A DNA stretch of 64,000 nt from Halobium salinum (lineage in GTDB: Archaea > Halobacteriota > Halobacteria > Halobacteriales > Haloferacaceae). The stretch's first letter is position 1. Each line of letters starts with the position of its first letter. Both the position numbers and the translations under genes were made by a program. The stretch lies in contig NZ_JAODIW010000009.1 in the NCBI RefSeq assembly GCF_026586625.1, positions 137,517-201,516 of the forward strand, in the 5' to 3' direction. Of the stretch, positions 1 to 64,000 are shown in pieces. A model generated the notes under the pieces. That model did no database searches and had not been told where the DNA came from. It saw nothing but the letters and a program-made list of their open reading frames with translations.

Positions 1-105
1 GGAGTCGTGAGGTGGTTCGCCGCCCGGGTCGGTCACGGGTGTGAGTCCGGACCGTGGCGAGTCGAGCGGCGCGGAGACGTCGAGTCGACTCGGCTGTGGT
101 CCCGA

Positions 106-288
106 CTAGCACATGCTGGCGAGCGCCACGGGTACGTCCGAGAGCAGCCACGCGCTGTGGTTGTGGACGTCGTACATGACGACCCCACCGGCGCGCAGGT
201 GGAGAACGGCGAGCGGTTCACCCGACGAGCGGTCGTCCGCCGACGGACGGCCGTCCTGTTCGTGGTTCGGGTTGTCGTTCCTGTGCAT
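106..288 (-). CDS. Small haloarchaeal protein, DUF7331-like
   Basis: This is a 60-residue protein. Its middle reads GGVVMYDVHNHSAWLLSD, which resembles the small DUF7331 proteins of haloarchaea, whose core is a 'gGvV.YD.enp.AWv.sd' pattern. The N-terminal third is polar and acidic and probably disordered. There is no signal peptide, membrane segment or metal motif; the single Cys is the last residue. The ATG at 288 is the only reasonable start. Function is unknown. It is unlinked to its neighbours and transcribed away from the TFB gene. The family assignment rests on recalled pattern similarity only, so the call is moderate. Confidence 0.5.
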   Translation of the reverse strand: MHRNDNPNHEQDGRPSADDRSSGEPLAVLHLRAGGVVMYDVHNHSAWLLSDVPVALASMC

Positions 289-848
289 TGTCTTGTCGAC
301 GGGCGACTGCGTCGTCTCGTCGGTTAGTTCCTCCTACGCTACGCGCCGTGTTAACTCCTAGCTTACACGTTGGTTACGTCGGTACGCGGAGGCGCCTGCA
401 TACTCGGCGGATTGGACGGACGGGCGGTTGGATGGACGGGGAGGTGGACGTAAGCGGATGGATGCGGGGGATGGATTCGGGTGGATGCGAGGGGATGGAG
501 CGATGGGCGGACGGGGCCGAGTACCGGCCGTGAGCGGCCGAACAGACGGCGAAGGCGGCAGGGTCACAGGGGCGGCGAGGGTCGGGAGGTGGCGTTAGCC
601 GGTCGGGTAGCCGTAGCCCCGCTACCGCACAGTTAGCTGAACCTTATAGCTACGCCGCACGAAAACCGCGTGAGGGCCGCGACGCCGTGTGCGTCGCGTA
701 ACACTGCTTCGTCCCGCGGGGGTTCGGCCGCGGACGCCGGCGACCCGGGCGACCGACGAGGGCCGGGCGCCGACGCCGACGGCCGGCGACTCGCGACCGA
801 CGGGGCGACTGGGCACCCGAGCACCGCGGGTCCACTGGAAGGCGACAC
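289..848. other. Intergenic region upstream of TFB
   Basis: No convincing main gene lies here. It holds a purine-rich GGATG repeat (408-520), a TATA-like CTTATAG at 643-649 with TTA eight bases further upstream (633-635), and a possible leader ORF (670-852) running into the TFB start. Confidence 0.5.
408..520 (+). repeat. Degenerate GGATGGA-type purine-rich repeats
   Basis: The words GGATGGA, GGATGC and GGATGG recur irregularly about eight times in roughly 110 bp. The plus strand is G-rich and the stretch is non-coding. No fixed period is visible. It could be simple-sequence drift or a protein-binding tract. Confidence 0.4.
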
Positions 849-852
849 ATGA
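670..852 (+). CDS. Possible 60-residue leader ORF coupled to TFB
   Basis: A GTG at 670 lies about 22 bp downstream of the TATA-like element at 643-649, close to the expected transcription start. The frame stays open for 60 codons and its TGA overlaps the TFB ATG (ATGA at 849-852). The product is low-complexity (Gly, Asp, Arg, Ala) and matches no family I know. The layout is what translational coupling would look like, but in such GC-rich DNA an open frame of this size can arise by chance. It may simply be 5' untranslated RNA. Confidence 0.2.
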   Translation: MRAATPCASRNTASSRGGSAADAGDPGDRRGPGADADGRRLATDGATGHPSTAGPLEGDT

Positions 853-1811
853 CCGAAACATTCGAAGACGGGCGGGAAACGACCGGAGAACGCAAACGGG
901 CGGGGGGAACGTGCCCGGAGTGTGGGGGGCTGTTGACCGACGACGTCGTCCACGGGGAGACGGCCTGTAGCGACTGTGGGCTCGTCGTCGCCGAGAACGC
1001 CATCGACCCCGGGCCGGAGTGGCGCGTGTTCAACCCCGAGGAGGCCGACTCGAAGACCCGCGTGGGCGCCCCGACCACCGCGATGTGGCACGACAAGGGG
1101 CTGTCGACGACCATCGACTGGCAGAACCGCGACAGCCAGGGGAACCCCCTGTCGGCGTCCCAGCGGCGGACGCTCCACCGACTCCGGCTGTGGAACCAGC
1201 GCTTCACCGCGGAGAACGCCCAGGACCGGAACCTCCGGCAGGCACTCGGCGAAATCGACCGGATGGCGTCGGCGCTGGGACTGCCGAACGACGTGCGCGA
1301 GACGGCGAGCGTCATCTACCGGCAGGCGCTGAAGCAGGACCTGCTCCCCGGCCGCTCCATCGAGGCGGTCGCGACGGCGTCGCTGTACGCCGCCGCCCGG
1401 CAGGCCGGCATCCCCCGGAGCATCGTCGAGATGACGGGCGTCAGCCGGGTCGACGAGCGCGAGTTCCGCCGGGCGTACCGCTACATCGTCCGCGAACTCG
1501 GGCTGGTCGTCCAACTCGCCGACCCCGTCCAGTACGTCCGGCGCTACGCCTCCGAACTGGGGCTCTCCGCCGAGGCCGAGAACGTCGCCTGCGACCTGCT
1601 CGCGAACGCCCAGCGGCTGGGCTTCCACAGCGGGAAGAGCCCGGTCACCCTCGCCGCCGCGGCGGTGTACGCCGCCGCCGTCGTCACCAACGAGGACGTG
1701 ACCCAGACGGACGTGTCGTCGGTCGCCGACGTGAGTGACGTGACCATCCGCACGCGCTACAAGGAACTGCTCGCGGCGGCCGACGGCGGGCCGGGGTCCG
1801 GCGACGACTGA
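849..1811 (+). CDS. tfb: Transcription initiation factor IIB (TFB)
   Basis: This is a 320-residue general transcription factor. It recognises the BRE and TBP-TATA complex and recruits RNA polymerase. The N-terminal zinc ribbon is intact: Cys22 and Cys25 (CPEC) pair with Cys40 and Cys43 (CSDC). The B-finger/linker follows (WRVFNPEEADSKTRVGAP), including the usual GLSTTIDW segment. Two cyclin-fold repeats then fill about residues 110-310, with the typical SLYAAARQAGIPRS and AAAVYAAAVV helices. Length is normal for the family. Haloarchaea carry several TFB paralogues used for different promoter sets, so which one this is cannot be told. The ATG at 849 is well placed before the ribbon. Confidence 0.95.
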   Translation: MTETFEDGRETTGERKRAGGTCPECGGLLTDDVVHGETACSDCGLVVAENAIDPGPEWRVFNPEEADSKTRVGAPTTAMWHDKGLSTTIDWQNRDSQGNPLSASQRRTLHRLRLWNQRFTAENAQDRNLRQALGEIDRMASALGLPNDVRETASVIYRQALKQDLLPGRSIEAVATASLYAAARQAGIPRSIVEMTGVSRVDEREFRRAYRYIVRELGLVVQLADPVQYVRRYASELGLSAEAENVACDLLANAQRLGFHSGKSPVTLAAAAVYAAAVVTNEDVTQTDVSSVADVSDVTIRTRYKELLAAADGGPGSGDD

Positions 1812-1942
1812 GCGGCCGGTTCTCTCTCCCGCGACCGGGAGTTTTCCGAAGCGACACACCAAGCCGAGAGCGACGGTGAACGGCCGAACAACCGACGGGT
1901 GGGACTTCGGAAGAGGCCGGTCGCGGGACGAAGCACGACGTT

Positions 1943-2055
1943 CACGAGAGCAAAGCTCTCGTGCAGTTCGGAAGACGCGGCGCGTCTTCCGAGCACACCA
2001 GAACGGCCCCGCCGTTCCGGGGACAGCCCACAAGAAGTGCCGGCGGCACTTCTTG
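1943..2055. repeat. Array of four perfect hairpins with 3-nt loops
   Basis: Four perfect inverted repeats lie head to tail in the spacer between two converging genes. They are 1943-1963 (9-bp stem, loop AAA), 1968-1992 (11-bp stem GCGTCTTCCGA, loop GGC), 2001-2017 (7-bp stem GAACGGC, loop CCC) and 2031-2055 (11-bp stem CAAGAAGTGCC, loop GGC). Each stem is different but each loop is exactly three bases. The whole spacer runs from 1812 to 2208 and contains no credible gene. The array could act as a bidirectional terminator or be a family of mobile palindromic units. Confidence 0.75.
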
Positions 2056-2208
2056 GGACGACGCTAAGCACGTGAGGGAGCGATAGCGACCGAACGCGCG
2101 CAACGAGTCGCGCGAGTCCCGCGGCCGGGGGCTTCCGGGAGCCGTCGGTACAGCACCGGAACCGCCGAACTCGCCGACGCGCCCTCGAATATCGACGGAA
2201 ACGAACGC

Positions 2209-3099
2209 TCACAGAATCGCGTACAGGAAGAGGTTGTGGAGCCCCGGCCCCAGCCCCGCGGTCGCGGTGAGCCCGAGCAGCAGGTGTTGGTAGATGGGGC
2301 GGTCGGTCATCCCCTCGCCGACGACCCAGAGGACGGCCACGGCGACCGCGAGCTTGACGAGTAGAAACAGCCAGCCGGCGCCGAGCAGGTCGGCGGTCGG
2401 GAGCGTCGCCGCGAACTCGAGAATCCGGAGGGAGAGCGGCGTCTGTTCGGCGAACCCGAGGATGTCGATGCCGACGAGCGTGGTGGTGCCGTCGAGCAGG
2501 TGGCCGAAGAGGACGGCGGCCCCGAGGACGCCGGTGGCCGCAGTCACGTGCGGGGTGTTCCCGTCCAACCACCGCCAGACGGCGACGGTGCAGACGACGG
2601 CGACGAGGAAGGCGACCACCGGCCAGAACGGGTGGACCTCGCGCCCGCCCAGCGAGAGCGTGACGCCGGTGATCGGCGCGAGCATGAACACGCCGACGAC
2701 GGCGAGCGCCTCGTCGACGCTCCACATCGAGTCGGGGTGGAGGTGGTCGGCCGCGAGAATCCAGACGGCGCCGCCGAGGACGAACGCCGTGACGTACACC
2801 AGCGGAGCCGTCAGGAGGGGAACGACGTTCGCCGGGAGGACAAGCGTCTTCCCGAGCACGGAGAGCGCGGCGGCGACGGCGACCCACGGGAGGAAGGCGA
2901 CGACGGTCGTCTCGGTGGCGTCGAGACGACGCGCGCGCGAAGAGGAGACGACGGCGGCGGCGCCGAGCGCCAGCGCCAGCGAGTACAGCGGGAACGCCGT
3001 CACGGTCTCGACCGACCCAGCGACGAGGGGCCAGAACGCTCCGTCCCCAGCGCCGGCGCCGCCCGCCGCTACCGACTGCATCGCCCCCGCTCCGGCCAC
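2209..3099 (-). CDS. DUF63 family membrane protein
   Basis: This is a 296-residue polytopic membrane protein with about seven or eight hydrophobic segments. It shows the typical haloarchaeal DUF63 pattern. PWVAVAAALSVLGKTLVLPA is followed by a 'tPLVYVTAFVLG' segment. In the second half comes a HLLDGTTTLVGIDILGFAEQ motif with conserved His, Asp and Glu in or near the membrane. The function of DUF63 is unknown. The N-terminus could also begin at an internal Met eight codons in. A second, more divergent DUF63 gene lies at 15193-16329. The gene converges on TFB across the hairpin array. Confidence 0.85.
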   Translation of the reverse strand: MAGAGAMQSVAAGGAGAGDGAFWPLVAGSVETVTAFPLYSLALALGAAAVVSSSRARRLDATETTVVAFLPWVAVAAALSVLGKTLVLPANVVPLLTAPLVYVTAFVLGGAVWILAADHLHPDSMWSVDEALAVVGVFMLAPITGVTLSLGGREVHPFWPVVAFLVAVVCTVAVWRWLDGNTPHVTAATGVLGAAVLFGHLLDGTTTLVGIDILGFAEQTPLSLRILEFAATLPTADLLGAGWLFLLVKLAVAVAVLWVVGEGMTDRPIYQHLLLGLTATAGLGPGLHNLFLYAIL

Positions 3100-3248
3100 G
3101 CGAGCGTCGGTCGGTGGCCTCCCGTCGTCTCCTCGGGCATCTACCAGTTGTACGGCCGGACCGGTATTAGCGTCCCACTCAACGGCTCCGTAACGTAGTT
3201 ACCTCCGTCTCGGCGTGGGCGGAAGTCCCCGCACGCCCACTAGCGAGC

Positions 3249-4106
3249 ATGGAATCCACACAGCGTGACGAACGCGACCCGCGGACGGACGGGAGCGACC
3301 GGTCGGCCCGTGGTGACCCCGACCGGACCGACCGGGTCGACGGCGTCCGACGAACGATGCTCGGCGCCCTCGGCGTCCTCGGCGCCGGCCTCGTGTACCC
3401 CGGCCGTGCCCGCGGGGCGCCGGTCGCCGGGGGGAGCGCGAGGGGAGCGACCGGCGCTGACGGGACCGGCGGCGGGGCGAACCAGCGGGCGGCGACCCCG
3501 GTCGTCCGCGCGCTGGACGCGTTGGAGGAGTTGGAGCGGAGCCTCCGACAGACCGTGCGCGCGCTCGAGGCGGTGCTCGACGCCCTCGACGACGAGGCCG
3601 GGACGGTCGCGGGGGCGACGGACCGGATGCTGGACGCGGTCGAGCGGCTCGAGCGGACCCTCCGTGAGGTAGAGGACGCGGCCCGCCGCGACGCCGTCTC
3701 CCGCGGGGAGGCGCGCGCGGTGGCTCGCGACGGTATCGAAGGGGCGCAGGCGCGACTCGACTACGCGCTGGAGCTCGTCGCCGGCCCCGGCCCCGACGTG
3801 GAGGGCGAACTGGACGCCGTCGACGCCCGACTGTCGGCCGTCGAGGAGGAGATGGAGGACGCCCTCGACCAACTCGACGACGCCGCCCGGTGGACGGCCG
3901 ACCGGGGACAGGAGCGGACCCTCGACCGAGCGGCCCGGAGCGTCGACTACGCCTTCCGGAGCCTCGACGACGCCGAGCGGGCGGTCGAGGACGGCGACGC
4001 CGAGGACGCCCTGCGGACGCTCGACCGGCTCCGCGAGACGGTGTCGGCACACGTGGTCGACCTCCGCGAGACGGTGGAGCCGCCGGCCGGCGGGCAGTCG
4101 CGCTGA
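3249..4106 (+). CDS. Exported helical coiled-coil protein with Tat-like signal
   Basis: This 285-residue protein belongs to no family I can name. A polar N-terminus leads to VRRTMLGALGVLGAGLVYPG, a twin-arginine motif followed by a short hydrophobic core, so Tat export is likely. The mature part (about residue 85 onward) is almost entirely helical, with Leu, Val and Ala at heptad-like spacing and many Asp, Glu and Arg. No Cys and no catalytic motif are visible. An imperfect GTAAC/GTTAC dyad (3190-3202) lies just upstream. A protein of the same architecture is encoded at 26711-27520. A structural or surface-associated helical bundle is an inference. Confidence 0.7.
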   Translation: MESTQRDERDPRTDGSDRSARGDPDRTDRVDGVRRTMLGALGVLGAGLVYPGRARGAPVAGGSARGATGADGTGGGANQRAATPVVRALDALEELERSLRQTVRALEAVLDALDDEAGTVAGATDRMLDAVERLERTLREVEDAARRDAVSRGEARAVARDGIEGAQARLDYALELVAGPGPDVEGELDAVDARLSAVEEEMEDALDQLDDAARWTADRGQERTLDRAARSVDYAFRSLDDAERAVEDGDAEDALRTLDRLRETVSAHVVDLRETVEPPAGGQSR

Positions 4107-4185
4107 GCGTCGATTCGCTCGTTTCCGGACACCTCGGCCGGCTGACCCCTCAGCTCGTCCCGTTTCTTTCGGATAGCGCCACACC

Positions 4186-4206
4186 TATCGGTTATGTGAT
4201 GCTTAT
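4186..4206 (+). promoter_or_regulatory. Promoter of beta-repeat gene 1 (TATCGGTTAT element)
   Basis: TATCGGTTATGTGAT is followed by GCTTAT ending 42 bp before the ATG at 4249. The same 21-bp sequence occurs unchanged before the next paralogue (5316-5336), and related forms precede the others. CTTAT is the likely TATA element. Confidence 0.7.
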
Positions 4207-4248
4207 TGCGGAATCACGCCTCTGTACGGTAGGGATGTGAGAGAGACT

Positions 4249-4977
4249 ATGCGCGACTTCTCCAAGCGACAGTATCTGAAGTACGCCGGCCTCGGGCTGG
4301 CCGCGATGACCCTCGGGGTCGGGGGCACCGCCGGCTCCGTCGCCGCGCGCCACGGCGCTCCTGTGGACGCGCCCCTCGTGGCGCCGCAGTTCGACGGCCG
4401 CATCCTCGACTACGAGCGCGACGACGACGGCGAGGTGCAGTTCGACTTCCGCGGCATCCGCTTCCGCACCTCCGACGACGACATCGACCTCGACGACGTC
4501 GACAGCGGGGTCTCCTTCGAGACCAACCGCCGCGACGACCACCTGCAGCTGCTCGTCGACCGCGGCGGGGTCCAACTCGACCTCGACGTGGCGGACGACG
4601 GCGACCGCATCGACCTCACCATGGCCGTCGGCGACGAGTACCTCGACTTCGAGTTCGACGACCGCGACCGCGAGGTCGACCTCACCGTCTCCGGCAGCGG
4701 CGTCACCTTCGAGGACGCCAGCGCGCGCATCGAGTACCAGGGCGACGCCATCACCCTCGACTGGGACGGCGACGACGGCGACCTCGACATCAGCGGCGAC
4801 GTCTCGCTGCGCCTTCGCACCGACCGGCGCGACATCGACTTCGAGTACCGCGACGACGACGTCGCCGTCGACTTCCGCGACGAGGAGCTCGACTACGTGG
4901 GCGAGGACGTCACCATCGAGTGGCGGATGAACCGCGGCCGCCGGGACGACGACTTCGAGGCCCGCCTGCGCCGCTGA
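4249..4977 (+). CDS. Exported acidic beta-repeat protein, copy 1
   Basis: This 242-residue protein is the first of six paralogues in the region. It opens with a Tat-like leader, MRDFSKRQYLKYAG, in which Lys-Arg replaces the usual twin arginine, followed by a hydrophobic stretch to about residue 35. The mature part is a run of short alternating strands such as VQFDFRGIRF and IDLDDVDSGVSF, very rich in Asp and Glu, with no Cys. It ends DDFEARLRR, matching the C-terminal EFEAR motif of the family. The ATG at 4249 is preferred over an in-frame GTG at 4237 because it matches the start of the paralogues. Function is unknown. A secreted or cell-surface beta-solenoid-like or sheet protein is inferred. 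Confidence 0.8.
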   Translation: MRDFSKRQYLKYAGLGLAAMTLGVGGTAGSVAARHGAPVDAPLVAPQFDGRILDYERDDDGEVQFDFRGIRFRTSDDDIDLDDVDSGVSFETNRRDDHLQLLVDRGGVQLDLDVADDGDRIDLTMAVGDEYLDFEFDDRDREVDLTVSGSGVTFEDASARIEYQGDAITLDWDGDDGDLDISGDVSLRLRTDRRDIDFEYRDDDVAVDFRDEELDYVGEDVTIEWRMNRGRRDDDFEARLRR

Positions 4978-5315
4978 ACGCGCGGCCCGTCGGCCCGACG
5001 GGTGTCGACGCCGGTCGTCACCGCGTCGGCGTCGGCCGGCCCGCCCGCAGGCGTATCGGCGGTCACGGGACCGCCGACGCGCCGCCACGGCCGCCCGACC
5101 GGACTCCCCACCGCACCGCAGTCCTTCATCCGGCGTCCGGCCGGCCCCGTTACGTCCGGGACGCTACGCCACCCCCGAGTGACGACGCCACCCAAGCGTG
5201 GCCCGAGTGAGATAATACAGAAACTACCACCAGTCAGTGGAATTCCAAGAGGATTTGATGCCTCATTCGTGTGATTCCTCAACTTTTCCGGTTTCTTCGA
5301 GGACGCAACGCAACG

Positions 5316-5336
5316 TATCGGTTATGTGATGCTTAT
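5316..5336 (+). promoter_or_regulatory. Promoter of beta-repeat gene 2
   Basis: The 21 bp are identical to 4186-4206 and end 41 bp before the ATG at 5378. Flanking sequence has diverged, so the element looks conserved by selection. Confidence 0.75.
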
Positions 5337-5377
5337 GTCCCCATCACGCGTCAGTAGTAGTGGAGAGAAGAACAGCT

Positions 5378-6073
5378 ATGACGCAGAACAGCAAGCGACA
5401 GTTCCTGAAGTACGCCGGTGCCGGCCTGGCCGTCTCGGCGATCGCCCTACCGGGCACGGTGAGTGCCGCCGCGCCCGCCCCGACGGCCGCCCCGCAGGTC
5501 AGCCCGCGCCGCGGCGACCGCCTCGACTACGAGCGCGACCGCGACGGCAACGTCGAGTTCGAGGCCTACGGCGTCTCCTTCGAGTCCGACGACGGCGACA
5601 TCGAACTCCAGGACGACGACGTAGACTTCGAGACGAACGACGACCGCGACGAGCTCGAGCTGACCATCGACAACGGGAACGTCCAGCTCGACCTCGAGAT
5701 GAGCGACCGCGGCGACCAGGTGGAGCTCACCCTCGCCGTCGGCGGCGAGTACATCGACTTCGAGGTCGACGGACTCGCCATCGAGTTCGAGGCCATCGGC
5801 GACGCCGGGCAGTTCGAGGACGACGGCGAGATTCAGTACGACGGGGAGGCCATCAGCTTCGAGTGGGACGCCGACAGCAACCAGCTGGAAATCTCCGGCG
5901 ACGTCGAGCTCGAACTCGAGGTCGACCGCGGCGACCTCAACTTCGAGTACAGCGACGGCGACGTCTCCATCGACTTCGACGACGACGAACTCGAGTACGA
6001 GGGCCGCGACGTCTCCCTCGAGTGGGAGTTCGAGAACGGCGACCGCGACTCCTTCGAGGCTCGGCGCCTCTGA
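5378..6073 (+). CDS. Exported acidic beta-repeat protein, copy 2
   Basis: This is a 231-residue paralogue of the 4249 gene. The leader is MTQNSKRQFLKYAGAGLAV, again with Lys-Arg, and a probable cleavage region lies near VSAAAPAP. The mature domain starts with GDRLDYERDRDGNVEF. Strands rich in Glu and Asp follow, alternating every two residues with Phe, Leu, Ile or Val, including GGEYIDFEVDG and FEAIGDAGQFEDDGEIQYDG. The protein ends DSFEARRL. There is no Cys and no catalytic motif. The start is chosen at the ATG at 5378 because it fits the paralogues; a GTG at 5360 is the alternative. It probably forms an extended acidic beta structure outside the cell. Confidence 0.8.
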   Translation: MTQNSKRQFLKYAGAGLAVSAIALPGTVSAAAPAPTAAPQVSPRRGDRLDYERDRDGNVEFEAYGVSFESDDGDIELQDDDVDFETNDDRDELELTIDNGNVQLDLEMSDRGDQVELTLAVGGEYIDFEVDGLAIEFEAIGDAGQFEDDGEIQYDGEAISFEWDADSNQLEISGDVELELEVDRGDLNFEYSDGDVSIDFDDDELEYEGRDVSLEWEFENGDRDSFEARRL

Positions 6074-6473
6074 GCCGCCGACCGTGTCGGCCTCGATGCG
6101 TCGGGCCCCAGCGCCCGTCGCCTCCCGCCCCTTCGACCGTCCGTCACTACCGACCGCCGTGTCGTGACCGGCGGCTTCCGGACAGCGTTCCCCCGAGCGG
6201 CAGCCACCTCGGTGCGACCGTTCCCCTTCACGACCCGTTCCCGACGCCACGAGCCCTCCTGCTCGTTCCCGTGCGCGTGAGAGCACAAATCGAACGAAAT
6301 CGTCGGAAATCGTCGAGCCGAACCGAGGCCGTCGCCTCCGAGCGGACCGTCGGCCTCGCCGCCGGGCGTCGGCCCCGTCTCTGGAGAGCCTCTCGGGGCG
6401 GGTTCGCCGGCCGCTGACCCCCTGTGATTCCGGGCTCCACACCACCCCGCCACTTCGCGGTAAGGCGCCTACG
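6074..6473. other. Intergenic, no gene seen
   Basis: About 400 bp between beta-repeat copies 2 and 3. Open frames here have no recognisable motif or gene-like composition. Confidence 0.4.
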
Positions 6474-6495
6474 TATCGGTTATCTGACTGTTTAT
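6474..6495 (+). promoter_or_regulatory. Promoter of beta-repeat gene 3
   Basis: TATCGGTTAT is followed by CTGACTGTTTAT, which ends 36 bp before the ATG at 6532. It is one base longer than the versions at 4186 and 5316. GTTTAT is the likely TATA box. The surrounding 108 bp (6468-6575) recur at 8074-8181 with three mismatches. Confidence 0.75.
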
Positions 6496-6531
6496 CCCCG
6501 TCGCAGGCCTCGTAGTAGACGGAGTTAAGAG

Positions 6532-7251
6532 ATGAAGGACTTCTCCAAGCGACAGTACCTGAAGTACGCCGGCGCCGGGCTGGCGGCAGCCTCCCTCGGG
6601 ATCGGTGGGACGGTCGGAAGCGGCGCGCTCTCGAGCGTCGAGGGTGCGACCTCGTCCGGCGGCGCGGCCCCACAGAACGGGCGGCCGAGCAGCGGCGACC
6701 GCCTCGACTACGAACGCGTCGGCAACGACATCGAGTTCGACTACCTCGACGTGTCGTTCGAGTCCGACGACGGTGACATCGAGCTCAACGACATCGACCT
6801 CGACTTCGAGACCGACGGCGACAGCCTCGAGCTGACCATCAACACCGGGAGCGCCTCGGTCGACCTCGAGATGGACGACAACGGCGCGTCCGTCGAGCTG
6901 ACCATCAGTGTCGGCAGCGAGTACATCGACTTCGAGTCCGACGGCAACGACGTCGAGTTCGAAGCCATCGGCACCTCCGAGACGTTCGAGGACGACAACA
7001 ACGAGATCGAGTACAAGGGTGACAGCCTCCAGTTCGAGTGGGACGCCGACTCCCAGGAGCTGGACATCACCGGCGACGTCAGCCTCGAACTCAAGACCGA
7101 CGGCAGCGCCGACCTGGACTTCGAGTACCAGGACGACGACTTCATGATCGACTACGACACGACGGAGCTCGAGTACATGGGCCCCGACGTCTCCCTCGAG
7201 TGGGAGAACGGCGACGGCGACGACGACGAGTTCGAAGCCCGCCGGATGTAA
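6532..7251 (+). CDS. Exported acidic beta-repeat protein, copy 3
   Basis: This 239-residue paralogue has the leader MKDFSKRQYLKYAGAGLAA with a Lys-Arg Tat-like motif. A short Ser/Gly/Ala linker follows, then SGDRLDYERVGNDIEF. The repeat region continues with VSFESDDGDIELNDIDLDF, a GSEYIDFESDG strand pair, FEAIGTSETFEDDNNEIEY and LDITGDVSLEL, ending DEFEARRM. The regular alternation of acidic and hydrophobic residues suggests stacked beta-strands with one acidic face. No Cys or enzymatic motif is present. It and copy 4 share near-identical promoters and leaders. Function is unknown. Confidence 0.8.
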   Translation: MKDFSKRQYLKYAGAGLAAASLGIGGTVGSGALSSVEGATSSGGAAPQNGRPSSGDRLDYERVGNDIEFDYLDVSFESDDGDIELNDIDLDFETDGDSLELTINTGSASVDLEMDDNGASVELTISVGSEYIDFESDGNDVEFEAIGTSETFEDDNNEIEYKGDSLQFEWDADSQELDITGDVSLELKTDGSADLDFEYQDDDFMIDYDTTELEYMGPDVSLEWENGDGDDDEFEARRM

Positions 7252-7569
7252 GCCGACGAGTCGACCACCCCGCCGTGACGACCGCCGTCGGCGGTCGGCC
7301 ACGACGTATCCCCGAGCGCATCGACGGCTCGTACGTGGTTTCCCGCGGTTCGCACGCGGCTTTTCCGGCGTTCACACCACCGCACGCGGCCCTGACAGTC
7401 GACTCCGAGCGGTCCGCCGCTGGACGGTCTAGACAGGCGGTCCCCGGCGACCGGCTCCCGACCACTCCGGGCCCGTACTTTCGCTCTTTCCGAGTCGGAC
7501 GGCGTGTCCCCGTGTCTACTCACCCGTCCGTCACCTCGTTTCGTACTACTGGCACGTAACGCCGTTTCA
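7252..7569. other. Intergenic, no gene seen
   Basis: About 320 bp downstream of copy 3. No supported ORF or repeat was found. Confidence 0.35.
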
Positions 7570-7590
7570 TATAGGTCAGATGATACTTAT
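7570..7590 (+). promoter_or_regulatory. Promoter of the DUF7123 gene, related to the beta-repeat promoters
   Basis: TATAGGTCAGATGATACTTA plus T matches the 4186-4206 element at 16 of 21 positions without gaps. It lies about 122 bp before the ATG at 7713, so the message would have an unusually long leader. Confidence 0.5.
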
Positions 7591-7712
7591 GCCCGTTCCG
7601 AGCGAAGGTATCGACGAGGGACGGCGGGTCGGGACGGCGGGGCAGGTCGGCGGCGTCGGCGAGGCGTCGACGACGGACGGCCCGGACTCCGGCCCCCGTT
7701 GGGAGGACGAAC

Positions 7713-7976
7713 ATGAGCGCACCTGCACACACCGAGACGAAGGGAGTGAACGACAAACAGCGACGGATTCTCGAGTACCTCCTGGCCAACGCCGGCTCGC
7801 GGACCTACTTCAAGTCGCGGCTCATCGGCGAGGCCGTGGGGCTCTCCGCGAAGGAGGTCGGCGCGAACCTCGCGTTCATCCTGCAGAGCGGGGCCAACGA
7901 CGGGCTCGACATCGAGAAGTGGGGGTACTCCTCCGGGACCACCTGGAAGGTTACCCCGAGCGAACGGGGCGGGTGA
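7713..7976 (+). CDS. DUF7123-like small winged-helix protein
   Basis: This is an 87-residue protein. After a short polar N-terminus, KQRRILEYLLANAGSRTYF begins a helix-turn-helix-like fold, followed by KSRLIGEAVGLSAKEVGANL and a C-terminal IEKWGYSSGTTWKVTP. This 'YFKSRLIG...VGANL...WGYSSGTTWKVT' pattern is the haloarchaeal DUF7123 family as I recall it. It is probably a DNA-binding protein, though no target is known. It sits between beta-repeat copies 3 and 4 and has a related promoter, so it may share their regulation. A GAGGA sequence lies seven bases before the ATG and supports this start. Confidence 0.8.
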   Translation: MSAPAHTETKGVNDKQRRILEYLLANAGSRTYFKSRLIGEAVGLSAKEVGANLAFILQSGANDGLDIEKWGYSSGTTWKVTPSERGG

Positions 7977-8079
7977 GCGCGGTGCGGGCGGCCCTCCTTC
8001 TCGCGGTCGGTGGACGGTGGCCGTCACTCCGACACAACACCGACCGGTAAGTCACCTACCTCCGCCACAACGGCCTACG

Positions 8080-8101
8080 TATCGGTTATCTGACCGTTTA
8101 T
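8080..8101 (+). promoter_or_regulatory. Promoter of beta-repeat gene 4
   Basis: TATCGGTTAT followed by CTGACCGTTTAT, ending 36 bp before the ATG at 8138. It differs from the gene 3 promoter at one base. Confidence 0.75.
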
Positions 8102-8137
8102 CCCCGTCGCAGGCCTGGTAGTAGACGGAGTTAAGAG

Positions 8138-8818
8138 ATGAAGGACTTCTCCAAGCGACAGTACATGAAGTACGCCGGCGCTTCGCTGGCGGCGCTCTCC
8201 CTCGGAATCGGTGGGAAGATGGCGACGGAGGGCAGCGGTGCCCCCGCGAGAGTCGACGTCGGCGGCGGTGGCGGCGGCTCCACCCCCGCGGTCAGCGGCG
8301 GTGACGGCGGCGACGTCGCCCCCGAGGTCGGCACCGGCGGCGACGCGCAGCCCCAGAGCTCGCGTCCCCGCAGCGGCGACCGCCTCGACTACGAGCGCGA
8401 CGACGACGGGAACATCGAGTTCACCTGGAACGACGTGGACTTCGAGACGAAAGACGACAACCAGAACGTCGAACTCACCGTCAACAGCGGCGACGTGACC
8501 CTCGACCTCGAGACGGACAACGCCGGACAGGACGTCGAAGTCACCCTCTCGGTCGGCGGCGAGTACGTCGACCTCGAAGTCGACGGCGACGACCTGGAGT
8601 TCGAAGCTATCGGCAACTCCGAGACGTTCGAGGACGACAGCGACGAGATAGAGTACAAGGGCGACGCCATCGACCTGGAGTGGGACGACGACGCCCGCGA
8701 GATCGACATCACCGGCGACGTGATGCTCGAGTACGACGGCGACGAGCTGGAGTACCGCGGCACCGAGGTCCACCTCGAGTGGGAAGTGGGCGGCGAGTTC
8801 GAGGCCCGGCTCCTCTGA
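8138..8818 (+). CDS. Exported acidic beta-repeat protein, copy 4
   Basis: This 226-residue paralogue has the leader MKDFSKRQYMKYAGASLAA. A Gly-rich linker follows (VDVGGGGGGSTPAVSGG, about residues 40-70), and the domain begins SGDRLDYERDDDGNIEF. Strand motifs include WNDVDFETKDD, GGEYVDLEVDG, FEAIGNSETFEDD and IDITGDVMLEY, and the protein ends GGEFEARLL. It lacks one strand block near the C-terminus that copies 1 to 3 have. The long linker before the acidic domain could be a spacer through the cell envelope (inference). No Cys and no enzyme motif were found. Confidence 0.8.
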   Translation: MKDFSKRQYMKYAGASLAALSLGIGGKMATEGSGAPARVDVGGGGGGSTPAVSGGDGGDVAPEVGTGGDAQPQSSRPRSGDRLDYERDDDGNIEFTWNDVDFETKDDNQNVELTVNSGDVTLDLETDNAGQDVEVTLSVGGEYVDLEVDGDDLEFEAIGNSETFEDDSDEIEYKGDAIDLEWDDDAREIDITGDVMLEYDGDELEYRGTEVHLEWEVGGEFEARLL

Positions 8819-9217
8819 GGAGCCGACCGAGTCCGAGCGCCACGTCGCTCTACGCCCCCGGCGTCGACACCGACACCACCGCTCCCGTCGGCGCCGACAC
8901 CGGCACCGCCTCCACCGTCGGCGCCGACACCCGCGCCGGCGCGTCCGGCGGCCGGGAGACGCCCGCCCGGAACGAAACGGGCGGAGTAGAACGGAACGCT
9001 GTTTTCTCGCACCCGTCGACCAGGCGCCACTACGGGCCGCGTCCGACCGGCGGGCGACCCGCCGCGGTCGCGCCCGAGCCGACCGGCCGCCGGGCTGTCG
9101 GACCGACCGGGTCGACGGTCGGCGACGCCGGGTCGCCCGCCAGGGATGCCGTGTCGCCTGTCAACGGGATACAGTTATGCGCGTGGAGCGAGGAGTAGAT
9201 AGGAGGGGAGGGCGGGT
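8819..9217. other. Intergenic with a duplicated 12-bp palindrome
   Basis: GTCGGCGCCGAC, a perfect palindrome, occurs at 8887-8898 and again at 8917-8928, exactly 30 bp apart. A TATA-like AGTTATG (9173-9179) and purine-rich ribosome-binding sequence precede the next gene. No gene is seen. Confidence 0.4.
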
Positions 9218-11821
9218 ATGAAAGACGAGCAGGACTCGGGAGGGCGGAGGCGGCGAGACGAGCGAGTGACCGCCGACGCCCCGCCCGGCGGGGTCGAACG
9301 GACCGAGACCCTCGAGCGCCTCGGGACTCCGGCGAGCGTCGGGGCGTCCGACGGGCGGAACGACCACCCCGGACCGAAACCCGACGCCGACGCGCTCGCC
9401 GACCTCTATCGGACCGTGTTCGAGGCCGCCGACGACGGCGTGCTGCTCGTCGACGTGGCCGCCGACGCGTTTCTGACCGCCAACCCCCGTGCCTGCGACC
9501 TACTCGGCTACCCGGACGGGGAACTCGTCGACGTGTCGCCCACGACCGTCCACGCCGACGACGTCGCGCGCTACCGCGAGTTCGTCGCGAACGCGCTCCG
9601 CGCGGGCGACGGCTGGACCGAAGAGCTCACCTGCACCCGACGGGACGGCTCGACGTTCGTCGCGGAGGTCGCCGCGAGCGTCGTCGACGTGCGCGGACGG
9701 ACGTACCTGCTCGCCCTGTTGCGCGACACGACCGACCGGCGCGCCTTCGAGCGCGAGCTGGCCGACCGGTGGCTCGCCGTCGACGCCGCGACCGAGGGCA
9801 TCGCCCAGCTCGACGTCGACGGGGAGTTCACGTACGTCAACGGCGCGTTCGCCGCGCTGTTCGGCTACGCCCGTGACGCCCTGCTCGGACAGGGGTGGCA
9901 GGGGCTGTACGACGAGGCGACACAGGAGCGGTTCAGCAACCAGACCCAGCCGGCGCTGTTCGACATCGGGAGCTGGCGCGGGGAAGCGGTGGGCGTCAGA
10001 GCCGACGGGACGACGTTCCCCCACGAGCTCTCGCTCACCGCCCTCGACGACGGGGGCGTGCTCTGTATCGTCCGCGACGTGAGCGAGCGCCGCCGGCGCG
10101 AGCGCCAGCTCGAGGCGCTGAGCGAGGTGTCGGGCTACCTGCTGACGGCCGGCTCGACCGGCGAGATTGGCGAAATCGCCGTCGCGGCCGTCGAGGAGCT
10201 GCTCGGCTACTCGCTGGCCGGGGTGGCGATGTACGACGCCGAGACGGACAGCCTCGAGCTGACGGCGCTCTCCCGGGAGCTGGACCGTGTCATCGACCCG
10301 CTCGACCCGCCCGACTCCTTCGACGTGGAGGGAACCGAGGTCGGGCAGGCGTACAGGGGCGGCAAGCCCACCGTCACGCTCGTCGGCGAGGACGACCCGC
10401 TGAGCCAGACACCCATCACGCAGGTGCTGCTCGTCCCGCTCGCCGAACACGGTATCCTCGGCGTCGGTACCTACGGCGACGAGGGGTTCGACCGCTCGGA
10501 CGTGGCCCTCCTCGAGGTGCTGGCGGCGAACGTCGCCGCCGCGCTCGGCCGGGCCGGTCGCGAGGCGGAGCTGACGGCCGCCCGGACCGAACTGGCGGCC
10601 CAGCGCGACGAACTGCTCGAACAGCGCGACGCCCAGCGGACCCTCCTCGACGTGAGCGCGCTCGCGCGCGAGGTCGTCGACGGCGTCGTCGACGCGCGCT
10701 CGCGGGCCGACATCGAGCGCGTCGTCTGTGAGCGCCTCGCCGCATCGGAGCTGTACCACTTCGCGTGGATCGGCGAATACAGCGCCGACCGTGGCCGCAT
10801 CGTCCCCCGGGCCGGGGCGGGCGTCGGGCCGAGCCTCCTCGACGAAATCGCGGACATCGTCGTCACCGAGGGGGCCCGCGGGGCGGCGGACGTGGCCGTC
10901 GAGACCGGCGAGGTGCAGGTCGTCCGCGGCATCGGCGAGGTCGACCGCCTCCACGAGCCGGTGCGCCGCGAGGCGCTCGAACGCGGGTTCGAGGCCGCCA
11001 TCGCGGTGCCGCTCAGCTACCACGGACGCGACTACGGCGCGCTCGTCGTCGTCGCGGGCCGCGAGGACGCCTTCGACGAGTACGAACTCGCGACCTTCGA
11101 GATGCTCGGCGACCTGGTCGGGTTCACGCTCCGCGCGGAGAACGACCGGAACCTCCTCTACGCCGACAGCGTCGTCGAGGTCGAGGTCCGAAGCACCGAC
11201 CGGAGCTCCTTCTTCGTCGACGCCGCCTCCAGTCTGGGCTGCCGGATGCGCTTCGTCGGCATCGTCCCGACCGACGAGGGTCACCAGAAGCTGTACGCCC
11301 TGCTCGAAGGAGCGACCGTCGACGGGCTGGCCGAGTTCGCGACCGGCATGCCCCACGTCCGGGCGGTCGAGGCCATCGACGAGAACGCGGTGGACTCGCT
11401 GGTCGTGGTGACGCTGTCGGGCGGGTCCATGACCTACGACCTGACCGAACGGGGTGCACACATCCTCGACGCCGAGGTGGACTCGACCGGGACCCGGCTC
11501 CGCTTCGAGGTACCCTCGCGCGACGACGCCCGGAGCGTCGTCGAGGCGTTCCTCGACACCTACCCCGACACCACGGTCGTGGCCATCCGCGAGCAGGACC
11601 GGCCGGTGCGCTCGCTGTCGGAGCTCCGCGGACAGTTCCTCGGGAGTCTCACCGAACGCCAGCGCACCTGTCTCACGAGCGCCTACCTCGAAGGCTACTA
11701 CGACTGGCCGCGACGCAGTAGCGCCGAGGAGGTCGCCGCCCGCCTCGGCATCTCCTCTGCGACGTTCCACCAGCACGTCCGGCTCGCCGAGGAGAAGCTC
11801 CTGCGTGCGCTCCTCGACTGA
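9218..11821 (+). CDS. PAS/GAF sensor with bacterio-opsin activator HTH
   Basis: This 867-residue regulator is of the haloarchaeal Bat type. In order it has a disordered acidic N-terminus, a PAS domain (about 65-180), a second PAS domain (about 185-295) and a GAF domain (about 300-450). A short coiled coil (450-475) leads to a second GAF domain (about 490-650). A bacterio-opsin-activator domain (about 660-800) and the C-terminal HTH_10 follow. The last contains LTERQRTCLTSAYLEGYYDW and ATFHQHVRLAEEKLL. It should sense a ligand, redox state or light and act at promoters. There is no kinase domain. A GGAGGGGAGGG tract before the ATG supports the start. It lies inside the beta-repeat cluster and is a candidate regulator of it. 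Confidence 0.88.
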   Translation: MKDEQDSGGRRRRDERVTADAPPGGVERTETLERLGTPASVGASDGRNDHPGPKPDADALADLYRTVFEAADDGVLLVDVAADAFLTANPRACDLLGYPDGELVDVSPTTVHADDVARYREFVANALRAGDGWTEELTCTRRDGSTFVAEVAASVVDVRGRTYLLALLRDTTDRRAFERELADRWLAVDAATEGIAQLDVDGEFTYVNGAFAALFGYARDALLGQGWQGLYDEATQERFSNQTQPALFDIGSWRGEAVGVRADGTTFPHELSLTALDDGGVLCIVRDVSERRRRERQLEALSEVSGYLLTAGSTGEIGEIAVAAVEELLGYSLAGVAMYDAETDSLELTALSRELDRVIDPLDPPDSFDVEGTEVGQAYRGGKPTVTLVGEDDPLSQTPITQVLLVPLAEHGILGVGTYGDEGFDRSDVALLEVLAANVAAALGRAGREAELTAARTELAAQRDELLEQRDAQRTLLDVSALAREVVDGVVDARSRADIERVVCERLAASELYHFAWIGEYSADRGRIVPRAGAGVGPSLLDEIADIVVTEGARGAADVAVETGEVQVVRGIGEVDRLHEPVRREALERGFEAAIAVPLSYHGRDYGALVVVAGREDAFDEYELATFEMLGDLVGFTLRAENDRNLLYADSVVEVEVRSTDRSSFFVDAASSLGCRMRFVGIVPTDEGHQKLYALLEGATVDGLAEFATGMPHVRAVEAIDENAVDSLVVVTLSGGSMTYDLTERGAHILDAEVDSTGTRLRFEVPSRDDARSVVEAFLDTYPDTTVVAIREQDRPVRSLSELRGQFLGSLTERQRTCLTSAYLEGYYDWPRRSSAEEVAARLGISSATFHQHVRLAEEKLLRALLD

Positions 11822-12010
11822 CGCCACGGGAGGTTCGACACAGAACGGGGTTACGCGGTCGAAACCTACGGCTCTAGGGGCGATTTCTCGGATCGTTGAC
11901 CGACCGTGTCGGCTGTCACCTACCCGCGTAGGCCGCTAACTTTCGTCCGTTTGGGGAGTAGTATACGTGAGGGGAGGCCCACTGATGACGACGAACGGAG
12001 GGAAGTTCTG

Positions 12011-12469
12011 ATGGAACGCGACTTCGACTTCACCCGCACGGTCGGGATCGAAGGCGAGAAGAGACAGGAGACGACGGGGGGAAGAAGCGAGTACGTCGAA
12101 CTCGAGTACGCCGAGTCCCACACCGAGACGGAGCCGACCGGGTTCGGCCACCCGAGCCCGGCACAGCTCCAGGAGGGGTTCACCACGGTGGCGACCCTCA
12201 TCGGACGCAAGTGGCACCTGGTCATCCTCGACCAGCTGCTAACGACCGGCCCACTCGGCTTCAGCGCACTGCTACGGCGCATCGACGGCATCTCGAGCAA
12301 GGTGCTCTCGGAGAGCCTGACCGACCTCGAGGAGAACGGGTTCATCTCGCGGACGGTCGTCTCCGACCGCCCGTTCCGCGTCGAGTACGCCATGACGAAC
12401 CGGGGGTACTCCCTCCGGCCCGTCCTGGACGCCGTCCGCGTCGGCTTCGACGACGGCGTCGACCGCTGA
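12011..12469 (+). CDS. HxlR-family helix-turn-helix regulator
   Basis: This is a 152-residue winged-helix protein. Residues about 60-145 carry the HxlR signature: LIGRKWHLVILDQLLTTGPL, then FSALLRRIDGISSKVLSESL, DLEENGFISRTV and the wing PFRVEYAMTNRG. The N-terminal 55 residues are polar and specific to this copy. The ATG at 12011 is chosen over an upstream GTG at 11906 because GGAGGG lies eight bases before it. The gene converges on a second HxlR gene (12803-13210) whose DNA-binding core is very similar. No Cys is present, so thiol sensing is unlikely. Targets are unknown. Confidence 0.85.
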   Translation: MERDFDFTRTVGIEGEKRQETTGGRSEYVELEYAESHTETEPTGFGHPSPAQLQEGFTTVATLIGRKWHLVILDQLLTTGPLGFSALLRRIDGISSKVLSESLTDLEENGFISRTVVSDRPFRVEYAMTNRGYSLRPVLDAVRVGFDDGVDR

Positions 12470-12637
12470 CGGCGGCGACGCCGACGCCCGGCCCGGTCGG
12501 TCGGCACGGGTCGAATCGACTCGGCTGGGCGGCCGCGGCACGCTCCCTACTTTCTCTCTCGATTACATCCCGAGCGACACAGACACACCGACGACGGGAG
12601 CGGACGCTCGCTCACGCGCAGACCGGACACTAGACAC

Positions 12638-12685
12638 CGGATAGACACGGTATCGGATAGACACGACACCGGATAGCGCCGGGTT
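12638..12685. repeat. 16-bp direct repeat between converging HxlR genes
   Basis: CGGATAGACACG recurs at 12638 and 12654 and begins again, diverged, at 12670, giving a strict 16-bp period. The 12470-12802 spacer contains nothing else recognisable. Confidence 0.5.
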
Positions 12686-12802
12686 CGTCGGGGGCCGGCG
12701 CGGGACAGCCGCCCAAAAGAGGACACCGAGTCGGCCGGGGCGGGACCCCACGGCCCGTCCGGCCGGTCGTCGTTCGGGGTCGAGGCGCGTTCGGCCGGTC
12801 GT

Positions 12803-13210
12803 TCAGCCGCTTCGGACGACCGGCTCCCGCTCCTCGCGCCGTTCGTACTCCTCCTCGGCCTCCGGTGGGAGGAGGTACTCGATGCTCCACGCGGCGAGGC
12901 TCTCGACGGTCGGCCGGAGCGCCTCGCCCTGCTCGGTCAGCGAGTACTCCACCCGGAACGGCTTGTCGCTGATGACGCGCCGGGTGACTACCCCCAGTTC
13001 CTCCATCTCGGCGAGGTTCTCGGAGAGCACCTTGCTGGAGATGCCCGAGATTTCGGTCTGGAGGGCGCTGAACCCGAGCGGCCCCTCGTTCAGTAGCCGG
13101 TGGATTATCACCGGACGCCACTTCTTGCCCACGATGTCCGCCGCGGCGGTGATGGGACACCAGTCTTCGCCCGCACACCATCGCTCGGCGGTGTCGCTAC
13201 GCTTGCCCAT
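12803..13210 (-). CDS. HxlR-family helix-turn-helix regulator
   Basis: This 135-residue protein is a standard-length HxlR regulator. IVGKKWRPVIIHRLLNEGPL, then FSALQTEISGISSKVLSENL and KPFRVEYSLTEQGEALRP give the complete winged helix. The N-terminus has two Cys residues (CAGEDWC), of which the second occupies the position of the redox-sensing Cys found in many HxlR proteins. The C-terminal tail is acidic and ends in Arg/Glu repeats. The ATG at 13210 is well placed. It diverges from beta-repeat gene 5 (13438), whose promoter it could control. Confidence 0.87.
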   Translation of the reverse strand: MGKRSDTAERWCAGEDWCPITAAADIVGKKWRPVIIHRLLNEGPLGFSALQTEISGISSKVLSENLAEMEELGVVTRRVISDKPFRVEYSLTEQGEALRPTVESLAAWSIEYLLPPEAEEEYERREEREPVVRSG

Positions 13211-13392
13211 ACAGTTCCAACCTAGCGTGGGGGGTACAAAACCGGTGCCCGCTTGTGCGGAGGTGTGACATAGTCCCTGCGGTCGTTATTACACCCGCCG
13301 TGTCCGGTCACTCAGCTAGGAACCCACGGGTAACCCCGCTCCACGGGCGTAGTGACCGTACCGCCTCCGCGCCGCGTTACGTGCAGGTCGTA

Positions 13393-13403
13393 TGACAGTT
13401 TAT
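13393..13403 (+). promoter_or_regulatory. Promoter of beta-repeat gene 5
   Basis: TGACAGTTTAT ends 34 bp before the ATG at 13438. It matches TGACTGTTTAT and TGACCGTTTAT of genes 3 and 4. The upstream TATCGGTTAT half is not preserved (GTCGTA instead). Confidence 0.6.
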
Positions 13404-13437
13404 CGGGGCCGCGGGCGTACAGGCTTCTGAGAAGAGC

Positions 13438-14163
13438 ATGGCGGACATCACCAAGCGGGACTACCTCAAACTGACCGGCGTATCGCTCGGGGCCGTCGCC
13501 CTCGCATCGGGCGGGCTCGTCGTAACGAACGCCGGGACGGCCCTCGACGCCGAGGCTGCGGTCTCGCCGCCGTCGCCCGGCGTCGCCGGACGCGTCGCGC
13601 CACCCGCCTCGGACCCGGGCGTCGAGGCCGACGTCGACGGCGACGAGATACACGCGGAGATCGAAGGCGCCGGCGACGGTGACGCCCAGCCCCAGCGGGC
13701 GGGACCCCGGAGCGGCGACCGCCTCGACTTCGAGCGCGACGCGGACGGCGACATCGAGTTCACCTGGGAGGGCGTCGACTTCGAGACGAAGGACGGCGAC
13801 CGGGACATCGAGTTCCGGGTCGACGAGGACGGCGTCGTCCTCGACCTCGAGACGCGAAACGGCTGTCGCGACGTCGAGCTGACCCTCTCGGTCGACGGCG
13901 AGTACATCGACTTCGAGGCCGACGGCGAGGACGTCGAGTTCGAGGCGGTCGGCGCGTTCACCAGCTACGAGACCGACGACGAGGAGATCGAGTTCGACGG
14001 CGACGCCATCCGGTTCGAGTGGGACGGCGTTCCCGGCGACCCCGAACTCGACGTCACCGGCGACGTGCTGCTCGAGGTGAACCGCGACGAACTGGAGTAC
14101 CGCGGCACCGCGGTCCACCTCGAGTGGGAGCGCGGCGGCGAGTTCGAGGCCCGACTGCTCTGA
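13438..14163 (+). CDS. Exported acidic beta-repeat protein, copy 5
   Basis: This is a 241-residue paralogue. The leader MADITKRDYLKLTGVSLGA again has Lys-Arg. A long Pro/Ala/Asp linker (about 40-95) precedes SGDRLDFERDADGDIEF. The repeat domain has WEGVDFETKDGDRDIEF, DGEYIDFEADG, FEAVGAFTSYETDD, LDVTGDVLLEV and the end GGEFEARLL. A single Cys (NGCRDVEL) is unique to this copy. It is closest to copy 4, sharing the GDAQPQ linker and the C-terminal third. The stop is followed after 13 bp by the coiled-coil gene at 14177, so they are probably co-transcribed with the DUF63 gene behind it. Confidence 0.8.
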   Translation: MADITKRDYLKLTGVSLGAVALASGGLVVTNAGTALDAEAAVSPPSPGVAGRVAPPASDPGVEADVDGDEIHAEIEGAGDGDAQPQRAGPRSGDRLDFERDADGDIEFTWEGVDFETKDGDRDIEFRVDEDGVVLDLETRNGCRDVELTLSVDGEYIDFEADGEDVEFEAVGAFTSYETDDEEIEFDGDAIRFEWDGVPGDPELDVTGDVLLEVNRDELEYRGTAVHLEWERGGEFEARLL

Positions 14164-14176
14164 GGAGCCAGCCACC

Positions 14177-15163
14177 ATGACCACACACCGAGACGACACC
14201 CGCGAGGAGGAGGAGGACAGCCTGTTCGAACGGTTCCACGACCGGCTCGTGGGACGCCCGCGCGAGTTCGGCGGCCGGGTCGAGGGGAACGGGGCCGAAC
14301 GGAACGGGGAGGAACACGACGACGGACGACGGGTCGACGCCGCTCTCGGCGGGACCGGCGCCCTCGTCGCCGAGACGGTCGCGACCGACGACGACACCGG
14401 AACCGCGAACCGCGCCGACCCGGTGGACGGAACGGGTGGCGCGGGCGACGGCGCCTCGGCGGCGACGGGCGACCGCGACGCCGGCGACGACCGACCGAGT
14501 CGGCGCTCGACCGCGACGGCCGAGCGCTCGACCGACGGGCTGGCCGAGGCGCTCGCGGCCGAGTTGGCGGCGGGCGAGGTCGACGAGGACACCAGACGCC
14601 GGCTGGCGGCCGGGCTCCGCGCCGGTCTCGACACGCCGACGCGGGTCCGGCTCGACCAGCTGAGCGCGCGCGTCGCCGAGCTCGACGCGTACGCCGACGC
14701 GCTGGAGACGGTGCTCGAGCGGGTCGGCACCGACGACGACATCGTCGAACGCTTCGAGCGCCTCGCGGCCGAGACGGCGGCGGTCGAGCGCGGCGCCCGC
14801 GAGGAGCGGACCCGTGTCCGGGCCGACCTCGACGAGGTGACCGACGACATCGCGTCGCTCCGGACCGAGGTCGACGAGCGGGTCGCCGGGGCCGACACGC
14901 TCGGAGACGAAGTCGACACACTCCGTGCCGGCCTCGACGAACTGACCGACGAGACCGACGCGCTCCGGAGCGACTTCGACGACCTCGCCCGCGAGACCGG
15001 CGCGCTCCGGGCCGAGGTGGCGACGCTCCACGAGTGGCGCCGCCAGCTGACCGGCGCCTTCGTCACCGACGGCGGCGCGTCGGTCTCCGACGGCGCCGAG
15101 GTTCTCGACGGGACCGACGCCGTTGTCGGCGACGACGGTGCCTGGAGGACTGACCGCGAGTGA
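14177..15163 (+). CDS. Acidic coiled-coil protein of unknown function
   Basis: This 328-residue protein is not assigned to a family. Residues 1-120 are polar and disordered. About 125-290 form a long heptad coiled coil with LDQLSARVAELDAYADALE and repeated 'LDELTDETDALRSDFDDL' units. The last 35 residues are again disordered. There is no signal peptide, membrane helix or Cys, so it is probably cytoplasmic. It lies 13 bp after beta-repeat gene 5, and the next gene begins within 30 bp, so the three form an operon. A scaffold or membrane-associated adaptor role is possible but speculative. Confidence 0.75.
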   Translation: MTTHRDDTREEEEDSLFERFHDRLVGRPREFGGRVEGNGAERNGEEHDDGRRVDAALGGTGALVAETVATDDDTGTANRADPVDGTGGAGDGASAATGDRDAGDDRPSRRSTATAERSTDGLAEALAAELAAGEVDEDTRRRLAAGLRAGLDTPTRVRLDQLSARVAELDAYADALETVLERVGTDDDIVERFERLAAETAAVERGAREERTRVRADLDEVTDDIASLRTEVDERVAGADTLGDEVDTLRAGLDELTDETDALRSDFDDLARETGALRAEVATLHEWRRQLTGAFVTDGGASVSDGAEVLDGTDAVVGDDGAWRTDRE

Positions 15164-15192
15164 GCGCCGCAGACGTACACCGAGGAGACGAC

Positions 15193-16329
15193 ATGGAGAC
15201 GAGACAGCGCGAGTTCGACGGGTTCTCGGCGTGGGTAGCCGCCGCGGTCGTGGCGGCGGTCGCCCTCGCCGGGGGGATGGTACTTAGACCGAGAGCGGTG
15301 TTCGACCGGTTCCTCTGGCAGGACTTCGTCGGCCCGCTCCAGGCGGAGGCGTTCGGCGCACAGTGTGCGATTCTGCTCCAGGGCGGGGCGTTCCGAGCGG
15401 TCGGTACGGAGGCCTGTGCGACCGCCGTCGCCGAAGGCCGGCTCGTCGCCGCGGCGGGGGCCACCCCCGTCTCGGCGGTCGGCTACGCGGCCGGCCTCCT
15501 CTTTCTCCTGCTCGGGGGCGCCCTCCTCCTGAAGCGCCTCCGACTCGTCGACGGCCGACGGTTCTTCTACGCCGTCCTGCCGTTTCTCGTCCTCGCCGGC
15601 GCGCTGTTGGCTGTCCGCGACGCGACGGCCGCCCTCCCGCGCGGGCCGGCCGGACTGCTCGGCTACCCCGCGGGGCTGTTGCTGACGACGCCGGCCGTGT
15701 ACGCGCTCGCGGTCGTCCTCCCGGTCGTCGCTCTCGCGGTCGGCGCCGCGCTCCAGCGGCGCGGGCGCGTCGAGCGCTACGAACACGTCTCGACGACCGT
15801 CGCGGTCGGCCTGTTCGGACTGGCCGTCGGCGGGGTGGGGTCGCTCGCCTACCGGACCGAGGGGATGGGACTCCACCTACAGGGGGTCCCCGCGCTGCTC
15901 GTGGCGACCACCGCGCTCGCCATCGTGACGTGGCTGGCGGTCGCCCGCGTCTTCCCGGGCGTCGTCGCCCGAATCGGCTCGATGGGGCTGGTCGTCCTCT
16001 GGGCGTACCTCCTCCACGGGTTGGTGGTCGTCGTCGCCGCCGACTGGGCCGCCGAACTCGGCTTCGCCGCGGCCCGACCCGTCGACGGGCTCGTCCGGGT
16101 CGTCGCCGACGTCACCGCGACGGCGCTCCCCGCGTCGGTGGCGGCCGTGACGAAGCTCGCGTGGCCGTTCCTCCTCCTCCAGGTCGCGGTCGCGCTCGTC
16201 GTCGCCGCCAGCTTCGAACGCGAGCTGGTCCGCGAGGACGAACTCGCCCTGCTGTTGCTCGTCGCGGTGTTCGGCGTCGCGCTGGTGCCGGCCGTCCACG
16301 GGCTGCTGCGGCTCGCCATCGGCATCTGA
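15193..16329 (+). CDS. DUF63 family membrane protein (divergent)
   Basis: This is a 378-residue membrane protein with about nine hydrophobic segments. It shows the DUF63 order: RPRAVFDRFLWQDFVGPLQA near the N-terminus, then RRFFYAVLPFLVLAGALLAV, and a later VLWAYLLHGLVVVVAADWAA where the conserved His sits in a membrane helix. It is longer than the DUF63 protein at 2209-3099. The ATG at 15193 is preferred because GGAG precedes it by a few bases. An in-frame GTG at 15160 overlaps the stop of the upstream gene as GTGA and is the alternative. It is the third gene of the beta-repeat copy 5 operon. Confidence 0.8.
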   Translation: METRQREFDGFSAWVAAAVVAAVALAGGMVLRPRAVFDRFLWQDFVGPLQAEAFGAQCAILLQGGAFRAVGTEACATAVAEGRLVAAAGATPVSAVGYAAGLLFLLLGGALLLKRLRLVDGRRFFYAVLPFLVLAGALLAVRDATAALPRGPAGLLGYPAGLLLTTPAVYALAVVLPVVALAVGAALQRRGRVERYEHVSTTVAVGLFGLAVGGVGSLAYRTEGMGLHLQGVPALLVATTALAIVTWLAVARVFPGVVARIGSMGLVVLWAYLLHGLVVVVAADWAAELGFAAARPVDGLVRVVADVTATALPASVAAVTKLAWPFLLLQVAVALVVAASFERELVREDELALLLLVAVFGVALVPAVHGLLRLAIGI

Positions 16330-16501
16330 GCCGAGCGCCGACGTTTCCCTTCTCCGCTCGCTCCCCCGTGCCGAGCGGCCGCCGCCCGCGGCACGTCGCG
16401 TCGGAGGTGACACTCGGCCCGCCGCCACTCCGCGGCGTGGTCGTGGTCGTACTAGTCGTGCTGAAACAGTCGAGGACGGAGAACAGCGTGAGAACCCGAG
16501 C

Positions 16502-17173
16502 TCAGACGACGCGGCGCGCCTCGAGGTCCCGGGAGTCGCGGTCGTAGCGAACCTGCAGCATCCGGTTCTGGGTGCGGAACCGACGACTGTTCGACCGGAC
16601 GTCCTCGTCGAAGTCGCGGAAGTCGCTGTCGCCGATGCCGTCGAAGTCGAAGCGGAGATCGCCGTCTATCTCGACGCGCCGCCCGCGCTGACGGAACCGG
16701 AACCGACGACCGACGTAGTCGATGTCGTCGTCGCCGTCGTCCTCGAACGTCGAGTCGCCGCCCTCGACCCGGAACTCGTTGTCGACCCCGTCGAAGTCGC
16801 TGTCGATGCGCTCGCCGGCGAGGTCGAGTCGGGTACGAATCCGCGGCTCGGTGATTTTGAAGTCGAACGGGTCGGGGAGCCCGCCGAACCCGAACCGGGT
16901 GAACCGGACGCGGCCGACGCTCGGGCGCTCGTCACAGCGCAGCGTGGGGCTCACGAAGTCGAAGTCGTCGCCGCGGGTCCGAATCCGCGTCCCCGACTCG
17001 GGGTGGTCGAACCGAATGTCGCCGTTCTCGTCGCGGTCGAAGTCCAGGAAGTCGCCGGCGCTCGGCACGCCGCCCGGACCGGCCTGTCCGACCGTACTCC
17101 CCACTGCGAGGGGGAGCGCCGCGGCGGCCGCGCCGGCCGCGACGAGGTAGTCACGTCGGGATAGTCTGTGCAT
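16502..17173 (-). CDS. Exported acidic beta-repeat protein, divergent copy 6
   Basis: This 223-residue protein is a distant member of the same family. The leader MHRLSRRDYLVAAGAAAAA has a true twin arginine. The mature part begins AGDFLDFDRDENGDIRFDH, parallel to GDRLDYERDxDGxIEF. It continues with short acidic strands, contains STFEDDGDDDIDYVGRRFRF (like FEDDxxEIEYKG) and ends RDLEARRVV. Arg content is higher than in copies 1 to 5, and one Cys is present. It is on the opposite strand and closes the cluster. The promoter (17208-17218) resembles those of copies 3 to 5. Function is unknown. Confidence 0.75.
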   Translation of the reverse strand: MHRLSRRDYLVAAGAAAAALPLAVGSTVGQAGPGGVPSAGDFLDFDRDENGDIRFDHPESGTRIRTRGDDFDFVSPTLRCDERPSVGRVRFTRFGFGGLPDPFDFKITEPRIRTRLDLAGERIDSDFDGVDNEFRVEGGDSTFEDDGDDDIDYVGRRFRFRQRGRRVEIDGDLRFDFDGIGDSDFRDFDEDVRSNSRRFRTQNRMLQVRYDRDSRDLEARRVV

Positions 17174-17207
17174 AGCTACTCCACCGCTAGAGAGGCGACA
17201 GGTCCGA

Positions 17208-17218
17208 ATAAACGGTCG
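17208..17218 (-). promoter_or_regulatory. Promoter of beta-repeat gene 6
   Basis: Read on the minus strand this is CGACCGTTTAT, one base different from the TGACCGTTTAT of gene 4. It ends 35 bp before the ATG at 17173. Confidence 0.55.
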
Positions 17219-18266
17219 AAGAACTGAGGGGTGACCGCGCTACCGAGCCGTAGTAACCGCTCCCGCCGTCCACGGCCGGAGCGGGGTGCCCGAAGCGCAG
17301 GCCGGCAGTCCGGCGCGTGCGACCGTGACGTCCTGCGAACGCCGGTGCGGGCGAGGACGAACGGGAAGACGGAGCCGAACGGGAAGACGACCACGGTGCT
17401 GCAGTCCGCGTCGTGGTGACCACCGTGAGGGTCGGCGGCGGGGAGGCCGCGAGGGTCACACGACCGAGGGTGCGGCCGGATGTCGGCCGCCGGCACGGTG
17501 AGCGGAGTCGCCGACGTTCCCCGTCCCCGACTCGCGCCGTCCACCGGGAACGCCAGGGGACGCCGTCGCCCGCGGCGCGGGACGCGTCGTTCGGGTGCCC
17601 GGAGCGTCTCGTGTCGGAGTCGCGGGGCGTCGGTGCGGGTCGGGACGGGCCGGTCGGGGTCCGGTCGGAGTCCGGTCGGTGGGCAGGTGGTACGGGCGGG
17701 TCCCACCGACGGATTCGAAACCCCGCTCGTCCTCCCGGTGGCGGGTCGGCGTTCCGGGGACGCCCGGTCGTCCCCGGGTGAGATAGGCGTCGGACCCGAT
17801 ATACCCGACACGGTACCTCAACTCGCTGTCTCTCGCGACGCCCCTCGAACCGGCGCGACCGGACGTGAACGGTCGGTCGAGCAGGGCGGTCCGCGGACGG
17901 CCGGTCGATTACATCACTAACGCTGTAAACCCAGTGTGCTGAGGATAAACGCCGACGGGTTCGCGACGAGCCTCGGCCCGCGCCGTGGGGACGCCGGCTA
18001 CTGGCCTCTGTGGCGGTCACCTCGGACTCCTCCGGAGAGCCGAACGGTAGTGTCGACACGGCAAACGGCGTGTCGGTTTTCAGCCGGATGAGGAATTCAG
18101 TCGCGGCGGTGTCGCGCCGACGGCTTCGGAGCAGTAGTCGGTCGAGGTACCGGCGTCGAGCCCGAGCGGGGGCTGGCGAGGTCTGACGGTCGGCTCGGCG
18201 GGAGAATCGCACCGAATCGGGACGCGGGCCGGCAGAGAGGCCCGAGACACCGGGTCGTGTCGCTCG
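17219..18266. other. 1-kb gene-free region
   Basis: Several open frames cross this stretch on both strands, but all give Arg/Pro/Gly-rich products with no domain. A short AT-richer patch at 17908-17952 (with GATAAAC) could be a promoter remnant, and CCGGTCGG is repeated three times near 17650-17680. No gene can be supported. Confidence 0.4.
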
Positions 18267-20339
18267 CTACTCGCGCGGTTCGGTCGTGAACTCGACGGGT
18301 GCGCCGTAGCCGACCGTCTCCGGGTCGTCCGGGTCGTAGGCGTAGGCGACGGCGGTGTAGTCGGTGTCGCTCTCGAGACCCATCAGCATCTCGTCGAAGT
18401 CGTCGACCTCGTCCACGTCCTCGGCGTCCTCCTGGATGGCCGACCCCTTGTCGCCGGTCGGCCACACCTCGAAGCCGGTCTCGACCTCGCGGACGCCCCC
18501 GAGGTCGGTGATTTCGCCGTTGAGGCGGGCGCCCCAGTCGTTGATCCAATCCGCCTCGAGCGTCTCGACGGTGAAGGGGGCCTGTGACTCCTTCGAGGTG
18601 GTGAAGCGCACCTCCTCGCCGGTCACCTCGCTGTTGCCGGCGGCGACCGCGACGGCGACGTACTCCGTCTCGGGGTCGAGGCCGCCGACGGCGCCCTCGA
18701 AACTCCCGGTCTCGGTCTTCGTCTTCGGGTCGGTGGCGACGAGCGTCGCCTCCTTCTCGCCGGCGACCCAGCACCGACAGGAGACGCTCGCCTCGCCGCC
18801 CGCGCCGAGGCCGGTGAGTTCGCCCTTGAGCGTCGCGGCGGTGGACTCGACCTCGGCCGGTTCGGCGGTCGTCACCGCGAGGCCGTTGCTCGTCGAGAAC
18901 GTCACCGGGTCGCCGGAGACGGTCGACCCGTCCGGCGCCTCGGCGGTCGCGACGACGACGTACTCGGTCCCCTTCTCGAGCCCCTCGACGGGTGCCTCGA
19001 ACGCTCCCGTCGAGGAGACCTCACCGACCGCGACCGTCTCGCCGCCGTCGGCGCTCGTGTGGCGATAGGTGAAGCCCACCGCGGCCGACTCGTGGTCGCC
19101 GAGCCCGGTGAGCGTCCCCTGGAGCGTCGCCGAGTTCGGGCCGACGCCGGTCGGCGTGCCGGTCGTGACGCCGAACTCGCCCGCGGGACCGCCCTCCACG
19201 GCGGCGTCGACGTTCAGGAGCCCGGCGCCGGTCTCGCGATCGCCGTAGCCGAGGTCCTCGGCGGTCTCGGTGAGCTGTGCGCGAATCTCGGTGTTCGAGA
19301 GCCCCTGCGCGGCGAGGAGGGCGGCCGCGCCGGCGACGTGGGGCGTCGCCATCGACGTGCCGGAGTAGGTCTGGTAGCCGCCGCCGATGACACAGGAGGT
19401 GATGTCGGTGCCGGGGGCGGCGATTTCGACCTCGGGGCCGGTCGAGGAGAACTCCGAGAGTTCGTCCTCGCTGTTGGTGGCGCCGACGGCGACCGCCTCG
19501 TCGTAGGCGCCCGGATAGTGGACGCAGTCGATGCAGGGACCCTCGTTGCCGGCGGCGGCGACGACGAGCGTCCCCTGCTCGGTCGCGTAACGCACGGCGT
19601 CGTGGACGACCGAGGAGGGGGAGGTGGCGCCGAGGCTCATGCTGATGACCTCGTACCCCTGGTCGGCGGCCCACTTGATACCCCCGGCGACGCCGGAGCC
19701 GGTTCCACGCCCCTCCTTCGTCATCACCTTCACGCCGTGGAGGGTGGCATTCGTGGCGACGCCGACGACGCCGCTCCCGTTGTTGACGGCGTTGGCGATG
19801 CCGGCACAGTGGGTGCCGTGGCTGTGGTCGTCGTCCCAGGGCTCGTTACAGTCGAACCCGTCACACTCCTCGACGGCGTACCCTTCGCCGAGGTTGGGCG
19901 CGAGGTCGGGGTGGTCGCTGTCGATGCCGCTGTCGACGACGGCGATGTGGGCGCCGTCGCCCGTGTGGCCCTGCTCGTGGGCGGTTACGGCGCCGACGCG
20001 CTCGATTCCCCAGGGGTCGCTCTGGGCGGCGGTCTCGAACTCGCCGAGCGTGTGGAAAGTCACGTCGCGCTCGACGTAGCGCAGTTCGCCCCGCCGTTCG
20101 AGGTCGGCGACGGCCGCTTCCGAGAACCGACCGACGACGGCGTTGCCACGCTCCCCGAAGTCGAGTTCCTCCTCGACGCCGTCGGCCCGCTGGGCGGCGA
20201 ACCGGGCGCCGTCGGTCGACCGTGTCCCGAGGACGAGCCGGTCGCCGTCGCCGGCCGCTGCTGCTTTCCCGGCGAGGCCGGCTCCGACGGCCCCGCCACC
20301 GATACACCGCAGTACGTTGCGTCGCGTTAGCTCACTCAT
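18267..20339 (-). CDS. Tat-exported subtilisin-like serine protease (halolysin type) with Fn3-like repeats
   Basis: This 690-residue secreted S8 peptidase has a Tat signal (LTRRNVLRCIGGGAVGAGLA) and an inhibitor-type propeptide to about residue 105. The catalytic domain has Asp136 (VVDSGIDSDHPD), His174 (HGTHCAG), the oxyanion Asn265 (AAAGNEGP) and Ser329 (SGTSMATPHVAG). Cys pairs at 158-164 and 269-272 could stabilise the fold. After about residue 385 come three Fn3-like domains of about 90 residues each. The last ends VAYAYDPDDPETVGYGAP. A close paralogue with a single such domain lies at 21923-23521. It probably degrades extracellular protein or processes surface proteins. Confidence 0.92.
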   Translation of the reverse strand: MSELTRRNVLRCIGGGAVGAGLAGKAAAAGDGDRLVLGTRSTDGARFAAQRADGVEEELDFGERGNAVVGRFSEAAVADLERRGELRYVERDVTFHTLGEFETAAQSDPWGIERVGAVTAHEQGHTGDGAHIAVVDSGIDSDHPDLAPNLGEGYAVEECDGFDCNEPWDDDHSHGTHCAGIANAVNNGSGVVGVATNATLHGVKVMTKEGRGTGSGVAGGIKWAADQGYEVISMSLGATSPSSVVHDAVRYATEQGTLVVAAAGNEGPCIDCVHYPGAYDEAVAVGATNSEDELSEFSSTGPEVEIAAPGTDITSCVIGGGYQTYSGTSMATPHVAGAAALLAAQGLSNTEIRAQLTETAEDLGYGDRETGAGLLNVDAAVEGGPAGEFGVTTGTPTGVGPNSATLQGTLTGLGDHESAAVGFTYRHTSADGGETVAVGEVSSTGAFEAPVEGLEKGTEYVVVATAEAPDGSTVSGDPVTFSTSNGLAVTTAEPAEVESTAATLKGELTGLGAGGEASVSCRCWVAGEKEATLVATDPKTKTETGSFEGAVGGLDPETEYVAVAVAAGNSEVTGEEVRFTTSKESQAPFTVETLEADWINDWGARLNGEITDLGGVREVETGFEVWPTGDKGSAIQEDAEDVDEVDDFDEMLMGLESDTDYTAVAYAYDPDDPETVGYGAPVEFTTEPRE

Positions 20340-20469
20340 GGCTGTCTCTCTGCCGAAGATGGGGCGTTCCCCGAACGATACCCGGTAACCTGCGGGTAAG
20401 CTGGATACCCGTCCGTTACGGGATGACCCAGAGTAGCGGCACCGTCCCGATAAAGCTATCTGAGGCCAA

Positions 20470-20527
20470 GGTACACTTTCCGTACCACGGTACCATACGA
20501 CACGGTTGGCGGTAACGAATTGTTACC
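20470..20527. promoter_or_regulatory. Cluster of GGTAC/GTTACC inverted repeats
   Basis: Three dyads lie in the 302-bp divergent spacer between the protease and PadR genes. They are GGTAC-N7-GTACC (20470-20486), GTACC-N2-GGTAC (20482-20493) and GGTAAC-N5-GTTACC (20511-20527). PadR proteins bind such spaced dyads, so these are operator candidates. The rest of the spacer (20340-20641) shows only the PadR promoter. Confidence 0.5.
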
Positions 20528-20609
20528 TGAGGTGACGTCGTACGGACACTCCGCGCCGGGAAGGTCCGCTCCCCGGCCGTAACCACCCCACTGCGGGCCG
20601 CGTGGGGCC

Positions 20610-20616
20610 ATAAATA
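20610..20616 (+). promoter_or_regulatory. TATA box of the padR gene
   Basis: ATAAATA is centred about 29 bp before the ATG at 20642, so the transcript would begin at or next to the start codon (leaderless). Confidence 0.6.
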
Positions 20617-20641
20617 CGGTCGACACCAACGTTACTGTACG

Positions 20642-20941
20642 ATGAACGAGTTGACCGGGTTCCAACGTGACCTCCTCTACGTCGTCGCCGGACTGGACCG
20701 TCCGCACGGGCTGGCAATCAAGCGCGAACTGGAGACGTACTACGGAAACGACATCAACCAAGGCCGGCTCTACCCCAATCTGGACACGCTCGTCGGCCGC
20801 GGACTGGTGGAGAAAGGCGAGAAGGACCGCCGCACTAACTACTACGAACTGACCGACGCCGGACTCGAGGAGATCGCCTCCCGCCGAATCTGGGAGAACG
20901 AGTACCTCGAACATCTGGTCGGCGTCGGCTACGTCCCCTGA
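20642..20941 (+). CDS. PadR-family transcriptional regulator
   Basis: This 99-residue protein is a minimal PadR winged helix. The core runs from FQRDLLYVVAGLDRPHGLAI through KRELETYYGNDINQGRLYPN, where the recognition helix and RLYPNL motif are typical, to RTNYYELTDAGLEEI, the wing. The short C-terminus ends EYLEHLVGVGYVP and would serve as the dimerisation helix. There is no effector domain. It lies between two duplicated secreted proteases and diverges from the first, with inverted repeats in the spacer. Control of the proteases is a reasonable guess, not shown. Confidence 0.9.
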   Translation: MNELTGFQRDLLYVVAGLDRPHGLAIKRELETYYGNDINQGRLYPNLDTLVGRGLVEKGEKDRRTNYYELTDAGLEEIASRRIWENEYLEHLVGVGYVP

Positions 20942-21111
20942 CCCCGTTCTCGAACCGTCCTCTCGAACCCGGTCGCCGTCCCGTCGCGGCCGTCCGCTCC
21001 CACCGGCGTCGGGGTACGCCGCCGTAACGTCGGTACGACGCCGGGAGCGAGTTACGTACCAGTCGAATGGACGATATATCTCCGGCGAGCCTATCTTCCG
21101 GAAGAGACACC

Positions 21112-21864
21112 GTGACCACCGACAGCAGCTATCGCGTGCTCGCCTTCCTGGCCGTCGCGCTCGCCTTCCTGGTCGCCACCAGCGGCGTCGTGACCCTCCA
21201 GGTCGAGGCGTCGGCGAACCCGGCACTGCCGACGGTCCCCGTCGGCGTGCCGTCGGTCGGTGGCCTCCTCACAGGGGAGGGAGCGACCGAACGGACGCCC
21301 GCCGCTCCGGCCACCGCCGACGCCGCGTCGGCCCGGGCTTCGGCCGCCGCCGGCGACACCACCAGCGCGACTGACGACGTGACCGACGACACCGGCGACC
21401 AGGCGGCACTCGGAACGAACTCCGCGCTGGTGAGTCGAGCCGACGCGTACGTCGAGCGCTACAACCGCGGCGTGGACGCCGCCCCGAACCGAATCAGGGC
21501 GGAGTACGCCGACGACGTGCGGGCGACGGTCGTCGCCCTCAGCGCCTACGAGGCGGTGAAGCGCCAGGTCGCCGACGAGGTCATCCGCTTCGAGGTGCGT
21601 ACCGGGACGGGCGACGTGGCCGTCGTCACCGTCGTGACCGACGCCGAGGCTCACGTGGTCGACTACCGGGTCGGCGACGGGCCGACGTCGCCGACGGTCG
21701 TCGTCCGCACCGACGAGGCGTCCCTGCGCGGCATCGTCGCGGCCGACGACCGGCTGGCGGCGACGCTCGACGCCATCGCCGACGGCGACGTGGTGGTCTC
21801 CGGCGACGGCGTCGACCCCACCGTCCTGAAGAACGTCGTCGAACTGTACCGGAGCGCCCCGTAG
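21112..21864 (+). CDS. Membrane-anchored protein of unknown function
   Basis: The protein has 250 residues from the GTG at 21112. This start is chosen because the TATA-like GATATATC (21073-21080) lies 32 bp upstream. The ATG at 21067 sits on the wrong side of that box. A single N-terminal membrane helix (YRVLAFLAVALAFLVATSGV) is followed by an Ala/Thr/Asp-rich linker (about 60-110). A folded domain of about 140 residues has NSALVSRADAYVERYNRGVD and a C-terminal part, VVVRTDEASLRGIVAADDRL, that faintly recalls SCP2-like lipid-binding folds. Function is unknown. It lies between the two proteases and ends 58 bp from the second. Confidence 0.7.
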   Translation: MTTDSSYRVLAFLAVALAFLVATSGVVTLQVEASANPALPTVPVGVPSVGGLLTGEGATERTPAAPATADAASARASAAAGDTTSATDDVTDDTGDQAALGTNSALVSRADAYVERYNRGVDAAPNRIRAEYADDVRATVVALSAYEAVKRQVADEVIRFEVRTGTGDVAVVTVVTDAEAHVVDYRVGDGPTSPTVVVRTDEASLRGIVAADDRLAATLDAIADGDVVVSGDGVDPTVLKNVVELYRSAP

Positions 21865-21922
21865 TCGCTCCGGAGCCGTCCCGTCGACGTTTCCGCGGGG
21901 ACAGCCTCGGAGAGAGCCGGAG

Positions 21923-23521
21923 TTACGCCGCGGTGAACCGGACGGGGTCGCCGGCGACGACCGTCTCGGGGTCGTCCGGGTCGTACGCGTACGCGACGAC
22001 GGCGTACTCGGCCCCGGCCTCGAAGCCGACGAACCGCTCGTCGAAGACGCCGTCCCGCCGGGTGCGGCCGCCGTCCTCCCTGAAGGACTCCCCGCCCGTC
22101 CGGCGAATCTCGAACCCGGTCCGGAGCCAGCCCGGTCCCTCGCGCCCGTCGAGTCGGTCGAGTCCGGACACCTCGCCACACAGGTGGGCGGTGCCGCCGC
22201 GGACCCGCTCGGGCGCCAGCGTCTCGACGGCGAACGAGGTCGGGGGGTCGGACGGGCCGGTGTCGTCGTTCGAGTCGTCGGCTCCGTCGCCGTCGCTCGC
22301 GTCACCGTCGTCCCCGGCCCCGTCCTCACCGTCTCCGCCCCGGCCGGCCCCGTCGTCCGCGATGGCCCGTTCGACGTTCAGGAGGCCGGCGCCGGTCTCG
22401 CGGTCGCCGTAGCCGAGGTCCTCGGCCGATTCGAGGAGTCGCGCTCGAATCTCGGTGTTCGAGAGTCCCTGCGCGGCGAGGAGGGCGGCCGCGCCGGCGA
22501 CGTGGGGGGCCGCCATCGACGTGCCGGAGTACGTCCGGTAGTCGCCGCCGACGGCGGTCGAGGTGACGTCGGTGCCGGGGGCGGCGATGCCGACCTCGGG
22601 GCCGGTCGCGGAGAACGCCGAGAGCCGGTCGTCACTGTCGGTCGAACCGACGGCAATCGTCTCCTCGTAGGCGCCCGGGTAGTCGACGCAGTCGGTACAC
22701 GGGCCGCTGTTGCCGGCGGCGGCGACGACGAGCGACCCCCGCTCCGTCGCGTACTGGACGGCGTCGTGGACCACCGCGGAGGGTCTGCGCGCTCCGAGGC
22801 TCATGCTGATGACCTCGTACCCCTGGTCGGCGGCCCACGTGACGCCCGCCGCGACGGTCATCCCGGTACCCTCGCCGTGCCCCGTCGTCACCTTCACCGC
22901 GTGGAGCGTCGCCTCGGTACTGACGCCGACGACGCCCTCGGCGTTGCTGGCGGCGTCGGCGATGCCGGCGCAGTGGGTGCCGTGGCCGTCGTCGTCGTCC
23001 CACGGCTCCGCGTCGTCCTCGCGCCCGTCGTACTCGACGACGGCGTACCCCTCGCCGAGGCTGGGCGCGAGGTCGGGGTGGTCGCTGTCGATGCCGCTGT
23101 CGACGACCGCGACGTGGACGCCCTCGCCCGTGTGGCCCCGCTCGTGACAGGGTGGCGCGCCGACGCGCTCGACACCCCACGGCTCGTGCTGGGCCGTCGA
23201 CGAGGGGGCGCCGAGGGTGCGGAAGGCGGCGTCGCGCTCGACGTAGCGGAGCTCGCCCGCACGCTCCAGTTCGGCGACCGCGTCGGCGGAGAACCGCCCG
23301 ACGAGGGCGTTGCCGCGCTCGCCGAAGTCGACCTCACCGTCGACGCCGCCGGCCCGTCGAGTCGCGAACCGGGCGCCGTCGGCCGAGTTCGTCCCGAGGA
23401 CCAGCCGGTGACCGCCCTCGGGGTCGGCGCCGTCGGTCGCCGTCACTCGCCCGGCGAGGCCGACACCCACGGCCCCACCGCCGATACACCGCAGTACACT
23501 GCGTCGGGTTAGCTTCGTCAT
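21923..23521 (-). CDS. Tat-exported subtilisin-like serine protease, paralogue with one Fn3-like domain
   Basis: This is a 532-residue S8 peptidase. The Tat signal LTRRSVLRCIGGGAVGVGLA is nearly the same as in the 18267-20339 paralogue. The catalytic residues are Asp141 (VVDSGIDSDHPD), His180 (HGTHCAG), Asn271 (AAAGNSGP) and Ser335 (SGTSMAAPHVAG). The catalytic domain ends with GYGDRETGAGLLNVE. A Gly/Asp-rich linker (about 395-430) follows, and then one Fn3-like domain containing VAYAYDPDDPETVVAGDP. The duplicate thus differs mainly in the number of C-terminal domains. The first protease and this one are separated by padR and a membrane protein on the other strand. Confidence 0.92.
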   Translation of the reverse strand: MTKLTRRSVLRCIGGGAVGVGLAGRVTATDGADPEGGHRLVLGTNSADGARFATRRAGGVDGEVDFGERGNALVGRFSADAVAELERAGELRYVERDAAFRTLGAPSSTAQHEPWGVERVGAPPCHERGHTGEGVHVAVVDSGIDSDHPDLAPSLGEGYAVVEYDGREDDAEPWDDDDGHGTHCAGIADAASNAEGVVGVSTEATLHAVKVTTGHGEGTGMTVAAGVTWAADQGYEVISMSLGARRPSAVVHDAVQYATERGSLVVAAAGNSGPCTDCVDYPGAYEETIAVGSTDSDDRLSAFSATGPEVGIAAPGTDVTSTAVGGDYRTYSGTSMAAPHVAGAAALLAAQGLSNTEIRARLLESAEDLGYGDRETGAGLLNVERAIADDGAGRGGDGEDGAGDDGDASDGDGADDSNDDTGPSDPPTSFAVETLAPERVRGGTAHLCGEVSGLDRLDGREGPGWLRTGFEIRRTGGESFREDGGRTRRDGVFDERFVGFEAGAEYAVVAYAYDPDDPETVVAGDPVRFTAA

Positions 23522-23713
23522 GCTCGCGCTTCGGGTCGCCGAGTGGTCGGCTCAACCGCCCGCCACCCGTTCGGTCGAGATGTTCCGTCCCAGCCAGCGA
23601 CGGAGATACCCCACAGTATCGGGAGCGACGTGATAAGCTTATTCTGCGCCGAACGCACACGAAAAGCGTAGCGTTAACACACCGCACGCCGGGAGTTCGA
23701 CCCGTCGGTCCCG

Positions 23714-24061
23714 TCAGGCCGTCCCCCGCCCCGCGGCTTCGACCTCCTCGCGGAGCCGGCGCACCGTCGGCTCGTCGAGGTCGAACCACTCGGCCAGCGT
23801 CCGGTCCGAGACGCCGCGAGCGTGGAGCACGGCGAGCGTGAGTCGGCGGACCGCCGCTGCGTCGTCCGTCGTCGCGAACTGTCGGCAGAGCGCCTCGGCC
23901 GGCCAGTCGGCCGTCGGGGGAGGGGCCGCCGACCGTCGCGGCCCGCGTCCGAGCGCCGGACCGGGGTGGCGGTCGAGCAGGTGTCGCTTCAGGGGCCACT
24001 CGTCCTCGGGTCCGATTTCGAACACTTCGTCGCAGTACGGGCAGCCTTTGTATACGGTCAT
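23714..24061 (-). CDS. C2H2-type zinc-finger protein with HTH-like tail
   Basis: This is a 115-residue protein. The N-terminal finger is Cys7-x2-Cys10-x16-His27-x4-His32 (GCPYCDEVF...LKRHLLDRH), a likely zinc site. After a Pro/Ala linker, residues 60-112 look helical, with a possible helix-turn-helix (GVSDRTLAEWFDLDEPTVRRLREEV resembles a sigma-70 region 4 or Xre-like reader). It is a likely DNA-binding protein. It follows the tyrosine recombinase on the same strand after 166 bp. A second small protein with the same Cys/His spacing lies on the other side of the recombinase (25718-25888). Confidence 0.7.
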   Translation of the reverse strand: MTVYKGCPYCDEVFEIGPEDEWPLKRHLLDRHPGPALGRGPRRSAAPPPTADWPAEALCRQFATTDDAAAVRRLTLAVLHARGVSDRTLAEWFDLDEPTVRRLREEVEAAGRGTA

Positions 24062-24227
24062 GCGTCTCTGGGGTCCCGCGTCGCTATCAGTGAGAGTACC
24101 ACGCGCGACGGTTTAGGGTTTGTCCGCTCACGCGCGAGGGGTGCCGGTCCGGTCGCCACGTTGGAACCGCGAGAGCCGGTGGTGACCGCGGTGACCCCGA
24201 AGACGCGAGAGGGGCGACGGCGGCGTT

Positions 24228-25481
24228 TCAGTCGCGGGTCGGCCCGTCGTGCTCCTCGAAGGCCCGCCCGGCGTCCTCGGCCATCTCCTTCGCGTCGATG
24301 TGGGAGTAGTGTTTCCGGACGACCGCTTCGGAGTTGTCGAGCAGGCGCGCCGCGGCCGTGAACCCGCGCTGGCGGACCATCACCTCGCCGGCGCCGCGGC
24401 GGCCGCCGTGGGGGGCGAGGTAGCCGTGGCGGTCGTCGAGGTCGAGGTCGGCGTCGGCACAGAGCCGTTGCATCACTCGGCGACCCCCGTCGGTGTTGAT
24501 GCTGGGCGGCGCCACGTCGAACTCGCGCAGGAGGTCGAACACCGGGGCGTGCCCCGAGACGGCGTCGAGGCGCTCCTCGACGGCGTCTTCTTCCATCCCC
24601 CGGGCCGGGAGTTCCTCCCTGAGCCGTCCGTAGAGGGAGGGGAGGTGGAACGTCGGGAAGACGGGCCAGTCGTCGCCGGCGGGGGCGAGCACGCGCTCGT
24701 ACCGTTCGAGGGGGCCGACGGCCTGCGCGGGGATGGAGCGGTCGGACCAGTCCTGCTTCTTCGAGAGCACCGTGAGCGTGTTGTCCGCGAGCGAGACGTC
24801 GGCCCAGCGGAGGCCGGTTCGCCGGTCGTCCGTCGGGTCGCCGAGCACCTCGCCGCCCCGCACGCCCGAGTAGCAGAGCAGGTAGACGAGCGCGCGGTCG
24901 CGGAACGCTCGGACCGGGGCGAAGGCGTCGCCCGCCGCTTCGCGCTCGCCGTCCGCGTCCGACCCGTCGCCGCCACCCCCCTCGTCCCTCGCGGCGGCGC
25001 GGGCGTCGAGCGCCTCGTCGGCCCGGCGGTCGACGTGGCGGGTGATGCGCAGGCGGTGCTCGTCGGTCCAGGCTTGCTGGTCGCCCGACCGGCGGCCGTC
25101 GCTCTCGGGCAGGGGCTCCTTCGCGACGTGACGCTGGGCGAGGTTCTCGCCCAACAGTCCCTCGCGGACACACCAGCCGACGTACGCCGACACCTGCGCG
25201 TAGTAGGTGAGCACTGTCCCGGGAGCGAGTTCCTTCCGGCGGAGCGGCTCCCCCGCCTCGGGGTCGTGGCCCGTCAGGTCGCGGGCGTACCGGCGGAACG
25301 TCCGGGCGTCGAGCGCGTCGAACGTCGCCTCCGGCGTGTCGCGGGCCAGCCAGTCGAGGAACTCCCGGACGACCCGTTCGCAGTTGCGGCGGTAGTTCCC
25401 GCTCCCCTCCCCGCCCCGGGACTTCGAGCGGAGGAACTCGGGAAGCGGGTCGGCGACGGGCGTAGCGTCGGAGCGACTCAT
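24228..25481 (-). CDS. Tyrosine-type site-specific recombinase (integrase, Xer-like)
   Basis: This is a 417-residue recombinase. The N-terminal SAM-like core-binding domain covers about 1-150 (NYRRNCERVVREFLDWLARD, typical of Xer/phage integrases). The catalytic domain has the first Arg in YSGVRGGEVL (about residue 205), a Lys in the beta-hairpin (LTVLSKKQDW), the HxxR box as HGGRRGAGE (about 355) and the Tyr nucleophile in VVRKHYSHID (about 392). An Asp/Glu/Gly-rich insertion near 170-190 is disordered. All catalytic residues are present. No tRNA or phage genes lie nearby, so it looks like a resident chromosomal recombinase rather than part of a prophage. A dif-like dyad lies 89 bp upstream. 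Confidence 0.88.
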   Translation of the reverse strand: MSRSDATPVADPLPEFLRSKSRGGEGSGNYRRNCERVVREFLDWLARDTPEATFDALDARTFRRYARDLTGHDPEAGEPLRRKELAPGTVLTYYAQVSAYVGWCVREGLLGENLAQRHVAKEPLPESDGRRSGDQQAWTDEHRLRITRHVDRRADEALDARAAARDEGGGGDGSDADGEREAAGDAFAPVRAFRDRALVYLLCYSGVRGGEVLGDPTDDRRTGLRWADVSLADNTLTVLSKKQDWSDRSIPAQAVGPLERYERVLAPAGDDWPVFPTFHLPSLYGRLREELPARGMEEDAVEERLDAVSGHAPVFDLLREFDVAPPSINTDGGRRVMQRLCADADLDLDDRHGYLAPHGGRRGAGEVMVRQRGFTAAARLLDNSEAVVRKHYSHIDAKEMAEDAGRAFEEHDGPTRD

Positions 25482-25569
25482 CGGGGAGAGCCCCCGGAAT
25501 CGGCGGCGGACTGGGTCGCGCGTGCGGTCATGGGTCGTCTCCCACCGACGGCGTCGGGGTACTTGAATT

Positions 25570-25599
25570 TACACGTGATTACTGGACTAATCGCGTGTA
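25570..25599. promoter_or_regulatory. dif-like dyad upstream of the recombinase
   Basis: The core is ACACGTGATTA (25571-25581), six bases CTGGAC, then TAATCGCGTGT (25588-25598). The arms match at 10 of 11 positions, and the flanking T and A extend the pairing by one. Eleven-six-eleven is the architecture of Xer/dif sites. It could instead be an operator for the recombinase promoter. The 25482-25717 spacer holds nothing else except a small ATCTC/GAGAT dyad at 25602-25616. Confidence 0.5.
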
Positions 25600-25717
25600 G
25601 TATCTCAATCCGAGATTGCGGCCCGAGAGAGCGCGAAGAGGCCGAATTACGGGGTTCCGAGGAGATGTAAACCTTCAGTTGCTATACAGACTTCCGGCTG
25701 TCGCGGTGACGGTTCGG

Positions 25718-25888
25718 CTACCCGACCCACGCCAAGAACAGCGGTAGCAACCGGACGACGCTCGCGCTCGAACCCCGCATTTCGATTTCGTGTCCCGTCG
25801 CGACGAAGTGGTTCAGAGCCGTCTCCCAGCACCCCTCGGTCGGGTCCGTCGGCCACTCACAGTCCAAACAGGTGTAACGGCACTGCAT
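25718..25888 (-). CDS. Small Cys/His zinc-finger protein (56 aa)
   Basis: This 56-residue ORF is too short for usual cut-offs. The sequence begins MQCRYTCLDCEWPTDPTEGC and has Cys7-x2-Cys10-x16-His27-x5-His33 (ALNHFVATGHEIE), a single zinc finger. The C-terminus is a short hydrophobic tail ending LFLAWVG. A promoter with GTGATGCTTAT lies 37 bp before the ATG. It resembles the finger of the 23714-24061 protein and the many one-finger proteins of haloarchaea. It is probably a nucleic-acid or protein adaptor; function is unknown. Confidence 0.75.
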   Translation of the reverse strand: MQCRYTCLDCEWPTDPTEGCWETALNHFVATGHEIEMRGSSASVVRLLPLFLAWVG

Positions 25889-25924
25889 GACGCGTTTTCA
25901 CTCGAGTAACACCTACGCGAACGG

Positions 25925-25942
25925 GAGTGATAAGCATCACTC
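25925..25942 (-). promoter_or_regulatory. Promoter/dyad of the 56-aa zinc-finger gene
   Basis: On the minus strand this reads GAGTGATGCTTATCACTC, a 7-bp inverted repeat around a CTTAT TATA-like core. GTGATGCTTAT is also present in the promoters of beta-repeat genes 1 and 2. Confidence 0.55.
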
Positions 25943-26031
25943 GGAGGGGGTTTGGCGAACCGCACGGTCCCTCGTTCCGGACGGGAGGGACTTCCACCAC
26001 GGCCGTCGGTGCAGGCCGAAGCGACCTCACC

Positions 26032-26098
26032 GGCGCCGAGTTAACAACTTCCGCGCTCACGCGGCGTTGGTTACTGTAATCTATAACAACTCGGCGCC
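26032..26098. promoter_or_regulatory. Long inverted repeat flanking the nikR promoter
   Basis: GGCGCCGAGTT (26032-26042) and AACTCGGCGCC (26088-26098) are perfect 11-bp inverted arms 45 bp apart. Between them lie TTA (26071-26073 region) and a TATA-like CTATAAC (26081-26087). The right arm ends 13 bp before the ATG of nikR. It is a candidate autoregulatory operator. Confidence 0.5.
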
Positions 26099-26111
26099 CT
26101 TGTGTTAATAC

Positions 26112-26540
26112 ATGACCGTCGTCAGCGTCTCCATGCCCGAAGAGCTCCTGAACCGCATCGACGAGTTCGCCGAGAGCCACGGGTACACCGGCCGCAGCGA
26201 GGTGATTCGCGAGGCGAGTCGCAACCTCCTCGGGGAGTTCGAGGACAAACGGCTGGAGGACCGACCGCTCCTCGGCATCGTCACGGTGATGTTCGACTAC
26301 GAGACGACCAGCGTCGAGGAGCGGATGATTCGCCTCCGACACGAACACGAGAACCTCGTCGCCTCGAACTTCCACAGCCACGTCGGTCCCCACTACTGCA
26401 TGGAGCTGTTCGTCCTCGAGGGGTCGCTGGAGGAGATTTCGACGTTCGTCGGGAAAGTCCGCGCGACGAAGGACACCCTCAGCGTCGACTACTCGGTGAT
26501 GCCCGTCGACGAGTTCGGGCCGCTTTCGTCGCCGGAGTAG
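26112..26540 (+). CDS. nikR: NikR-like nickel-responsive regulator
   Basis: This 142-residue protein has a ribbon-helix-helix domain (about 3-45; [20 protein letters not shown], then [14 protein letters not shown]) and an ACT-like metal-binding domain. The nickel ligands of E. coli NikR (His76, His87, His89, Cys95) correspond exactly to His77, His88, His90 and Cys96 here (RHEHE and [10 protein letters not shown]). It should therefore bind nickel, tetramerise and repress nickel-uptake genes. No nickel transporter is next to it. The ATG at 26112 is the first Met after the promoter. An 11-bp inverted repeat flanks its promoter and may be its own operator. Confidence 0.92.
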
Positions 26541-26710
26541 GTCCGGGCCGCCGCGACCCATCCGGGCCGCCGGCTCCGCCGGTCGGCGTCGCCGTCGATT
26601 CGGTCGGGAACTGGGCGGCGGCCAGGGGGCTCGGGAAAGGTCCGTGCGAATTCATTTCAATCTGTGGAGTAGTGTAGAAAGTTGATTCCCTCGCGTCGCC
26701 TACTACCTCC

Positions 26711-27520
26711 ATGAGTCCCGCGTCGGACGTGAGTGACGGTGTGGCAGCAGTAGACGGACCGCGGCGGCGGGCGTTGCAGCTCCTCGGACTCGTTGGCGTC
26801 CCGTTCGTCCTCCCGCTCTCCGCCGGTCGAGCGGACGCCGCCGTTGGTCCGCAGCTCCGCGACCGCGACGACGACGAGCGCTCCCGGACACGCAGTGCCA
26901 ACGCGGCGCTGAACGACGTCGTGGACGCGCTGGACGACCTCCGGAGCGAGCTCGAGGCGGTGCTCGACGCGGTCGACCGGCTCGACGAGGACCGCGGCTT
27001 CGACGACGAGAGCGTCGACGACGCCGCCGACCTGCTCGACGAGGCCGAAGAGCGCCTCCGCGACGCGAGGGGGTTCGTCTCCGACCTCGACTGGTCGTTC
27101 CGCCGTGGTCGGTCCGGGTCGCGGCGGGACATCCGTGACGACGCGGTCGACGAACTCCTCGACGTGGTAGCGCTGGTCGAGGAGGCCATCGAGGTCCTCG
27201 ACGGGGAGGACGCGGACGACGACGACCTCGACGACGACGAACTCGACGACCTGTTCGACGAGGCCGAAGAGCGCATCGAGGACGCCGAGGACGCCCGCGC
27301 GGCGCTCGACGACGCCATCGACGAGAGCCGGCGCTTCGACTACGACCGCGACGAGCGCGGCGCCCTCAGCGACGCGCGCAGCGCCAGCAGGTCGATCAGC
27401 AGGCTGCTCGACCGCACGGAGCGGGCGGTCGACGACGACGACCTCGGCGAGGCCGAGGAGTACCTCGACGAGGCCATCGACTGGGCCGAGTTCGCCCTGG
27501 ACGCGTTCGACGACCTCTGA
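26711..27520 (+). CDS. Exported helical, Asp/Glu-rich protein with Tat-like signal
   Basis: This 269-residue protein opens with a Tat-like signal, PRRRALQLLGLVGVPFVLPL, followed by a likely cleavage site near SAGRADA. The mature part is helical and very acidic. Heptad-like runs such as VVDALDDLRSELEAVLDAV recur, and the middle has a long Asp/Glu stretch (about 155-180). No Cys or active-site motif is present. Architecture, size and composition are those of the 3249-4106 protein, and both carry 'RAV.D.D..EA...LD' near the end, so the two may be distant paralogues. It is probably located outside the membrane. Function is unknown. Confidence 0.7.
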   Translation: MSPASDVSDGVAAVDGPRRRALQLLGLVGVPFVLPLSAGRADAAVGPQLRDRDDDERSRTRSANAALNDVVDALDDLRSELEAVLDAVDRLDEDRGFDDESVDDAADLLDEAEERLRDARGFVSDLDWSFRRGRSGSRRDIRDDAVDELLDVVALVEEAIEVLDGEDADDDDLDDDELDDLFDEAEERIEDAEDARAALDDAIDESRRFDYDRDERGALSDARSASRSISRLLDRTERAVDDDDLGEAEEYLDEAIDWAEFALDAFDDL

Positions 27521-27698
27521 ACGACTGACCCCGACTCGGTCCCGGCCCAGTTCTGTCCCGGTTCCGGCCGCGTGACACCGTGAGCCGGCCGTAACCGGCC
27601 GCTTTTGTCGCGGCGGCGCCTACGTTTTTCGGACCGATTCGACCCGCGAGTCCTGCGACGACCGGACGGCGACGGGACGGAGACGGGTCCACCACCAG

Positions 27699-30329
27699 AT
27701 GCGCGTAGAGACCGTCGTCGAGCGGGTGACGGCGCTCGTCGTGGACCGACCCGGGGCGGTCGTGGCCGCGTTCCTCGCGGTGACGGCCGTCTTCGCGGTC
27801 GGGTTGGGTACGGTGTCGACCGACGCCGGCACGGAGGGGTTCACCGAGGACCTCCCGTCCACGCGGGCGTTCGAGGAGGTGACCGAGCGCTTCTCCCCGC
27901 CGTTCGAGGCGGAGTCGCGCTCCACACAGTTGGTCCAGCAGGGGCCGAACGTGCTCTCGAAGCCCGCGCTGTTGCGGATGCTCGAGTCGCAGGAGCGCCT
28001 CGCGGACGACCCCTCCTTCCGGGTGGTCGGCACGTCGAGCGCCGCGGGGCTGGTCGCCCTGACGCTCGACCCCGAGGCCGACACGGCCGACGAGCAGGTC
28101 GACGCCGTCGAGGACGCGACGGCCGAGGAGGTCGCGGACGCGGTCCGCGAGGCCGCGGCGATTCCCGGCTTCCGGACCCTCGTCAGCGACGACTTCAACG
28201 CCGAGTCGGCGACGGCGACGGCGACGGTCGGCGTCGTCGAACACGACCTCCCCGGCGAGGCGCCGGGCGTGGGGAACGACGCCGAGGACCCCCTCACACC
28301 CATCCAGCTTCGGGCGACGGCGCTCGTTACTCCGGACATCGTGGTGTTCGGGAGCGGGGTGCTCGGCGCGGAGTTCGGCACCGTCATCGGCGACTCCCTC
28401 CTCGTCGTCGTCCCCGCCGCCGTCGTGCTCATCGTCGTCTTCCTCGTCTACGCCTACCGCGACCCCGTCGACCTCCTGCTCGGTACCGGGGCGCTCGCGA
28501 TGACGCTCGTCTGGACCGTCGGCTTCCTCGGCCTCGCCGGCATCGCCTTCTCCCAACTGCTCATCGCCGTCCCGCCGCTGCTGCTCGCGGTCGGCATCGA
28601 CTTCGGCATCCACGCCGTCAACCGCTACCGCGAGGAGCGCGCCGGCGGCGAGCACCCCGACTCGGGGGTCGTCGGCGCGATGACCGTCGCCGAGCGCCAA
28701 CTGCTCGTCGCCTTCGGCATCGTGACGGGGACGACCGTCATCGGCTTCGCCGCGAACGCGACGAGCGCCATCGGCCCCATCCGCGACTTCGGGCTGGTGT
28801 CGGCCGTCGGCATCACGTTCACCTTCCTCGTGTTCGGCGTGTTCCTCCCCGCCGCGAAGGTGTGGGTCGACGAGCGCCGGGTGCGCTACGGGCTCCCCAC
28901 CTGGGGGACGACGCCGCTCGGCAAGGAGGGCTCCGCCCTGGGCGCCGTCCTCCCGGTCGGGGTCGCCATCGCGGCGCGGGCGCCCACCCTGTTTCTCGCG
29001 CTCGTGCTCGTCTCGACGGCCGGAATCGCCGCCTACGGGACGGGCGTCGACACCGCCTTCTCCCAGGAGGACTTCCTCCCGCCGGCCGAGACGCCCGCCT
29101 ACCTCCGGGACCTCCCCGAGCCGTTCCGGCCGAGCGAGTACACGGCGACGCGGACCATCGACCTGCTGGAGGGGCGCTTCGAGACCGCACAGGACGACAC
29201 CGTCACCCTCCTCGTCGAGGGACGGCTTGACGAGCCGTACGCGCTCCCCTCCATCGAGCGGGCCGGACGCGACCCACCCGACTCGTTCGTCCGCGAGGGC
29301 CGGAACGACCGCGGCTCGCCGGACGCCTCCGGCGGCGGGAGGGGAGGAGGCGACGGAGGCTCCGGAGGCCCCGGGGACGGGAGAGACGAGGGCCGAGGCG
29401 CCGTCGACCGGAGCGTCGCCGACGTGATTCGGGGCGCCGCGGCCGCCGACCCCGGGTTCGCGGCCGTCGTCGCCGAGTCCGACCTAGACGGCGACGGCCT
29501 CCCCGACGAGAACGTCCGAGAGACCTACGACGCGCTGATGGCCTCGCCCGCCGGCGACGAGGCCCGGCGGTTCCTCACTGACGACTACCGGTACGCGCGC
29601 GTGGAGTACCAAGTGAAGAGCGACGCGCCGCAGGACCGGGCCGCGCTGGACGCCGTGGCCGTCGCCGAGCGCCACCGACTCCCGGCGACGGCGACCGGGG
29701 AACTCGTCGTGTTCAAGGCCGTCTCCGACCTCATCTTCGCCTCGGCCGTCGAGAGTCTCGTCATCGCGCTGGCGCTGACGGCCGTCTTCCTCGTACTCGT
29801 CTACCGCGTCACCGCCGGTCGGGGGAGCCTCGGCGTCGTCAACCTCGTCCCCATCCTGGTCTCCATCGCCTGCATCGCCGGGACGATGCGCTACTTCGGC
29901 GTCCCGTTCAACGCGCTCACCGCGACCGTCCTCTCGGTCGCGCTCGGACTGGGCATCGACTACTCCGCCCACCTCGTCCACCGCTTCGCCGACGAGTTCG
30001 ACGCCCGCGACGACGCCCTCGCCGCCCTCTCGGCCACGGCTCGGGGGACCGGCGGGGCGCTGACCGCGAGCGTGCTCACCACCGCCGCCGGCGTCGGGAC
30101 GCTCACCCTCGCGCTGACACCCATCCTCGGGCAGTTCGGCCTCGTCGTCGCCGTCAGCGTCGTCTACTCCTACCTCGCCTCGCTCGTGGTGACGCCCTCG
30201 GCCGTGATGGTGTGGGCGCGGCTGACCGGCGCGCGGGGACGACCGCGGACGGCGTCGGCGACGACGGGGGCGGACGGCCCGGTCGGAGGTCCCACCCCCA
30301 CTCCCGAGGGCGGGGTCACCGAACGATAG
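27699..30329 (+). CDS. MMPL/RND-superfamily transporter
   Basis: This is an 876-residue membrane protein with the RND plan of 12 predicted helices in two halves, each with a large external loop after the first helix. The paired signature motifs are visible: VGIDFGIHAVNRYREE in the first half and LGIDYSAHLVHRFADE in the second. The second external loop contains a Gly/Arg-rich disordered insertion (about 540-570) and a Ca-binding-like DLDGDGLPDE. The family exports lipids and hydrophobic compounds using the proton gradient. In haloarchaea such genes often neighbour COG1361 surface proteins, as here (30976-32748). The substrate is unknown. Confidence 0.9.
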   Translation: MRVETVVERVTALVVDRPGAVVAAFLAVTAVFAVGLGTVSTDAGTEGFTEDLPSTRAFEEVTERFSPPFEAESRSTQLVQQGPNVLSKPALLRMLESQERLADDPSFRVVGTSSAAGLVALTLDPEADTADEQVDAVEDATAEEVADAVREAAAIPGFRTLVSDDFNAESATATATVGVVEHDLPGEAPGVGNDAEDPLTPIQLRATALVTPDIVVFGSGVLGAEFGTVIGDSLLVVVPAAVVLIVVFLVYAYRDPVDLLLGTGALAMTLVWTVGFLGLAGIAFSQLLIAVPPLLLAVGIDFGIHAVNRYREERAGGEHPDSGVVGAMTVAERQLLVAFGIVTGTTVIGFAANATSAIGPIRDFGLVSAVGITFTFLVFGVFLPAAKVWVDERRVRYGLPTWGTTPLGKEGSALGAVLPVGVAIAARAPTLFLALVLVSTAGIAAYGTGVDTAFSQEDFLPPAETPAYLRDLPEPFRPSEYTATRTIDLLEGRFETAQDDTVTLLVEGRLDEPYALPSIERAGRDPPDSFVREGRNDRGSPDASGGGRGGGDGGSGGPGDGRDEGRGAVDRSVADVIRGAAAADPGFAAVVAESDLDGDGLPDENVRETYDALMASPAGDEARRFLTDDYRYARVEYQVKSDAPQDRAALDAVAVAERHRLPATATGELVVFKAVSDLIFASAVESLVIALALTAVFLVLVYRVTAGRGSLGVVNLVPILVSIACIAGTMRYFGVPFNALTATVLSVALGLGIDYSAHLVHRFADEFDARDDALAALSATARGTGGALTASVLTTAAGVGTLTLALTPILGQFGLVVAVSVVYSYLASLVVTPSAVMVWARLTGARGRPRTASATTGADGPVGGPTPTPEGGVTER

Positions 30330-30402
30330 CGACCTACCTCTGAACAGCGACGCACCCGGAGGAACCCTCCCGCCTCATGCGCCGAGCGCGCCTACGACCA
30401 CC

Positions 30403-30918
30403 ATGGCCACCGTCACCGACGTCGAGCAGCGACGTGCCACCGGCACCGTCACCGACTACGCACCACTCCCGCTCCGGCTGGGGGTCGCGTACGTCGTGCT
30501 GGTCCACGGGCTGGGGCGGTTCGGCGTCGGCCCGTTCGCCGGCACCGACGTCGCCGGCTTCGCCGGCTTCCTCGCTTCCCTCGGCGTCCCCGCGCCCGAC
30601 GTGATGGCGTGGGTCGTCACCGCGGTCGAGGTCGGCGGCGGCGTCCTCCTCCTCCTCGGCCTGCTCACCCGCCTCGCCGCCGCGCTCATCGTCGCCGACA
30701 TCTCGGTCGCGCTGTGGCTCGTGCAACTGCCCGCCGGCTACCCCGCCGCCGCCGCCGGAATCGAACGGGACCTGCTCCTCGTGCTGTGTGCGCTGACACT
30801 CGTCGTCGTGGGCGCCGGACGGCCGTCGCTCGACCGAGCGCTGTTCGGCGGGTCGCCGGTGCGACGGCTCCTCGGCCGTCTCGGTCGGCCCGCTTCGACG
30901 ACCCCGAGTGACGACTGA
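30403..30918 (+). CDS. DoxX-family membrane protein
   Basis: This is a 171-residue protein with four membrane helices. The DoxX pattern is present: LRLGVAYVVLVHGLGRFGVG in helix 1, then FAGFLASLGVPAPDVMAWVV leading into helix 2 and EVGGGVLLLLGLLTRLAA. The C-terminus is a short polar tail. DoxX proteins are linked to redox functions at the membrane, but the haloarchaeal members are uncharacterised. It starts 73 bp after the transporter on the same strand and may be co-transcribed with it. Confidence 0.88.
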   Translation: MATVTDVEQRRATGTVTDYAPLPLRLGVAYVVLVHGLGRFGVGPFAGTDVAGFAGFLASLGVPAPDVMAWVVTAVEVGGGVLLLLGLLTRLAAALIVADISVALWLVQLPAGYPAAAAGIERDLLLVLCALTLVVVGAGRPSLDRALFGGSPVRRLLGRLGRPASTTPSDD

Positions 30919-30975
30919 GTCCGCGACTCCGCAGATACGCTCGTGCTGTGAAGTCGGATGTGACAGCTGCTCGTG

Positions 30976-32748
30976 TCACGCCACGTCCGGGTCCGACCCC
31001 GGGAACCCCGTCGGCTCGTCGTCGCCGCCGTCGCCTTCCTTCCCCCGGCCACGGCGGCGTCGGCGCAGGAAGAGGAGGAGGACGAGGAGGAGGAGGAGGC
31101 CCAACCCGAGGCCGCCGAGGAGGGTCGGCGAGGGGAGGAAGCCGCGGCGTTCGGGTTCGACGACGGTCACGCCGACCTGGAACGTCTCGGAGAGCTTCGT
31201 CTCTCCGTCGGGGGTGTCGTAGAGGAAGTCGACGGTGACGGGGTACTGCTTCGCCACGGCGTCGCCGGCGGCGCTCACCGTGAACGCGACCGTCGCCGTC
31301 TCCCCCGGCTCCAGACTGTCGACGAACGCCGAGTCGTCGGTGACCGAGAGCGGGTCGGAGGCGAACAGTTTGGCGTTGACGTTGCGCACCGCCTCGTCGT
31401 CGTTGTTGGTCACGGCGAGGACGACTTCGGCCTCGCCGCCGGCCTCGACCGTCGCGTTGACCGGGGTGACGATGAAGGCGTCGCGCCGGTCGCCGACGAA
31501 GGCGACGGCGTCGAGTTCCTCGCTCGTCCGGCGGTCGGCGTCGGCGTCGCGGTAGACGACGACGAAGGTCACCTGCCGGGGGCCGGGGTCGGCGCCGTCG
31601 CGGGTGTCGACCGGGAAGGCGAACTCCCGGAACTCGTCGGCGCCGAGCGTGCCGAGGGCGAACTCCGTCTCTTGTGGAACGAGCGACTCCGAGCCGACCG
31701 AGAGCCGGACCACCGCGTCCACCGCGTCGGTGGGGCCGTTGTTCGTCAGCGTCCCCCGAATCTCCCCCTCCTCGCCGGCCCGGAGGGTGGCGAACACGTC
31801 CGAGAGGGTGAAGCGCTGTTCGGTGCCGGGGACGACGCCGACGCCGATGGGTGCGGACTCCACCCGGTCGCCGTCCTCGTCGGTGTAGACGACGACCGCC
31901 TCGAGGGGGTAACTCCCCGGTCGGGCGTCGTCCGCGAGCGCGACGCGGTAGGTGACGGCGGCCCGGTCGCCCGGCCGGAGCGTGCCGAGGAAGCGCCCGT
32001 CGACACCGTCGCCGCCGGCGCCGTTCCCCCCGGCGTCCCCGTCTCCCCCCACCAGCGAGAGGTCGCCGCCGTCGGCGCGAACCCGGAGGGTGGCGTCGCG
32101 GGCGACCTCCGAGCCGCGGTTGGTCACGTCGAGGGTGACCGTCCCCGTCCCGCCGGGTTGCACGTCCGCCCCGGCCGCGACGACGCCGAAGCGGGCCTGC
32201 GGTTCGACCTCGACGACGAGCGGGACCGTCCGGAGGACGAAGCTGTCGTCGAGCACGGTGCCGTTGGCGGCGATCTCCTCGTCGTACGTCATGACGTACC
32301 GGAAGGGGAGTTCGTAGGTCCCGGGTCGGGCGTCCTCGGGGACCGAGACGGTGAACTCCGCCCGGCGCACCTCGCCGTCCGGGATGTCTCCCAGGGGAAC
32401 GGTCCCGGTGCGCACGTCGACGGGCACGTCGTCTCGCTCGAGCAGCGCGACCCGCACCTGCTTGGCCGTGGTGACGCGCTCTTCGAACTGTCGGCGCGTG
32501 TTCGAGGAGATCTCGGCGGAGGCGTTCGTGCTCACGTCGTCGATGTCGCCGGAGTTGAGCACCTCGACGACCACCGTCGTCTCCTCCCCGGGGACGAGGA
32601 CGTTGTACGGGAGGTACGCGAAGAGGTTCGGCTCGCCGTTGACGGCGACCCGGTCGTCGGCGACGGCGGGCGTCGACAGCGGGACGGACCCCGCGGTGAG
32701 CAGAAGGGCGACCAGCAGGACCGCGTACGGACTGACCGTCTGACTCAT
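30976..32748 (-). CDS. COG1361-type surface protein with CARDB/NEW3-like repeats
   Basis: This is a 590-residue exported protein. An N-terminal signal helix (YAVLLVALLLTAGSVPLSTP) is followed by four or five Ig-like repeats in which 'V.aGgeaeVvLaVtNnd' or 'pGe..tv...v.N.G' patterns recur (for example EAGGEAEVVLAVTNNDDEAV). A C-terminal membrane helix (GGLGLGLLLLLVLLLFL) and a basic Arg-rich tail anchor it with the repeats outside. It converges on the MMPL transporter and DoxX genes, a pairing common in haloarchaea, and may act as their extracellular partner. The promoter region contains a 15-bp element shared with the beta-repeat genes. Confidence 0.87.
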   Translation of the reverse strand: MSQTVSPYAVLLVALLLTAGSVPLSTPAVADDRVAVNGEPNLFAYLPYNVLVPGEETTVVVEVLNSGDIDDVSTNASAEISSNTRRQFEERVTTAKQVRVALLERDDVPVDVRTGTVPLGDIPDGEVRRAEFTVSVPEDARPGTYELPFRYVMTYDEEIAANGTVLDDSFVLRTVPLVVEVEPQARFGVVAAGADVQPGGTGTVTLDVTNRGSEVARDATLRVRADGGDLSLVGGDGDAGGNGAGGDGVDGRFLGTLRPGDRAAVTYRVALADDARPGSYPLEAVVVYTDEDGDRVESAPIGVGVVPGTEQRFTLSDVFATLRAGEEGEIRGTLTNNGPTDAVDAVVRLSVGSESLVPQETEFALGTLGADEFREFAFPVDTRDGADPGPRQVTFVVVYRDADADRRTSEELDAVAFVGDRRDAFIVTPVNATVEAGGEAEVVLAVTNNDDEAVRNVNAKLFASDPLSVTDDSAFVDSLEPGETATVAFTVSAAGDAVAKQYPVTVDFLYDTPDGETKLSETFQVGVTVVEPERRGFLPSPTLLGGLGLGLLLLLVLLLFLRRRRRGRGKEGDGGDDEPTGFPGSDPDVA

Positions 32749-32757
32749 CGGACCGCC

Positions 32758-32772
32758 ATCACATAACCGATA
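32758..32772 (-). promoter_or_regulatory. TATCGGTTATGTGAT element before the COG1361 gene
   Basis: On the minus strand this 15-mer is identical to the first 15 bp of the beta-repeat promoters at 4186 and 5316. Here it lies downstream of a separate TATA-like GCTATAAG (about 32789-32796), next to the expected transcription start, which suits an operator rather than a core promoter. Confidence 0.6.
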
Positions 32773-33305
32773 CCCGTAGGTGAGCCGTTCTTATAGCCTT
32801 TCTACGGCCGGCTCGGAACCCTACGCACGGAGGGTCACCCGCGGCCGGCGCCGAACGCGGGAACGGTCGCCAGCGAAGATATCAAACGAGATAACTGCGG
32901 CGGTGGAGTTATGTACTGGTCCGACTTCGATACTGATAACGGCGGGATAGGACGGGAAGCGGTACCCGCGTTCCGTCGACCGAGGTTCGGACGCCACGCG
33001 ACCGTCGACACACCACCACACCACCACCACAGGCGGTCGCCGCGGCCACCGACGCTCGGCACGCTGTTCCTACACACCACGCCCCGTCACCGGGGCACCC
33101 CACACCTGCGAGCGACGCCGCCGGCTCTCCCCTCCACGGAGTCGGGACCCCTTCGGTCGCCGCGCCCCGGTACCTCGGGGTACCTGCGTTCCCTCGAGAC
33201 CGTCGACCGTTCACGTCGCCGCCAGCACACGCGCCGACGGTCGCGTCGACGCGGCGCTCGCGACGTGACGGGCGGGAGGGACGAAGCGGGACCGAAACCG
33301 TTCGG
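32773..33305. other. Intergenic, no gene seen
   Basis: About 530 bp. The part at 32870-32960 is AT-richer than its surroundings, with GATATC and GATAAC words. Open frames across it have no protein-like features. Confidence 0.4.
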
Positions 33306-33461
33306 TTACTGGCGCTTGCTCCGCGCTTCGCGCACCTCGGAGCCGTCGCGGAGCTTGTCCTCGCAGTGGGGACAAACCCGTGGGTGTTCCATCCCGTTCG
33401 GGGCGAACACCCGAACGTAGTTCTCCGTGACGAACGAGCCGCAGTTTTGGCATTCCGGCAT
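33306..33461 (-). CDS. Small zinc-ribbon protein, DUF7563-like (51 aa)
   Basis: This 51-residue protein has Cys4-x2-Cys7 (MPECQNCGSFVTENYVRVFA) and Cys30-x2-Cys33 (VCPHCEDKLRDG), a complete four-Cys zinc ribbon, and a basic C-terminus (REARSKRQ). It corresponds to the small haloarchaeal DUF7563 family as I recall it. Two relatives occur in this window, at 52169-52363 and at 62975-63130, the latter differing at only about a dozen positions. Function is unknown; it may bind nucleic acid. It is shorter than usual ORF cut-offs but clearly real by conservation. Confidence 0.88.
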   Translation of the reverse strand: MPECQNCGSFVTENYVRVFAPNGMEHPRVCPHCEDKLRDGSEVREARSKRQ

Positions 33462-33755
33462 ACGCGGGCGCTTTCGACCTGAACCCCATAACGGTTGTGG
33501 CTGACCGGCGCCCAGCCGTCCTCAGTCCGGCGGTTCGGCCGGGGCGGTCCGGAGGCCGGAGAGGACGGGGGTCGCCGGCGGAGTGTCGGCGGCGGGCCGG
33601 CGCACGAGCGACCCGGCGACCGAACGACCGAAAGCCGCGAGATTCCCACGTTCGGCGCCAAGCGGCGGCGATAGCCGGGCGTCCATTCCGGGCAGCCAAA
33701 AGGATTAGGCCGGCGACGAAAGCTTCTTACGGGCTTCGGGTGACGCTCACGAACG

Positions 33756-35321
33756 ATGAGTGGGACGCTCGAGCGCGTATCCACGGGTGTGACCGGGCTC
33801 GACGAGGTCTTGAACGGTGGCCTCGTCGCGCATCGGACGTACATGATCCGTGGCTCGCCGGGTGCCGGTAAGAGTCTCCTCGGCCTCCACTTCCTGGCGG
33901 CCGGAGTCGACGCCGGCGACGACGTACTGTACGTGAACATGGAGGAGCCGGTGGCGGAGATCGAACAGAACGCCGGGGCGCTCGGGGTCGACACGGAGGG
34001 AATCGAGTTTCTCGACCTGAGCCCCGACTCCGAGTTCTTCGCCGACGACCTCTCCTACGACATCTTCTCGCCCGACGAGGTGGAGGACGGGGAGATAACC
34101 GACCAGATATCCGAGCGGGTGGAGGAGGTCGACCCCGACCGCATCTTCGTCGACCCCATCACCCAGCTTCGATACCTCTCGCCGGACGAGTACCAGTTCC
34201 GGAAGGAGGTGCTGTCGTTCATGCAGTTCCTCAAGGAACGCGGAGCGACGGTGCTCTTTACCTCCCAGGACACGCCGACGACGCCCGACGACGACCTGCA
34301 GTTCATGTGCGACGGCGTCGTCGAGCTCGACCGGGCCGAACAGGGCCGGACGGTGTCGGTGCCGAAGTTCCGTGGCTCCGGCGTCCGCGACGGGAACCAC
34401 GCCCTGCGAATCCGGGACGGCGGCATCGAAGTGTACCCACGGCTGGTGCCGCGCCAGCACGACACGGAGTTCACCGCCGAGACCATCTCCTCGGGCGTCC
34501 CCGAACTCGACCGCCTGCTCAACGGCGGGCTCGAACGCGGGACGGTCACCATCGTCACCGGGTCGCCGGGGGTCGGGAAGACCACCAGCGGCGTCCAGTT
34601 CATGAAGGAGGCCGCCGGCCGGGGGGAGCGCTCCGTCGTCTACTCCTTCGAGGAGGCAAAGAGCACGCTGGTCCACCGGTGTGAGTCCATCAACATGCCG
34701 GTGACGGAGATGATAGAGAAGGGGACCCTCGCCATCGAGGAGATCGAGGCGCTCCAACTGTCGGCGACGGAGTTCGCCCACAACGTCCGCGAGGAGGTCG
34801 AGGAGAACGACACCAAGATCGTGATGATAGACGGCGTCGAGGGGTACAAGCAGGCCCTGCGCGACAGCGACGAGGACCTCGTCAGGGAGCTTCACTCCGT
34901 CTGTCGCTACCTGAAGAACATGGGGGTGACGGTCATCCTGATGAACGAGATGCGCACCATCGTCGGGGAGTTCCAGCTCACCCAGGAGGGGCTCTCCTAC
35001 CTCTCGGACAGCATCCTGTTCATCCAGCACATCGAGGTCGACGGTCGGATGCGGAAGGTCATCGGCGTGCTGAAAAAGCGGACGAGCGACTTCGAGCGCA
35101 CCGTCCGCGAGTTCCAGATTACGGAGTACGGCGTGAAGATCGGCGAGCCGATGGACGGCCTTCGGGGTATCCTCAGCGGGAGCCCGACGTGGGACCACCA
35201 CGACCGGCCGACGACCGCGAACTCGCCGCCGGAAGGGAACGCCCACCACGACCGACACAACGGACGGGGCACCCGGCGGAGCGAGCGGGACACCGAACAG
35301 CCCGACCGAGACTGGCAGTAA
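33756..35321 (+). CDS. Double-domain KaiC-like (RecA/RAD55 superfamily) ATPase
   Basis: This 521-residue protein has two RecA-type ATPase domains. Walker A motifs are GSPGAGKS (33-40) and GSPGVGKT (269-276). Walker B-like strands are RIFVDPI (Asp133) and IVMIDGVE in the second domain. Each domain opens with the KaiC-type 'GvtgLDevLNGGL' segment. The last 50 residues are polar and disordered, ending in a His/Asn/Arg-rich tail. KaiC homologues in haloarchaea are thought to act in signalling, and the linked PAS/GAF regulator (35469-37550) supports that. There is no KaiA or KaiB nearby, so a clock role is not implied. Confidence 0.92.
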   Translation: MSGTLERVSTGVTGLDEVLNGGLVAHRTYMIRGSPGAGKSLLGLHFLAAGVDAGDDVLYVNMEEPVAEIEQNAGALGVDTEGIEFLDLSPDSEFFADDLSYDIFSPDEVEDGEITDQISERVEEVDPDRIFVDPITQLRYLSPDEYQFRKEVLSFMQFLKERGATVLFTSQDTPTTPDDDLQFMCDGVVELDRAEQGRTVSVPKFRGSGVRDGNHALRIRDGGIEVYPRLVPRQHDTEFTAETISSGVPELDRLLNGGLERGTVTIVTGSPGVGKTTSGVQFMKEAAGRGERSVVYSFEEAKSTLVHRCESINMPVTEMIEKGTLAIEEIEALQLSATEFAHNVREEVEENDTKIVMIDGVEGYKQALRDSDEDLVRELHSVCRYLKNMGVTVILMNEMRTIVGEFQLTQEGLSYLSDSILFIQHIEVDGRMRKVIGVLKKRTSDFERTVREFQITEYGVKIGEPMDGLRGILSGSPTWDHHDRPTTANSPPEGNAHHDRHNGRGTRRSERDTEQPDRDWQ

Positions 35322-35468
35322 CCCCCTCATGTGCCGGAATGCCACTGCGGACCGACGGGGGCGGAGCCAGCGACCGGGACGGACCGACCGGGAGACGACA
35401 GCGGGCGGTAGCGCCGGGGCCAGGTTCGAGGGACGGGGCCGCGGCGTGAACCGCCGACGGAGTCGGCC

Positions 35469-37550
35469 GTGAGCGCCGAGCGCGTCCTCGTGTTCATCGA
35501 GCAGGAGGAGAACCGACGGCTCCTCGCGGAGTGGCTGTCACAGGAGTACGACGTCGTCGAGGGGGAGTCCGCGGCCGACCTCGAGGCCGAGTTCGACCTC
35601 TGTATCGTCGACCGGGCGGCCGCCGAGCGGTACGACGAGGCGCTCCAGAAACGAAAGGAGCGCGAGACGCCCGTGCTCCTGCCGTACCTGTTCGTCGTGC
35701 CACAGCGCCAACTCGACCGCCTCGGCGGCGACATCTGGAGTCGCATCGACGGGGTCGTCCGCGAGCGCATCGACGAACTCATCACGACCCCCATCAAGAA
35801 GGCCGAACTCGAGGGGCGACTGCGGAACCTGCTCAACTCGCGCGCGCTCTCCCTCGAACTACGGGAACAGCGCGAGCAGTACCGACGACTGCTGTCGGTC
35901 GCTCCGGAGACCATCACCACCGTCGGCGTCGACGGCGACATCAGCTACCTGAACGCTCGCGGAGCGGAACTGTTCGGCGTCACCGACCCGGAGTCGCTGT
36001 ACGGGCGGTCGCTGTACGACTACGTCCACGAGGACGAACGCGACGACCTCCGGTCGATGGTCGAGAGCGTCAACGAGAGCGGCGAACAGGCCGGCTTCAT
36101 GGAGGCCCGCGTGGTCGTCGGGAACGACGGCGACGCCGGGGTGGCGAGCGGGAGCGGCGACCCGAGCGGGAGCGGCGACCCGAGCGTGAACGGCGACGGG
36201 AGCGGACGCGCGGTCGAAGGGGGGGCGTCCGAGGTGCGCCACGTCGAAATCGGCGCCGCCTCCATCACGTACGAACAGCGGCCGGCGGTCCAACTCGTCG
36301 TCCGCGACGTGACGGACCGCTACCACCGCGAGCGACAGGTCGAGCGCCAGCGGGACCAACTGGAGAAGCTCAACCGGCTGAACGGCGTCATCCGGCAGAT
36401 CGACCAGGCGCTCGTCCGGGCCACCTCCCGCGAGGAGATCGAACAGGCCGTCTGCGACCGGCTGGTCGAGGTGGACCGCTACGTCGCCGCCTGGGTCGGC
36501 AACGACCGGGCGACGAGCCGCGAACTCACGGTCCGTGCCTCGGCGGGCCGCCTCGACGGCTACCTCGACGAGATCGTCGTCACCGCCGGTGGGGGCGACA
36601 CGGGCGAGGGGCCGGCGGGGCGGGCGCTGACGGGCCGCGAGGTCGCCGTCGTCGACGACGTAGCCGACGACCCCAGCTTCGAGCCGTGGCGGGAGGCGGC
36701 GCTCGACCGGGGGTACCAGTCGAGCATCGCCGTCCCCATCTCGTACGCGGACACGCTGTACGGCGTCCTCAACGTGTACGCCGACCGGGTCGACGCGTTC
36801 GACGACGACGAGCGCGACGTGCTCGCCGAACTGGGCGAGACCATCGGCCACGCCATCAACGCCGCCGAGAGCAAGCGGGCGCTGCTGGCCGACCGCGTCA
36901 TCGAACTGGAGGTGCACCTGCGCGTTCCGGACTCCTTTCTCGTACAGGCCTCCCGGGAGGTCGACGCCGCGTTCACCTTCGAGGGCGTGGTGTCGAACGC
37001 CGACGGCACCTACCTCGAGTACTTCGCCGTCGACTCCGAGAACCACGAGGCCGTCCTCGAACTCGCGGAGGGACACGAAGGGGTCAGTCACGTCCGCCAC
37101 GTCGGCAACCACGGCGGGGAGGCGCTGTTCGAGTTCGTCTTCGAACACGACCTCGTCGTCGAGGCCTTCAGCGGGCTCGGCGCCCGCATCGAGGAGCTGA
37201 CCGTCGCCGAGGGCGTCTACGACGTCGTCGCCGAGTTCCCCTACGACACGCAGGTCCACACCGTCGTGGAGGCTCTCGAACTGAAGTACGACGGCGTCGA
37301 CCTGCTCGCCCAGCGCGAGCGCGAACGGCCCGTCCAGTCCCGCCAGGAGGTGTGGTCGGAGTTCAGAGAGAGCCTGACCGACCGCCAGTGGAGTTCGCTC
37401 CAGACAGCCTACTACGCGGGCTTCTTCGACTGGCCGCGCACCTCCACCGGGGAGGAAGTCGCCGAGTCACTCGACATCTCGCCGGCGACGTTCCACGAGC
37501 ATCTGCGGGCGGCCCAGCGGAAGCTGTTGACCGCGCTCCTCGACGGGTAG
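35469..37550 (+). CDS. Regulator with receiver-like, PAS, GAF and HTH_10 domains
   Basis: This is a 693-residue protein. Residues 1-125 look like a receiver domain (RVLVFIEQEENRRLLAEWLS, then FDLCIVDRAA with a possible phospho-Asp). A PAS domain (about 140-285) contains an inserted Gly/Ser/Asp repeat (GSGDPSGSGDPSVNGDGSG). Then come a GAF domain (about 300-465), a bacterio-opsin-activator domain (about 475-620) and the HTH_10 (LTDRQWSSLQTAYYAGFFDW, then ATFHEHLRAAQRKLL). It starts with GTG and follows the KaiC-like gene by 147 bp on the same strand. It probably integrates a histidine-kinase input with small-molecule or redox sensing. Its C-terminus resembles that of the 9218 protein. Confidence 0.88.
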   Translation: MSAERVLVFIEQEENRRLLAEWLSQEYDVVEGESAADLEAEFDLCIVDRAAAERYDEALQKRKERETPVLLPYLFVVPQRQLDRLGGDIWSRIDGVVRERIDELITTPIKKAELEGRLRNLLNSRALSLELREQREQYRRLLSVAPETITTVGVDGDISYLNARGAELFGVTDPESLYGRSLYDYVHEDERDDLRSMVESVNESGEQAGFMEARVVVGNDGDAGVASGSGDPSGSGDPSVNGDGSGRAVEGGASEVRHVEIGAASITYEQRPAVQLVVRDVTDRYHRERQVERQRDQLEKLNRLNGVIRQIDQALVRATSREEIEQAVCDRLVEVDRYVAAWVGNDRATSRELTVRASAGRLDGYLDEIVVTAGGGDTGEGPAGRALTGREVAVVDDVADDPSFEPWREAALDRGYQSSIAVPISYADTLYGVLNVYADRVDAFDDDERDVLAELGETIGHAINAAESKRALLADRVIELEVHLRVPDSFLVQASREVDAAFTFEGVVSNADGTYLEYFAVDSENHEAVLELAEGHEGVSHVRHVGNHGGEALFEFVFEHDLVVEAFSGLGARIEELTVAEGVYDVVAEFPYDTQVHTVVEALELKYDGVDLLAQRERERPVQSRQEVWSEFRESLTDRQWSSLQTAYYAGFFDWPRTSTGEEVAESLDISPATFHEHLRAAQRKLLTALLDG

Positions 37551-37705
37551 TCGGAGTCGGCGACGCGGGCGGCGGTGCGGCGGGACCGCCGGCGTCGGCG
37601 GTGGCGGCACGGTCGACGGCATCGTCGCCGCCGCGACCGCCTCGAACGGTGACTCGTCCCGCCGGAGACGGGGGGGATAAATGACTGGACGACCAACGTA
37701 ACCGT

Positions 37706-37990
37706 ATGGACGCGACGATGGCGTGGTACGCGGTGTACGCCGGGCTCTTCGTGCTCGCGCTGTACACGCTCTTTCGTACCTGGGTCCTCCGGCTGGACTG
37801 GACCCTCGCCGACCGCTGGCGGACGACCGCGCTGGTCGTCGCCTGCCTCTGCTCGTTGCTCGTCGCGAGCGACGTAGTCGGCCTCTCGCTCCCCGGGCGG
37901 ACCAAACTCGGCGTCGCCGGGGTGGGCGCCCTCGCCGCCGTCGCCTTCCTCTTCTTGCAGTTCGGCGACCCGACGCGACCGCTGCCGTAG
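37706..37990 (+). CDS. Small membrane protein
   Basis: This 94-residue protein has three hydrophobic helices: YAVYAGLFVLALYTLFRTWV, TTALVVACLCSLLVASDVVG, and VAGVGALAAVAFLFLQFG. There is one CxC pair in the second helix and no other motif. The ATG at 37706 is supported by a TATA-like GGATAAATG about 30 bp upstream, implying a nearly leaderless message. No family was recognised. It stands alone downstream of the HTH_10 regulator. Confidence 0.65.
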   Translation: MDATMAWYAVYAGLFVLALYTLFRTWVLRLDWTLADRWRTTALVVACLCSLLVASDVVGLSLPGRTKLGVAGVGALAAVAFLFLQFGDPTRPLP

Positions 37991-38070
37991 TCGGGACCGT
38001 CGGCCCCCTGGGTCGGCGTTCGCCGAGGCGAGTCGTCGGGCGGCCGAACCGACCGCCGACGGTTCCGGGC

Positions 38071-38274
38071 TCAGAGGTTCTCGTCCACTCGCACCGCGGT
38101 ACGGGCGGTCGCCGAGAGCCAGTGACCCGACCCCTTTCGCGTGGGGTCGAACAGGACGACCTCGTCGTCGTCGAACACGCCGTCGAGCCCCGCGGCCTCC
38201 GCCCCGCGGGTGCACTTCACCGTGTAGCGTGGCCAGTCCTCCGAGTTCGTCCGACTCGGTCCGTTCGCTCTCAT
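38071..38274 (-). CDS. Small haloarchaeal protein, DUF7511-like
   Basis: This 67-residue protein, counted from the ATG at 38274, has the core RYTVKCTRGAEAAGLDGVFD followed by VVLFDPTRKGSGHWLSATAR. This looks like the small haloarchaeal DUF7511-type proteins ('vlfdpt...g.Wlsa'), although that is a recalled resemblance only. A longer frame from 38409 would add a hydrophobic N-terminus (AVEAVGAITVAGVVASVVPT), which is the alternative start. No metal site was found. Function is unknown. Confidence 0.45.
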   Translation of the reverse strand: MRANGPSRTNSEDWPRYTVKCTRGAEAAGLDGVFDDDEVVLFDPTRKGSGHWLSATARTAVRVDENL

Positions 38275-38672
38275 CCCCGACGGCCCTCGCCGCGTCCGGA
38301 CCGTCGACCGCACCGCGAACCGCCCCCGGATGACCGGACGGGTCGGCACGACCGATGCGACCACTCCGGCCACCGTAATCGCCCCGACCGCCTCAACCGC
38401 CTCGACCATCGTAACCGACCGACGCCGTGGCGTCGACCGGCACCTCCCGCGCGTACAGCGTCACGTCTCGTCGTCTCCCGACAACCGGTCTCGGCCCAGC
38501 ACATGTCTCGTCGTCGTCGCTTCAGGGTCACCAGTTAAAAAACCAATACGAGTCGTCGGTGAGGGGTCGGACTTACCCGACGGTTATCTACGTCAGACTT
38601 CTTGACTGTTCAACGCTAGATACAGAATTCGGTGGAAAAAGTATTAACCCGTCCATCCCCGTATCGTGAGCC
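38275..38672. other. Intergenic region upstream of the histidine kinase
   Basis: No convincing gene. The segment 38530-38650 is AT-rich and contains a TATA-like AAAAAGTATTAA (38635-38647) about 30 bp before the leader ORF at 38673. Confidence 0.45.
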
Positions 38673-38786
38673 ATGACACGGCGTGGGAGTCGGGGCGAGC
38701 GCTGGTTTCGGCTCGGCCGCCGCCGTCGTGCGGTCGGGGTGGGGCCGACGAGCACGAGCGGGGTCGAGGGGGTCGGCGAGCGATGA
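38673..38786 (+). CDS. Possible basic leader ORF (37 aa) coupled to the kinase
   Basis: The ATG at 38673 lies where transcription from the AT-rich box at 38635-38647 should begin. Thirty-seven codons later the TGA overlaps the kinase ATG (ATGA at 38783-38786). The product is Arg/Gly-rich and matches nothing known. The alternative is that the kinase itself begins at the in-frame GTG at 38666 and this ORF is not translated. Confidence 0.3.
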   Translation: MTRRGSRGERWFRLGRRRRAVGVGPTSTSGVEGVGER

Positions 38787-40420
38787 CGACGCTCGACGTG
38801 CTCTACCTCGGCGACGAGCCTGCGACGGTCCGGGCGCTCGTCGACGTCGACGACTGTACCGTCTGTCTCGTCTCGACGCCGACGACCGCGCTCGACCGCC
38901 TCCGCGACGCCGCCTTCGACTGCATCCTCTGTGAGTACCCGCTCGCGGACGCCGACTCGTTCCTCCGACGCGTCCACGAACAGGGGGGTCCGCCGGTCGT
39001 CGTCCGCACCGCCGACGGGACGCGGCCGGACGCGCCCCACGACCGACTCGTCGGACCCGGTGGCGTGGACGACACGGACGACGCGGACGGTGTCGGTGCG
39101 GGCGCGACCGACCCCGCCGACGGCGCGGGCACCGACGACGGCACGGGCGACGGCGTCGAGGGTCGGGACGCCGAGCCGGCGCGCGTCCTCGACACGCTAC
39201 GAGCGTACGCGGGACGCCGGCCCGTCCCCGCGGCCGACGGGAGTCACGCGGCGAGCGTCCGGACCGGGGAGCCGACGCGGGTGCCCGCTCCGGACGCGAC
39301 GCCCGAGCCGTTCGACGACCCGCTGCTCGACAGCCTCGGGGACTTCCTGTTCGTCACCGACGCCGAGGCGAACCTCATCCGTTGGAACGCAGCGTTCACG
39401 GAGGGAACGGGGTACGACACCGACGAAATCGCCGAGATGGAACCGCTCGATTTCTTCCCCGACCGCGACGCCGAAGCCGTCACCGCCGCCCTCGCCCGCG
39501 TCGCCGAGGACGGGGAGGCGACCGAGGAGCTCAACATCCTGACGAAGGGGGGTGAGGAGGTGCCCTACGAGATATCCGCCACGCTCGTCGGCGAGGAGGC
39601 GCCGGTGCTGTGTGGAGTCGGCCGCGACATCACGAAGCGGCGCGAGACCCAGCGGAAGCTCGACGAGGCCATCGACGAGCTGGAGCGCTCGAACGCGGAG
39701 TTGGAGCAGTTCGCCTACGTCGCCTCCCACGACATGAAACAGCCCCTGCGGATGGTGTCGAGCTACCTCGACCTGCTCGAACGCCGGTACGCCGACGAGC
39801 TGGACGAGGACGCCGAGGAGTTCATCGGCTTCGCGAAGGACGGCGCCGAGCGGATGCGCGAGATGATAGACGGCCTGCTCGCGTACTCCCGCGTCGGTCG
39901 GCGCGACCGCGAGCACGAGCCCGTCGACCTCCGGGACGCCCTCGACACGGCGCTCACGAACCTCGAAATCGCCATCGAGGAGAGCGAGGCCGAGATAACG
40001 GTCGACCCGCTTCCCCGCGTGCTGGGCGACCCGGGACAGCTCGCTCAACTGTTCCAGAACCTCGTCGGCAACGCCATCAAGTACTCCGAGGGCACCCCGC
40101 ACGTCGAGGTTCGAGCCGAGGACGCCGGCGACCACTGGGCCGTCGCCGTCGCCGACGAGGGAAGTGGCATCCCGCCGGAACGCCTCGACCGCGTCTTCGA
40201 CATCTTCGCTCACGACGAGGAGTCCGGCGGGAGCGGCATCGGCCTCGCCATCTGTGAGAAGATCGTCGACCGCCACGGCGGCGACATCCGCGTCGAGAGC
40301 GAGGTCGGCGTCGGCTCGACGTTCACGTTCACCTTCCCGAAGCTGGGGGCCGACTCGCCGGAGCCGGAGCCGTCCGGAGCCGAAGCCGAGGCCGGAAACG
40401 GGGCCGGCGACCGGGTGTAA
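38783..40420 (+). CDS. PAS-domain sensor histidine kinase with degenerate receiver
   Basis: The protein has 545 residues from the ATG at 38783. Residues 1-100 resemble a receiver (MTTLDVLYLGDEPATVRALV, then FDCILCEYPLADADSF), but the phospho-acceptor Asp is replaced, so it is probably inactive. An Asp/Gly-rich linker follows. A PAS domain (about 180-290) contains FLFVTDAEANLIRWNAAFTE. The HisKA helix has the phospho-acceptor His316 (YVASHDMKQPLRMV). The HATPase domain has NAIKYSEG (N box), VADEGSGIPP (G1) and GSGIGLAICEKI (G2). There is no membrane helix, so sensing is cytoplasmic. A GTG at 38666 would add 39 low-complexity residues. Confidence 0.88.
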   Translation: MTTLDVLYLGDEPATVRALVDVDDCTVCLVSTPTTALDRLRDAAFDCILCEYPLADADSFLRRVHEQGGPPVVVRTADGTRPDAPHDRLVGPGGVDDTDDADGVGAGATDPADGAGTDDGTGDGVEGRDAEPARVLDTLRAYAGRRPVPAADGSHAASVRTGEPTRVPAPDATPEPFDDPLLDSLGDFLFVTDAEANLIRWNAAFTEGTGYDTDEIAEMEPLDFFPDRDAEAVTAALARVAEDGEATEELNILTKGGEEVPYEISATLVGEEAPVLCGVGRDITKRRETQRKLDEAIDELERSNAELEQFAYVASHDMKQPLRMVSSYLDLLERRYADELDEDAEEFIGFAKDGAERMREMIDGLLAYSRVGRRDREHEPVDLRDALDTALTNLEIAIEESEAEITVDPLPRVLGDPGQLAQLFQNLVGNAIKYSEGTPHVEVRAEDAGDHWAVAVADEGSGIPPERLDRVFDIFAHDEESGGSGIGLAICEKIVDRHGGDIRVESEVGVGSTFTFTFPKLGADSPEPEPSGAEAEAGNGAGDRV

Positions 40421-40452
40421 CCGCGCCTCTCACACCGCGTCCAGGCTCCGTC

Positions 40453-42270
40453 TCACGCCGTCGCCCGAAGCGACCACGAGTGGCTCCGCGTCCCCGGAAC
40501 GCGCTCGACGTCGGGGTTCTCTAACACCCGGTCCCGCCAGACGGCGTAGGTCAGGAGGTTCCACGCGACCGGGGCGTCCCCGTCGACGACCCGGTCGCGC
40601 TCGGGTCGCGGGACGACCGTCGGGAGGTCGTACCGGTCGAAGGCGTCCGCGAGCGGCCCCTCGTCGAAGTACCGCCCGACCGGGAGCGCGCCGGACCCCT
40701 TCGGTCGCTCCGTCGGGTAGCCCGGAAGCCGACGCTCGAGTAGCGTCTTGAGGAGGTACTTCGGCCGGAGGCTCCGCCGCGAGAGCGCCGTCCGGGGGCC
40801 GGGGACGTACCGTCGACTCGCCGGCACCGAGAGCGCACAGTCGGCCAGCCGCCGCGTCGCGAACGGGGCGACGAGAGCCGTGTCGTGGACGGCCGCGAGC
40901 TGCCGCCAGTGCCGGAGGTGGTCGTGGCCGAACAGACAGTACAGATGCGCCAGTTCGGCCGCGTCGACGAATCCACTCGTCCGTTCGGAGCGGTCGACGA
41001 GGCGCGAGACGGCCGCGTGGCGGGCGTTGATTCGGTCGGCGACGACCGACTCGCCGACCATCCGGGCGACCCGGCCGGGGTCGGCGTAGGTGAGCGTCCG
41101 AACGGGGAACGAGTCGGGGTCGGTCGGCGGTCGGCGGAGCATCCCCGCGTAGCGCCGGAGCGCCGCCGCGTCGTCGCCCGGACGGCCGGGAAGCGCGGCC
41201 GCGAGGCGGCCGACCGGGGAGTCGACGACCGACGAGAGCCACGACGCGAGGCAGGCGCCCTTCGTCCCGCCGAGGCCGAACAGCGCGTCGGCCTTCGTCG
41301 CGTCGACGAGTCGGCCGCCGCCCGCGCGTCGGAGCGCGGCGTCCATGAGCGTCGTCTGTGCGTAGTGGGTGGGGAGACAGGTCGCTTCGACGCTCGCCGC
41401 GAGACGGTCGGCGAACGACCCCTCGGAGACGACGACGGAACGGTTGTCGGCGCCGAGGGCGTCTGCGGCGGCCGAGGCGTAGTCGAGCTCGAAGGCGAAC
41501 TCGGGGGAGTCGACGCCCCACGTGAGCGTCGGCGTCGCGTCGGGGAGGTAGCTGTGGACGAGCGTCGAGTCCACGCCGCCGGAGAGCGCGGTCGTGAGGG
41601 CTCCCGAGTCGGCGTCGGCGCCGTCCGTCGGCGACAAGCCGCCCGCCGACGACAGGGTGTCCGCGAGCGCGCGGTCGACGGCGTCGAGCACCTCGCCGGG
41701 GGAGCGGTCGGCCGTGACCGAGAGCGACCCGAGGGGAGCGCCCGACACGCCGGGGCGGGGAGTGGCGTCGAAGTCGAGGAAGCCGGTCGTCCCATCGGGA
41801 GCGTGGGCGGACCCCGGGGACCACTCGACCCACGTCCCCCGCTCCAGCGCCCGGACGCGGTCGAGGTAGGTCAGCGGGTCGACGGGGGCGCGAAAGAGGA
41901 GGTGGTCGGCGACGGCGGCGTCGGGGGTTCGTCGGTCCTCGGGGTCGAGCGCGGCGACGGCGTTACGGAAACAGTCCGTGAGGAGGAGTCGGCCGGCGCT
42001 CGACCGGCAGACGTACAGCGAGCGCGAGGCGGTGACGCTCCGGTAGGCGACGAGCGGGCGGTCGCTCCCGGGGGCGACCCGGAGCAGGACGGCGTCCTCG
42101 GCGACGGCCGGGAGCCGACGGCGGACGGTCCCGAGGTCGGGCGACTCGGTGACGAGCGCTCGGAGCGCGGCGTGTGGGACGCCCGCGACGAACCAGTCCG
42201 CGTCGTCGCGGACGACGTGCTCGGCGTCGGGGGCCGACAGCAGCACGTCGATGTCGGTCGTCGTGTCCAT
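40453..42270 (-). CDS. Asparagine-synthase-like amidotransferase
   Basis: This is a 605-residue protein. The C-terminal half is an AsnB-type ATP-pyrophosphatase domain with the PP-loop SGGVDS (230-235). DATKADALFGLGGTKGA and YAVWRDRVL stand where the synthetase core and end usually are. The N-terminal 200 residues resemble the Ntn glutaminase fold, but the catalytic Cys2 is missing (the protein starts MDTTTDID), so it may use free ammonia or another glutaminase. It follows the phosphodiesterase gene by 43 bp and belongs to the minus-strand glycan operon. Amidation of a uronic acid, as done by WbpS-like enzymes, fits the context better than asparagine synthesis, but this is inference. Confidence 0.82.
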   Translation of the reverse strand: MDTTTDIDVLLSAPDAEHVVRDDADWFVAGVPHAALRALVTESPDLGTVRRRLPAVAEDAVLLRVAPGSDRPLVAYRSVTASRSLYVCRSSAGRLLLTDCFRNAVAALDPEDRRTPDAAVADHLLFRAPVDPLTYLDRVRALERGTWVEWSPGSAHAPDGTTGFLDFDATPRPGVSGAPLGSLSVTADRSPGEVLDAVDRALADTLSSAGGLSPTDGADADSGALTTALSGGVDSTLVHSYLPDATPTLTWGVDSPEFAFELDYASAAADALGADNRSVVVSEGSFADRLAASVEATCLPTHYAQTTLMDAALRRAGGGRLVDATKADALFGLGGTKGACLASWLSSVVDSPVGRLAAALPGRPGDDAAALRRYAGMLRRPPTDPDSFPVRTLTYADPGRVARMVGESVVADRINARHAAVSRLVDRSERTSGFVDAAELAHLYCLFGHDHLRHWRQLAAVHDTALVAPFATRRLADCALSVPASRRYVPGPRTALSRRSLRPKYLLKTLLERRLPGYPTERPKGSGALPVGRYFDEGPLADAFDRYDLPTVVPRPERDRVVDGDAPVAWNLLTYAVWRDRVLENPDVERVPGTRSHSWSLRATA

Positions 42271-42313
42271 CGTGAGGTCCCCGCGAGTCCCGGAAGGTCG
42301 TCGCCCGTCGACG

Positions 42314-43933
42314 CTACTCCAGATAGCCGAGGTCGGCGAGGCGGTCCTGGACGTCGCCGTCCTCGTCCAGGCGCGGGCCGGCGTCGGCGTCGAAGTCGTC
42401 GTAGCCTGTCGCGCCGGCGTCCTCGACGACCGGGACGACCCGACCGTCCATCCGGTCGCTGTAGGGGACGCCCATGGCGGAGAGCACCGTCGGCGCCACG
42501 TCGAACAGGTGGGCGTCTATCGGGACGGAGGCGTCGACCCCCGCGCCGGCGGCGGCGAAGATGCCCTCCATCTTGTGGTTCCACGGCTCCGTGGGCGGCG
42601 CGAAGTAGCCGTCACGAACCTGTGCGGAGAGGAACTGCTCGAACTCGTTGGGGACGGTGACGACGTCGACCGCCTTCTCGGCGTAGGGGCCGTGGAAGTA
42701 CTCCTCCCGTGGGGCCACGTCCTCGAACATCGGGTCGCCGTCGGGCGTCGTCGCCGACCGGAGTTCCTCGATGAGTTCGGCGCGCACCGCGTCGTACTGC
42801 TCCGGCGGGACGACGCCGTTGGGTTCCCGACCCTGTAAGTTGATGCGGACGCCCAGCTCGGTCCGGGCGCGCATGTACGCTTTCGAGCCGGGGAAGTCCA
42901 CCTGCTCGTTCGCGGTGCGGGAGACGTTCTCGGGGGCGTAGCGTTTCACGACGCCGTCGAGGCCCACCGCTCGGAGCCCCTTCCCGACGCGTTCTGCAGT
43001 GAGACCGAACTGGGCGGCCTTGGCGGCGACGCGTTCGGTGGTCGTCGGCTCCCACGTCTCCTCGCCGGAGCCCTCCCGCAACTGGTCGCGGATGGGGTTC
43101 CACGACGGCATCCCCTTCCCGCCCTTGGCGGTCTCGACGTACCCCTTGTCGCGGAGGAACTCGTTGACGCGGAACTCGTACTTCTCGTAGGGGCCCATCC
43201 CGTGGTCGGAGGCGATGAAGACGGCGTCGGGGTCGTGCTCGTCGAGAATCTTCCCGACCGCCTCGTCGGTGGCGCGGTAGACGCGCTCGACTTTGTCCTC
43301 GTCGCCGTCGAACTCGTGGAAGACGGTGTCGGTCTTCTGGAACTGGACGAAGCCGAAGTCCGGGTCGTGTTCGTCGGCGAGGTAGCGGAAGGCGTCCCCG
43401 CGCATCCCGACGAGGCGCTCGTACTCCTCCATCTTCTCCGCGTCGCTCAGGTCGTCGGAGCCGCGGGTGTAGTTCGGGTACACCCGGTACTCGCCGAGTT
43501 CACGCTTCAGGTCGTCGAGGGTGCCTTCGGGGTGACAGGGCGGGTCCTCGGGGCCGATGAACCCGGGCACGATGGCGCCGTCTATCTCGTCCGGCGGGTG
43601 GGTGACGGGGACGTTGACGACGACGCTCGACTTCCCGTGCTCGTCGAGCAGTTCCCAGATGGCCCGCTCGCGCACGTCGTCGCGGGAGACGACTTTCCAG
43701 TCGTACCCCTCGTAGTCGACGAACCCGTACACGCCGTGTTTGCCGGGGTTGACGCCGGTGTACATCGACGGCCACGCGCTCGGGGTCCACGGCGGAATCT
43801 GCGATTCGAGCGGTCCCGCCGTGGCGTCCGAACCCTCACAGAGCGCCTGCAGGTTGGGAATCGCGTCCCGCTCGTACAGCCGTTCGAACACCGCGGGACA
43901 GCCCGCGTCGATGCCGATCAGCAGCACGTCCAT
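42314..43933 (-). CDS. Alkaline-phosphatase-superfamily phosphodiesterase/nucleotide pyrophosphatase
   Basis: This 539-residue enzyme has the metal-binding core of type I phosphodiesterases. It shows Asp in LLIGIDAGCP, the Thr nucleophile region (PPWTPSAWPSMYTGVNPGKH), and Asp-His ligands in FIASDHGMGPYEK, with a further His near the end. No signal peptide is present, so it is cytoplasmic. The ATG at 43933 (MDVLLIGID) is chosen. An upstream in-frame GTG at 43945 overlaps the stop of a small leader ORF as GTGA and is an equally possible start. Homologues are common in archaeal glycan clusters, and the substrate may be a sugar nucleotide or lipid-linked sugar. Confidence 0.85.
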   Translation of the reverse strand: MDVLLIGIDAGCPAVFERLYERDAIPNLQALCEGSDATAGPLESQIPPWTPSAWPSMYTGVNPGKHGVYGFVDYEGYDWKVVSRDDVRERAIWELLDEHGKSSVVVNVPVTHPPDEIDGAIVPGFIGPEDPPCHPEGTLDDLKRELGEYRVYPNYTRGSDDLSDAEKMEEYERLVGMRGDAFRYLADEHDPDFGFVQFQKTDTVFHEFDGDEDKVERVYRATDEAVGKILDEHDPDAVFIASDHGMGPYEKYEFRVNEFLRDKGYVETAKGGKGMPSWNPIRDQLREGSGEETWEPTTTERVAAKAAQFGLTAERVGKGLRAVGLDGVVKRYAPENVSRTANEQVDFPGSKAYMRARTELGVRINLQGREPNGVVPPEQYDAVRAELIEELRSATTPDGDPMFEDVAPREEYFHGPYAEKAVDVVTVPNEFEQFLSAQVRDGYFAPPTEPWNHKMEGIFAAAGAGVDASVPIDAHLFDVAPTVLSAMGVPYSDRMDGRVVPVVEDAGATGYDDFDADAGPRLDEDGDVQDRLADLGYLE

Positions 43934-43941
43934 GCCGTCGC

Positions 43942-44016
43942 TCACGCGTCCCACCCCGGCACGTCCGTCGAGGGCGTCGCGCGCGGCTGCCGCGCGGCTT
44001 GCCAGCCCATCCTCAT
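43942..44016 (-). CDS. Possible 24-aa leader ORF before the phosphodiesterase
   Basis: The ATG at 44016 lies 26 bp after the ATAATAAAA box (44042-44050), just where transcription should start. A purine-rich GGAAGGA precedes it. After 24 codons the TGA overlaps the possible GTG start of the phosphodiesterase (43945). It has the same length as the leader ORF before glmS (52787-52861) but no sequence similarity was noticed. Confidence 0.35.
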   Translation of the reverse strand: MRMGWQAARQPRATPSTDVPGWDA

Positions 44017-44041
44017 TGTCCTTCCGTTGGGCGTCGACCGG

Positions 44042-44061
44042 TTTTATTATGCGGCGGGTAA
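44042..44061 (-). promoter_or_regulatory. Glycan-type promoter (TTA-N8-ATAATAAAA)
   Basis: On the minus strand TTA is followed after eight bases by ATAATAAAA. It serves the phosphodiesterase/asparagine-synthase-like unit. Confidence 0.7.
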
Positions 44062-44240
44062 GCGGGCCGGGGTCCGGATTTCGCGACGTTGGGCGCGCCT
44101 ACCGGTCGAATTCGTGATACGTCGCTCGAGGAGATGGTCGGCGGGGCGGACGGAGACGACCGCAGCCGTCGCGTTCGTTCTCCGGCACCGGCGGGTCCCG
44201 GACCGACGAGGCGGCCCGCTCCCGCGGTGCCTTCGCTTCC

Positions 44241-44443
44241 GGACCACCGCGTCAGCGAGTCGGCTGACGACGAACGCCAGCCGTCGCGGCGCTCAGTCCC
44301 CCTACTCCCCGGACCACCACGTCAGCGATTGCCGGGCAGACGAGCCTGCCCGGCGTCGTTGCGCTCAGTCCCCGTACTTCCGCGTCAGCGCGACGGCCGC
44401 GCCTGAACGCGCGGCCAGCGTTGCGCTCAATCTCCGTACTCCC
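44241..44443. repeat. Three tandem 63-70-bp units with hairpins at the GT2 3' end
   Basis: Each unit runs GTCAGCG, then a variable hairpin, then GCGCTCAGTCCCC with a TACT tail. Units begin near 44251, 44321 and 44384. The hairpin of the middle unit is perfect (GCCGGGCAG, six bases, CTGCCCGGC). The third unit contains the last codons and stop of the GT2 gene, so the C-terminal coding end (ending REYGD) has been copied downstream as RKYGD-like remnants. The units may act as repeated terminators. The rest of the 43934-44426 spacer holds the promoter and leader ORF. Confidence 0.65.
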
Positions 44444-45497
44444 GAATCGTCAACTCCCGATGCTCCGCGCGGTCGAGCGCCATCGCGACGAGGAGGAGCG
44501 CGACGCCGAGGACGACCCGGCCGAGCGCGCCGCGGAGGCCGTCGTCGCTCGGACGGAGCGCGGCGAGGAGGCGAGCCAGACCGAGCGCGACGGCGGCGGC
44601 GCCGGCGTAGTACGCGAGGGCAGGACGGGCGGCGCCGTCGCCGAGCAGGTGTTTGCGGTTGAGGCGACCGAGGAAGTTCGCGAGGAGCATGGTCGACACC
44701 CGACGGACGTACTCGCCGTACTGGATGTGGCTCTCCTCCTCGTCGTACTTCGCGGGCTGGGCCACGTCGGCGACGCGCATGTCGGCCCGGTTGAGCTTGA
44801 CGAGCACGTCGTTGCAGTAGCCGTAGTACTCGTACATCCCCTCCAGGTCCATCCCGTCGAGCGCCCGCAGGGAGATGGCCGTGTAGCCGTTCTGGGGGTC
44901 GGCGACGCCCCAGTAGCCGCTGGCGATCTTCGTCAACAGCGAGAGCATCCGGTTGCCGACGAGGCGGAACTGCGGCATCTCCTCGGTGTCGGCGAGGAAG
45001 CGGTTCCCCTTCGCGTAGTCGGCGCGGCCCTCGACGATGGGGTCGAGGAAGCGCGGCATGAGGTCGGTGTCCATCTGTCCGTCGGCGTCGACGGTGACGG
45101 TCACGTCGACCCGGTCGGCGCGGGCGGCGAGGTAGCCCGTCTTGATGGCGCCGCCGGCACCGCGGTTCTCCTCGTGACGGATGGGGACGACGCGGGCGTC
45201 GAACCCGCCGTCGGCGGTCGGCGCGACCTCGCCGCCCTCGCCGGTCGCCTCCGGGGTCTCGCCGCTCGTTCCGTCGCTCGCGACGGCGCTCCCGGCCGAG
45301 GCGTCGGCGACGGCCCGTCCCGTCCGTGGCTCCCCGTCGGCGTGCGCCCGAATCTCGGCCCACGTCTCGTCGGTCGAGGCGTCGTCGACGGCGTACACCC
45401 GGTCGACGTACGACGGAATCCCGTCGAGGACCTCGCCCACTAACCCCGCCTCGTTGTAGGCGGGGACGACGACACCGATCGTGTGTTCGCGGTACAT
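44427..45497 (-). CDS. GT2-family glycosyltransferase (dolichol-phosphate sugar synthase type)
   Basis: This is a 356-residue protein. The GT-A domain starts MYREHTIGVVVPAYNEAGLV and has AVDDASTDETW and the metal-binding TVTVDADGQMDTDLMPRFLD. Acceptor-loop motifs ENRGAGGAIKTGY and QNGYTAISLRALDGM are present. Two C-terminal membrane helices follow (LAYYAGAAAVALGLARLLAA and VVLGVALLLVAMAL). This is the plan of dolichyl-phosphate glycosyltransferases. The ATG at 45497 fits the family start; an in-frame GTG at 45560 lies nearer the promoter and would add 21 residues. An Asp/Glu-rich loop near 70-100 is disordered. It heads a minus-strand glycan unit. Confidence 0.88.
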   Translation of the reverse strand: MYREHTIGVVVPAYNEAGLVGEVLDGIPSYVDRVYAVDDASTDETWAEIRAHADGEPRTGRAVADASAGSAVASDGTSGETPEATGEGGEVAPTADGGFDARVVPIRHEENRGAGGAIKTGYLAARADRVDVTVTVDADGQMDTDLMPRFLDPIVEGRADYAKGNRFLADTEEMPQFRLVGNRMLSLLTKIASGYWGVADPQNGYTAISLRALDGMDLEGMYEYYGYCNDVLVKLNRADMRVADVAQPAKYDEEESHIQYGEYVRRVSTMLLANFLGRLNRKHLLGDGAARPALAYYAGAAAVALGLARLLAALRPSDDGLRGALGRVVLGVALLLVAMALDRAEHRELTIREYGD

Positions 45498-45591
45498 AGT
45501 GCGTGTGCTGGGAACGCGGCCCGGTCGGGGTGACGGCGGCGTCACGTTTCGACCGGCCACGTCGCTCTGTTGGTCGTCCGTGGTCGAGGGG

Positions 45592-45611
45592 CTTTATAAT
45601 CGGGCACCTAA
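45592..45611 (-). promoter_or_regulatory. Glycan-type promoter (TTA-N8-ATTATAAAG)
   Basis: This is the GT2 promoter on the minus strand; one base of the ATAATAAAG core differs. The segment 45612-45896 between this promoter and the next shows no gene. Confidence 0.65.
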
Positions 45612-45896
45612 GCCGCGCACGGAGTGACGGTCGCCGAGCGAACCGGGAGGGGCCGAGAGCGGTGTCCACACGGGACAGTCGCCACCGGTCGACGCCGGTC
45701 CGCGACGAGCGACCGTGGCGGCGCCGCTCCGCGGGACGGCCGCCCCGGCCGAGGTGCCGGGGACACCGGTCTCCGGATGCGAGCCGGCTACGGGGGGTTT
45801 CGCGTCGGTGACGACCGGTGGAGAGGCGCGCGGCTTAGGTGACTGATAACCGCAGTCGGGGACGGGAGCGGGCGGACAGCCGAGGGCGCGCGCCGC

Positions 45897-45916
45897 TTAC
45901 TCGGGGCATAATAAAA
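45897..45916 (+). promoter_or_regulatory. Glycan-type promoter (TTA-N8-ATAATAAAA)
   Basis: TTA, eight bases, ATAATAAAA, ending 37 bp before the GTG start at 45953. Confidence 0.7.
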
Positions 45917-45952
45917 GGGGGGTAACACCTTCGTCCGGGCAAGGAACAAAGC

Positions 45953-46825
45953 GTGACCACCGAAGACACCGATGCCGAGACGGTCGTGGAGGCCGTCGAT
46001 CTCATCTCCAAAAAGTGGCATCCGGTCATCATCCAGGCACTCCTCCGGGAGGGCCCCCAGCGGTTCAACGAGCTGAAAGGGAGCCTCGGCATCTCCGCGA
46101 AGGTGCTGACCGACAGTCTCGACGACCTCGTCTCGAACGACCTCGTCGACCGACACGTGCTCAGCGAGTCGCCGAAGCGCGTCGAGTACGACCTCACGCG
46201 GCACGGCCGGGACATGCAGTCGGTCATCGCCGCCCTCGCCGACTGGGGCGAGCGCCACCTCGGCGAGGACACCCGACCCGTCGTCCTCATCGTCGACAAC
46301 GACCCGCGGCTGGTGAAGATGCACGCCTCGTGGCTCGAAGAGGATTACCGCATCAAGCGCGCTTACGACGGCGAGGAGGCGCTGCGCCAACTCGACGACG
46401 AGGTCGACGTGGTGTTGCTCGACCGCCGGATGCCCGGCCTGCAGGGCGAGGAGGTGCTCCGGAAGGTCCGCGGGCTGGGCATCGACGCCCGGGTGGTCGT
46501 GCTCAGCGCCGTCGAGCCCGACTTCGACGTCTTGGAGATGGGCTTCGACGCCTACGTCGTCAAGCCCGGCACGAAGACCGAGCTACAGGAGGTCGTCGAG
46601 GACGTGCTGGCGCGCAACGCCTACGACGACGCCACCCAGGAGTACCTCTCGCTGTCGGCCAAGCAGGCGGTGCTGCGCGCCGAGAAACCGGAGGAGACCC
46701 TCCGGCGCGACGAGCGCTACCGCCAGCTGGAGACACGACTGAACGAGCTCGCGACGGAGCTCGACGCCTCGGACGGGGAGACGACCGACACCGCCCGGAC
46801 GATGCTGACGGAGCGCGAGGGGTGA
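45953..46825 (+). CDS. HxlR-type HTH fused to response-regulator receiver and HalX-like tail
   Basis: This is a 290-residue protein with a rare fusion. Residues 5-105 are an HxlR winged helix (LISKKWHPVIIQALLREGPQ, then ISAKVLTDSLDDLVSNDLVD and PKRVEYDLTRHG). Residues 108-225 are a receiver with phospho-acceptor Asp157 (VVLLDRRMPGLQG), a VVLSA switch segment and the conserved Lys in YVVKPGT. The last 60 residues (AYDDATQEYLSLSAKQAVLR, then a coiled coil) match the HalX domain found after haloarchaeal receivers. It starts with GTG, and the kinase-like gene 13 bp downstream is its probable partner. It has the same promoter type as the glycan genes. Confidence 0.88.
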   Translation: MTTEDTDAETVVEAVDLISKKWHPVIIQALLREGPQRFNELKGSLGISAKVLTDSLDDLVSNDLVDRHVLSESPKRVEYDLTRHGRDMQSVIAALADWGERHLGEDTRPVVLIVDNDPRLVKMHASWLEEDYRIKRAYDGEEALRQLDDEVDVVLLDRRMPGLQGEEVLRKVRGLGIDARVVVLSAVEPDFDVLEMGFDAYVVKPGTKTELQEVVEDVLARNAYDDATQEYLSLSAKQAVLRAEKPEETLRRDERYRQLETRLNELATELDASDGETTDTARTMLTEREG

Positions 46826-46838
46826 GTCGACGGGGCGG

Positions 46839-47963
46839 ATGATTCCGGACGACCTCAGCGTCCTCCTCGTGGAGGACAACCCCGGCGACGCGAGACTCAT
46901 CGAGGAGCTGTTCCGCGAGACCGACCACCCCGTCGCACTCGTCGAGCCGGGGGCCGAGCCGCCGGCGCGCGGCGTCGCGCTCCACCACCGCGACCGCATC
47001 GCGGACGTGCCCGACGCCCTGGCGACGTACGACCCCGACGTGGTCTTGCTCGACCTCGACCTCCCCGAGAGTAGCGGCACCGACACCGTCGAGACCGTCC
47101 GCGGCCACACCGCGACGACGCCCATCGTCGTCCTCACCGGCGCCCCGGAGGACCGCTTCGGCGTCGACGTGGTGAGCGAGGGGGCTCAGGACTACCTCGT
47201 CAAGGACGAGGTGACCCCCGAGGTGCTGCTTCGGGCGGTGCGGTACGCCCTCGAACGCAAGCGCATCGAAGGGGAGCTGCGCCAGCGCACCGAAGAGCTG
47301 CGCATCCTCAACCAGCTCACCCGCCACGACATCAGAAACGAGATGACGCTCGTCGTCGGCCGGGCCCGCGAACTGGAGGAGCACGTCGACGTCCACGGCC
47401 GGGACGCCCTCGACGAGATCGTCCGCTCCAGCAACCACATCCTCCAGCTGACGGGGACCATCGGCGACATCGTCGCCTCCGTCACCGGCGACGACGACAC
47501 CGACCTCGGCCCCGTCGCGCTCGGGCCCGTCCTCCAGTCGGAGGTCGAGACCGCCCGCGGGATGTACGACGTGGCGGTGGAGACGCCGGCGGCCGTCCCC
47601 GACGTGTCGGTCCGGGCGAACGACCTGCTCGCCTCGGTCCTCTCGAACCTCCTCTCGAACGCCGTCCTCTACAACGACAAGGAGACCCCCGAGGTGTCCG
47701 TCTCGCTCGACGTGGAGCCGGAGACGGTCGTCGTCCGCGTCGCCGACAACGGCCCCGGCATCCCCGACCGCCGCAAGGACGAGGTGTTCGCGGAGGGCGC
47801 ACAGGGTGCCGACTCCGGCGGGATGGGCATCGGCCTCTACCTCGTCAGCCGCCTCGTCGACCGCTACGGCGGCGACGTGTGGGTCGAGGACAACGACCCC
47901 GTCGGCGCCGTCTTCTGTGTCGAACTCGTGCGCGCCGACCGCGGGCCGGACGTCCAACCCTGA
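46839..47963 (+). CDS. Receiver-histidine kinase hybrid
   Basis: This is a 374-residue protein. The N-terminal receiver (7-125) has SVLLVEDNPGDARLIEELF, the phospho-acceptor Asp72 (VVLLDLDLPESSG) and Lys122 (YLVKDE). The kinase core has His163 (QLTRHDIRNEMTLVVG), an N box (NLLSNAVLYND), G1 (VADNGPGIPDRRKDE) and G2 (GGMGIGLYLVSRLV). No membrane helix or PAS domain is present. It follows the HxlR-receiver gene by 13 bp, and the two probably form a phosphorelay. The position among glycan genes hints at control of surface properties, but no direct link is visible. Confidence 0.9.
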   Translation: MIPDDLSVLLVEDNPGDARLIEELFRETDHPVALVEPGAEPPARGVALHHRDRIADVPDALATYDPDVVLLDLDLPESSGTDTVETVRGHTATTPIVVLTGAPEDRFGVDVVSEGAQDYLVKDEVTPEVLLRAVRYALERKRIEGELRQRTEELRILNQLTRHDIRNEMTLVVGRARELEEHVDVHGRDALDEIVRSSNHILQLTGTIGDIVASVTGDDDTDLGPVALGPVLQSEVETARGMYDVAVETPAAVPDVSVRANDLLASVLSNLLSNAVLYNDKETPEVSVSLDVEPETVVVRVADNGPGIPDRRKDEVFAEGAQGADSGGMGIGLYLVSRLVDRYGGDVWVEDNDPVGAVFCVELVRADRGPDVQP

Positions 47964-48003
47964 CCGGGACGCCCCGGGCCACCGCCGCCGGGCGACCCGC
48001 CGG

Positions 48004-48023
48004 TTACACACAGTATAGTTAAC
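48004..48023 (+). promoter_or_regulatory. Probable promoter of the GT4 gene
   Basis: TTA, eight bases, then ATAGTTAAC, a weaker form of the glycan-type promoter, ending 27 bp before the GTG at 48050. Confidence 0.5.
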
Positions 48024-48049
48024 CGTCGCCCGCGGGTAGCCGGGGGTAT

Positions 48050-49444
48050 GTGCCGGACGCGACGGTGCCGCCCCGACGAGCGGCGCCCGGGGTGGAGCGC
48101 GTGACCGACGACGCCGACAGCGGCGCGGACGCGAGTGCAACGGACGGGAGCGGGGCCGACGCCGACGGCGACCGCCTCGACGTGGGGTTCGTCCCCGCCG
48201 AGGTGCCCGGCGCCGGCCTCACCGGCGCCGTCGAGACCTCGGCGCTCCTCGTCGAACACCTCTCCCGACGCCACGACCTCACGGTGTACGTCGCCAGTCA
48301 ACACGCGGCAGACGACGTGGACCTCCCGGCCGAGGACCGGGTCGAGTACGTCATCCACGACGACCTCCCGAAGCTCCCACACCCCATCACGGCCAAACAC
48401 CGGGCACTGCGCGAGGAGACGGACGCGCTCGAATCGCACGACCTCGTCCACTCGTACTCCTCGGTGTTCGTCCCGGTGCTCGCCGACCTCTCGACTCCGA
48501 CGATATCGACGCTCAACTCCTACGTCGCGGTCTGCCCGAAGGGAGACATGCGCTACCACGGGAAGCGCACGTGCTCCGGACCGGGTCCCGCGAAGTGCGT
48601 CGCCTGCGTCGGCGTCACCGGCGCGCGGCGGCGGCAGGGCCTGGAGAACGAGGCCCGAAGTGCCTACTCCTCGCTGGGGAAGCTCCCCCTCGTCCGGGAC
48701 TCGATGGCCCGTCGGAACGGGGTCGACGCCTACCACGCCCTGTCGCCACATCTGGCCGAGGACTACGCCGCCCTCGACTTTCCCGCCGAGCGCACGCGGG
48801 TCATCCCCCACTTCTACGACGGAGGGTTCCGCCGCGACCCCCGCACGACCGCCGGCGACCCCGTCACTCTGTTGTACGTCGGCGGGCTCCGGGAGTTCAA
48901 GGGCGTGCAGGTGTTGGTCCGGGGGCTCGCCGAACTCCGTTCGCGCGGGGTCGACGCGCGGCTCCGGGTCGCCGGCGCCGGGCCGTACGGCGACCGAATC
49001 AAGCGGCTCGTCGGCGAACTCGGCCTCGCCGACGCCGTCGCCTGGCACGGCTACGTCGACCACGACGACCTCCCCGACCTGTACGCCGGCGCCGACGCGT
49101 TCGTCTATCCGGGTCTCATCGACGAGCCGTTCGGGCGCGTCCTCCTGGAGGCGCTCGCGGCCGGGACCCCCGTCGTCGCCAGCGACGTGGGGAGCACGGA
49201 CTACATCGTCGGCGACGCCGGCGAGCGGTTCGAATCGGGTGACGAGCGTGCCCTCGCCGACGCCGTCGAGCGCCTCGTGGCGGACTACGAGGAGCGAGCG
49301 GGGGCGATTCCCGACCAGCTGGCGCGGTTCGAGCCGGAGACCGTGCTGGCGCAGTTCGACGAACTCTACCGGGACGTGGCGACCGGGCGACTGCGGCGGG
49401 AGTCGCGGCCGTCGTCCGCCTCGTCGCCGACGCCGTCTCGGTGA
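48050..49444 (+). CDS. GT4-family glycosyltransferase
   Basis: This is a 464-residue glycosyltransferase of the GT-B fold. The N-terminal domain has VGFVPAEVPGAGLTGAVETS and a four-Cys segment (CPKGDMRYHGKRTCSGPG, then AKCVACVG), which may bind zinc and is seen in some haloarchaeal GT4 enzymes. The C-terminal domain has VTLLYVGGLREFKGVQVLVR and the donor-binding EPFGRVLLEALAAGTPVVAS. There is no membrane helix, so it acts at the cytoplasmic face. The first 40 residues are disordered, and an internal start is possible. It probably adds a sugar to a lipid-linked glycan; the donor is unknown. Confidence 0.9.
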   Translation: MPDATVPPRRAAPGVERVTDDADSGADASATDGSGADADGDRLDVGFVPAEVPGAGLTGAVETSALLVEHLSRRHDLTVYVASQHAADDVDLPAEDRVEYVIHDDLPKLPHPITAKHRALREETDALESHDLVHSYSSVFVPVLADLSTPTISTLNSYVAVCPKGDMRYHGKRTCSGPGPAKCVACVGVTGARRRQGLENEARSAYSSLGKLPLVRDSMARRNGVDAYHALSPHLAEDYAALDFPAERTRVIPHFYDGGFRRDPRTTAGDPVTLLYVGGLREFKGVQVLVRGLAELRSRGVDARLRVAGAGPYGDRIKRLVGELGLADAVAWHGYVDHDDLPDLYAGADAFVYPGLIDEPFGRVLLEALAAGTPVVASDVGSTDYIVGDAGERFESGDERALADAVERLVADYEERAGAIPDQLARFEPETVLAQFDELYRDVATGRLRRESRPSSASSPTPSR

Positions 49445-49543
49445 GGAGCCGAGCCGGGACCTCACGCTCCGGCCGACCCGCCGGTCTCCACGAGGTCGAG
49501 CGGTCCGGGGACGACCGGACCGCAGTCGCGGCGGCACGAGAAC

Positions 49544-50128
49544 CTACGCCGCCCGCATCGACCGCCGCAGGCGCCGCCAGAGGCCCGCGACGCCGGGTGC
49601 GCCGTCGACGAGCCAGAGACAGAACGCGAGAAAGAACGGGCCGAAGTAGACCGCGAGCAGGGTGAACTGCTGGCCGGCGGTGAGTTCGCGGACGAACGCG
49701 GCGAAGTAGTAGCTCGCGCGCTCGAGGAGCCCGCGCTCGACGGCGTACGCCGGAAGCGTAACGATGGGCCAGAGGACGCGCTCGAAGTCGGTCTCGTACC
49801 CCGAGACCATCGCGACGGCCACGTCGCCGGCGAGGTGGGACCACCAGCCGACGACGAGCGCGACGCCGGCCTCGGGTCGGCCGCGACGAACCGCCAGTGC
49901 GAGCCCGAGGAGGCCGAGCGGGACGGCGACGAAGACGGAGTGGGCGACGGAGTAGCCGGCCGGGAAGAGTCCGAGCCCCCACGAGAGGGTCTTGTCGACG
50001 ACGTCGGGGAGTTGCGTGGCGAAGAGGAGGACGACGGCCGCGAGCCCGCCCGGCGGGCCGCGACCCGCGGCTCGGGAGCCCAGCGAGAGGAGGACGTAGC
50101 CGAACGCGGCGTGGCCCCAGGGCCACAT
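49544..50128 (-). CDS. Membrane-bound metal-dependent hydrolase, YdjM-like
   Basis: This is a 194-residue protein with four or five membrane helices. The conserved YdjM-type His and Asp residues are present: WGHAAFGY (His6), TQLPDVVDKTL (Asp42, Asp45), YSVAHSVF (His63) and WWSHLAGDVAV. These would form a metal site at the membrane. The C-terminus is basic (RRLRRSMRAA). The substrate is unknown. It sits on the opposite strand between two glycan genes, converging on the GT4 gene. Confidence 0.85.
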   Translation of the reverse strand: MWPWGHAAFGYVLLSLGSRAAGRGPPGGLAAVVLLFATQLPDVVDKTLSWGLGLFPAGYSVAHSVFVAVPLGLLGLALAVRRGRPEAGVALVVGWWSHLAGDVAVAMVSGYETDFERVLWPIVTLPAYAVERGLLERASYYFAAFVRELTAGQQFTLLAVYFGPFFLAFCLWLVDGAPGVAGLWRRLRRSMRAA

Positions 50129-50466
50129 CAGGGACGCACCTCCGCGGTCGAACGAGCCGGGGGCCGGGAGCCGCTGGCGGGGACCGTCCGTCGGCGACGA
50201 GAGGTCATCGCCGCGGCGTAGGGAAGCACCCGGTAAAAAGTCGTGGACTGGCCGCCGGTGTGGTCGGGGTGAGCAGTCGAAACGTGTCGACCGCTCCGGA
50301 GCCCTATAGAGACGTCCGGACGGGACCGGGCGCGAGCCGCCTGCCGAGGGGGCCGCGAGGTGGTCCGTCAGCCGCGCGTACGACGACCTAAACCCGCATC
50401 ATCGTTACGCGACGTTACCGCCTCGACAAGGCCGAATTACCGAGCTACAGTCCCCCTAAGTGGTCC
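50129..50466. other. Intergenic, no gene seen
   Basis: About 340 bp between divergently transcribed genes. No ORF with protein-like features and no clear repeat was found. Confidence 0.4.
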
Positions 50467-50486
50467 TTACCACGTCGATAATAAAG
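50467..50486 (+). promoter_or_regulatory. Glycan-type promoter (TTA-N8-ATAATAAAG)
   Basis: This is the promoter of the nucleotide-sugar dehydrogenase. It lies 87 bp before the ATG, implying an untranslated leader of about 60 bases. No leader ORF is present. Confidence 0.7.
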
Positions 50487-50572
50487 CCCTTCGAGCAGAG
50501 AGAAGCTGATACGAGCGACCACCGAGTCGACCACCGGCCGGCCGTTCCCACCCGACCGGAGGACCCCAGCAC

Positions 50573-51898
50573 ATGTCAGAGGCAAGCACCAAGAGAGAGC
50601 GCGTACCGGACGTCGAGAGCGCGACCATCTGTATCGTCGGCCAGGGGTACGTCGGACTCCCCCTCGCCATCGCGTTCGACGAGGAGGGCCACGACGTCGT
50701 CGGGTTCGACATCGACGACGACAAGATTTCGACCCTGAACGACGGCGTTGACACCACCGGCGGTGACCTCGGCGACGCGACCATCGCCGGCAGCGACGTG
50801 TCGTTCACCACCGACGCGGCGGCGATGGCGCAGACGGACTACGTCATCGTCACCGTCCCGACCCCCGTCGACGAGATGAACAACCCCGACCTCGGCTTCG
50901 TCGAGGCGGCCGGCGAGACCGTCGCCCCGCACCTCACCGAAGACACCACCGTCGTCCTCGAGTCGACGGTGTACCCCGGCGTCACCCGCGAGGTGCTCGG
51001 ACCTATCCTCGAGCGGGACTCCGGGCTGACGGTCGGCGAGGACCTCGCGCTCGGCTACTCGCCCGAGCGCCTCGCGCCGGGCACCGACCGCACCGTCCGC
51101 GACGTGAAGAAGATCGTCTCCGGCTCCGACGAGGAGACGCTGGACGACCTCACGGACCTGTACGGGAGCATCGTCGACGCCGGCGTCTACCCGGCACCCT
51201 CCATCGAGGTCGCGGAGGCGGCGAAGGTGACCGAGAACGTCCAGCGCGACATCAACATCGCGCTGATGAACGAGCTCTCCATCATCTGTGAGCACCTCGA
51301 CATCGACACGCACGAGGTGCTGGAGGCGGCGGGCACGAAGTGGAACTTCCACGACTACCGACCCGGCCTCGTCGGCGGCCACTGCATCCCCGTCGACCCG
51401 AACTACCTCGCCCACGGCGCCGAGCGCGCCGGCTACCAGCCGAAGCTCATCATGCAGGGCCGCGAGGTGAACGAGTACATGCCCAAGCACACCGCCGAAC
51501 TCGCGCTGAAGGCGTTCAACAAACAGGGGACGCTCGCCCGCGACGCCCGCGTGCTGGTGCTGGGACTCGCCTACAAGCCGAACGTCGGCGACATCCGCAC
51601 CTCCGAGGTGAAGGGCGTCATCGAACACCTCCAGGAGTACGACGTCGAGGTGCAGGGGTACGACCCGCACGCCGACGACGAGCGGAGCGAGGAGTACTTC
51701 GGCATCGAGATGCAGGAGACCCTCGAGTTCGCCGACTTCGACGGCGTCGTGCTCGCGACACCCCACGACGAGTTCGAGAACCTCGACCTCCGCGCCGTCG
51801 CCGGCGCGCTCAACGACGACCCGGTGCTCGTCGACGTGATGAGCGTGCTCAACGAGGAGCACGCTCACTCGCTCGGCTTCGAGTACAACAGCCTGTAG
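50573..51898 (+). CDS. UDP-N-acetylhexosamine 6-dehydrogenase (nucleotide-sugar dehydrogenase)
   Basis: This is a 441-residue member of the UDP-Glc/GDP-Man dehydrogenase family, closest in pattern to TviB/VipA-type enzymes that oxidise UDP-N-acetylhexosamine C6 to the uronate with NAD. The Rossmann motif is VGQGYVGLPL (22-31). YSPERLAPGT, EAAKVTENVQRD (Lys218, Asn222) and the catalytic Cys271 in GGHCIPVDPN follow. LGLAYKPNVGDIRTS marks the C-terminal domain. GGAGG eight bases before the ATG supports the start. With GlmS, GlmM and a GlmU-like protein nearby, UDP-GlcNAc or an epimer is the likely substrate. Confidence 0.92.
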   Translation: MSEASTKRERVPDVESATICIVGQGYVGLPLAIAFDEEGHDVVGFDIDDDKISTLNDGVDTTGGDLGDATIAGSDVSFTTDAAAMAQTDYVIVTVPTPVDEMNNPDLGFVEAAGETVAPHLTEDTTVVLESTVYPGVTREVLGPILERDSGLTVGEDLALGYSPERLAPGTDRTVRDVKKIVSGSDEETLDDLTDLYGSIVDAGVYPAPSIEVAEAAKVTENVQRDINIALMNELSIICEHLDIDTHEVLEAAGTKWNFHDYRPGLVGGHCIPVDPNYLAHGAERAGYQPKLIMQGREVNEYMPKHTAELALKAFNKQGTLARDARVLVLGLAYKPNVGDIRTSEVKGVIEHLQEYDVEVQGYDPHADDERSEEYFGIEMQETLEFADFDGVVLATPHDEFENLDLRAVAGALNDDPVLVDVMSVLNEEHAHSLGFEYNSL

Positions 51899-52119
51899 CG
51901 ACTCGACGAGCCGACCGACGCGCGACTCGATGGTCCCCTCGCCGACCGCTCTTCTTCCCGCGCCCGCTGCGCTCACTCATCCGAACGTCGGCCGTGAGCC
52001 CGTGCCGTCCCGCCCCACCGATTCGCGAGCTACAACGACGCCTTTCGCCGGACGGGAGCGCCCTCGGGAGCGCGAACTCGCCGACGCCCGGGCGTCGTAG
52101 AGAGCCATTGTGGTACGAG

Positions 52120-52139
52120 TTACCACGTCAATACCAAAG
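52120..52139 (+). promoter_or_regulatory. Variant glycan-type promoter before the zinc-ribbon gene
   Basis: TTACCACGTC is followed by AATACCAAAG. The first ten bases are identical to the dehydrogenase promoter at 50467, but the TATA part is degenerate. It ends 30 bp before the ATG at 52169. Confidence 0.45.
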
Positions 52140-52168
52140 ACGGGGTCGCGAGTACCGGACGGGACGCT

Positions 52169-52363
52169 ATGGCGACCCGAGAGACGCGAACGGACGGGCA
52201 GAGTCGGTGTAACAGCTGTGGGTCGTTCGTCACCCCGCGGTTCGCCCGCGTGTTCGGCGGCAACGACGACGAGGTGTTCGGCTGTCTCGCCTGTCAGCGC
52301 ACGCGCGACCTCCGCGAGGGGAATCAGGTGCCGACCGACCGGAAACGCGGCGACCGACGCTGA
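52169..52363 (+). CDS. Small zinc-ribbon protein, DUF7563-like (64 aa)
   Basis: This 64-residue protein has Cys14-x2-Cys17 (CNSCGSFVTPRFARVFG) and Cys39-x2-Cys42 (FGCLACQRTRDLREG), a four-Cys zinc ribbon with a basic tail. It is a divergent relative of the 51-residue proteins at 33306-33461 and 62975-63130, sharing 'C.sCgSFVT..farVF'. Function is unknown. It lies downstream of the dehydrogenase but has its own promoter. Confidence 0.85.
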   Translation: MATRETRTDGQSRCNSCGSFVTPRFARVFGGNDDEVFGCLACQRTRDLREGNQVPTDRKRGDRR

Positions 52364-52686
52364 GTGGCGCCGACCGTCGCGACTCGCCGGACCCGCCGGA
52401 CCCGCCAGACTCGCCACGACGGGACACCGGTGAGGCCCGAGGTCACCGGCGACGCTCGGCACGAGCCTCCCGCTCTCGAACCCGGTGCCGAGGCGTCGTC
52501 GAGCGCCGCGGCGGCGAACCGGCAGAAACGCTGAACCGGCCGCAACGGCCCGCTACCCGGGATTATCGTCGACCTAACAGCACGAGGAGGTTCGACGGCG
52601 TCCCCGAAACCCGCGAGTATCGCCACGAGAGGCCTCGTACGACCCGAGTAGCGGGTCGAACCCCGGATGTCGTGGTGTTCGGCCCG
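52364..52686. other. Intergenic, no gene seen
   Basis: About 320 bp upstream of the glmS promoter. CCGGACCCGCCGGACCCGCC gives a short CCCGCCGGA repeat near 52390-52410; nothing else was recognised. Confidence 0.4.
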
Positions 52687-52706
52687 TTAGCCCACGTATA
52701 ATAAAG
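52687..52706 (+). promoter_or_regulatory. Glycan-type promoter (TTA-N8-ATAATAAAG)
   Basis: This is the promoter of the glmS unit. About 80 bp separate it from the leader ORF and 157 bp from glmS. Confidence 0.7.
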
Positions 52707-52786
52707 GGCGCTTCGGGACAAGCCGAATTCACAGAGCCGTGCCCCCTCCTGTGCCGCAGGGGTGCACGAACGGAGGATTACAAGAC

Positions 52787-52861
52787 ATGAACGGACTGAT
52801 CCCGGCCGGTCGACCACACGGTCGGCCCGCCAACACGCAGCTGCGACGGACGGAGGGCTAA
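52787..52861 (+). CDS. Possible 24-aa leader peptide upstream of glmS
   Basis: This is a short ORF with a good ribosome-binding site (GGAGG at 52772-52776, ten bases before the ATG). It encodes 24 residues, beginning MNGLIPAGRPHGRP, and stops two bases before the glmS ATG. The glmS ribosome-binding site (GGAGG, 52852-52856) lies inside its last codons. Ribosomes on the leader would therefore cover or expose the glmS start. It could be a translational control element. Confidence 0.45.
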   Translation: MNGLIPAGRPHGRPANTQLRRTEG

Positions 52862-52863
52862 CT

Positions 52864-54678
52864 ATGTGTGGAATCATCGCGACCATCGGCTCGGACGACG
52901 CCGTCGGCGAACTGCTGACGGGCCTCGAGAACCTGGAGTACCGCGGCTACGACTCCGCCGGCATCGCCGTCCAGAACGGCACCGGCATCAAGGTACGCAA
53001 GAAGGCTGGCAAGATCAGCGAGCTCAAGGACACCATCGCGGCCGACGTGCCCAACGGTGAGGTCGGCATCGGTCACACGCGCTGGTCGACTCACGGGCCG
53101 CCGACGGACGCGAACGCCCACCCGCACACGAGCGAGACGGAGCGGGTGGCCGTCGTCCACAACGGCATCATCGAGAACTACGAGCGCCTCCGCGAGCAGC
53201 TCGCCGCCGAGGGGTACGAGTTCCACAGCGAGACCGACACGGAGGTCATCCCGCACCTCGTCGAGCACCATCTCGACCACGGGATGACCGTCGAGGGTGC
53301 CTTCCGTGCGACGGTCGACGAACTCGAAGGGAGCTACGCGGTCGCCGTCCTGGCGCACGGGACGGACACCGTCTACGCCGCCCGGCAGGACTCGCCGCTC
53401 GTCGTCGGCGTCGACGAGGACACCGGTCAGTACTACCTCGCCAGCGACGTGCCCGCCTTCCTCGACTTCACGGACCGCGTGATGTACATCGAGGACGGCG
53501 ACTTCGTGCGCGTCACGCCCGGCGAAATCGAACTCACCGACCGCGACGGCGAGGCCGTCACGCGCGACGTCGAGACCGTCGAGTGGAACGCGGAGGAGAC
53601 CGGCAAGGGCCAGTACGACCACTACATGCTGAAGGAGATCGACGAGCAGCCCGACTCGCTCGCGAACACCCTCAGCGGCCGCATCACCGACGACGGCGAC
53701 GTCTCCCTCGAGGAGTTCCCGCCGGGCACCTTCGAAGACGTCGACGAGGTGCAGTTCGTCGCCTGCGGTACCTCCTACCACGCCGCGCTGTACGGCGTCC
53801 AGGCGCTCGAGAACGCCGGCGTCCGCGCTCGCGCGACCATCGCCAGCGAGTACCAGACGCCGACGGTCGACGAGAACACCCTCGCCGTCGCGGTGACCCA
53901 GTCCGGCGAGACCGCCGACACCCTCTCCGCGCTCCGCGCGGCGGAGGCCGCCGGCGCCGAGACCGTCGCCGTGACGAACGTCGTCGGCTCCTCGGCCGCC
54001 CGCGAGGCCGACCACGCGCTGTACATCCGCGCCGGCCCGGAAATCGGCGTCGCCGCCACCAAGACGTTCTCCTCGCAGGTCGCGACCCTGACGATGCTCT
54101 CCCACCGGCTCGCCGACGACCTCGAGCAGGGGACGCCCCGCGAGGACGCCGCGGAGTTCTTCTCCGAGCTGGAGAAGCTCCCGGAGTACGTCGAGCAGAC
54201 GCTCAAGACGAGCAACGCGAAGGCCGTCAGCGAGCGCTACCTCGACAAGGGGTCGTACTTCTTCATCGGCCGGGACAACGAGTACCCGGTCGCCCTCGAA
54301 GGCGCGCTGAAGTTCAAGGAGATCACCTACGAGCACGCCGAAGGGTTCGCCTCCGGCGAGCTGAAACACGGCCCGCTCGCGCTCGTCACACCGAACGCCG
54401 CCGTGTTCGCGCTGTTCACGGGACGGCGCGGCGAAGGGACCCGGAAGAACGCCGAAGAGGCGCACACCCGCGGAGCGAACGTCATCGGCGTCGCGACCCA
54501 CGGCACGGACGTGGGCGGCTTCGCCGACGCGACCCTCCGCGTCCCCGAGACCCACCCGGACATCGCCGGCCTGCTGGCGAACGTCCAGCTCCAGCTCGTC
54601 TCGTACCACACGGCGAACATGCTGGAGCGCGAAATCGACAAGCCGCGCAACCTCGCGAAGAGCGTCACCGTCGAGTAG
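52864..54678 (+). CDS. glmS: Glutamine-fructose-6-phosphate aminotransferase (isomerizing)
   Basis: This 604-residue enzyme makes glucosamine-6-phosphate from fructose-6-phosphate and glutamine, the first step to UDP-GlcNAc. After Met removal the catalytic Cys is N-terminal (MCGIIATIG). The glutaminase domain has YRGYDSAGIA and HTRWSTHGPP. Two SIS domains follow, with CGTSYHAALYG and TQSGETADTLSAL in the first and SYFFIGRDNEYPVALEGALK in the second. The C-terminus ends in the characteristic KPRNLAKSVTVE. Length is normal. The ATG at 52864 is fixed by the Cys and by GGAGG seven bases before it. It heads a unit with an amidotransferase and a CapA-like gene. Confidence 0.97.
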   Translation: MCGIIATIGSDDAVGELLTGLENLEYRGYDSAGIAVQNGTGIKVRKKAGKISELKDTIAADVPNGEVGIGHTRWSTHGPPTDANAHPHTSETERVAVVHNGIIENYERLREQLAAEGYEFHSETDTEVIPHLVEHHLDHGMTVEGAFRATVDELEGSYAVAVLAHGTDTVYAARQDSPLVVGVDEDTGQYYLASDVPAFLDFTDRVMYIEDGDFVRVTPGEIELTDRDGEAVTRDVETVEWNAEETGKGQYDHYMLKEIDEQPDSLANTLSGRITDDGDVSLEEFPPGTFEDVDEVQFVACGTSYHAALYGVQALENAGVRARATIASEYQTPTVDENTLAVAVTQSGETADTLSALRAAEAAGAETVAVTNVVGSSAAREADHALYIRAGPEIGVAATKTFSSQVATLTMLSHRLADDLEQGTPREDAAEFFSELEKLPEYVEQTLKTSNAKAVSERYLDKGSYFFIGRDNEYPVALEGALKFKEITYEHAEGFASGELKHGPLALVTPNAAVFALFTGRRGEGTRKNAEEAHTRGANVIGVATHGTDVGGFADATLRVPETHPDIAGLLANVQLQLVSYHTANMLEREIDKPRNLAKSVTVE

Positions 54679-54730
54679 ACGCCCGCGACGGAGACACCAC
54701 CGACACCCGACCCCGGGTGGAGGCCCACCC

Positions 54731-54790
54731 GACCCGGTTCGACTCGGTTCGGTCCGGCTCAAGTCGGTTCGAGTCGGTTCGATTCGGCTC
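54731..54790 (+). repeat. Six copies of a 10-bp direct repeat
   Basis: Consensus GACTCGGTTC (GACCCGGTTC, GACTCGGTTC, GGTCCGGCTC, AAGTCGGTTC, GAGTCGGTTC, GATTCGGCTC) repeats with a strict 10-bp period in the spacer between glmS and the next gene. The TCGG core and TC end are constant or nearly so. Confidence 0.75.
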
Positions 54791-54832
54791 GAACTCGGGT
54801 CCGCCGCCACCCACGACACGACACACCACACC

Positions 54833-56752
54833 ATGCGAAACGAACTGTTCGGCGTCTTCGGCGACCGCGCCGACCTCGACCGCGTCACGACCACGGAGCG
54901 GTTCGCCCGCGTCGTCGAGACGCCGCGTGCGACCGTCGGCGTTCGCGACCTCGGCTACGGCCTGCCGAACCGCACCGCCGTCTACGAGACCGACGACGGC
55001 GACGGCGCGGCCGTCGTCTGGGGGGAGGTCGTCTCCGAGACCGGCCGCTCGACCGCCGAGCGCCTCTATCACCGCGTCGGCGCGGTCGGCCGCGACGCCT
55101 TCGCCGAGTTGAACGGTTCCTACCTCGCGTTCGTCGACAGACCCGACGACAGCGACCCAGTCGTCGTCACCGACCCCATCCGCTCGTGGGAGTGTTTCTA
55201 CACCGACGCCCCCGGCGTCCGCGTCTTCGGCTCCGACGCCGCGCGCGTCGCGAAGGCGGTGTCGAACCCGGCCGTCGACGGGCGGACCGTCGCCGAAGTG
55301 ACCCACTTCGGCGTCGCCTTCGGCGACGACACCGCCTTCTCCGAGCTCGGGCGCGTCCCCTTCGACGGCTACCTCACCCCCGAGTCGACCGGCGAACTCC
55401 GGCGGTTCGTCTACGACCCACAACCTCCGGAGGCGTTCGAGACCGGCGACTACGCCGCCGAACTCGCGGCGCGGCTCGAACGCGCAATCGAGCGTCGAAC
55501 GGGGATGCCCGGCCGGACGGGACTCATGCTCTCGGGCGGCTACGACTCCCGGCTGTTGCTCTCAGAGTCCCCCGACGTGGACGTGGGCTACACGATGGGC
55601 GACCCGGGTGCCGGCGAGGTGGCCGTCGCCTCGCGGCTCGCCGACCAGTACGGCGTCGACCACGAGACCCTGGAGGTGACGCCGCGCTACCTCGACCTCC
55701 GGCCGGAGGTCATCCAGTACACCGGAGGGGTCCGCGAGTCGCTGCACATCCACCACCGGGGGAACAACGTCGACATCGACGCCGACTCGATGCTCCACGG
55801 CGCCCTCTTCGACACGCTCTTTCGCGGGTTCTTCCTCCCGGAACGCGGGGTCGAACTGTTCGGCCGGACGTTCCCGCTCTCGGGGCTGGACCCCGACCCC
55901 GACGTGCCCGCGTACTTCGCGGAGAAGCTCGGCTGTCTCGGCGGGCGCGACCCGTCGGCCGTCGAGGACTGCGAGTATCTCTCGGCCGACTCGGCGCGGG
56001 CGTTCGCCCGGGAGGTCATCGAGCCAGCGTTCGAAGCGGGGTACGACCGCTGTGAGAACCGCCACAACGCGGTCGACCTGCTCGGAATCAAGCTGAAGCC
56101 GACACTCGCCTTCCGGACCCACCTCGCGGATCACTACGTGGAGAGCCTCGTCGCCGCTGACTCGGAGCTCCTGGAGTGGCACCTGAAGACCCCACCGGAG
56201 CACCGCACCGACGAGACGTGGCTCGACGCCATCGGGAAGCTCGACTCGGAGCTGCTGCGACACAGTCCGCCGGACCGCCCGCACCGCTCCTTCCGGCTGA
56301 ACGAGATCGAACGCGTCGTCCGGGGGGCGCTCCCGCTCGTTTCGGAGTTCGACCGACCGTGGCCCGACCGGCGGGAGCTGTACGAACAGAACGACCTCGA
56401 CCGCAAGCTGTTCCCGGGCTACGACGAGGTCCACGGGCTCCCCGCCCGGGTGAAACTCCGGATGAACGACCTGACGACGTGGATCGAGTTCGCGACCGGC
56501 GAGCCGCGCTGCACTCCCGACCAACTGCTCCGGCCGCCGGAGGGCGAGCAGGCCGTCGCCCCCCGCACCGACGGCGGCTGGTCCGCCCGAAACGGCGATG
56601 TGGACGGCGGGGTCGACGACGCGAACGACGGACCCGACCGCCGCCGCCCCGACCCGGCCGACGGCGCCGGGAGCAGTCCACGGGGACCCGTCACGCCGTC
56701 CGGCCCCACTGGTCCCACTGGCCCCTCCGGTCCGAGCGGCCCGTCCCGGTGA
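54833..56752 (+). CDS. Asparagine-synthase-like amidotransferase with collagen-like tail
   Basis: This 639-residue protein is the second AsnB-like protein of the region. The N-terminal 200 residues are an Ntn-like domain without the catalytic Cys2 (it starts MRNELFGVFG). The synthetase domain has the PP-loop SGGYDS (234-239), GYTMGDPGAGEVAVASRLAD and a conserved LHGALFDTLFRGFF segment. The last 75 residues are disordered and end GPTGPTGPSGPSGPSR, a short Gly-x-y run. It lies 154 bp after glmS and before the CapA-like gene on the same strand. Amidation of a sugar acid or of a polymer is more likely than asparagine synthesis, given the surroundings. Confidence 0.83.
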   Translation: MRNELFGVFGDRADLDRVTTTERFARVVETPRATVGVRDLGYGLPNRTAVYETDDGDGAAVVWGEVVSETGRSTAERLYHRVGAVGRDAFAELNGSYLAFVDRPDDSDPVVVTDPIRSWECFYTDAPGVRVFGSDAARVAKAVSNPAVDGRTVAEVTHFGVAFGDDTAFSELGRVPFDGYLTPESTGELRRFVYDPQPPEAFETGDYAAELAARLERAIERRTGMPGRTGLMLSGGYDSRLLLSESPDVDVGYTMGDPGAGEVAVASRLADQYGVDHETLEVTPRYLDLRPEVIQYTGGVRESLHIHHRGNNVDIDADSMLHGALFDTLFRGFFLPERGVELFGRTFPLSGLDPDPDVPAYFAEKLGCLGGRDPSAVEDCEYLSADSARAFAREVIEPAFEAGYDRCENRHNAVDLLGIKLKPTLAFRTHLADHYVESLVAADSELLEWHLKTPPEHRTDETWLDAIGKLDSELLRHSPPDRPHRSFRLNEIERVVRGALPLVSEFDRPWPDRRELYEQNDLDRKLFPGYDEVHGLPARVKLRMNDLTTWIEFATGEPRCTPDQLLRPPEGEQAVAPRTDGGWSARNGDVDGGVDDANDGPDRRRPDPADGAGSSPRGPVTPSGPTGPTGPSGPSGPSR

Positions 56753-56822
56753 CCCGAGACCCGGCACCGGTTTCGCGGCGCGTAGTTAAGACGTCCCGGC
56801 GACTCACCACGTCCAGACCCGA

Positions 56823-58352
56823 ATGACGGACTTCACCCGGCTCCGTATCGACGTCTCCGAGGAGCGGCCCGTGTCGGCGACCGCCGAGACCGACGCCACG
56901 GCCGCGTCCGGCGACGATGGCCGCGACCGCCACGGGGAGCGAGTCGGCGACAGCGACACCGAAGACGGGACGTGGTCGGCACTGTTCGCGGGCGACTGCA
57001 TCTACAAGGGCCGACTCGCGGCCGACCCCGTCGCGCCGGCGGTCGCCGAGCGTATCCGGGCCGCGGACGTGAGCGTGGTGAACCTCGAGGCACCGGTACG
57101 AGGCGGGGGGGAGCCGGCCGGGAAGGTCGGGCCGGCCCACGCCTCCCATCCGGAGACGCCGGCGCGCCTCGCCGCGGCCGGCTTCGACGTCGCCTGCCTC
57201 GCGAACAACCACCTGATGGACTACGGCACGGCGGGACTCCGGGTGACCCGCGAGGCCTGTGCCGACGCCGGGCTGGCGACCCTCGGCGCCGGCGACGACC
57301 TCGACGCGGCGTTGGCCCCGTTCCGGACGAGGGTGGCGGTCGGCGGGGCGAACGGCGAGGGCGAGCCCGGCGAAGCGGAGTCGAACGGGACCGAATCGGT
57401 CGAGCTCGCGGTCGTAAACGCCTGCGAGCGGGAGTTCGGCGTCGCGACCGCGGACGAACCGGGCGTCGGCTGGCTCTCACACCCTTCGACCGAACGGCGG
57501 GTGGCCGAGGCGGCCCGGTCGGCCGACGTGACCGTCGTCGTCGCCCACGGCGGCGTCGAGTACGTCCCGTTCCCGCCGGCGGGGTTCGGGACCCGGCTCC
57601 GAACCCTCGTCGACGCCGGTGCCGACGCCGTCGTCGCCCACCATCCACACGTCCCCCAGGGGTGGGAGCTGTACGAAGGGGCTCCCATCCTGTACAGCCT
57701 CGGCAACTTCCTGTTCGACTCGAAGCGGTCGAACACCCGGTGGGGACTACTGGCCGAGTTCGACTTCCGAGGCCGCGAACTCGCCGGCGTCACCCTCCTC
57801 CCGACCGAGCTCCACGAGGGACGGGTCCACCCGCTCGGCGTCGAGGGGGGTCGGACCGACGGGGGGCGACCGGTCGACGCACACCTCGACTACCTCCGGG
57901 CGTCGGCCGAAATCGTCGCCGACCGCGACGCGCTCCGGAGTCACTGGCAGGAACTCGCCGTCCGGCTGTTCGACCACCGCTACGTCGGGTGGCTCCGCCG
58001 GGGGACGGGCGCCGGGCTCTCCCAGCTCGTCACGGACCCCCGGGCGGCGGTGGGTGGTCGGGCGTTCCCCGCCGACGGTCGACGAACCGAACAGCTGACG
58101 CTCCTGAACGTCGTCCGCAACGAGTCCCACCGCGACGTCGTCGAGACGGCACTGGCGCTACGGGCCGGTGACCTGACCGACCGACGGGAGCCTGGCGTCG
58201 ACCGGACGGTCCGCGACCTGCTCGACTGGACGGAGAACGAGGTGGCTGCGATGTACGGTGAGGGAGCCGAGCGCGGGATGTCGAGCCGGCTACGCTCGGG
58301 AGCACGCGCCGCAGGACGCCGGGTTGCGGCCGTCCTCCGGGAACTCCGCTGA
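56823..58352 (+). CDS. CapA-family protein (poly-gamma-glutamate synthesis/capsule type)
   Basis: This is a 509-residue metallophosphatase-fold protein. The CapA motifs appear in order: ALFAGDCIYKG (metal Asp), VSVVNLEAPV, CLANNHLMDYG, VVVVAHGGVEYVPFPP, and VVAHHPHVPQGWELYEGAPI followed by YSLGNFLFDS. The first 50 residues are disordered, and no signal or membrane helix is seen, so it is probably cytoplasmic or non-classically placed. In bacteria CapA takes part in poly-gamma-glutamate capsule synthesis, but no CapB or CapC is nearby here. A role in polymer modification or release is possible. It ends the glmS unit. Confidence 0.88.
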   Translation: MTDFTRLRIDVSEERPVSATAETDATAASGDDGRDRHGERVGDSDTEDGTWSALFAGDCIYKGRLAADPVAPAVAERIRAADVSVVNLEAPVRGGGEPAGKVGPAHASHPETPARLAAAGFDVACLANNHLMDYGTAGLRVTREACADAGLATLGAGDDLDAALAPFRTRVAVGGANGEGEPGEAESNGTESVELAVVNACEREFGVATADEPGVGWLSHPSTERRVAEAARSADVTVVVAHGGVEYVPFPPAGFGTRLRTLVDAGADAVVAHHPHVPQGWELYEGAPILYSLGNFLFDSKRSNTRWGLLAEFDFRGRELAGVTLLPTELHEGRVHPLGVEGGRTDGGRPVDAHLDYLRASAEIVADRDALRSHWQELAVRLFDHRYVGWLRRGTGAGLSQLVTDPRAAVGGRAFPADGRRTEQLTLLNVVRNESHRDVVETALALRAGDLTDRREPGVDRTVRDLLDWTENEVAAMYGEGAERGMSSRLRSGARAAGRRVAAVLRELR

Positions 58353-58615
58353 CGACGACGGTCGAGTGGTCGCCGGTTCCACCGGTCGGACGTTCAGCCG
58401 GCCGCGCCGGCCGGTGCTCCACCGACGGCGTCCCTCGGGCGTTCCGCCGAACACCGTCGCTGGTCGGCGAGTCGAGAACGCGCCGGGAGACCCGAAGACC
58501 GGGTCGAGCCGGCACAGAGAGAACCGTACGGAGCCGAGAGGTGGTGGGTCGGGCGTATCGTGATGGGGTGGGGTGGGTGTGGGGAGGTGGGTTCGAGTAG
58601 CGACCCGAGAGACGG

Positions 58616-59218
58616 TCAGTTGGCGACGGGAAGCGTCGGCAGTCCGAACTGTTGGACCGCGATGACGGCGACGAGCGCGAGCGTCACCGCGAGCGTCAGG
58701 GGGTTGAACCCGGCCGAGACCTGCGAGGCGAGCAGGACGAGGAGGCCGACGGCGGTGACCGCGACGTGTGCGGTCTGGTCGGAGCCGGTCTCTGCTGGGG
58801 CCTCCGGGCGGTCGTCGAGGGTGAGGTACCGGTCGAGCTGGGCGGCCGCGGCCGTCCGGCTGATGTGCTTGCGGTCCTTGTCGTAGTTCAGCACACCCTC
58901 CTCGGCGAGCTTCGGGAGGTGGCTCTGGTAGAGCGCGATGTAGACGCGTTGTCGCATGTCGGAGGTGACCGCCTCGGTCGTGACGCCGTTCTCCCACGCG
59001 GCCACCTGCACGGCCATCTCGCCGAGGTCGGTCTCCGGCTCGACCTCGCGCAGGAAGCGGAGCGCGAGCCGCCGGCGCTCGTTCTGCAGGAGGTGGTAGA
59101 CGGTGTCCTTGTGGAGAAGCTCCGGCTTGGTGTCGTCTGCGTCGACGTTCTGTGGCGTGTCCGCCTGCGTCGTGTTCGCCGCGGTCGTGGAGAGGGTCCC
59201 ACCGTGAGTGCTCTTCAT
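58616..59218 (-). CDS. DUF7344-type winged-helix membrane protein
   Basis: This is a 200-residue protein. Residues 33-125 form the haloarchaeal DUF7344 winged helix (DTVYHLLQNERRRLALRFLR, then RVYIALYQSHLPKLAEEGVL and YDKDRKHISRT). Two C-terminal membrane helices follow (VAVTAVGLLVLLASQVSAGF and LAVTLALVAVIAVQQFG). It is therefore a membrane-tethered DNA-binding protein. Such proteins often lie beside haloarchaeal glycosylation genes. The promoter TTTAATATAG lies about 30 bp upstream. It diverges from the gene-free region at 59219-59722. Confidence 0.88.
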   Translation of the reverse strand: MKSTHGGTLSTTAANTTQADTPQNVDADDTKPELLHKDTVYHLLQNERRRLALRFLREVEPETDLGEMAVQVAAWENGVTTEAVTSDMRQRVYIALYQSHLPKLAEEGVLNYDKDRKHISRTAAAAQLDRYLTLDDRPEAPAETGSDQTAHVAVTAVGLLVLLASQVSAGFNPLTLAVTLALVAVIAVQQFGLPTLPVAN

Positions 59219-59722
59219 GGCTGACTGGTGCGAGGGACAGGGCTATATTAAACTGGGGAACCCGTGGTGACCGATTGCGGACTGTTGCAGACCGTTCAAC
59301 GCCGTCTGACGCTCGTCAGCCGACCGTTCAGAGACCGTTCAAATAGGGGCCTCAGACGCTGTAATCGTGTTTTGGCCATAAACAGTCTGATTTCTGTCTA
59401 TTCGATGAATCGAATCCGATACATCGAAGACCGTGAGGGAATTAGCCACTGCAGAAAGGGGGTTTATCACCGGTTCGGACGGGGGTAACGACTGCCAAGA
59501 GGCCGTCGTTCGCCGGTCGACGCCGGCCGTCGACGCGGAGAACGGTGGGGAACGCGAACTGGTGTACTCGGCCGAAAGCCGCGGGAAGCACCGGGATAGA
59601 CCCTGCGTCGACCGCCGACTTCTCGAGCGTCGACCGGTGGCCGCACGGCTCGTCCACCCATCTGTCAAAATTTTGTCACCGAGGCCCGTCTAAGGGCGTA
59701 TTCGGTGTCCCAACCCTCGGGG
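59219..59722. other. AT-richer intergenic region with GACCGTTCA repeats
   Basis: GACCGTTCA occurs three times, at 59290, 59322 and 59333. The segment 59340-59440 is distinctly AT-rich and differs from the flanks. No ORF here is convincing. It includes the 3' end region of the flippase and the promoter of the DUF7344 gene. Confidence 0.45.
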
Positions 59723-61273
59723 TCAGTCGCCAGTCACCCGGGCTCGGAGCGCCAGTGCGCGCGAGGAGACGGGTTCGGGGAGCGCCCCGAGGAGGTCGAA
59801 CACCTCGTCGAGCGTGACGGCGCCGGTGGCGACCGCCACGACCGCGAAGAGAACGAACCCGACCGGTGGGACGACGACGACCGTGAGGACCGACGGGCCG
59901 ACGAACGGGATCGGGGAGCCGTTGATGAGGTGGGGGAGGACGGCGATCGGGAGTCCGGCGACGGCCGTCGTCACCGCGATGCGGCCGATGCGGGCGTCGG
60001 CGAGCGGGTCGTAGCCGAGCCGTTTCGCGGCGCCGGTCTGGAGCAGGGGGAGCGAGCCGTAGCCGACCGTGGTGGCGAGCGCGGCGCCGATCATCCCGTA
60101 CTGGGGAATGAGCAGGACGTTCAGTCCGAGGTTGAGGCCCGCCGCCGCGGCGGTGGCGGCGATGAGCGTCTTCATGTCACCCTTCGCGTGGTTGATAGAG
60201 AGCATCGGGCGGGCGACGGCGAAGCCGAGCGTCCCCGGGAGGAGAAAGAGGATGGGCCCGAACATCAACTCCACGTCGGGGGCGTGGTAGTACAGCGGGA
60301 CGAAGTCCGCCGCGAGCGCCCCGAGCCCGACCGCCATCAGCGTCGTCACGAGCAGCGAGTAGCGGGTGACGCGGGTGGCGATAGACTCGATACGGTCGGT
60401 CCGCCCCTTCGCCCAGAGGTCGGAGGTGGACTGGATCATCATCGACTGCACCGACTTGGGGACGAACCAGAGGAACTGGACGAGGACGAGCGCCGCCTTG
60501 TACAGCCCCGCGGCCTCGTGGCCGACGAGGCGGTCGAGAAGAATCACGTCCACGTGGTACATCGACGTGAGCAGGAACGTGTAGACGATGGTGAGGTGGT
60601 TGAAGTTCAGCAGTTCGCGGCGCGGGAAGTCTTCGGGGACCGGTTTGAGGATGGCCGACAGCGACACCTGTCGGGCCATCAGCGCCATCGCGACGGCGAA
60701 CACCGCCGTGCTGGCGACGATGAACGCGACGAGCACGCCGGGGACGCCGAAGCCGAGCGCGGCGAGCGCGACGGCGACGACGCCGAACAGCACCTTGTGG
60801 ACGACCTGCAGGGGCTCGGCGATGTGCTCCAGTTTGAGCCCCATCAGCGCCCGCCGCGCCACCGAGCGCAGCTGTGCGGCGACGACGAGCACCGCGAGCA
60901 GGTAGAAGTACGTGTCGTAGTCGGCGTCCATCAGCGTGGAGATGGCGCCCGTCGCGGCGCCGACGGCGAGCAAGCCCCCCGCGAAGAGGGCAAAGAGCGT
61001 CGCGAGCCGGAAGTAGTAGGCGAACACGTGGTCCTTCCACCGCTCGTCCTCGTCGGAGCGGTCCTCGGAGATGTACTTCCGCATGCCGCCGTTGATGCCG
61101 GAGCTGACGAGAATCATCAGCATCCCGAAGACGGCCATCACGGAGGCGTACTGGCCGAACTGCCCGCTGCCGAGATAGTAGAGCAGCGCCGGCGTGATGG
61201 CCGCGGAGGCGACCAGCATGACCAGCCGGGAGCCGGCGATGGAGGCGAACGCCGTGGTGAGGTTGCGTGACAC
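59723..61273 (-). CDS. Wzx-type polysaccharide flippase (MATE/MOP superfamily)
   Basis: This is a 516-residue membrane protein with about 14 helices. It begins LTTAFASIAGSRLVMLVASA and has the typical YLGSGQFGQYASVMAVFGML segment of polysaccharide transporters. A charged loop, ISEDRSDEDERWKDH, lies near residue 75. The rest alternates hydrophobic helices and short loops, with SINHAKGDMKTLIAATAAAA before the last third. It should flip lipid-linked glycans across the membrane, as does AglR in Haloferax. It is on the same strand as the GlmU-like gene, about 130 bp downstream of it. Length is normal. Confidence 0.9.
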   Translation of the reverse strand: MSRNLTTAFASIAGSRLVMLVASAAITPALLYYLGSGQFGQYASVMAVFGMLMILVSSGINGGMRKYISEDRSDEDERWKDHVFAYYFRLATLFALFAGGLLAVGAATGAISTLMDADYDTYFYLLAVLVVAAQLRSVARRALMGLKLEHIAEPLQVVHKVLFGVVAVALAALGFGVPGVLVAFIVASTAVFAVAMALMARQVSLSAILKPVPEDFPRRELLNFNHLTIVYTFLLTSMYHVDVILLDRLVGHEAAGLYKAALVLVQFLWFVPKSVQSMMIQSTSDLWAKGRTDRIESIATRVTRYSLLVTTLMAVGLGALAADFVPLYYHAPDVELMFGPILFLLPGTLGFAVARPMLSINHAKGDMKTLIAATAAAAGLNLGLNVLLIPQYGMIGAALATTVGYGSLPLLQTGAAKRLGYDPLADARIGRIAVTTAVAGLPIAVLPHLINGSPIPFVGPSVLTVVVVPPVGFVLFAVVAVATGAVTLDEVFDLLGALPEPVSSRALALRARVTGD

Positions 61274-61400
61274 GGTGAGGGGGTGAGCGGTGTCGTGGCC
61301 GCGTCACTCGCGGGACGAATCGCCCGCGCGTGTCGCCGGCCACACACCGCGCTGGGGTCTGCTGTCGGTCTGAGTCAGTCGATGCGAGCGTCTCGGGTCG

Positions 61401-62641
61401 TCACCGGTCGTCGGTGACGACCTCGCCGGGGTAGGTAAACGCGTCACAGGAGAGAACGACCCCCGGGTTGAAACTCGTGTTGATACCCGTCTTGACGCCG
61501 TGGCCGAGGACGACGCCGAACTTCCGGCGGCCCGTCGAGGTCGACTCGCCTTTCACGTCGATGGCGATGTCCTCGTCGTCGTGGCGGAGGTTCGAGACGT
61601 TCGTCCCGGCGCCGAGGTTCACGTCGCGGCCGAGCACGCTGTCGCCGACGTACGAGAGGTGGGGGACGGCCGAGTCACGCATCACGACGCTGTTCTTGAC
61701 CTCGACGCCGTTGCCGACGTGGACGCCCTCCTCCAGGAGGGTCGCGCCGCGGACGTAGGCGTTCGGTCCGACGGTCGCGCCGGACTTGACCAGCACGGGG
61801 CCCTCCATGACGACGCCCGGCTCCACCGTGGCGCCCTCCTGGACGACGACGTTCCCGCGGAGGTCGGCGTCCTCGTGCACGTCGCCCGCGATGTCGCGCT
61901 CCATGCGCCGAGGTACAGCTCGTTCGCCTCGAGGAGCTCCCACGGGCGACCCACGTCGAGCCAGCGGTCGACCTCGACGGCCGTGACATCGAACTCCGCG
62001 ATGACCTGCTCGAGCACGTCCGTGATCTCGTGCTCGCCGCGCTCGGACATCGGCACGTCGAGGTACGACTTCGCCTCGGCCGGGAACACGTACGCGCCCG
62101 CGTTCGCGAGGTTCGTCGGGGGGTCGTCGGGCTTCTCGACGATGCCCGTGACGCGGGCGCGTCGCGAGTCCGACTCTCCGGCCACGGCGTCGGCGCCGGC
62201 GCCGTCGGTCGCGGCCGCACCCTCGGTCGAGAGTACGCCGTAGTTTCGCGGGTCGGAGACCGTGTAGGCCGCCACCGATGGGGCCGCGTCGAACAGCGCC
62301 GCGACGCTCTCGACGTCGTAGATGTTGTCGCCGTTCAGCACGGCGAACGGGCCGTCGATGTGCTCGCGGGCCTGGTACACCGCGTGCGCCGTCCCCAGCT
62401 GTTCTTCCTGCGTGACGTAGTTCACCGGCACCCCGCGGTAGGTCTCGCCGAAGTGCTCCTCGACCTGCTCGCCGAGGAAGCCCATCACGAACACCAGTTC
62501 GTCGGCGCCCGCGTCGATCGCCGCGTCGGCGACGTGGGCGACGATCGGTTTGTCGGCGACCGGCAGCATCGGTTTCGGAATCGTCTCTGAGAGCGGCCGA
62601 ATCCGTGTGCCCTGGCCCGCCGCGAGGATGACTGCCTGCAT
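61401..62641 (-). pseudogene. Frameshifted GlmU-like sugar-1-phosphate nucleotidylyltransferase/acetyltransferase
   Basis: The first frame (start ATG 62641, first 246 residues) is a complete nucleotidyltransferase domain: LAAGQGTRIRPLSETIPKPM, VLNGDNIYD and IVEKPDDPPTNLANAGAYVF, up to WELLEANELYLGA. There the frame changes. The second frame (from about 61904, MERDIAGDVHEDADLRGNVV) is the left-handed beta-helix acyltransferase domain with hexapeptide repeats, ending at 61401. The first frame runs on without homology to a stop at 61682. One missing base near 61905 explains everything. Together the parts give about 414 residues, normal for archaeal GlmU-like proteins. It is either an assembly error or a real loss; the acetyltransferase half could still be made from the ATG at 61904. 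Confidence 0.82.
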
Positions 62642-62674
62642 AGTGTGCTGTTCCGACCTAACTCACTTAGCTCT

Positions 62675-62694
62675 CTTTATTATGTGGAAAGTAA
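62675..62694 (-). promoter_or_regulatory. Glycan-type promoter (TTA-N8-ATAATAAAG)
   Basis: This is the promoter of the GlmU-like gene, ending 34 bp before the ATG at 62641. The remaining spacer to 62974 has no gene. Confidence 0.7.
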
Positions 62695-62974
62695 CTCGCA
62701 TCGGTGTTCCGACCGTCTACCGGGTTACAGCGAGCGGCGGGCACGACGGACGCGACGCTCGAAACGGGCGCGGTGAGTATCGACGGCGGCCGGTATCGGG
62801 ACGGATAATCGAACGACTACGGCGGTACGTACCGCGTACCACCCGTCCGAAAGGGCGGGCGGACGGTACGGACGGGGCGCCGTCGCTCCCGACGAAGCAG
62901 TCGCGGAAACGGTCGAACGGGGGCGGTTCGGGTCGGAACCCGGGTGATTCGCGGTCGAGCCAGGTGCTCGAGCG

Positions 62975-63130
62975 TTACTGGCGGACGCTGCGGGCCTCGC
63001 GGACCTGCGAGCCGTCGCGGACCATGTCCTCACAGTGCGGACAGACCCGCGGAGCGTCCATTCCGTTCGGCGCGAAGACGCGCACGTAGTTCTGCGTCAC
63101 GAACGAGCTGCAGTTTTTGCATTCCGGCAT
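62975..63130 (-). CDS. Small zinc-ribbon protein, DUF7563-like (51 aa)
   Basis: This 51-residue protein starts MPECKNCSSFVTQNYVRVFA and has Cys4-x2-Cys7 and Cys30-x2-Cys33 (VCPHCEDMVRDG), ending REARSVRQ. It is the close paralogue of the 33306-33461 protein, with the same length and the same four-Cys ribbon. A short dyad, CCAAA-N4-TTTGG (about 63173-63186), lies upstream of its start. Function is unknown; three members of this family within 64 kb are notable. Confidence 0.88.
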   Translation of the reverse strand: MPECKNCSSFVTQNYVRVFAPNGMDAPRVCPHCEDMVRDGSQVREARSVRQ

Positions 63131-63443
63131 GAGCCATCCTCCCCTTTCCGTCTAACCGGCATAGGTCGTCTGCCAAAACAGTTTGGGGAACATGGATATT
63201 CGACCCGGTTTCGGTTCGAGACGAGACGACGAGCCGGATATCGCCAGTTTCGTTCGACGGGCCGTTCACCCGTCGATGACGGGTCCGAAACCGGCGAGTC
63301 GACCGACGGCGGTCGAACGCGAGCGGCTGACGTCGACTCGCACGCGGTCCGATAGTTAGGGTGTGTCCCTCGCCGCCATCGGAAGCGGTGAGCCGGCGGG
63401 CCCGCCGTCGCTCGCGACTCCCGAGTCGACGCGCCGTGGCCGC
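63131..63443. other. Intergenic, no gene seen
   Basis: About 310 bp between the zinc-ribbon gene and the end of the GlmM-like gene. The part near 63175-63215 is AT-richer. No feature other than the dyad near 63180 was found. Confidence 0.4.
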
Positions 63444-64000
63444 TCACCGGTCGCCGGCGTCGCCGAGGAACCCCTTCGCGACCTCAAGCAGGCGGCGGGC
63501 GTCGGCCTCGTCGCGAGCCTCCGCCCGGTAGCGAATCTTCGGCTCGGTGCCGGAGGCGCGAATCATGAACCAGCCGTCGTCGGTGCGGACGTGGACGCCG
63601 TCGATGGCCGAGATGCGGTCCGCGTCGAACTCGGCGCGGACGAGGTCTTCGACCGCCGCCATGAGTTCGCGCTTGCGGTCGGTCTCCAGTACCTCGTACA
63701 GATGCGGGTAGGTCTCGACGCCGTCGACCAAGGCGTCGAGGCTCCCCTCCCGAGCGACGAGCGCCGCGAGCCTGCAGGCCGCGAGCGGTCCGTCGGGACA
63801 GAGCGTCTCGTCGGGCCATATCCAGGCCCCGCTCTCCTCGCCGCCGAACACCACGTCGTCGTCGGTGGCGGCCTCGGCGACGAACACGTCGCCCACGCGG
63901 GTGCGCGTGAGCGAGGCCCCCTTCGCTTCGAGGGCGTCCTCGACGGCGAGGCTGACGTTCAGCGGGGCGGCGACGCGGGTACCCTCGCGGGCGACCGCAC
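63444..64000 (-). CDS. glmM: Phosphoglucosamine mutase, C-terminal part (5' end beyond window)
   Basis: The frame is open to the right edge of the window, so only the last 185 or so residues are seen. Phosphohexomutase motifs of domains 3 and 4 are present: the sugar-binding loop FGGEESGAWIWPDE and the phosphate-binding loop MIRASGTEPKIRYRAEA. TRVGDVFVAEA is the usual junction before them. The enzyme interconverts glucosamine-6-phosphate and glucosamine-1-phosphate, linking GlmS with the GlmU-like protein. A general phosphomannomutase role cannot be excluded from this half. The GTG at 63896 is not the real start. Confidence 0.85.
   Translation of the reverse strand, partial: AVAREGTRVAAPLNVSLAVEDALEAKGASLTRTRVGDVFVAEAATDDDVVFGGEESGAWIWPDETLCPDGPLAACRLAALVAREGSLDALVDGVETYPHLYEVLETDRKRELMAAVEDLVRAEFDADRISAIDGVHVRTDDGWFMIRASGTEPKIRYRAEARDEADARRLLEVAKGFLGDAGDR

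What the first reader, a model, noticed from the sequence alone, without database searches (positions are those of the whole stretch)
4249..17173. Six-member family of exported acidic beta-repeat proteins in one cluster
Six genes within 13 kb encode 220-242-residue proteins made of short Asp/Glu-alternating strands. They share a Tat-like leader, a GDRLDYER-type entry motif and an EFEAR-type C-terminal motif. I recognise no named family. The acidic alternation suggests stacked beta-strands, perhaps a solenoid that binds cations or water at the cell surface. The conserved last residues (FEAR followed by R or L and a hydrophobic residue) could be an assembly or sorting signal. Local amplification with conserved promoters argues for dosage or variant selection.
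Basis: partly seen in the sequence, partly recalled or inferred. Interest (0 to 1): 0.85.

Follow-up and report, generated by a model that had tools for sequence, protein, structure and literature searches.

The report
Haloarchaeal tandem exported acidic beta-sheet proteins
A salt-loving archaeon carries six neighbouring genes for small, exported, mostly very acidic sheet-shaped proteins that sit behind their own private promoter element and regulators, in a gene cluster shared very patchily with a few distant relatives; it is probably a mobile kit for coating the cell surface or building an extracellular matrix, but its function is untested.

Summary
In detail: six homologous genes (A–F) encode 223–242-residue exported proteins with shared entry and C-terminal motifs, and no others occur in the 4.46-Mb genome. 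F is a divergent, Arg-rich, near-neutral branch.

The thing is larger than reported. The array lies in a ~20-kb cluster colinear with clusters in two genomes of another haloarchaeal family and shared, rearranged, with a Halomarina plasmid: TFB, DUF63, DUF7123, beta-array, Bat-type PAS/GAF/HTH10 regulator, two HxlR regulators, E-type beta-protein, second DUF63, subtilase, PadR (last two not in the Halomarina stretch). Only 5 of 392 sampled class genomes clearly have the family.

A promoter element (GTWATNTGAYNNYTNAT-like) is private to it: all 15 exact genome-wide matches in three genomes lie 38–58 bp upstream of these genes.

A confident AlphaFold model of copy C shows about 20 short strands; the best fold matches are antiparallel meanders (OspA, CPAP TCP domain), not beta-helices. 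One sheet face is hydrophobic (48/58), the other acidic (37/60). The Pfam DUF4097/Toastrack label is marginal and fails profile and fold tests.

Best reading: regulated, horizontally spread, Tat-exported sheet proteins building a surface layer or matrix (inferred; 0.45).

The parts
4249..4977 (+). Copy A, acidic exported beta-protein, 242 aa, KR leader, C-end DDFEARLRR
5378..6073 (+). Copy B, 231 aa; the only copy over the Pfam DUF4097 cut-off (23.2 against 22.9 bits)
6532..7251 (+). Copy C, 239 aa; modelled: 20 short strands, one hydrophobic and one acidic face
8138..8818 (+). Copy D, 226 aa; lacks two interior hairpins present in A-C; promoter and leader nearly identical to C
13438..14163 (+). 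Copy E, 241 aa, TKRDYLKL leader and long linker; positional counterpart of L106_4940 and L059_244
16502..17173 (-). Copy F, 223 aa, divergent Arg-rich branch with RR leader; closest to chromosomal L062_9371 (Halomarina) and L102/L103 homologues
4191..4207 (+). Promoter element of A (GTTATGTGATGCTTATT), starting 58 bp before ATG
5321..5337 (+). Promoter element of B (GTTATGTGATGCTTATG)
6479..6495 (+). Promoter element of C (GTTATCTGACTGTTTAT)
8085..8101 (+). Promoter element of D (GTTATCTGACCGTTTAT)
13376..13409 (+). Degenerate promoter element of E, best matrix match at the same offset (-62), low score
849..1811 (+). TFB-type basal transcription factor, 66-69% identical to the TFB in the other clusters
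2209..3099 (-). DUF63 membrane protein 1
3249..4106 (+). Alpha-helical, probably exported protein; no homologue found in the other clusters
7713..7976 (+). DUF7123 small protein (helix-turn-helix-like), 64-78% identical in the other clusters
9218..11821 (+). Bat-type regulator: PAS and GAF domains, BAT and HTH_10
12011..12469 (+). HxlR-type regulator a
12803..13210 (-). HxlR-type regulator b, with conserved Cys (WCPIT)
14177..15163 (+). Coiled-coil protein between E and DUF63-2; L107_16235 holds the same place and a similar N-terminus (by eye)
15160..16329 (+). DUF63 membrane protein 2
18267..20339 (-). Exported subtilase (Peptidase_S8), 47-52% identical to subtilases of the related loci
20642..20941 (+). 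PadR regulator, 66-69% identical in G384 and G318
21067..21864 (+). Membrane-anchored protein, 35% identical to L024_20888 of the Halomarina cluster
21923..23521 (-). Second subtilase, paralogue of 18267-20339

Best explanation
The six genes are the product genes of a horizontally spread haloarchaeal cluster (on a plasmid in at least one case) that makes a surface layer or extracellular matrix. Each product is exported folded by the Tat pathway, possibly staying tethered by its leader. It folds into a meander of short antiparallel strands with one hydrophobic and one acidic face. The hydrophobic faces are buried against each other (sandwich, rolled sheet or face-to-face dimer), leaving hydrated acidic faces outward. 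The conserved first strand (LDYER) and last strand (EFEAR-R/L), the two sheet edges, join subunits edge to edge. The array is switched on as a unit from a private promoter element, most likely read by the cluster's own regulators (Bat-type sensor, HxlR pair, PadR) and perhaps its own TFB. The co-encoded subtilase would process or remodel the product. Shown: homology, amplification, shared cluster, promoter uniqueness. Predicted by model or sequence: fold topology, face separation, Tat leader. Inferred: horizontal spread, tethering, polymerisation, matrix role, regulator-to-promoter link, protease role.
For: Colinear cluster in the window and G384 across families: TFB 69%, DUF63 56%, DUF7123 78%, Bat 47%, HxlR 69% and 59%, subtilase 51%, PadR 66%; much of the same gene content on Halomarina plasmid NZ_CP100452.1. 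All 15 genome-wide matches of the promoter element in G000, G384 and G318 lie 38-58 bp before beta-genes, on the gene strand; backward-pattern control 0. Arrays of 6 in the window and 9 in a tandem run in G318 and G384, about 11 copies in each of those genomes, expanded separately by lineage. AlphaFold with only five sequences: 139 residues at pLDDT >=90, pTM 0.73; meander folds lead the PDB matches. Face split 48/58 hydrophobic against 37/60 acidic. Edge strands most conserved (LDYER 3.65 bits, FEAR 3.97, mean 2.73) and length variants differ by interior strand pairs 4-5 and 16-17. Leader-to-domain spacer 31-147 residues, often Gly/Pro/Ala-rich. Extra TatA and TatC genes near two of the clusters.
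Against: No experiment shows surface location, polymerisation or regulation. All PDB fold matches have E > 0.001 and low TM-scores (0.11-0.26), so only local topology is supported and the closure of the sheet is unknown. A free edge-to-edge sheet sits awkwardly with a fully hydrophobic face. F is near-neutral and Arg-rich and its model is poor (pLDDT 47.6), so it may do something else. G318 and G384 have KR leaders but only one TatC locus each, so the link to a dedicated Tat is not general. The Halomarina copies lack the exact promoter element. No lipobox or C-terminal anchor was seen, so the proteins may simply be released.
Confidence: 0.45

Rival explanations
1. Exported carriers of a hydrophobic ligand: the amphipathic meander closes into a flattened barrel or clam with a hydrophobic interior and acidic exterior that carries lipids, quinones or pigments; multiple copies give different specificities.
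For: The near-perfect hydrophobic face (48/58) must be buried and could line a cavity; meander barrels (VDAC, FABP) appear among the weak fold matches; copies diverge in the body while C and D keep promoter and leader nearly identical.
Against: Whole interior hairpins are gained and lost between copies, which is hard for a closed barrel; no biosynthetic or transport genes recur in the cluster; the most conserved parts are the edge strands.
Confidence: 0.15
2. Protease partners: the proteins are inhibitors, chaperones or decoy substrates of the co-encoded exported subtilases, controlled by the same regulators.
For: A subtilase recurs in the loci of the window, G384, G318 and G037; F and its Halomarina homologue L062_9371 each neighbour a subtilase gene; small exported beta-proteins are common protease inhibitors (general knowledge).
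Against: Six to eleven copies against one or two subtilases; no subtilase in the Halomarina plasmid stretch; L102/L103 F-like genes have no recognised subtilase beside them; nothing resembles a reactive-site loop.
Confidence: 0.15
3. Toastrack/DUF4097 envelope-stress proteins (LiaG-like): a haloarchaeal version of Psp/Lia-type sensing with right-handed beta-helix domains coupled to transcription factors.
For: Copy B just passes the DUF4097 gathering score (23.2 against 22.9 bits) and the Halomarina homologue is annotated as DUF4097 family; Toastrack genes often sit beside PadR-type regulators (PMC11237479); this cluster has PadR and HxlR genes.
Against: In the whole-genome scan every match to the six copies is below the cut-off while three other loci pass it; profile comparison with two genuine DUF4097 proteins of the same genome gives 0.3% probability; no beta-helix among the fold matches; Toastrack is described as intracellular, these are exported; no PspA, PspC or LiaF-like gene was identified in the cluster.
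Confidence: 0.1
4. Variable surface antigens or competition factors (for example archaeocin- or virus-escape-related) kept as a diversifying repertoire.
For: Lineage-specific amplification with conserved promoter and leader and divergent body; very patchy distribution.
Against: No immunity gene, silent cassettes or invertible promoters were seen; A-D each have their own intact promoter and frame; no relatives found in phage or viral collections.
Confidence: 0.15

Closest known systems
Toastrack / DUF4097 (PF13349; LiaG, YvlB)
   Same: Beta-strand-rich, short repeats, alternating residues; often encoded near small transcription factors; marginal HMM match of copy B.
   Different: Toastrack is a right-handed beta-helix described as intracellular (PMC11237479); here the predicted topology is an antiparallel meander, exported, with no significant profile match to genuine members.
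CPAP/Sas-4 TCP (G-box) domain
   Same: About 20 consecutive antiparallel strands in one meander (PMC3776556); Foldseek probability 0.96.
   Different: TCP lacks a hydrophobic core, both faces are solvent-exposed, and it belongs to a cytoplasmic eukaryotic protein; here one face is hydrophobic, the other acidic, and the protein is exported. TM-score only 0.24; no homology claimed.
OspA of Borrelia and engineered OspA sheets
   Same: Surface protein with consecutive antiparallel hairpins; best Foldseek E-value (5.8e-3); engineered OspA sheets are lengthened by hairpins (general knowledge), as these proteins vary by hairpins.
   Different: OspA is a lipoprotein with globular caps (general knowledge); E-value and TM-score do not support relationship.
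Bat-type regulators of haloarchaea (PAS-GAF-BAT-HTH_10)
   Same: The cluster regulator has exactly this architecture.
   Different: Linked to a beta-protein array, HxlR regulators and a private promoter element rather than to bacteriorhodopsin genes.
Long acidic repeat proteins beside HxlR and Bat genes (Haloferax mediterranei pHME505; G408; G037)
   Same: Exported, D/E-alternating strands, same types of regulator and, in G037, a subtilase.
   Different: Up to about 510 aa, Sec-like leaders, more regular repeats; the loci of H. mediterranei and G408 also hold one short Tat-type member each, not an array.

Membership tests
DUF4097 / Toastrack (PF13349) | Score above the curated Pfam cut-off | tested here: inconclusive
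   Only copy B passes (23.2 against 22.9); C and D below it, A, E, F no match; in the whole-genome scan all matches to the six are below it.
DUF4097 / Toastrack (PF13349) | Profile-profile similarity to genuine members | tested here: not met
   hhalign of the family profile against two genuine DUF4097 proteins of the same genome: probability 0.3%, 18 columns; a reversed control on a similar alignment scored 0.2%.
DUF4097 / Toastrack (PF13349) | Right-handed beta-helix fold | tested here: not met
   AlphaFold model; the top 50 PDB matches are mainly meander sheets, propellers and barrels, none a beta-helix by its description. Rests on a prediction.
[quoted passage not shown]
   Pfam scans of 13 window cluster genes found none; the Halomarina annotation has none.
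Tat substrates | S/T-R-R-x-F-L-K motif, hydrophobic stretch, cleavage site | tested here: inconclusive
   RR in F and several homologues; K-R in A-E at the same place. Pfam/NCBIfam Tat models match B and F below their cut-offs. Export itself not testable here.
CPAP TCP / single-layer meander sheet | About 20 consecutive antiparallel strands, no hydrophobic core | tested here: inconclusive
Bat-type regulator (for 9218-11821) | PAS/GAF, BAT (PF15915) and HTH_10 (PF04967) domains | tested here: met
   BAT 1.2e-34, HTH_10 2.1e-19, PAS and GAF domains.
Subtilase S8 (for 18267-20339 and 21923-23521) | Peptidase_S8 domain with catalytic D, H, S motifs | tested here: met
   (2e-60, 3e-59); VVDSGID, HGTHCAG and SGTSM motifs in the translations.

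The most novel reading that the evidence does not exclude
A self-contained mobile haloarchaeal system that builds an extracellular beta-sheet polymer: arrays of Tat-exported amphipathic meander proteins that lengthen by whole hairpins and assemble by their conserved edge strands, expressed through a private core promoter read by a dedicated TFB and Bat/HxlR regulators, and partnered with exported Arg/Tyr-rich polycations that carry a similar YERDxDG beta motif (L108, L109).
Probability: 0.2. Interest if true: 0.85.

Novelty: new variant of a known kind. Interest (0 to 1): 0.6.

Why it matters
Archaeal cell surfaces and biofilm matrices are poorly known at protein level. This is an uncharacterised family with a confident, unusual predicted topology, amplified in arrays and carried by a patchily distributed cluster. 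The promoter element, unique to these genes in three genomes, together with a cluster-borne TFB, gives a clean and testable case of whether an accessory archaeal TFB or a Bat regulator serves one dedicated regulon. Haloferax mediterranei, a culturable species, carries a related locus, so function can be tested directly.

Tried and rejected
Pattern-based searches of genome contigs and viral contigs found no relatives, and the phage collection none. Weak profile hits in same-family genomes cover mainly the leader; the one checked (L020, G078) is an unrelated Tat protein. DUF4097 membership was considered and rejected (in some template frames were wrongly picked, corrected). Beta-solenoid was rejected on the fold search. 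LptA, T2SSN and DUF945 matches are weak and below cut-off; treated as chance from the shared strand pattern. The AlphaFold model of F failed (pLDDT 47.6) and was not used. No paper on the family or cluster was found; the full-text library cannot exclude papers outside it. Orthology of E with L059_244/L106_4940 rests on position and leader; the mature domain of E groups with D instead.
Full report
Observation. The window lies at G000:C14:137517-201516 of a 4.46-Mb haloarchaeal genome. They align over their length, and a profile of them finds exactly six full matches in the genome. F is the doubtful one. A profile built without F or its closest kin still scores F 37.6 bits without its leader, against at most 5.4 for shuffles that keep composition or alternation, so F belongs. 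It is, however, nearly neutral (net −6) and Arg-rich, while A–E carry −35 to −58.

Relatives. tblastn of plasmids found a Halomarina sp. BCD28 plasmid (99% coverage, 53% identity) and Haloferax mediterranei pHME505 (29%). A profile search of 392 genomes of the class gave clear members in only five: G000, G318, G384, G408 and G412. G412 is Halomarina BCD28, by identical coordinates. G318 and G384, two of six sampled species of one genus in another family, hold about eleven copies each, nine of them in one tandem run in each. Nothing convincing was found in the other 170 genomes searched of the window's own family; G037 there has only long acidic repeat proteins. A tree shows separate expansions: two well-supported clades contain only G318/G384 rows (98/97 and 100/100), apart from window and Halomarina copies. 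The pattern is rare, patchy and amplified in place. Two carriers are annotated plasmids; the others lie on contigs whose nature was not tested.

The cluster. Gene order in G384 (L060 and L106) is TFB, DUF63 (reverse), DUF7123, nine beta-genes, Bat-type regulator, HxlR a, HxlR b (reverse), beta-gene with TKRDYLKL leader, DUF63 no. 2, subtilase (reverse), PadR. The window reads TFB 849, DUF63 2209 (reverse), A–C, DUF7123 7713, D, Bat 9218, HxlR a 12011, HxlR b 12803 (reverse), E 13438 (TKRDYLKL), coiled coil 14177, DUF63 no. 2 15160, F, subtilase 18267 (reverse), PadR 20642. The order agrees across families with 47–78% identity for most shared genes (DUF63 no. 2 lower, 37%). The one shift is DUF7123, which lies before the array in G384 and inside it here. 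G318 has the same genes in mirror orientation. The Halomarina plasmid has most of the same genes in another order, without the subtilase and PadR. Domain assignments are from Pfam. H. mediterranei, G408 and G037 have related loci with HxlR genes (and Bat-type genes in H. mediterranei and G037) beside longer acidic repeat proteins.

The promoter. Upstream of A–D lies GTTATNTGAYNNTT, four matches in 64 kb (one mismatch allowed) against 0.09 expected from shuffles. With a longer pattern the whole genome has three matches, all here. A slightly different pattern gives 2, 7 and 6 matches in G000, G384 and G318; every one lies 38–58 bp upstream of a beta-gene on its strand, and the backward control gives none. 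A matrix from the clear cases, scored on sequences not used to make it, puts its best match at nearly the same offset (−61 to −64) for E, F and three G384 genes, though E and F score low. The element ends in a TTTAT/TTAAT that could be the TATA box, so a dedicated TFB or an overlapping regulator are both possible readers; that is inference. Halomarina copies lack the exact element, but two of them share a GTTACG...ACTTAT stretch. In the C–D pair, about 100 bp around the start codon are 92–96% identical, falling to 57% upstream and 50–84% in the body: promoter and leader are homogenised or constrained while the body diverges.

The protein. AlphaFold with the five window copies A–E gave 139 of 239 residues at pLDDT >=90 and pTM 0.73, a low-confidence leader and linker (1–49), and about 20 strands of 3–8 residues mostly joined by short turns. 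No PDB match has E <= 0.001. The leading ones are OspA variants, and the CPAP TCP domain has the highest probability listed (0.96). The TCP domain is described as a single-layer sheet of about 20 consecutive antiparallel strands without hydrophobic core (PMC3776556). TM-scores are low (0.11–0.26), so only local meander topology is supported. Splitting each strand into its two faces gives 48 of 58 hydrophobic on one and 37 of 60 acidic with 4 hydrophobic on the other; because the face was chosen per strand by hydrophobicity this is somewhat favourable, but the split is extreme. The sheet must bury that face, so it is unlikely to be a free single layer like TCP. Length variants (for example D against C) differ by strand pairs 4–5 and 16–17, that is, whole interior hairpins, while the first and last strands are most conserved. 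This suggests that sheet edges matter, as for edge-to-edge joining; it is an inference.

Export. A–E have K-R instead of R-R in an otherwise Tat-like leader; F, H. mediterranei and several others have R-R at the same place, so the leader is most simply a KR variant of a Tat signal. No lipobox or C-terminal anchor was seen. The spacer between leader and domain varies from 31 to 147 residues and is often Gly/Pro/Ala-rich, which would fit a tether through the S-layer (inference). G000 has a second set of Tat genes just upstream of the window (TatA, a double TatC and a further TatC), and the Halomarina plasmid carries its own TatC and TatA, but G318 and G384 have only one TatC locus each. A dedicated Tat is therefore a feature of two clusters, not of all.

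Known families. Pfam DUF4097/Toastrack is the only named family reached. It fails three of four features tested and is inconclusive on the fourth (description of Toastrack from PMC11237479). PDB sequences give nothing. The annotation 'DUF4097 family' on the Halomarina protein is therefore probably misleading.

Verdict. The best-supported mechanism is a regulated, exported, assembling sheet protein for a surface layer or matrix (0.45), with carrier, protease-partner and variable-surface rivals. The parts that are shown are the homology, the amplified arrays, the shared cluster and the unique promoter; fold topology is a good prediction; function is open.

Noticed in passing
L109 (G000:C14:120000-138500): 7542-7946, 13282-15492; and G000:C14:135854-136477: A second set of Tat translocase genes (TatA, double TatC, further TatC) about 1-10 kb upstream of the window, besides the locus on contig C11.
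   Followed up: partly
L108 3146-9835 (G384) and L109 12635-13159 (G000): Small Tat-type exported proteins with Arg/Tyr/Gly-rich or Arg-rich stretches, several followed by a short acidic beta segment with a similar YERDxDG motif; possible cationic partners of the acidic sheets; no Pfam match in the three scanned.
   Followed up: partly
L025 6283-10774 and 18150-21275; L063 908-5115; L100 5858-10806: Long exported proteins of regular D/E-alternating strands beside HxlR (and in L025 and L100 Bat-type) genes in H. mediterranei pHME505, G408 and G037.
   Followed up: partly
6482-6581 against 8088-8187: C and D share nearly identical promoter and leader start (92-96%) with sharply lower identity on both sides, suggesting gene conversion or strong local constraint.
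   Followed up: partly
18267-20339 and 21923-23521: Two paralogous exported subtilases on the minus strand, flanking the PadR gene and the 21067 gene.
   Followed up: no
26711-27520: A further probable exported alpha-helical protein, similar in style to 3249-4106; no homologue was found in the related clusters.
   Followed up: no
44427-62641: Genes that look, by eye, like surface-polysaccharide synthesis (nucleotide-sugar dehydrogenase, GlmS, flippase, nucleotidyltransferase) to the right of the cluster, plus another HxlR-like gene at 45953.
   Followed up: no
L024 (Halomarina plasmid) and L108/L060 (G384): RdfA-like genes near both clusters, and SMC-related genes (L024_1087, L060_461) beside them.
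   Followed up: no
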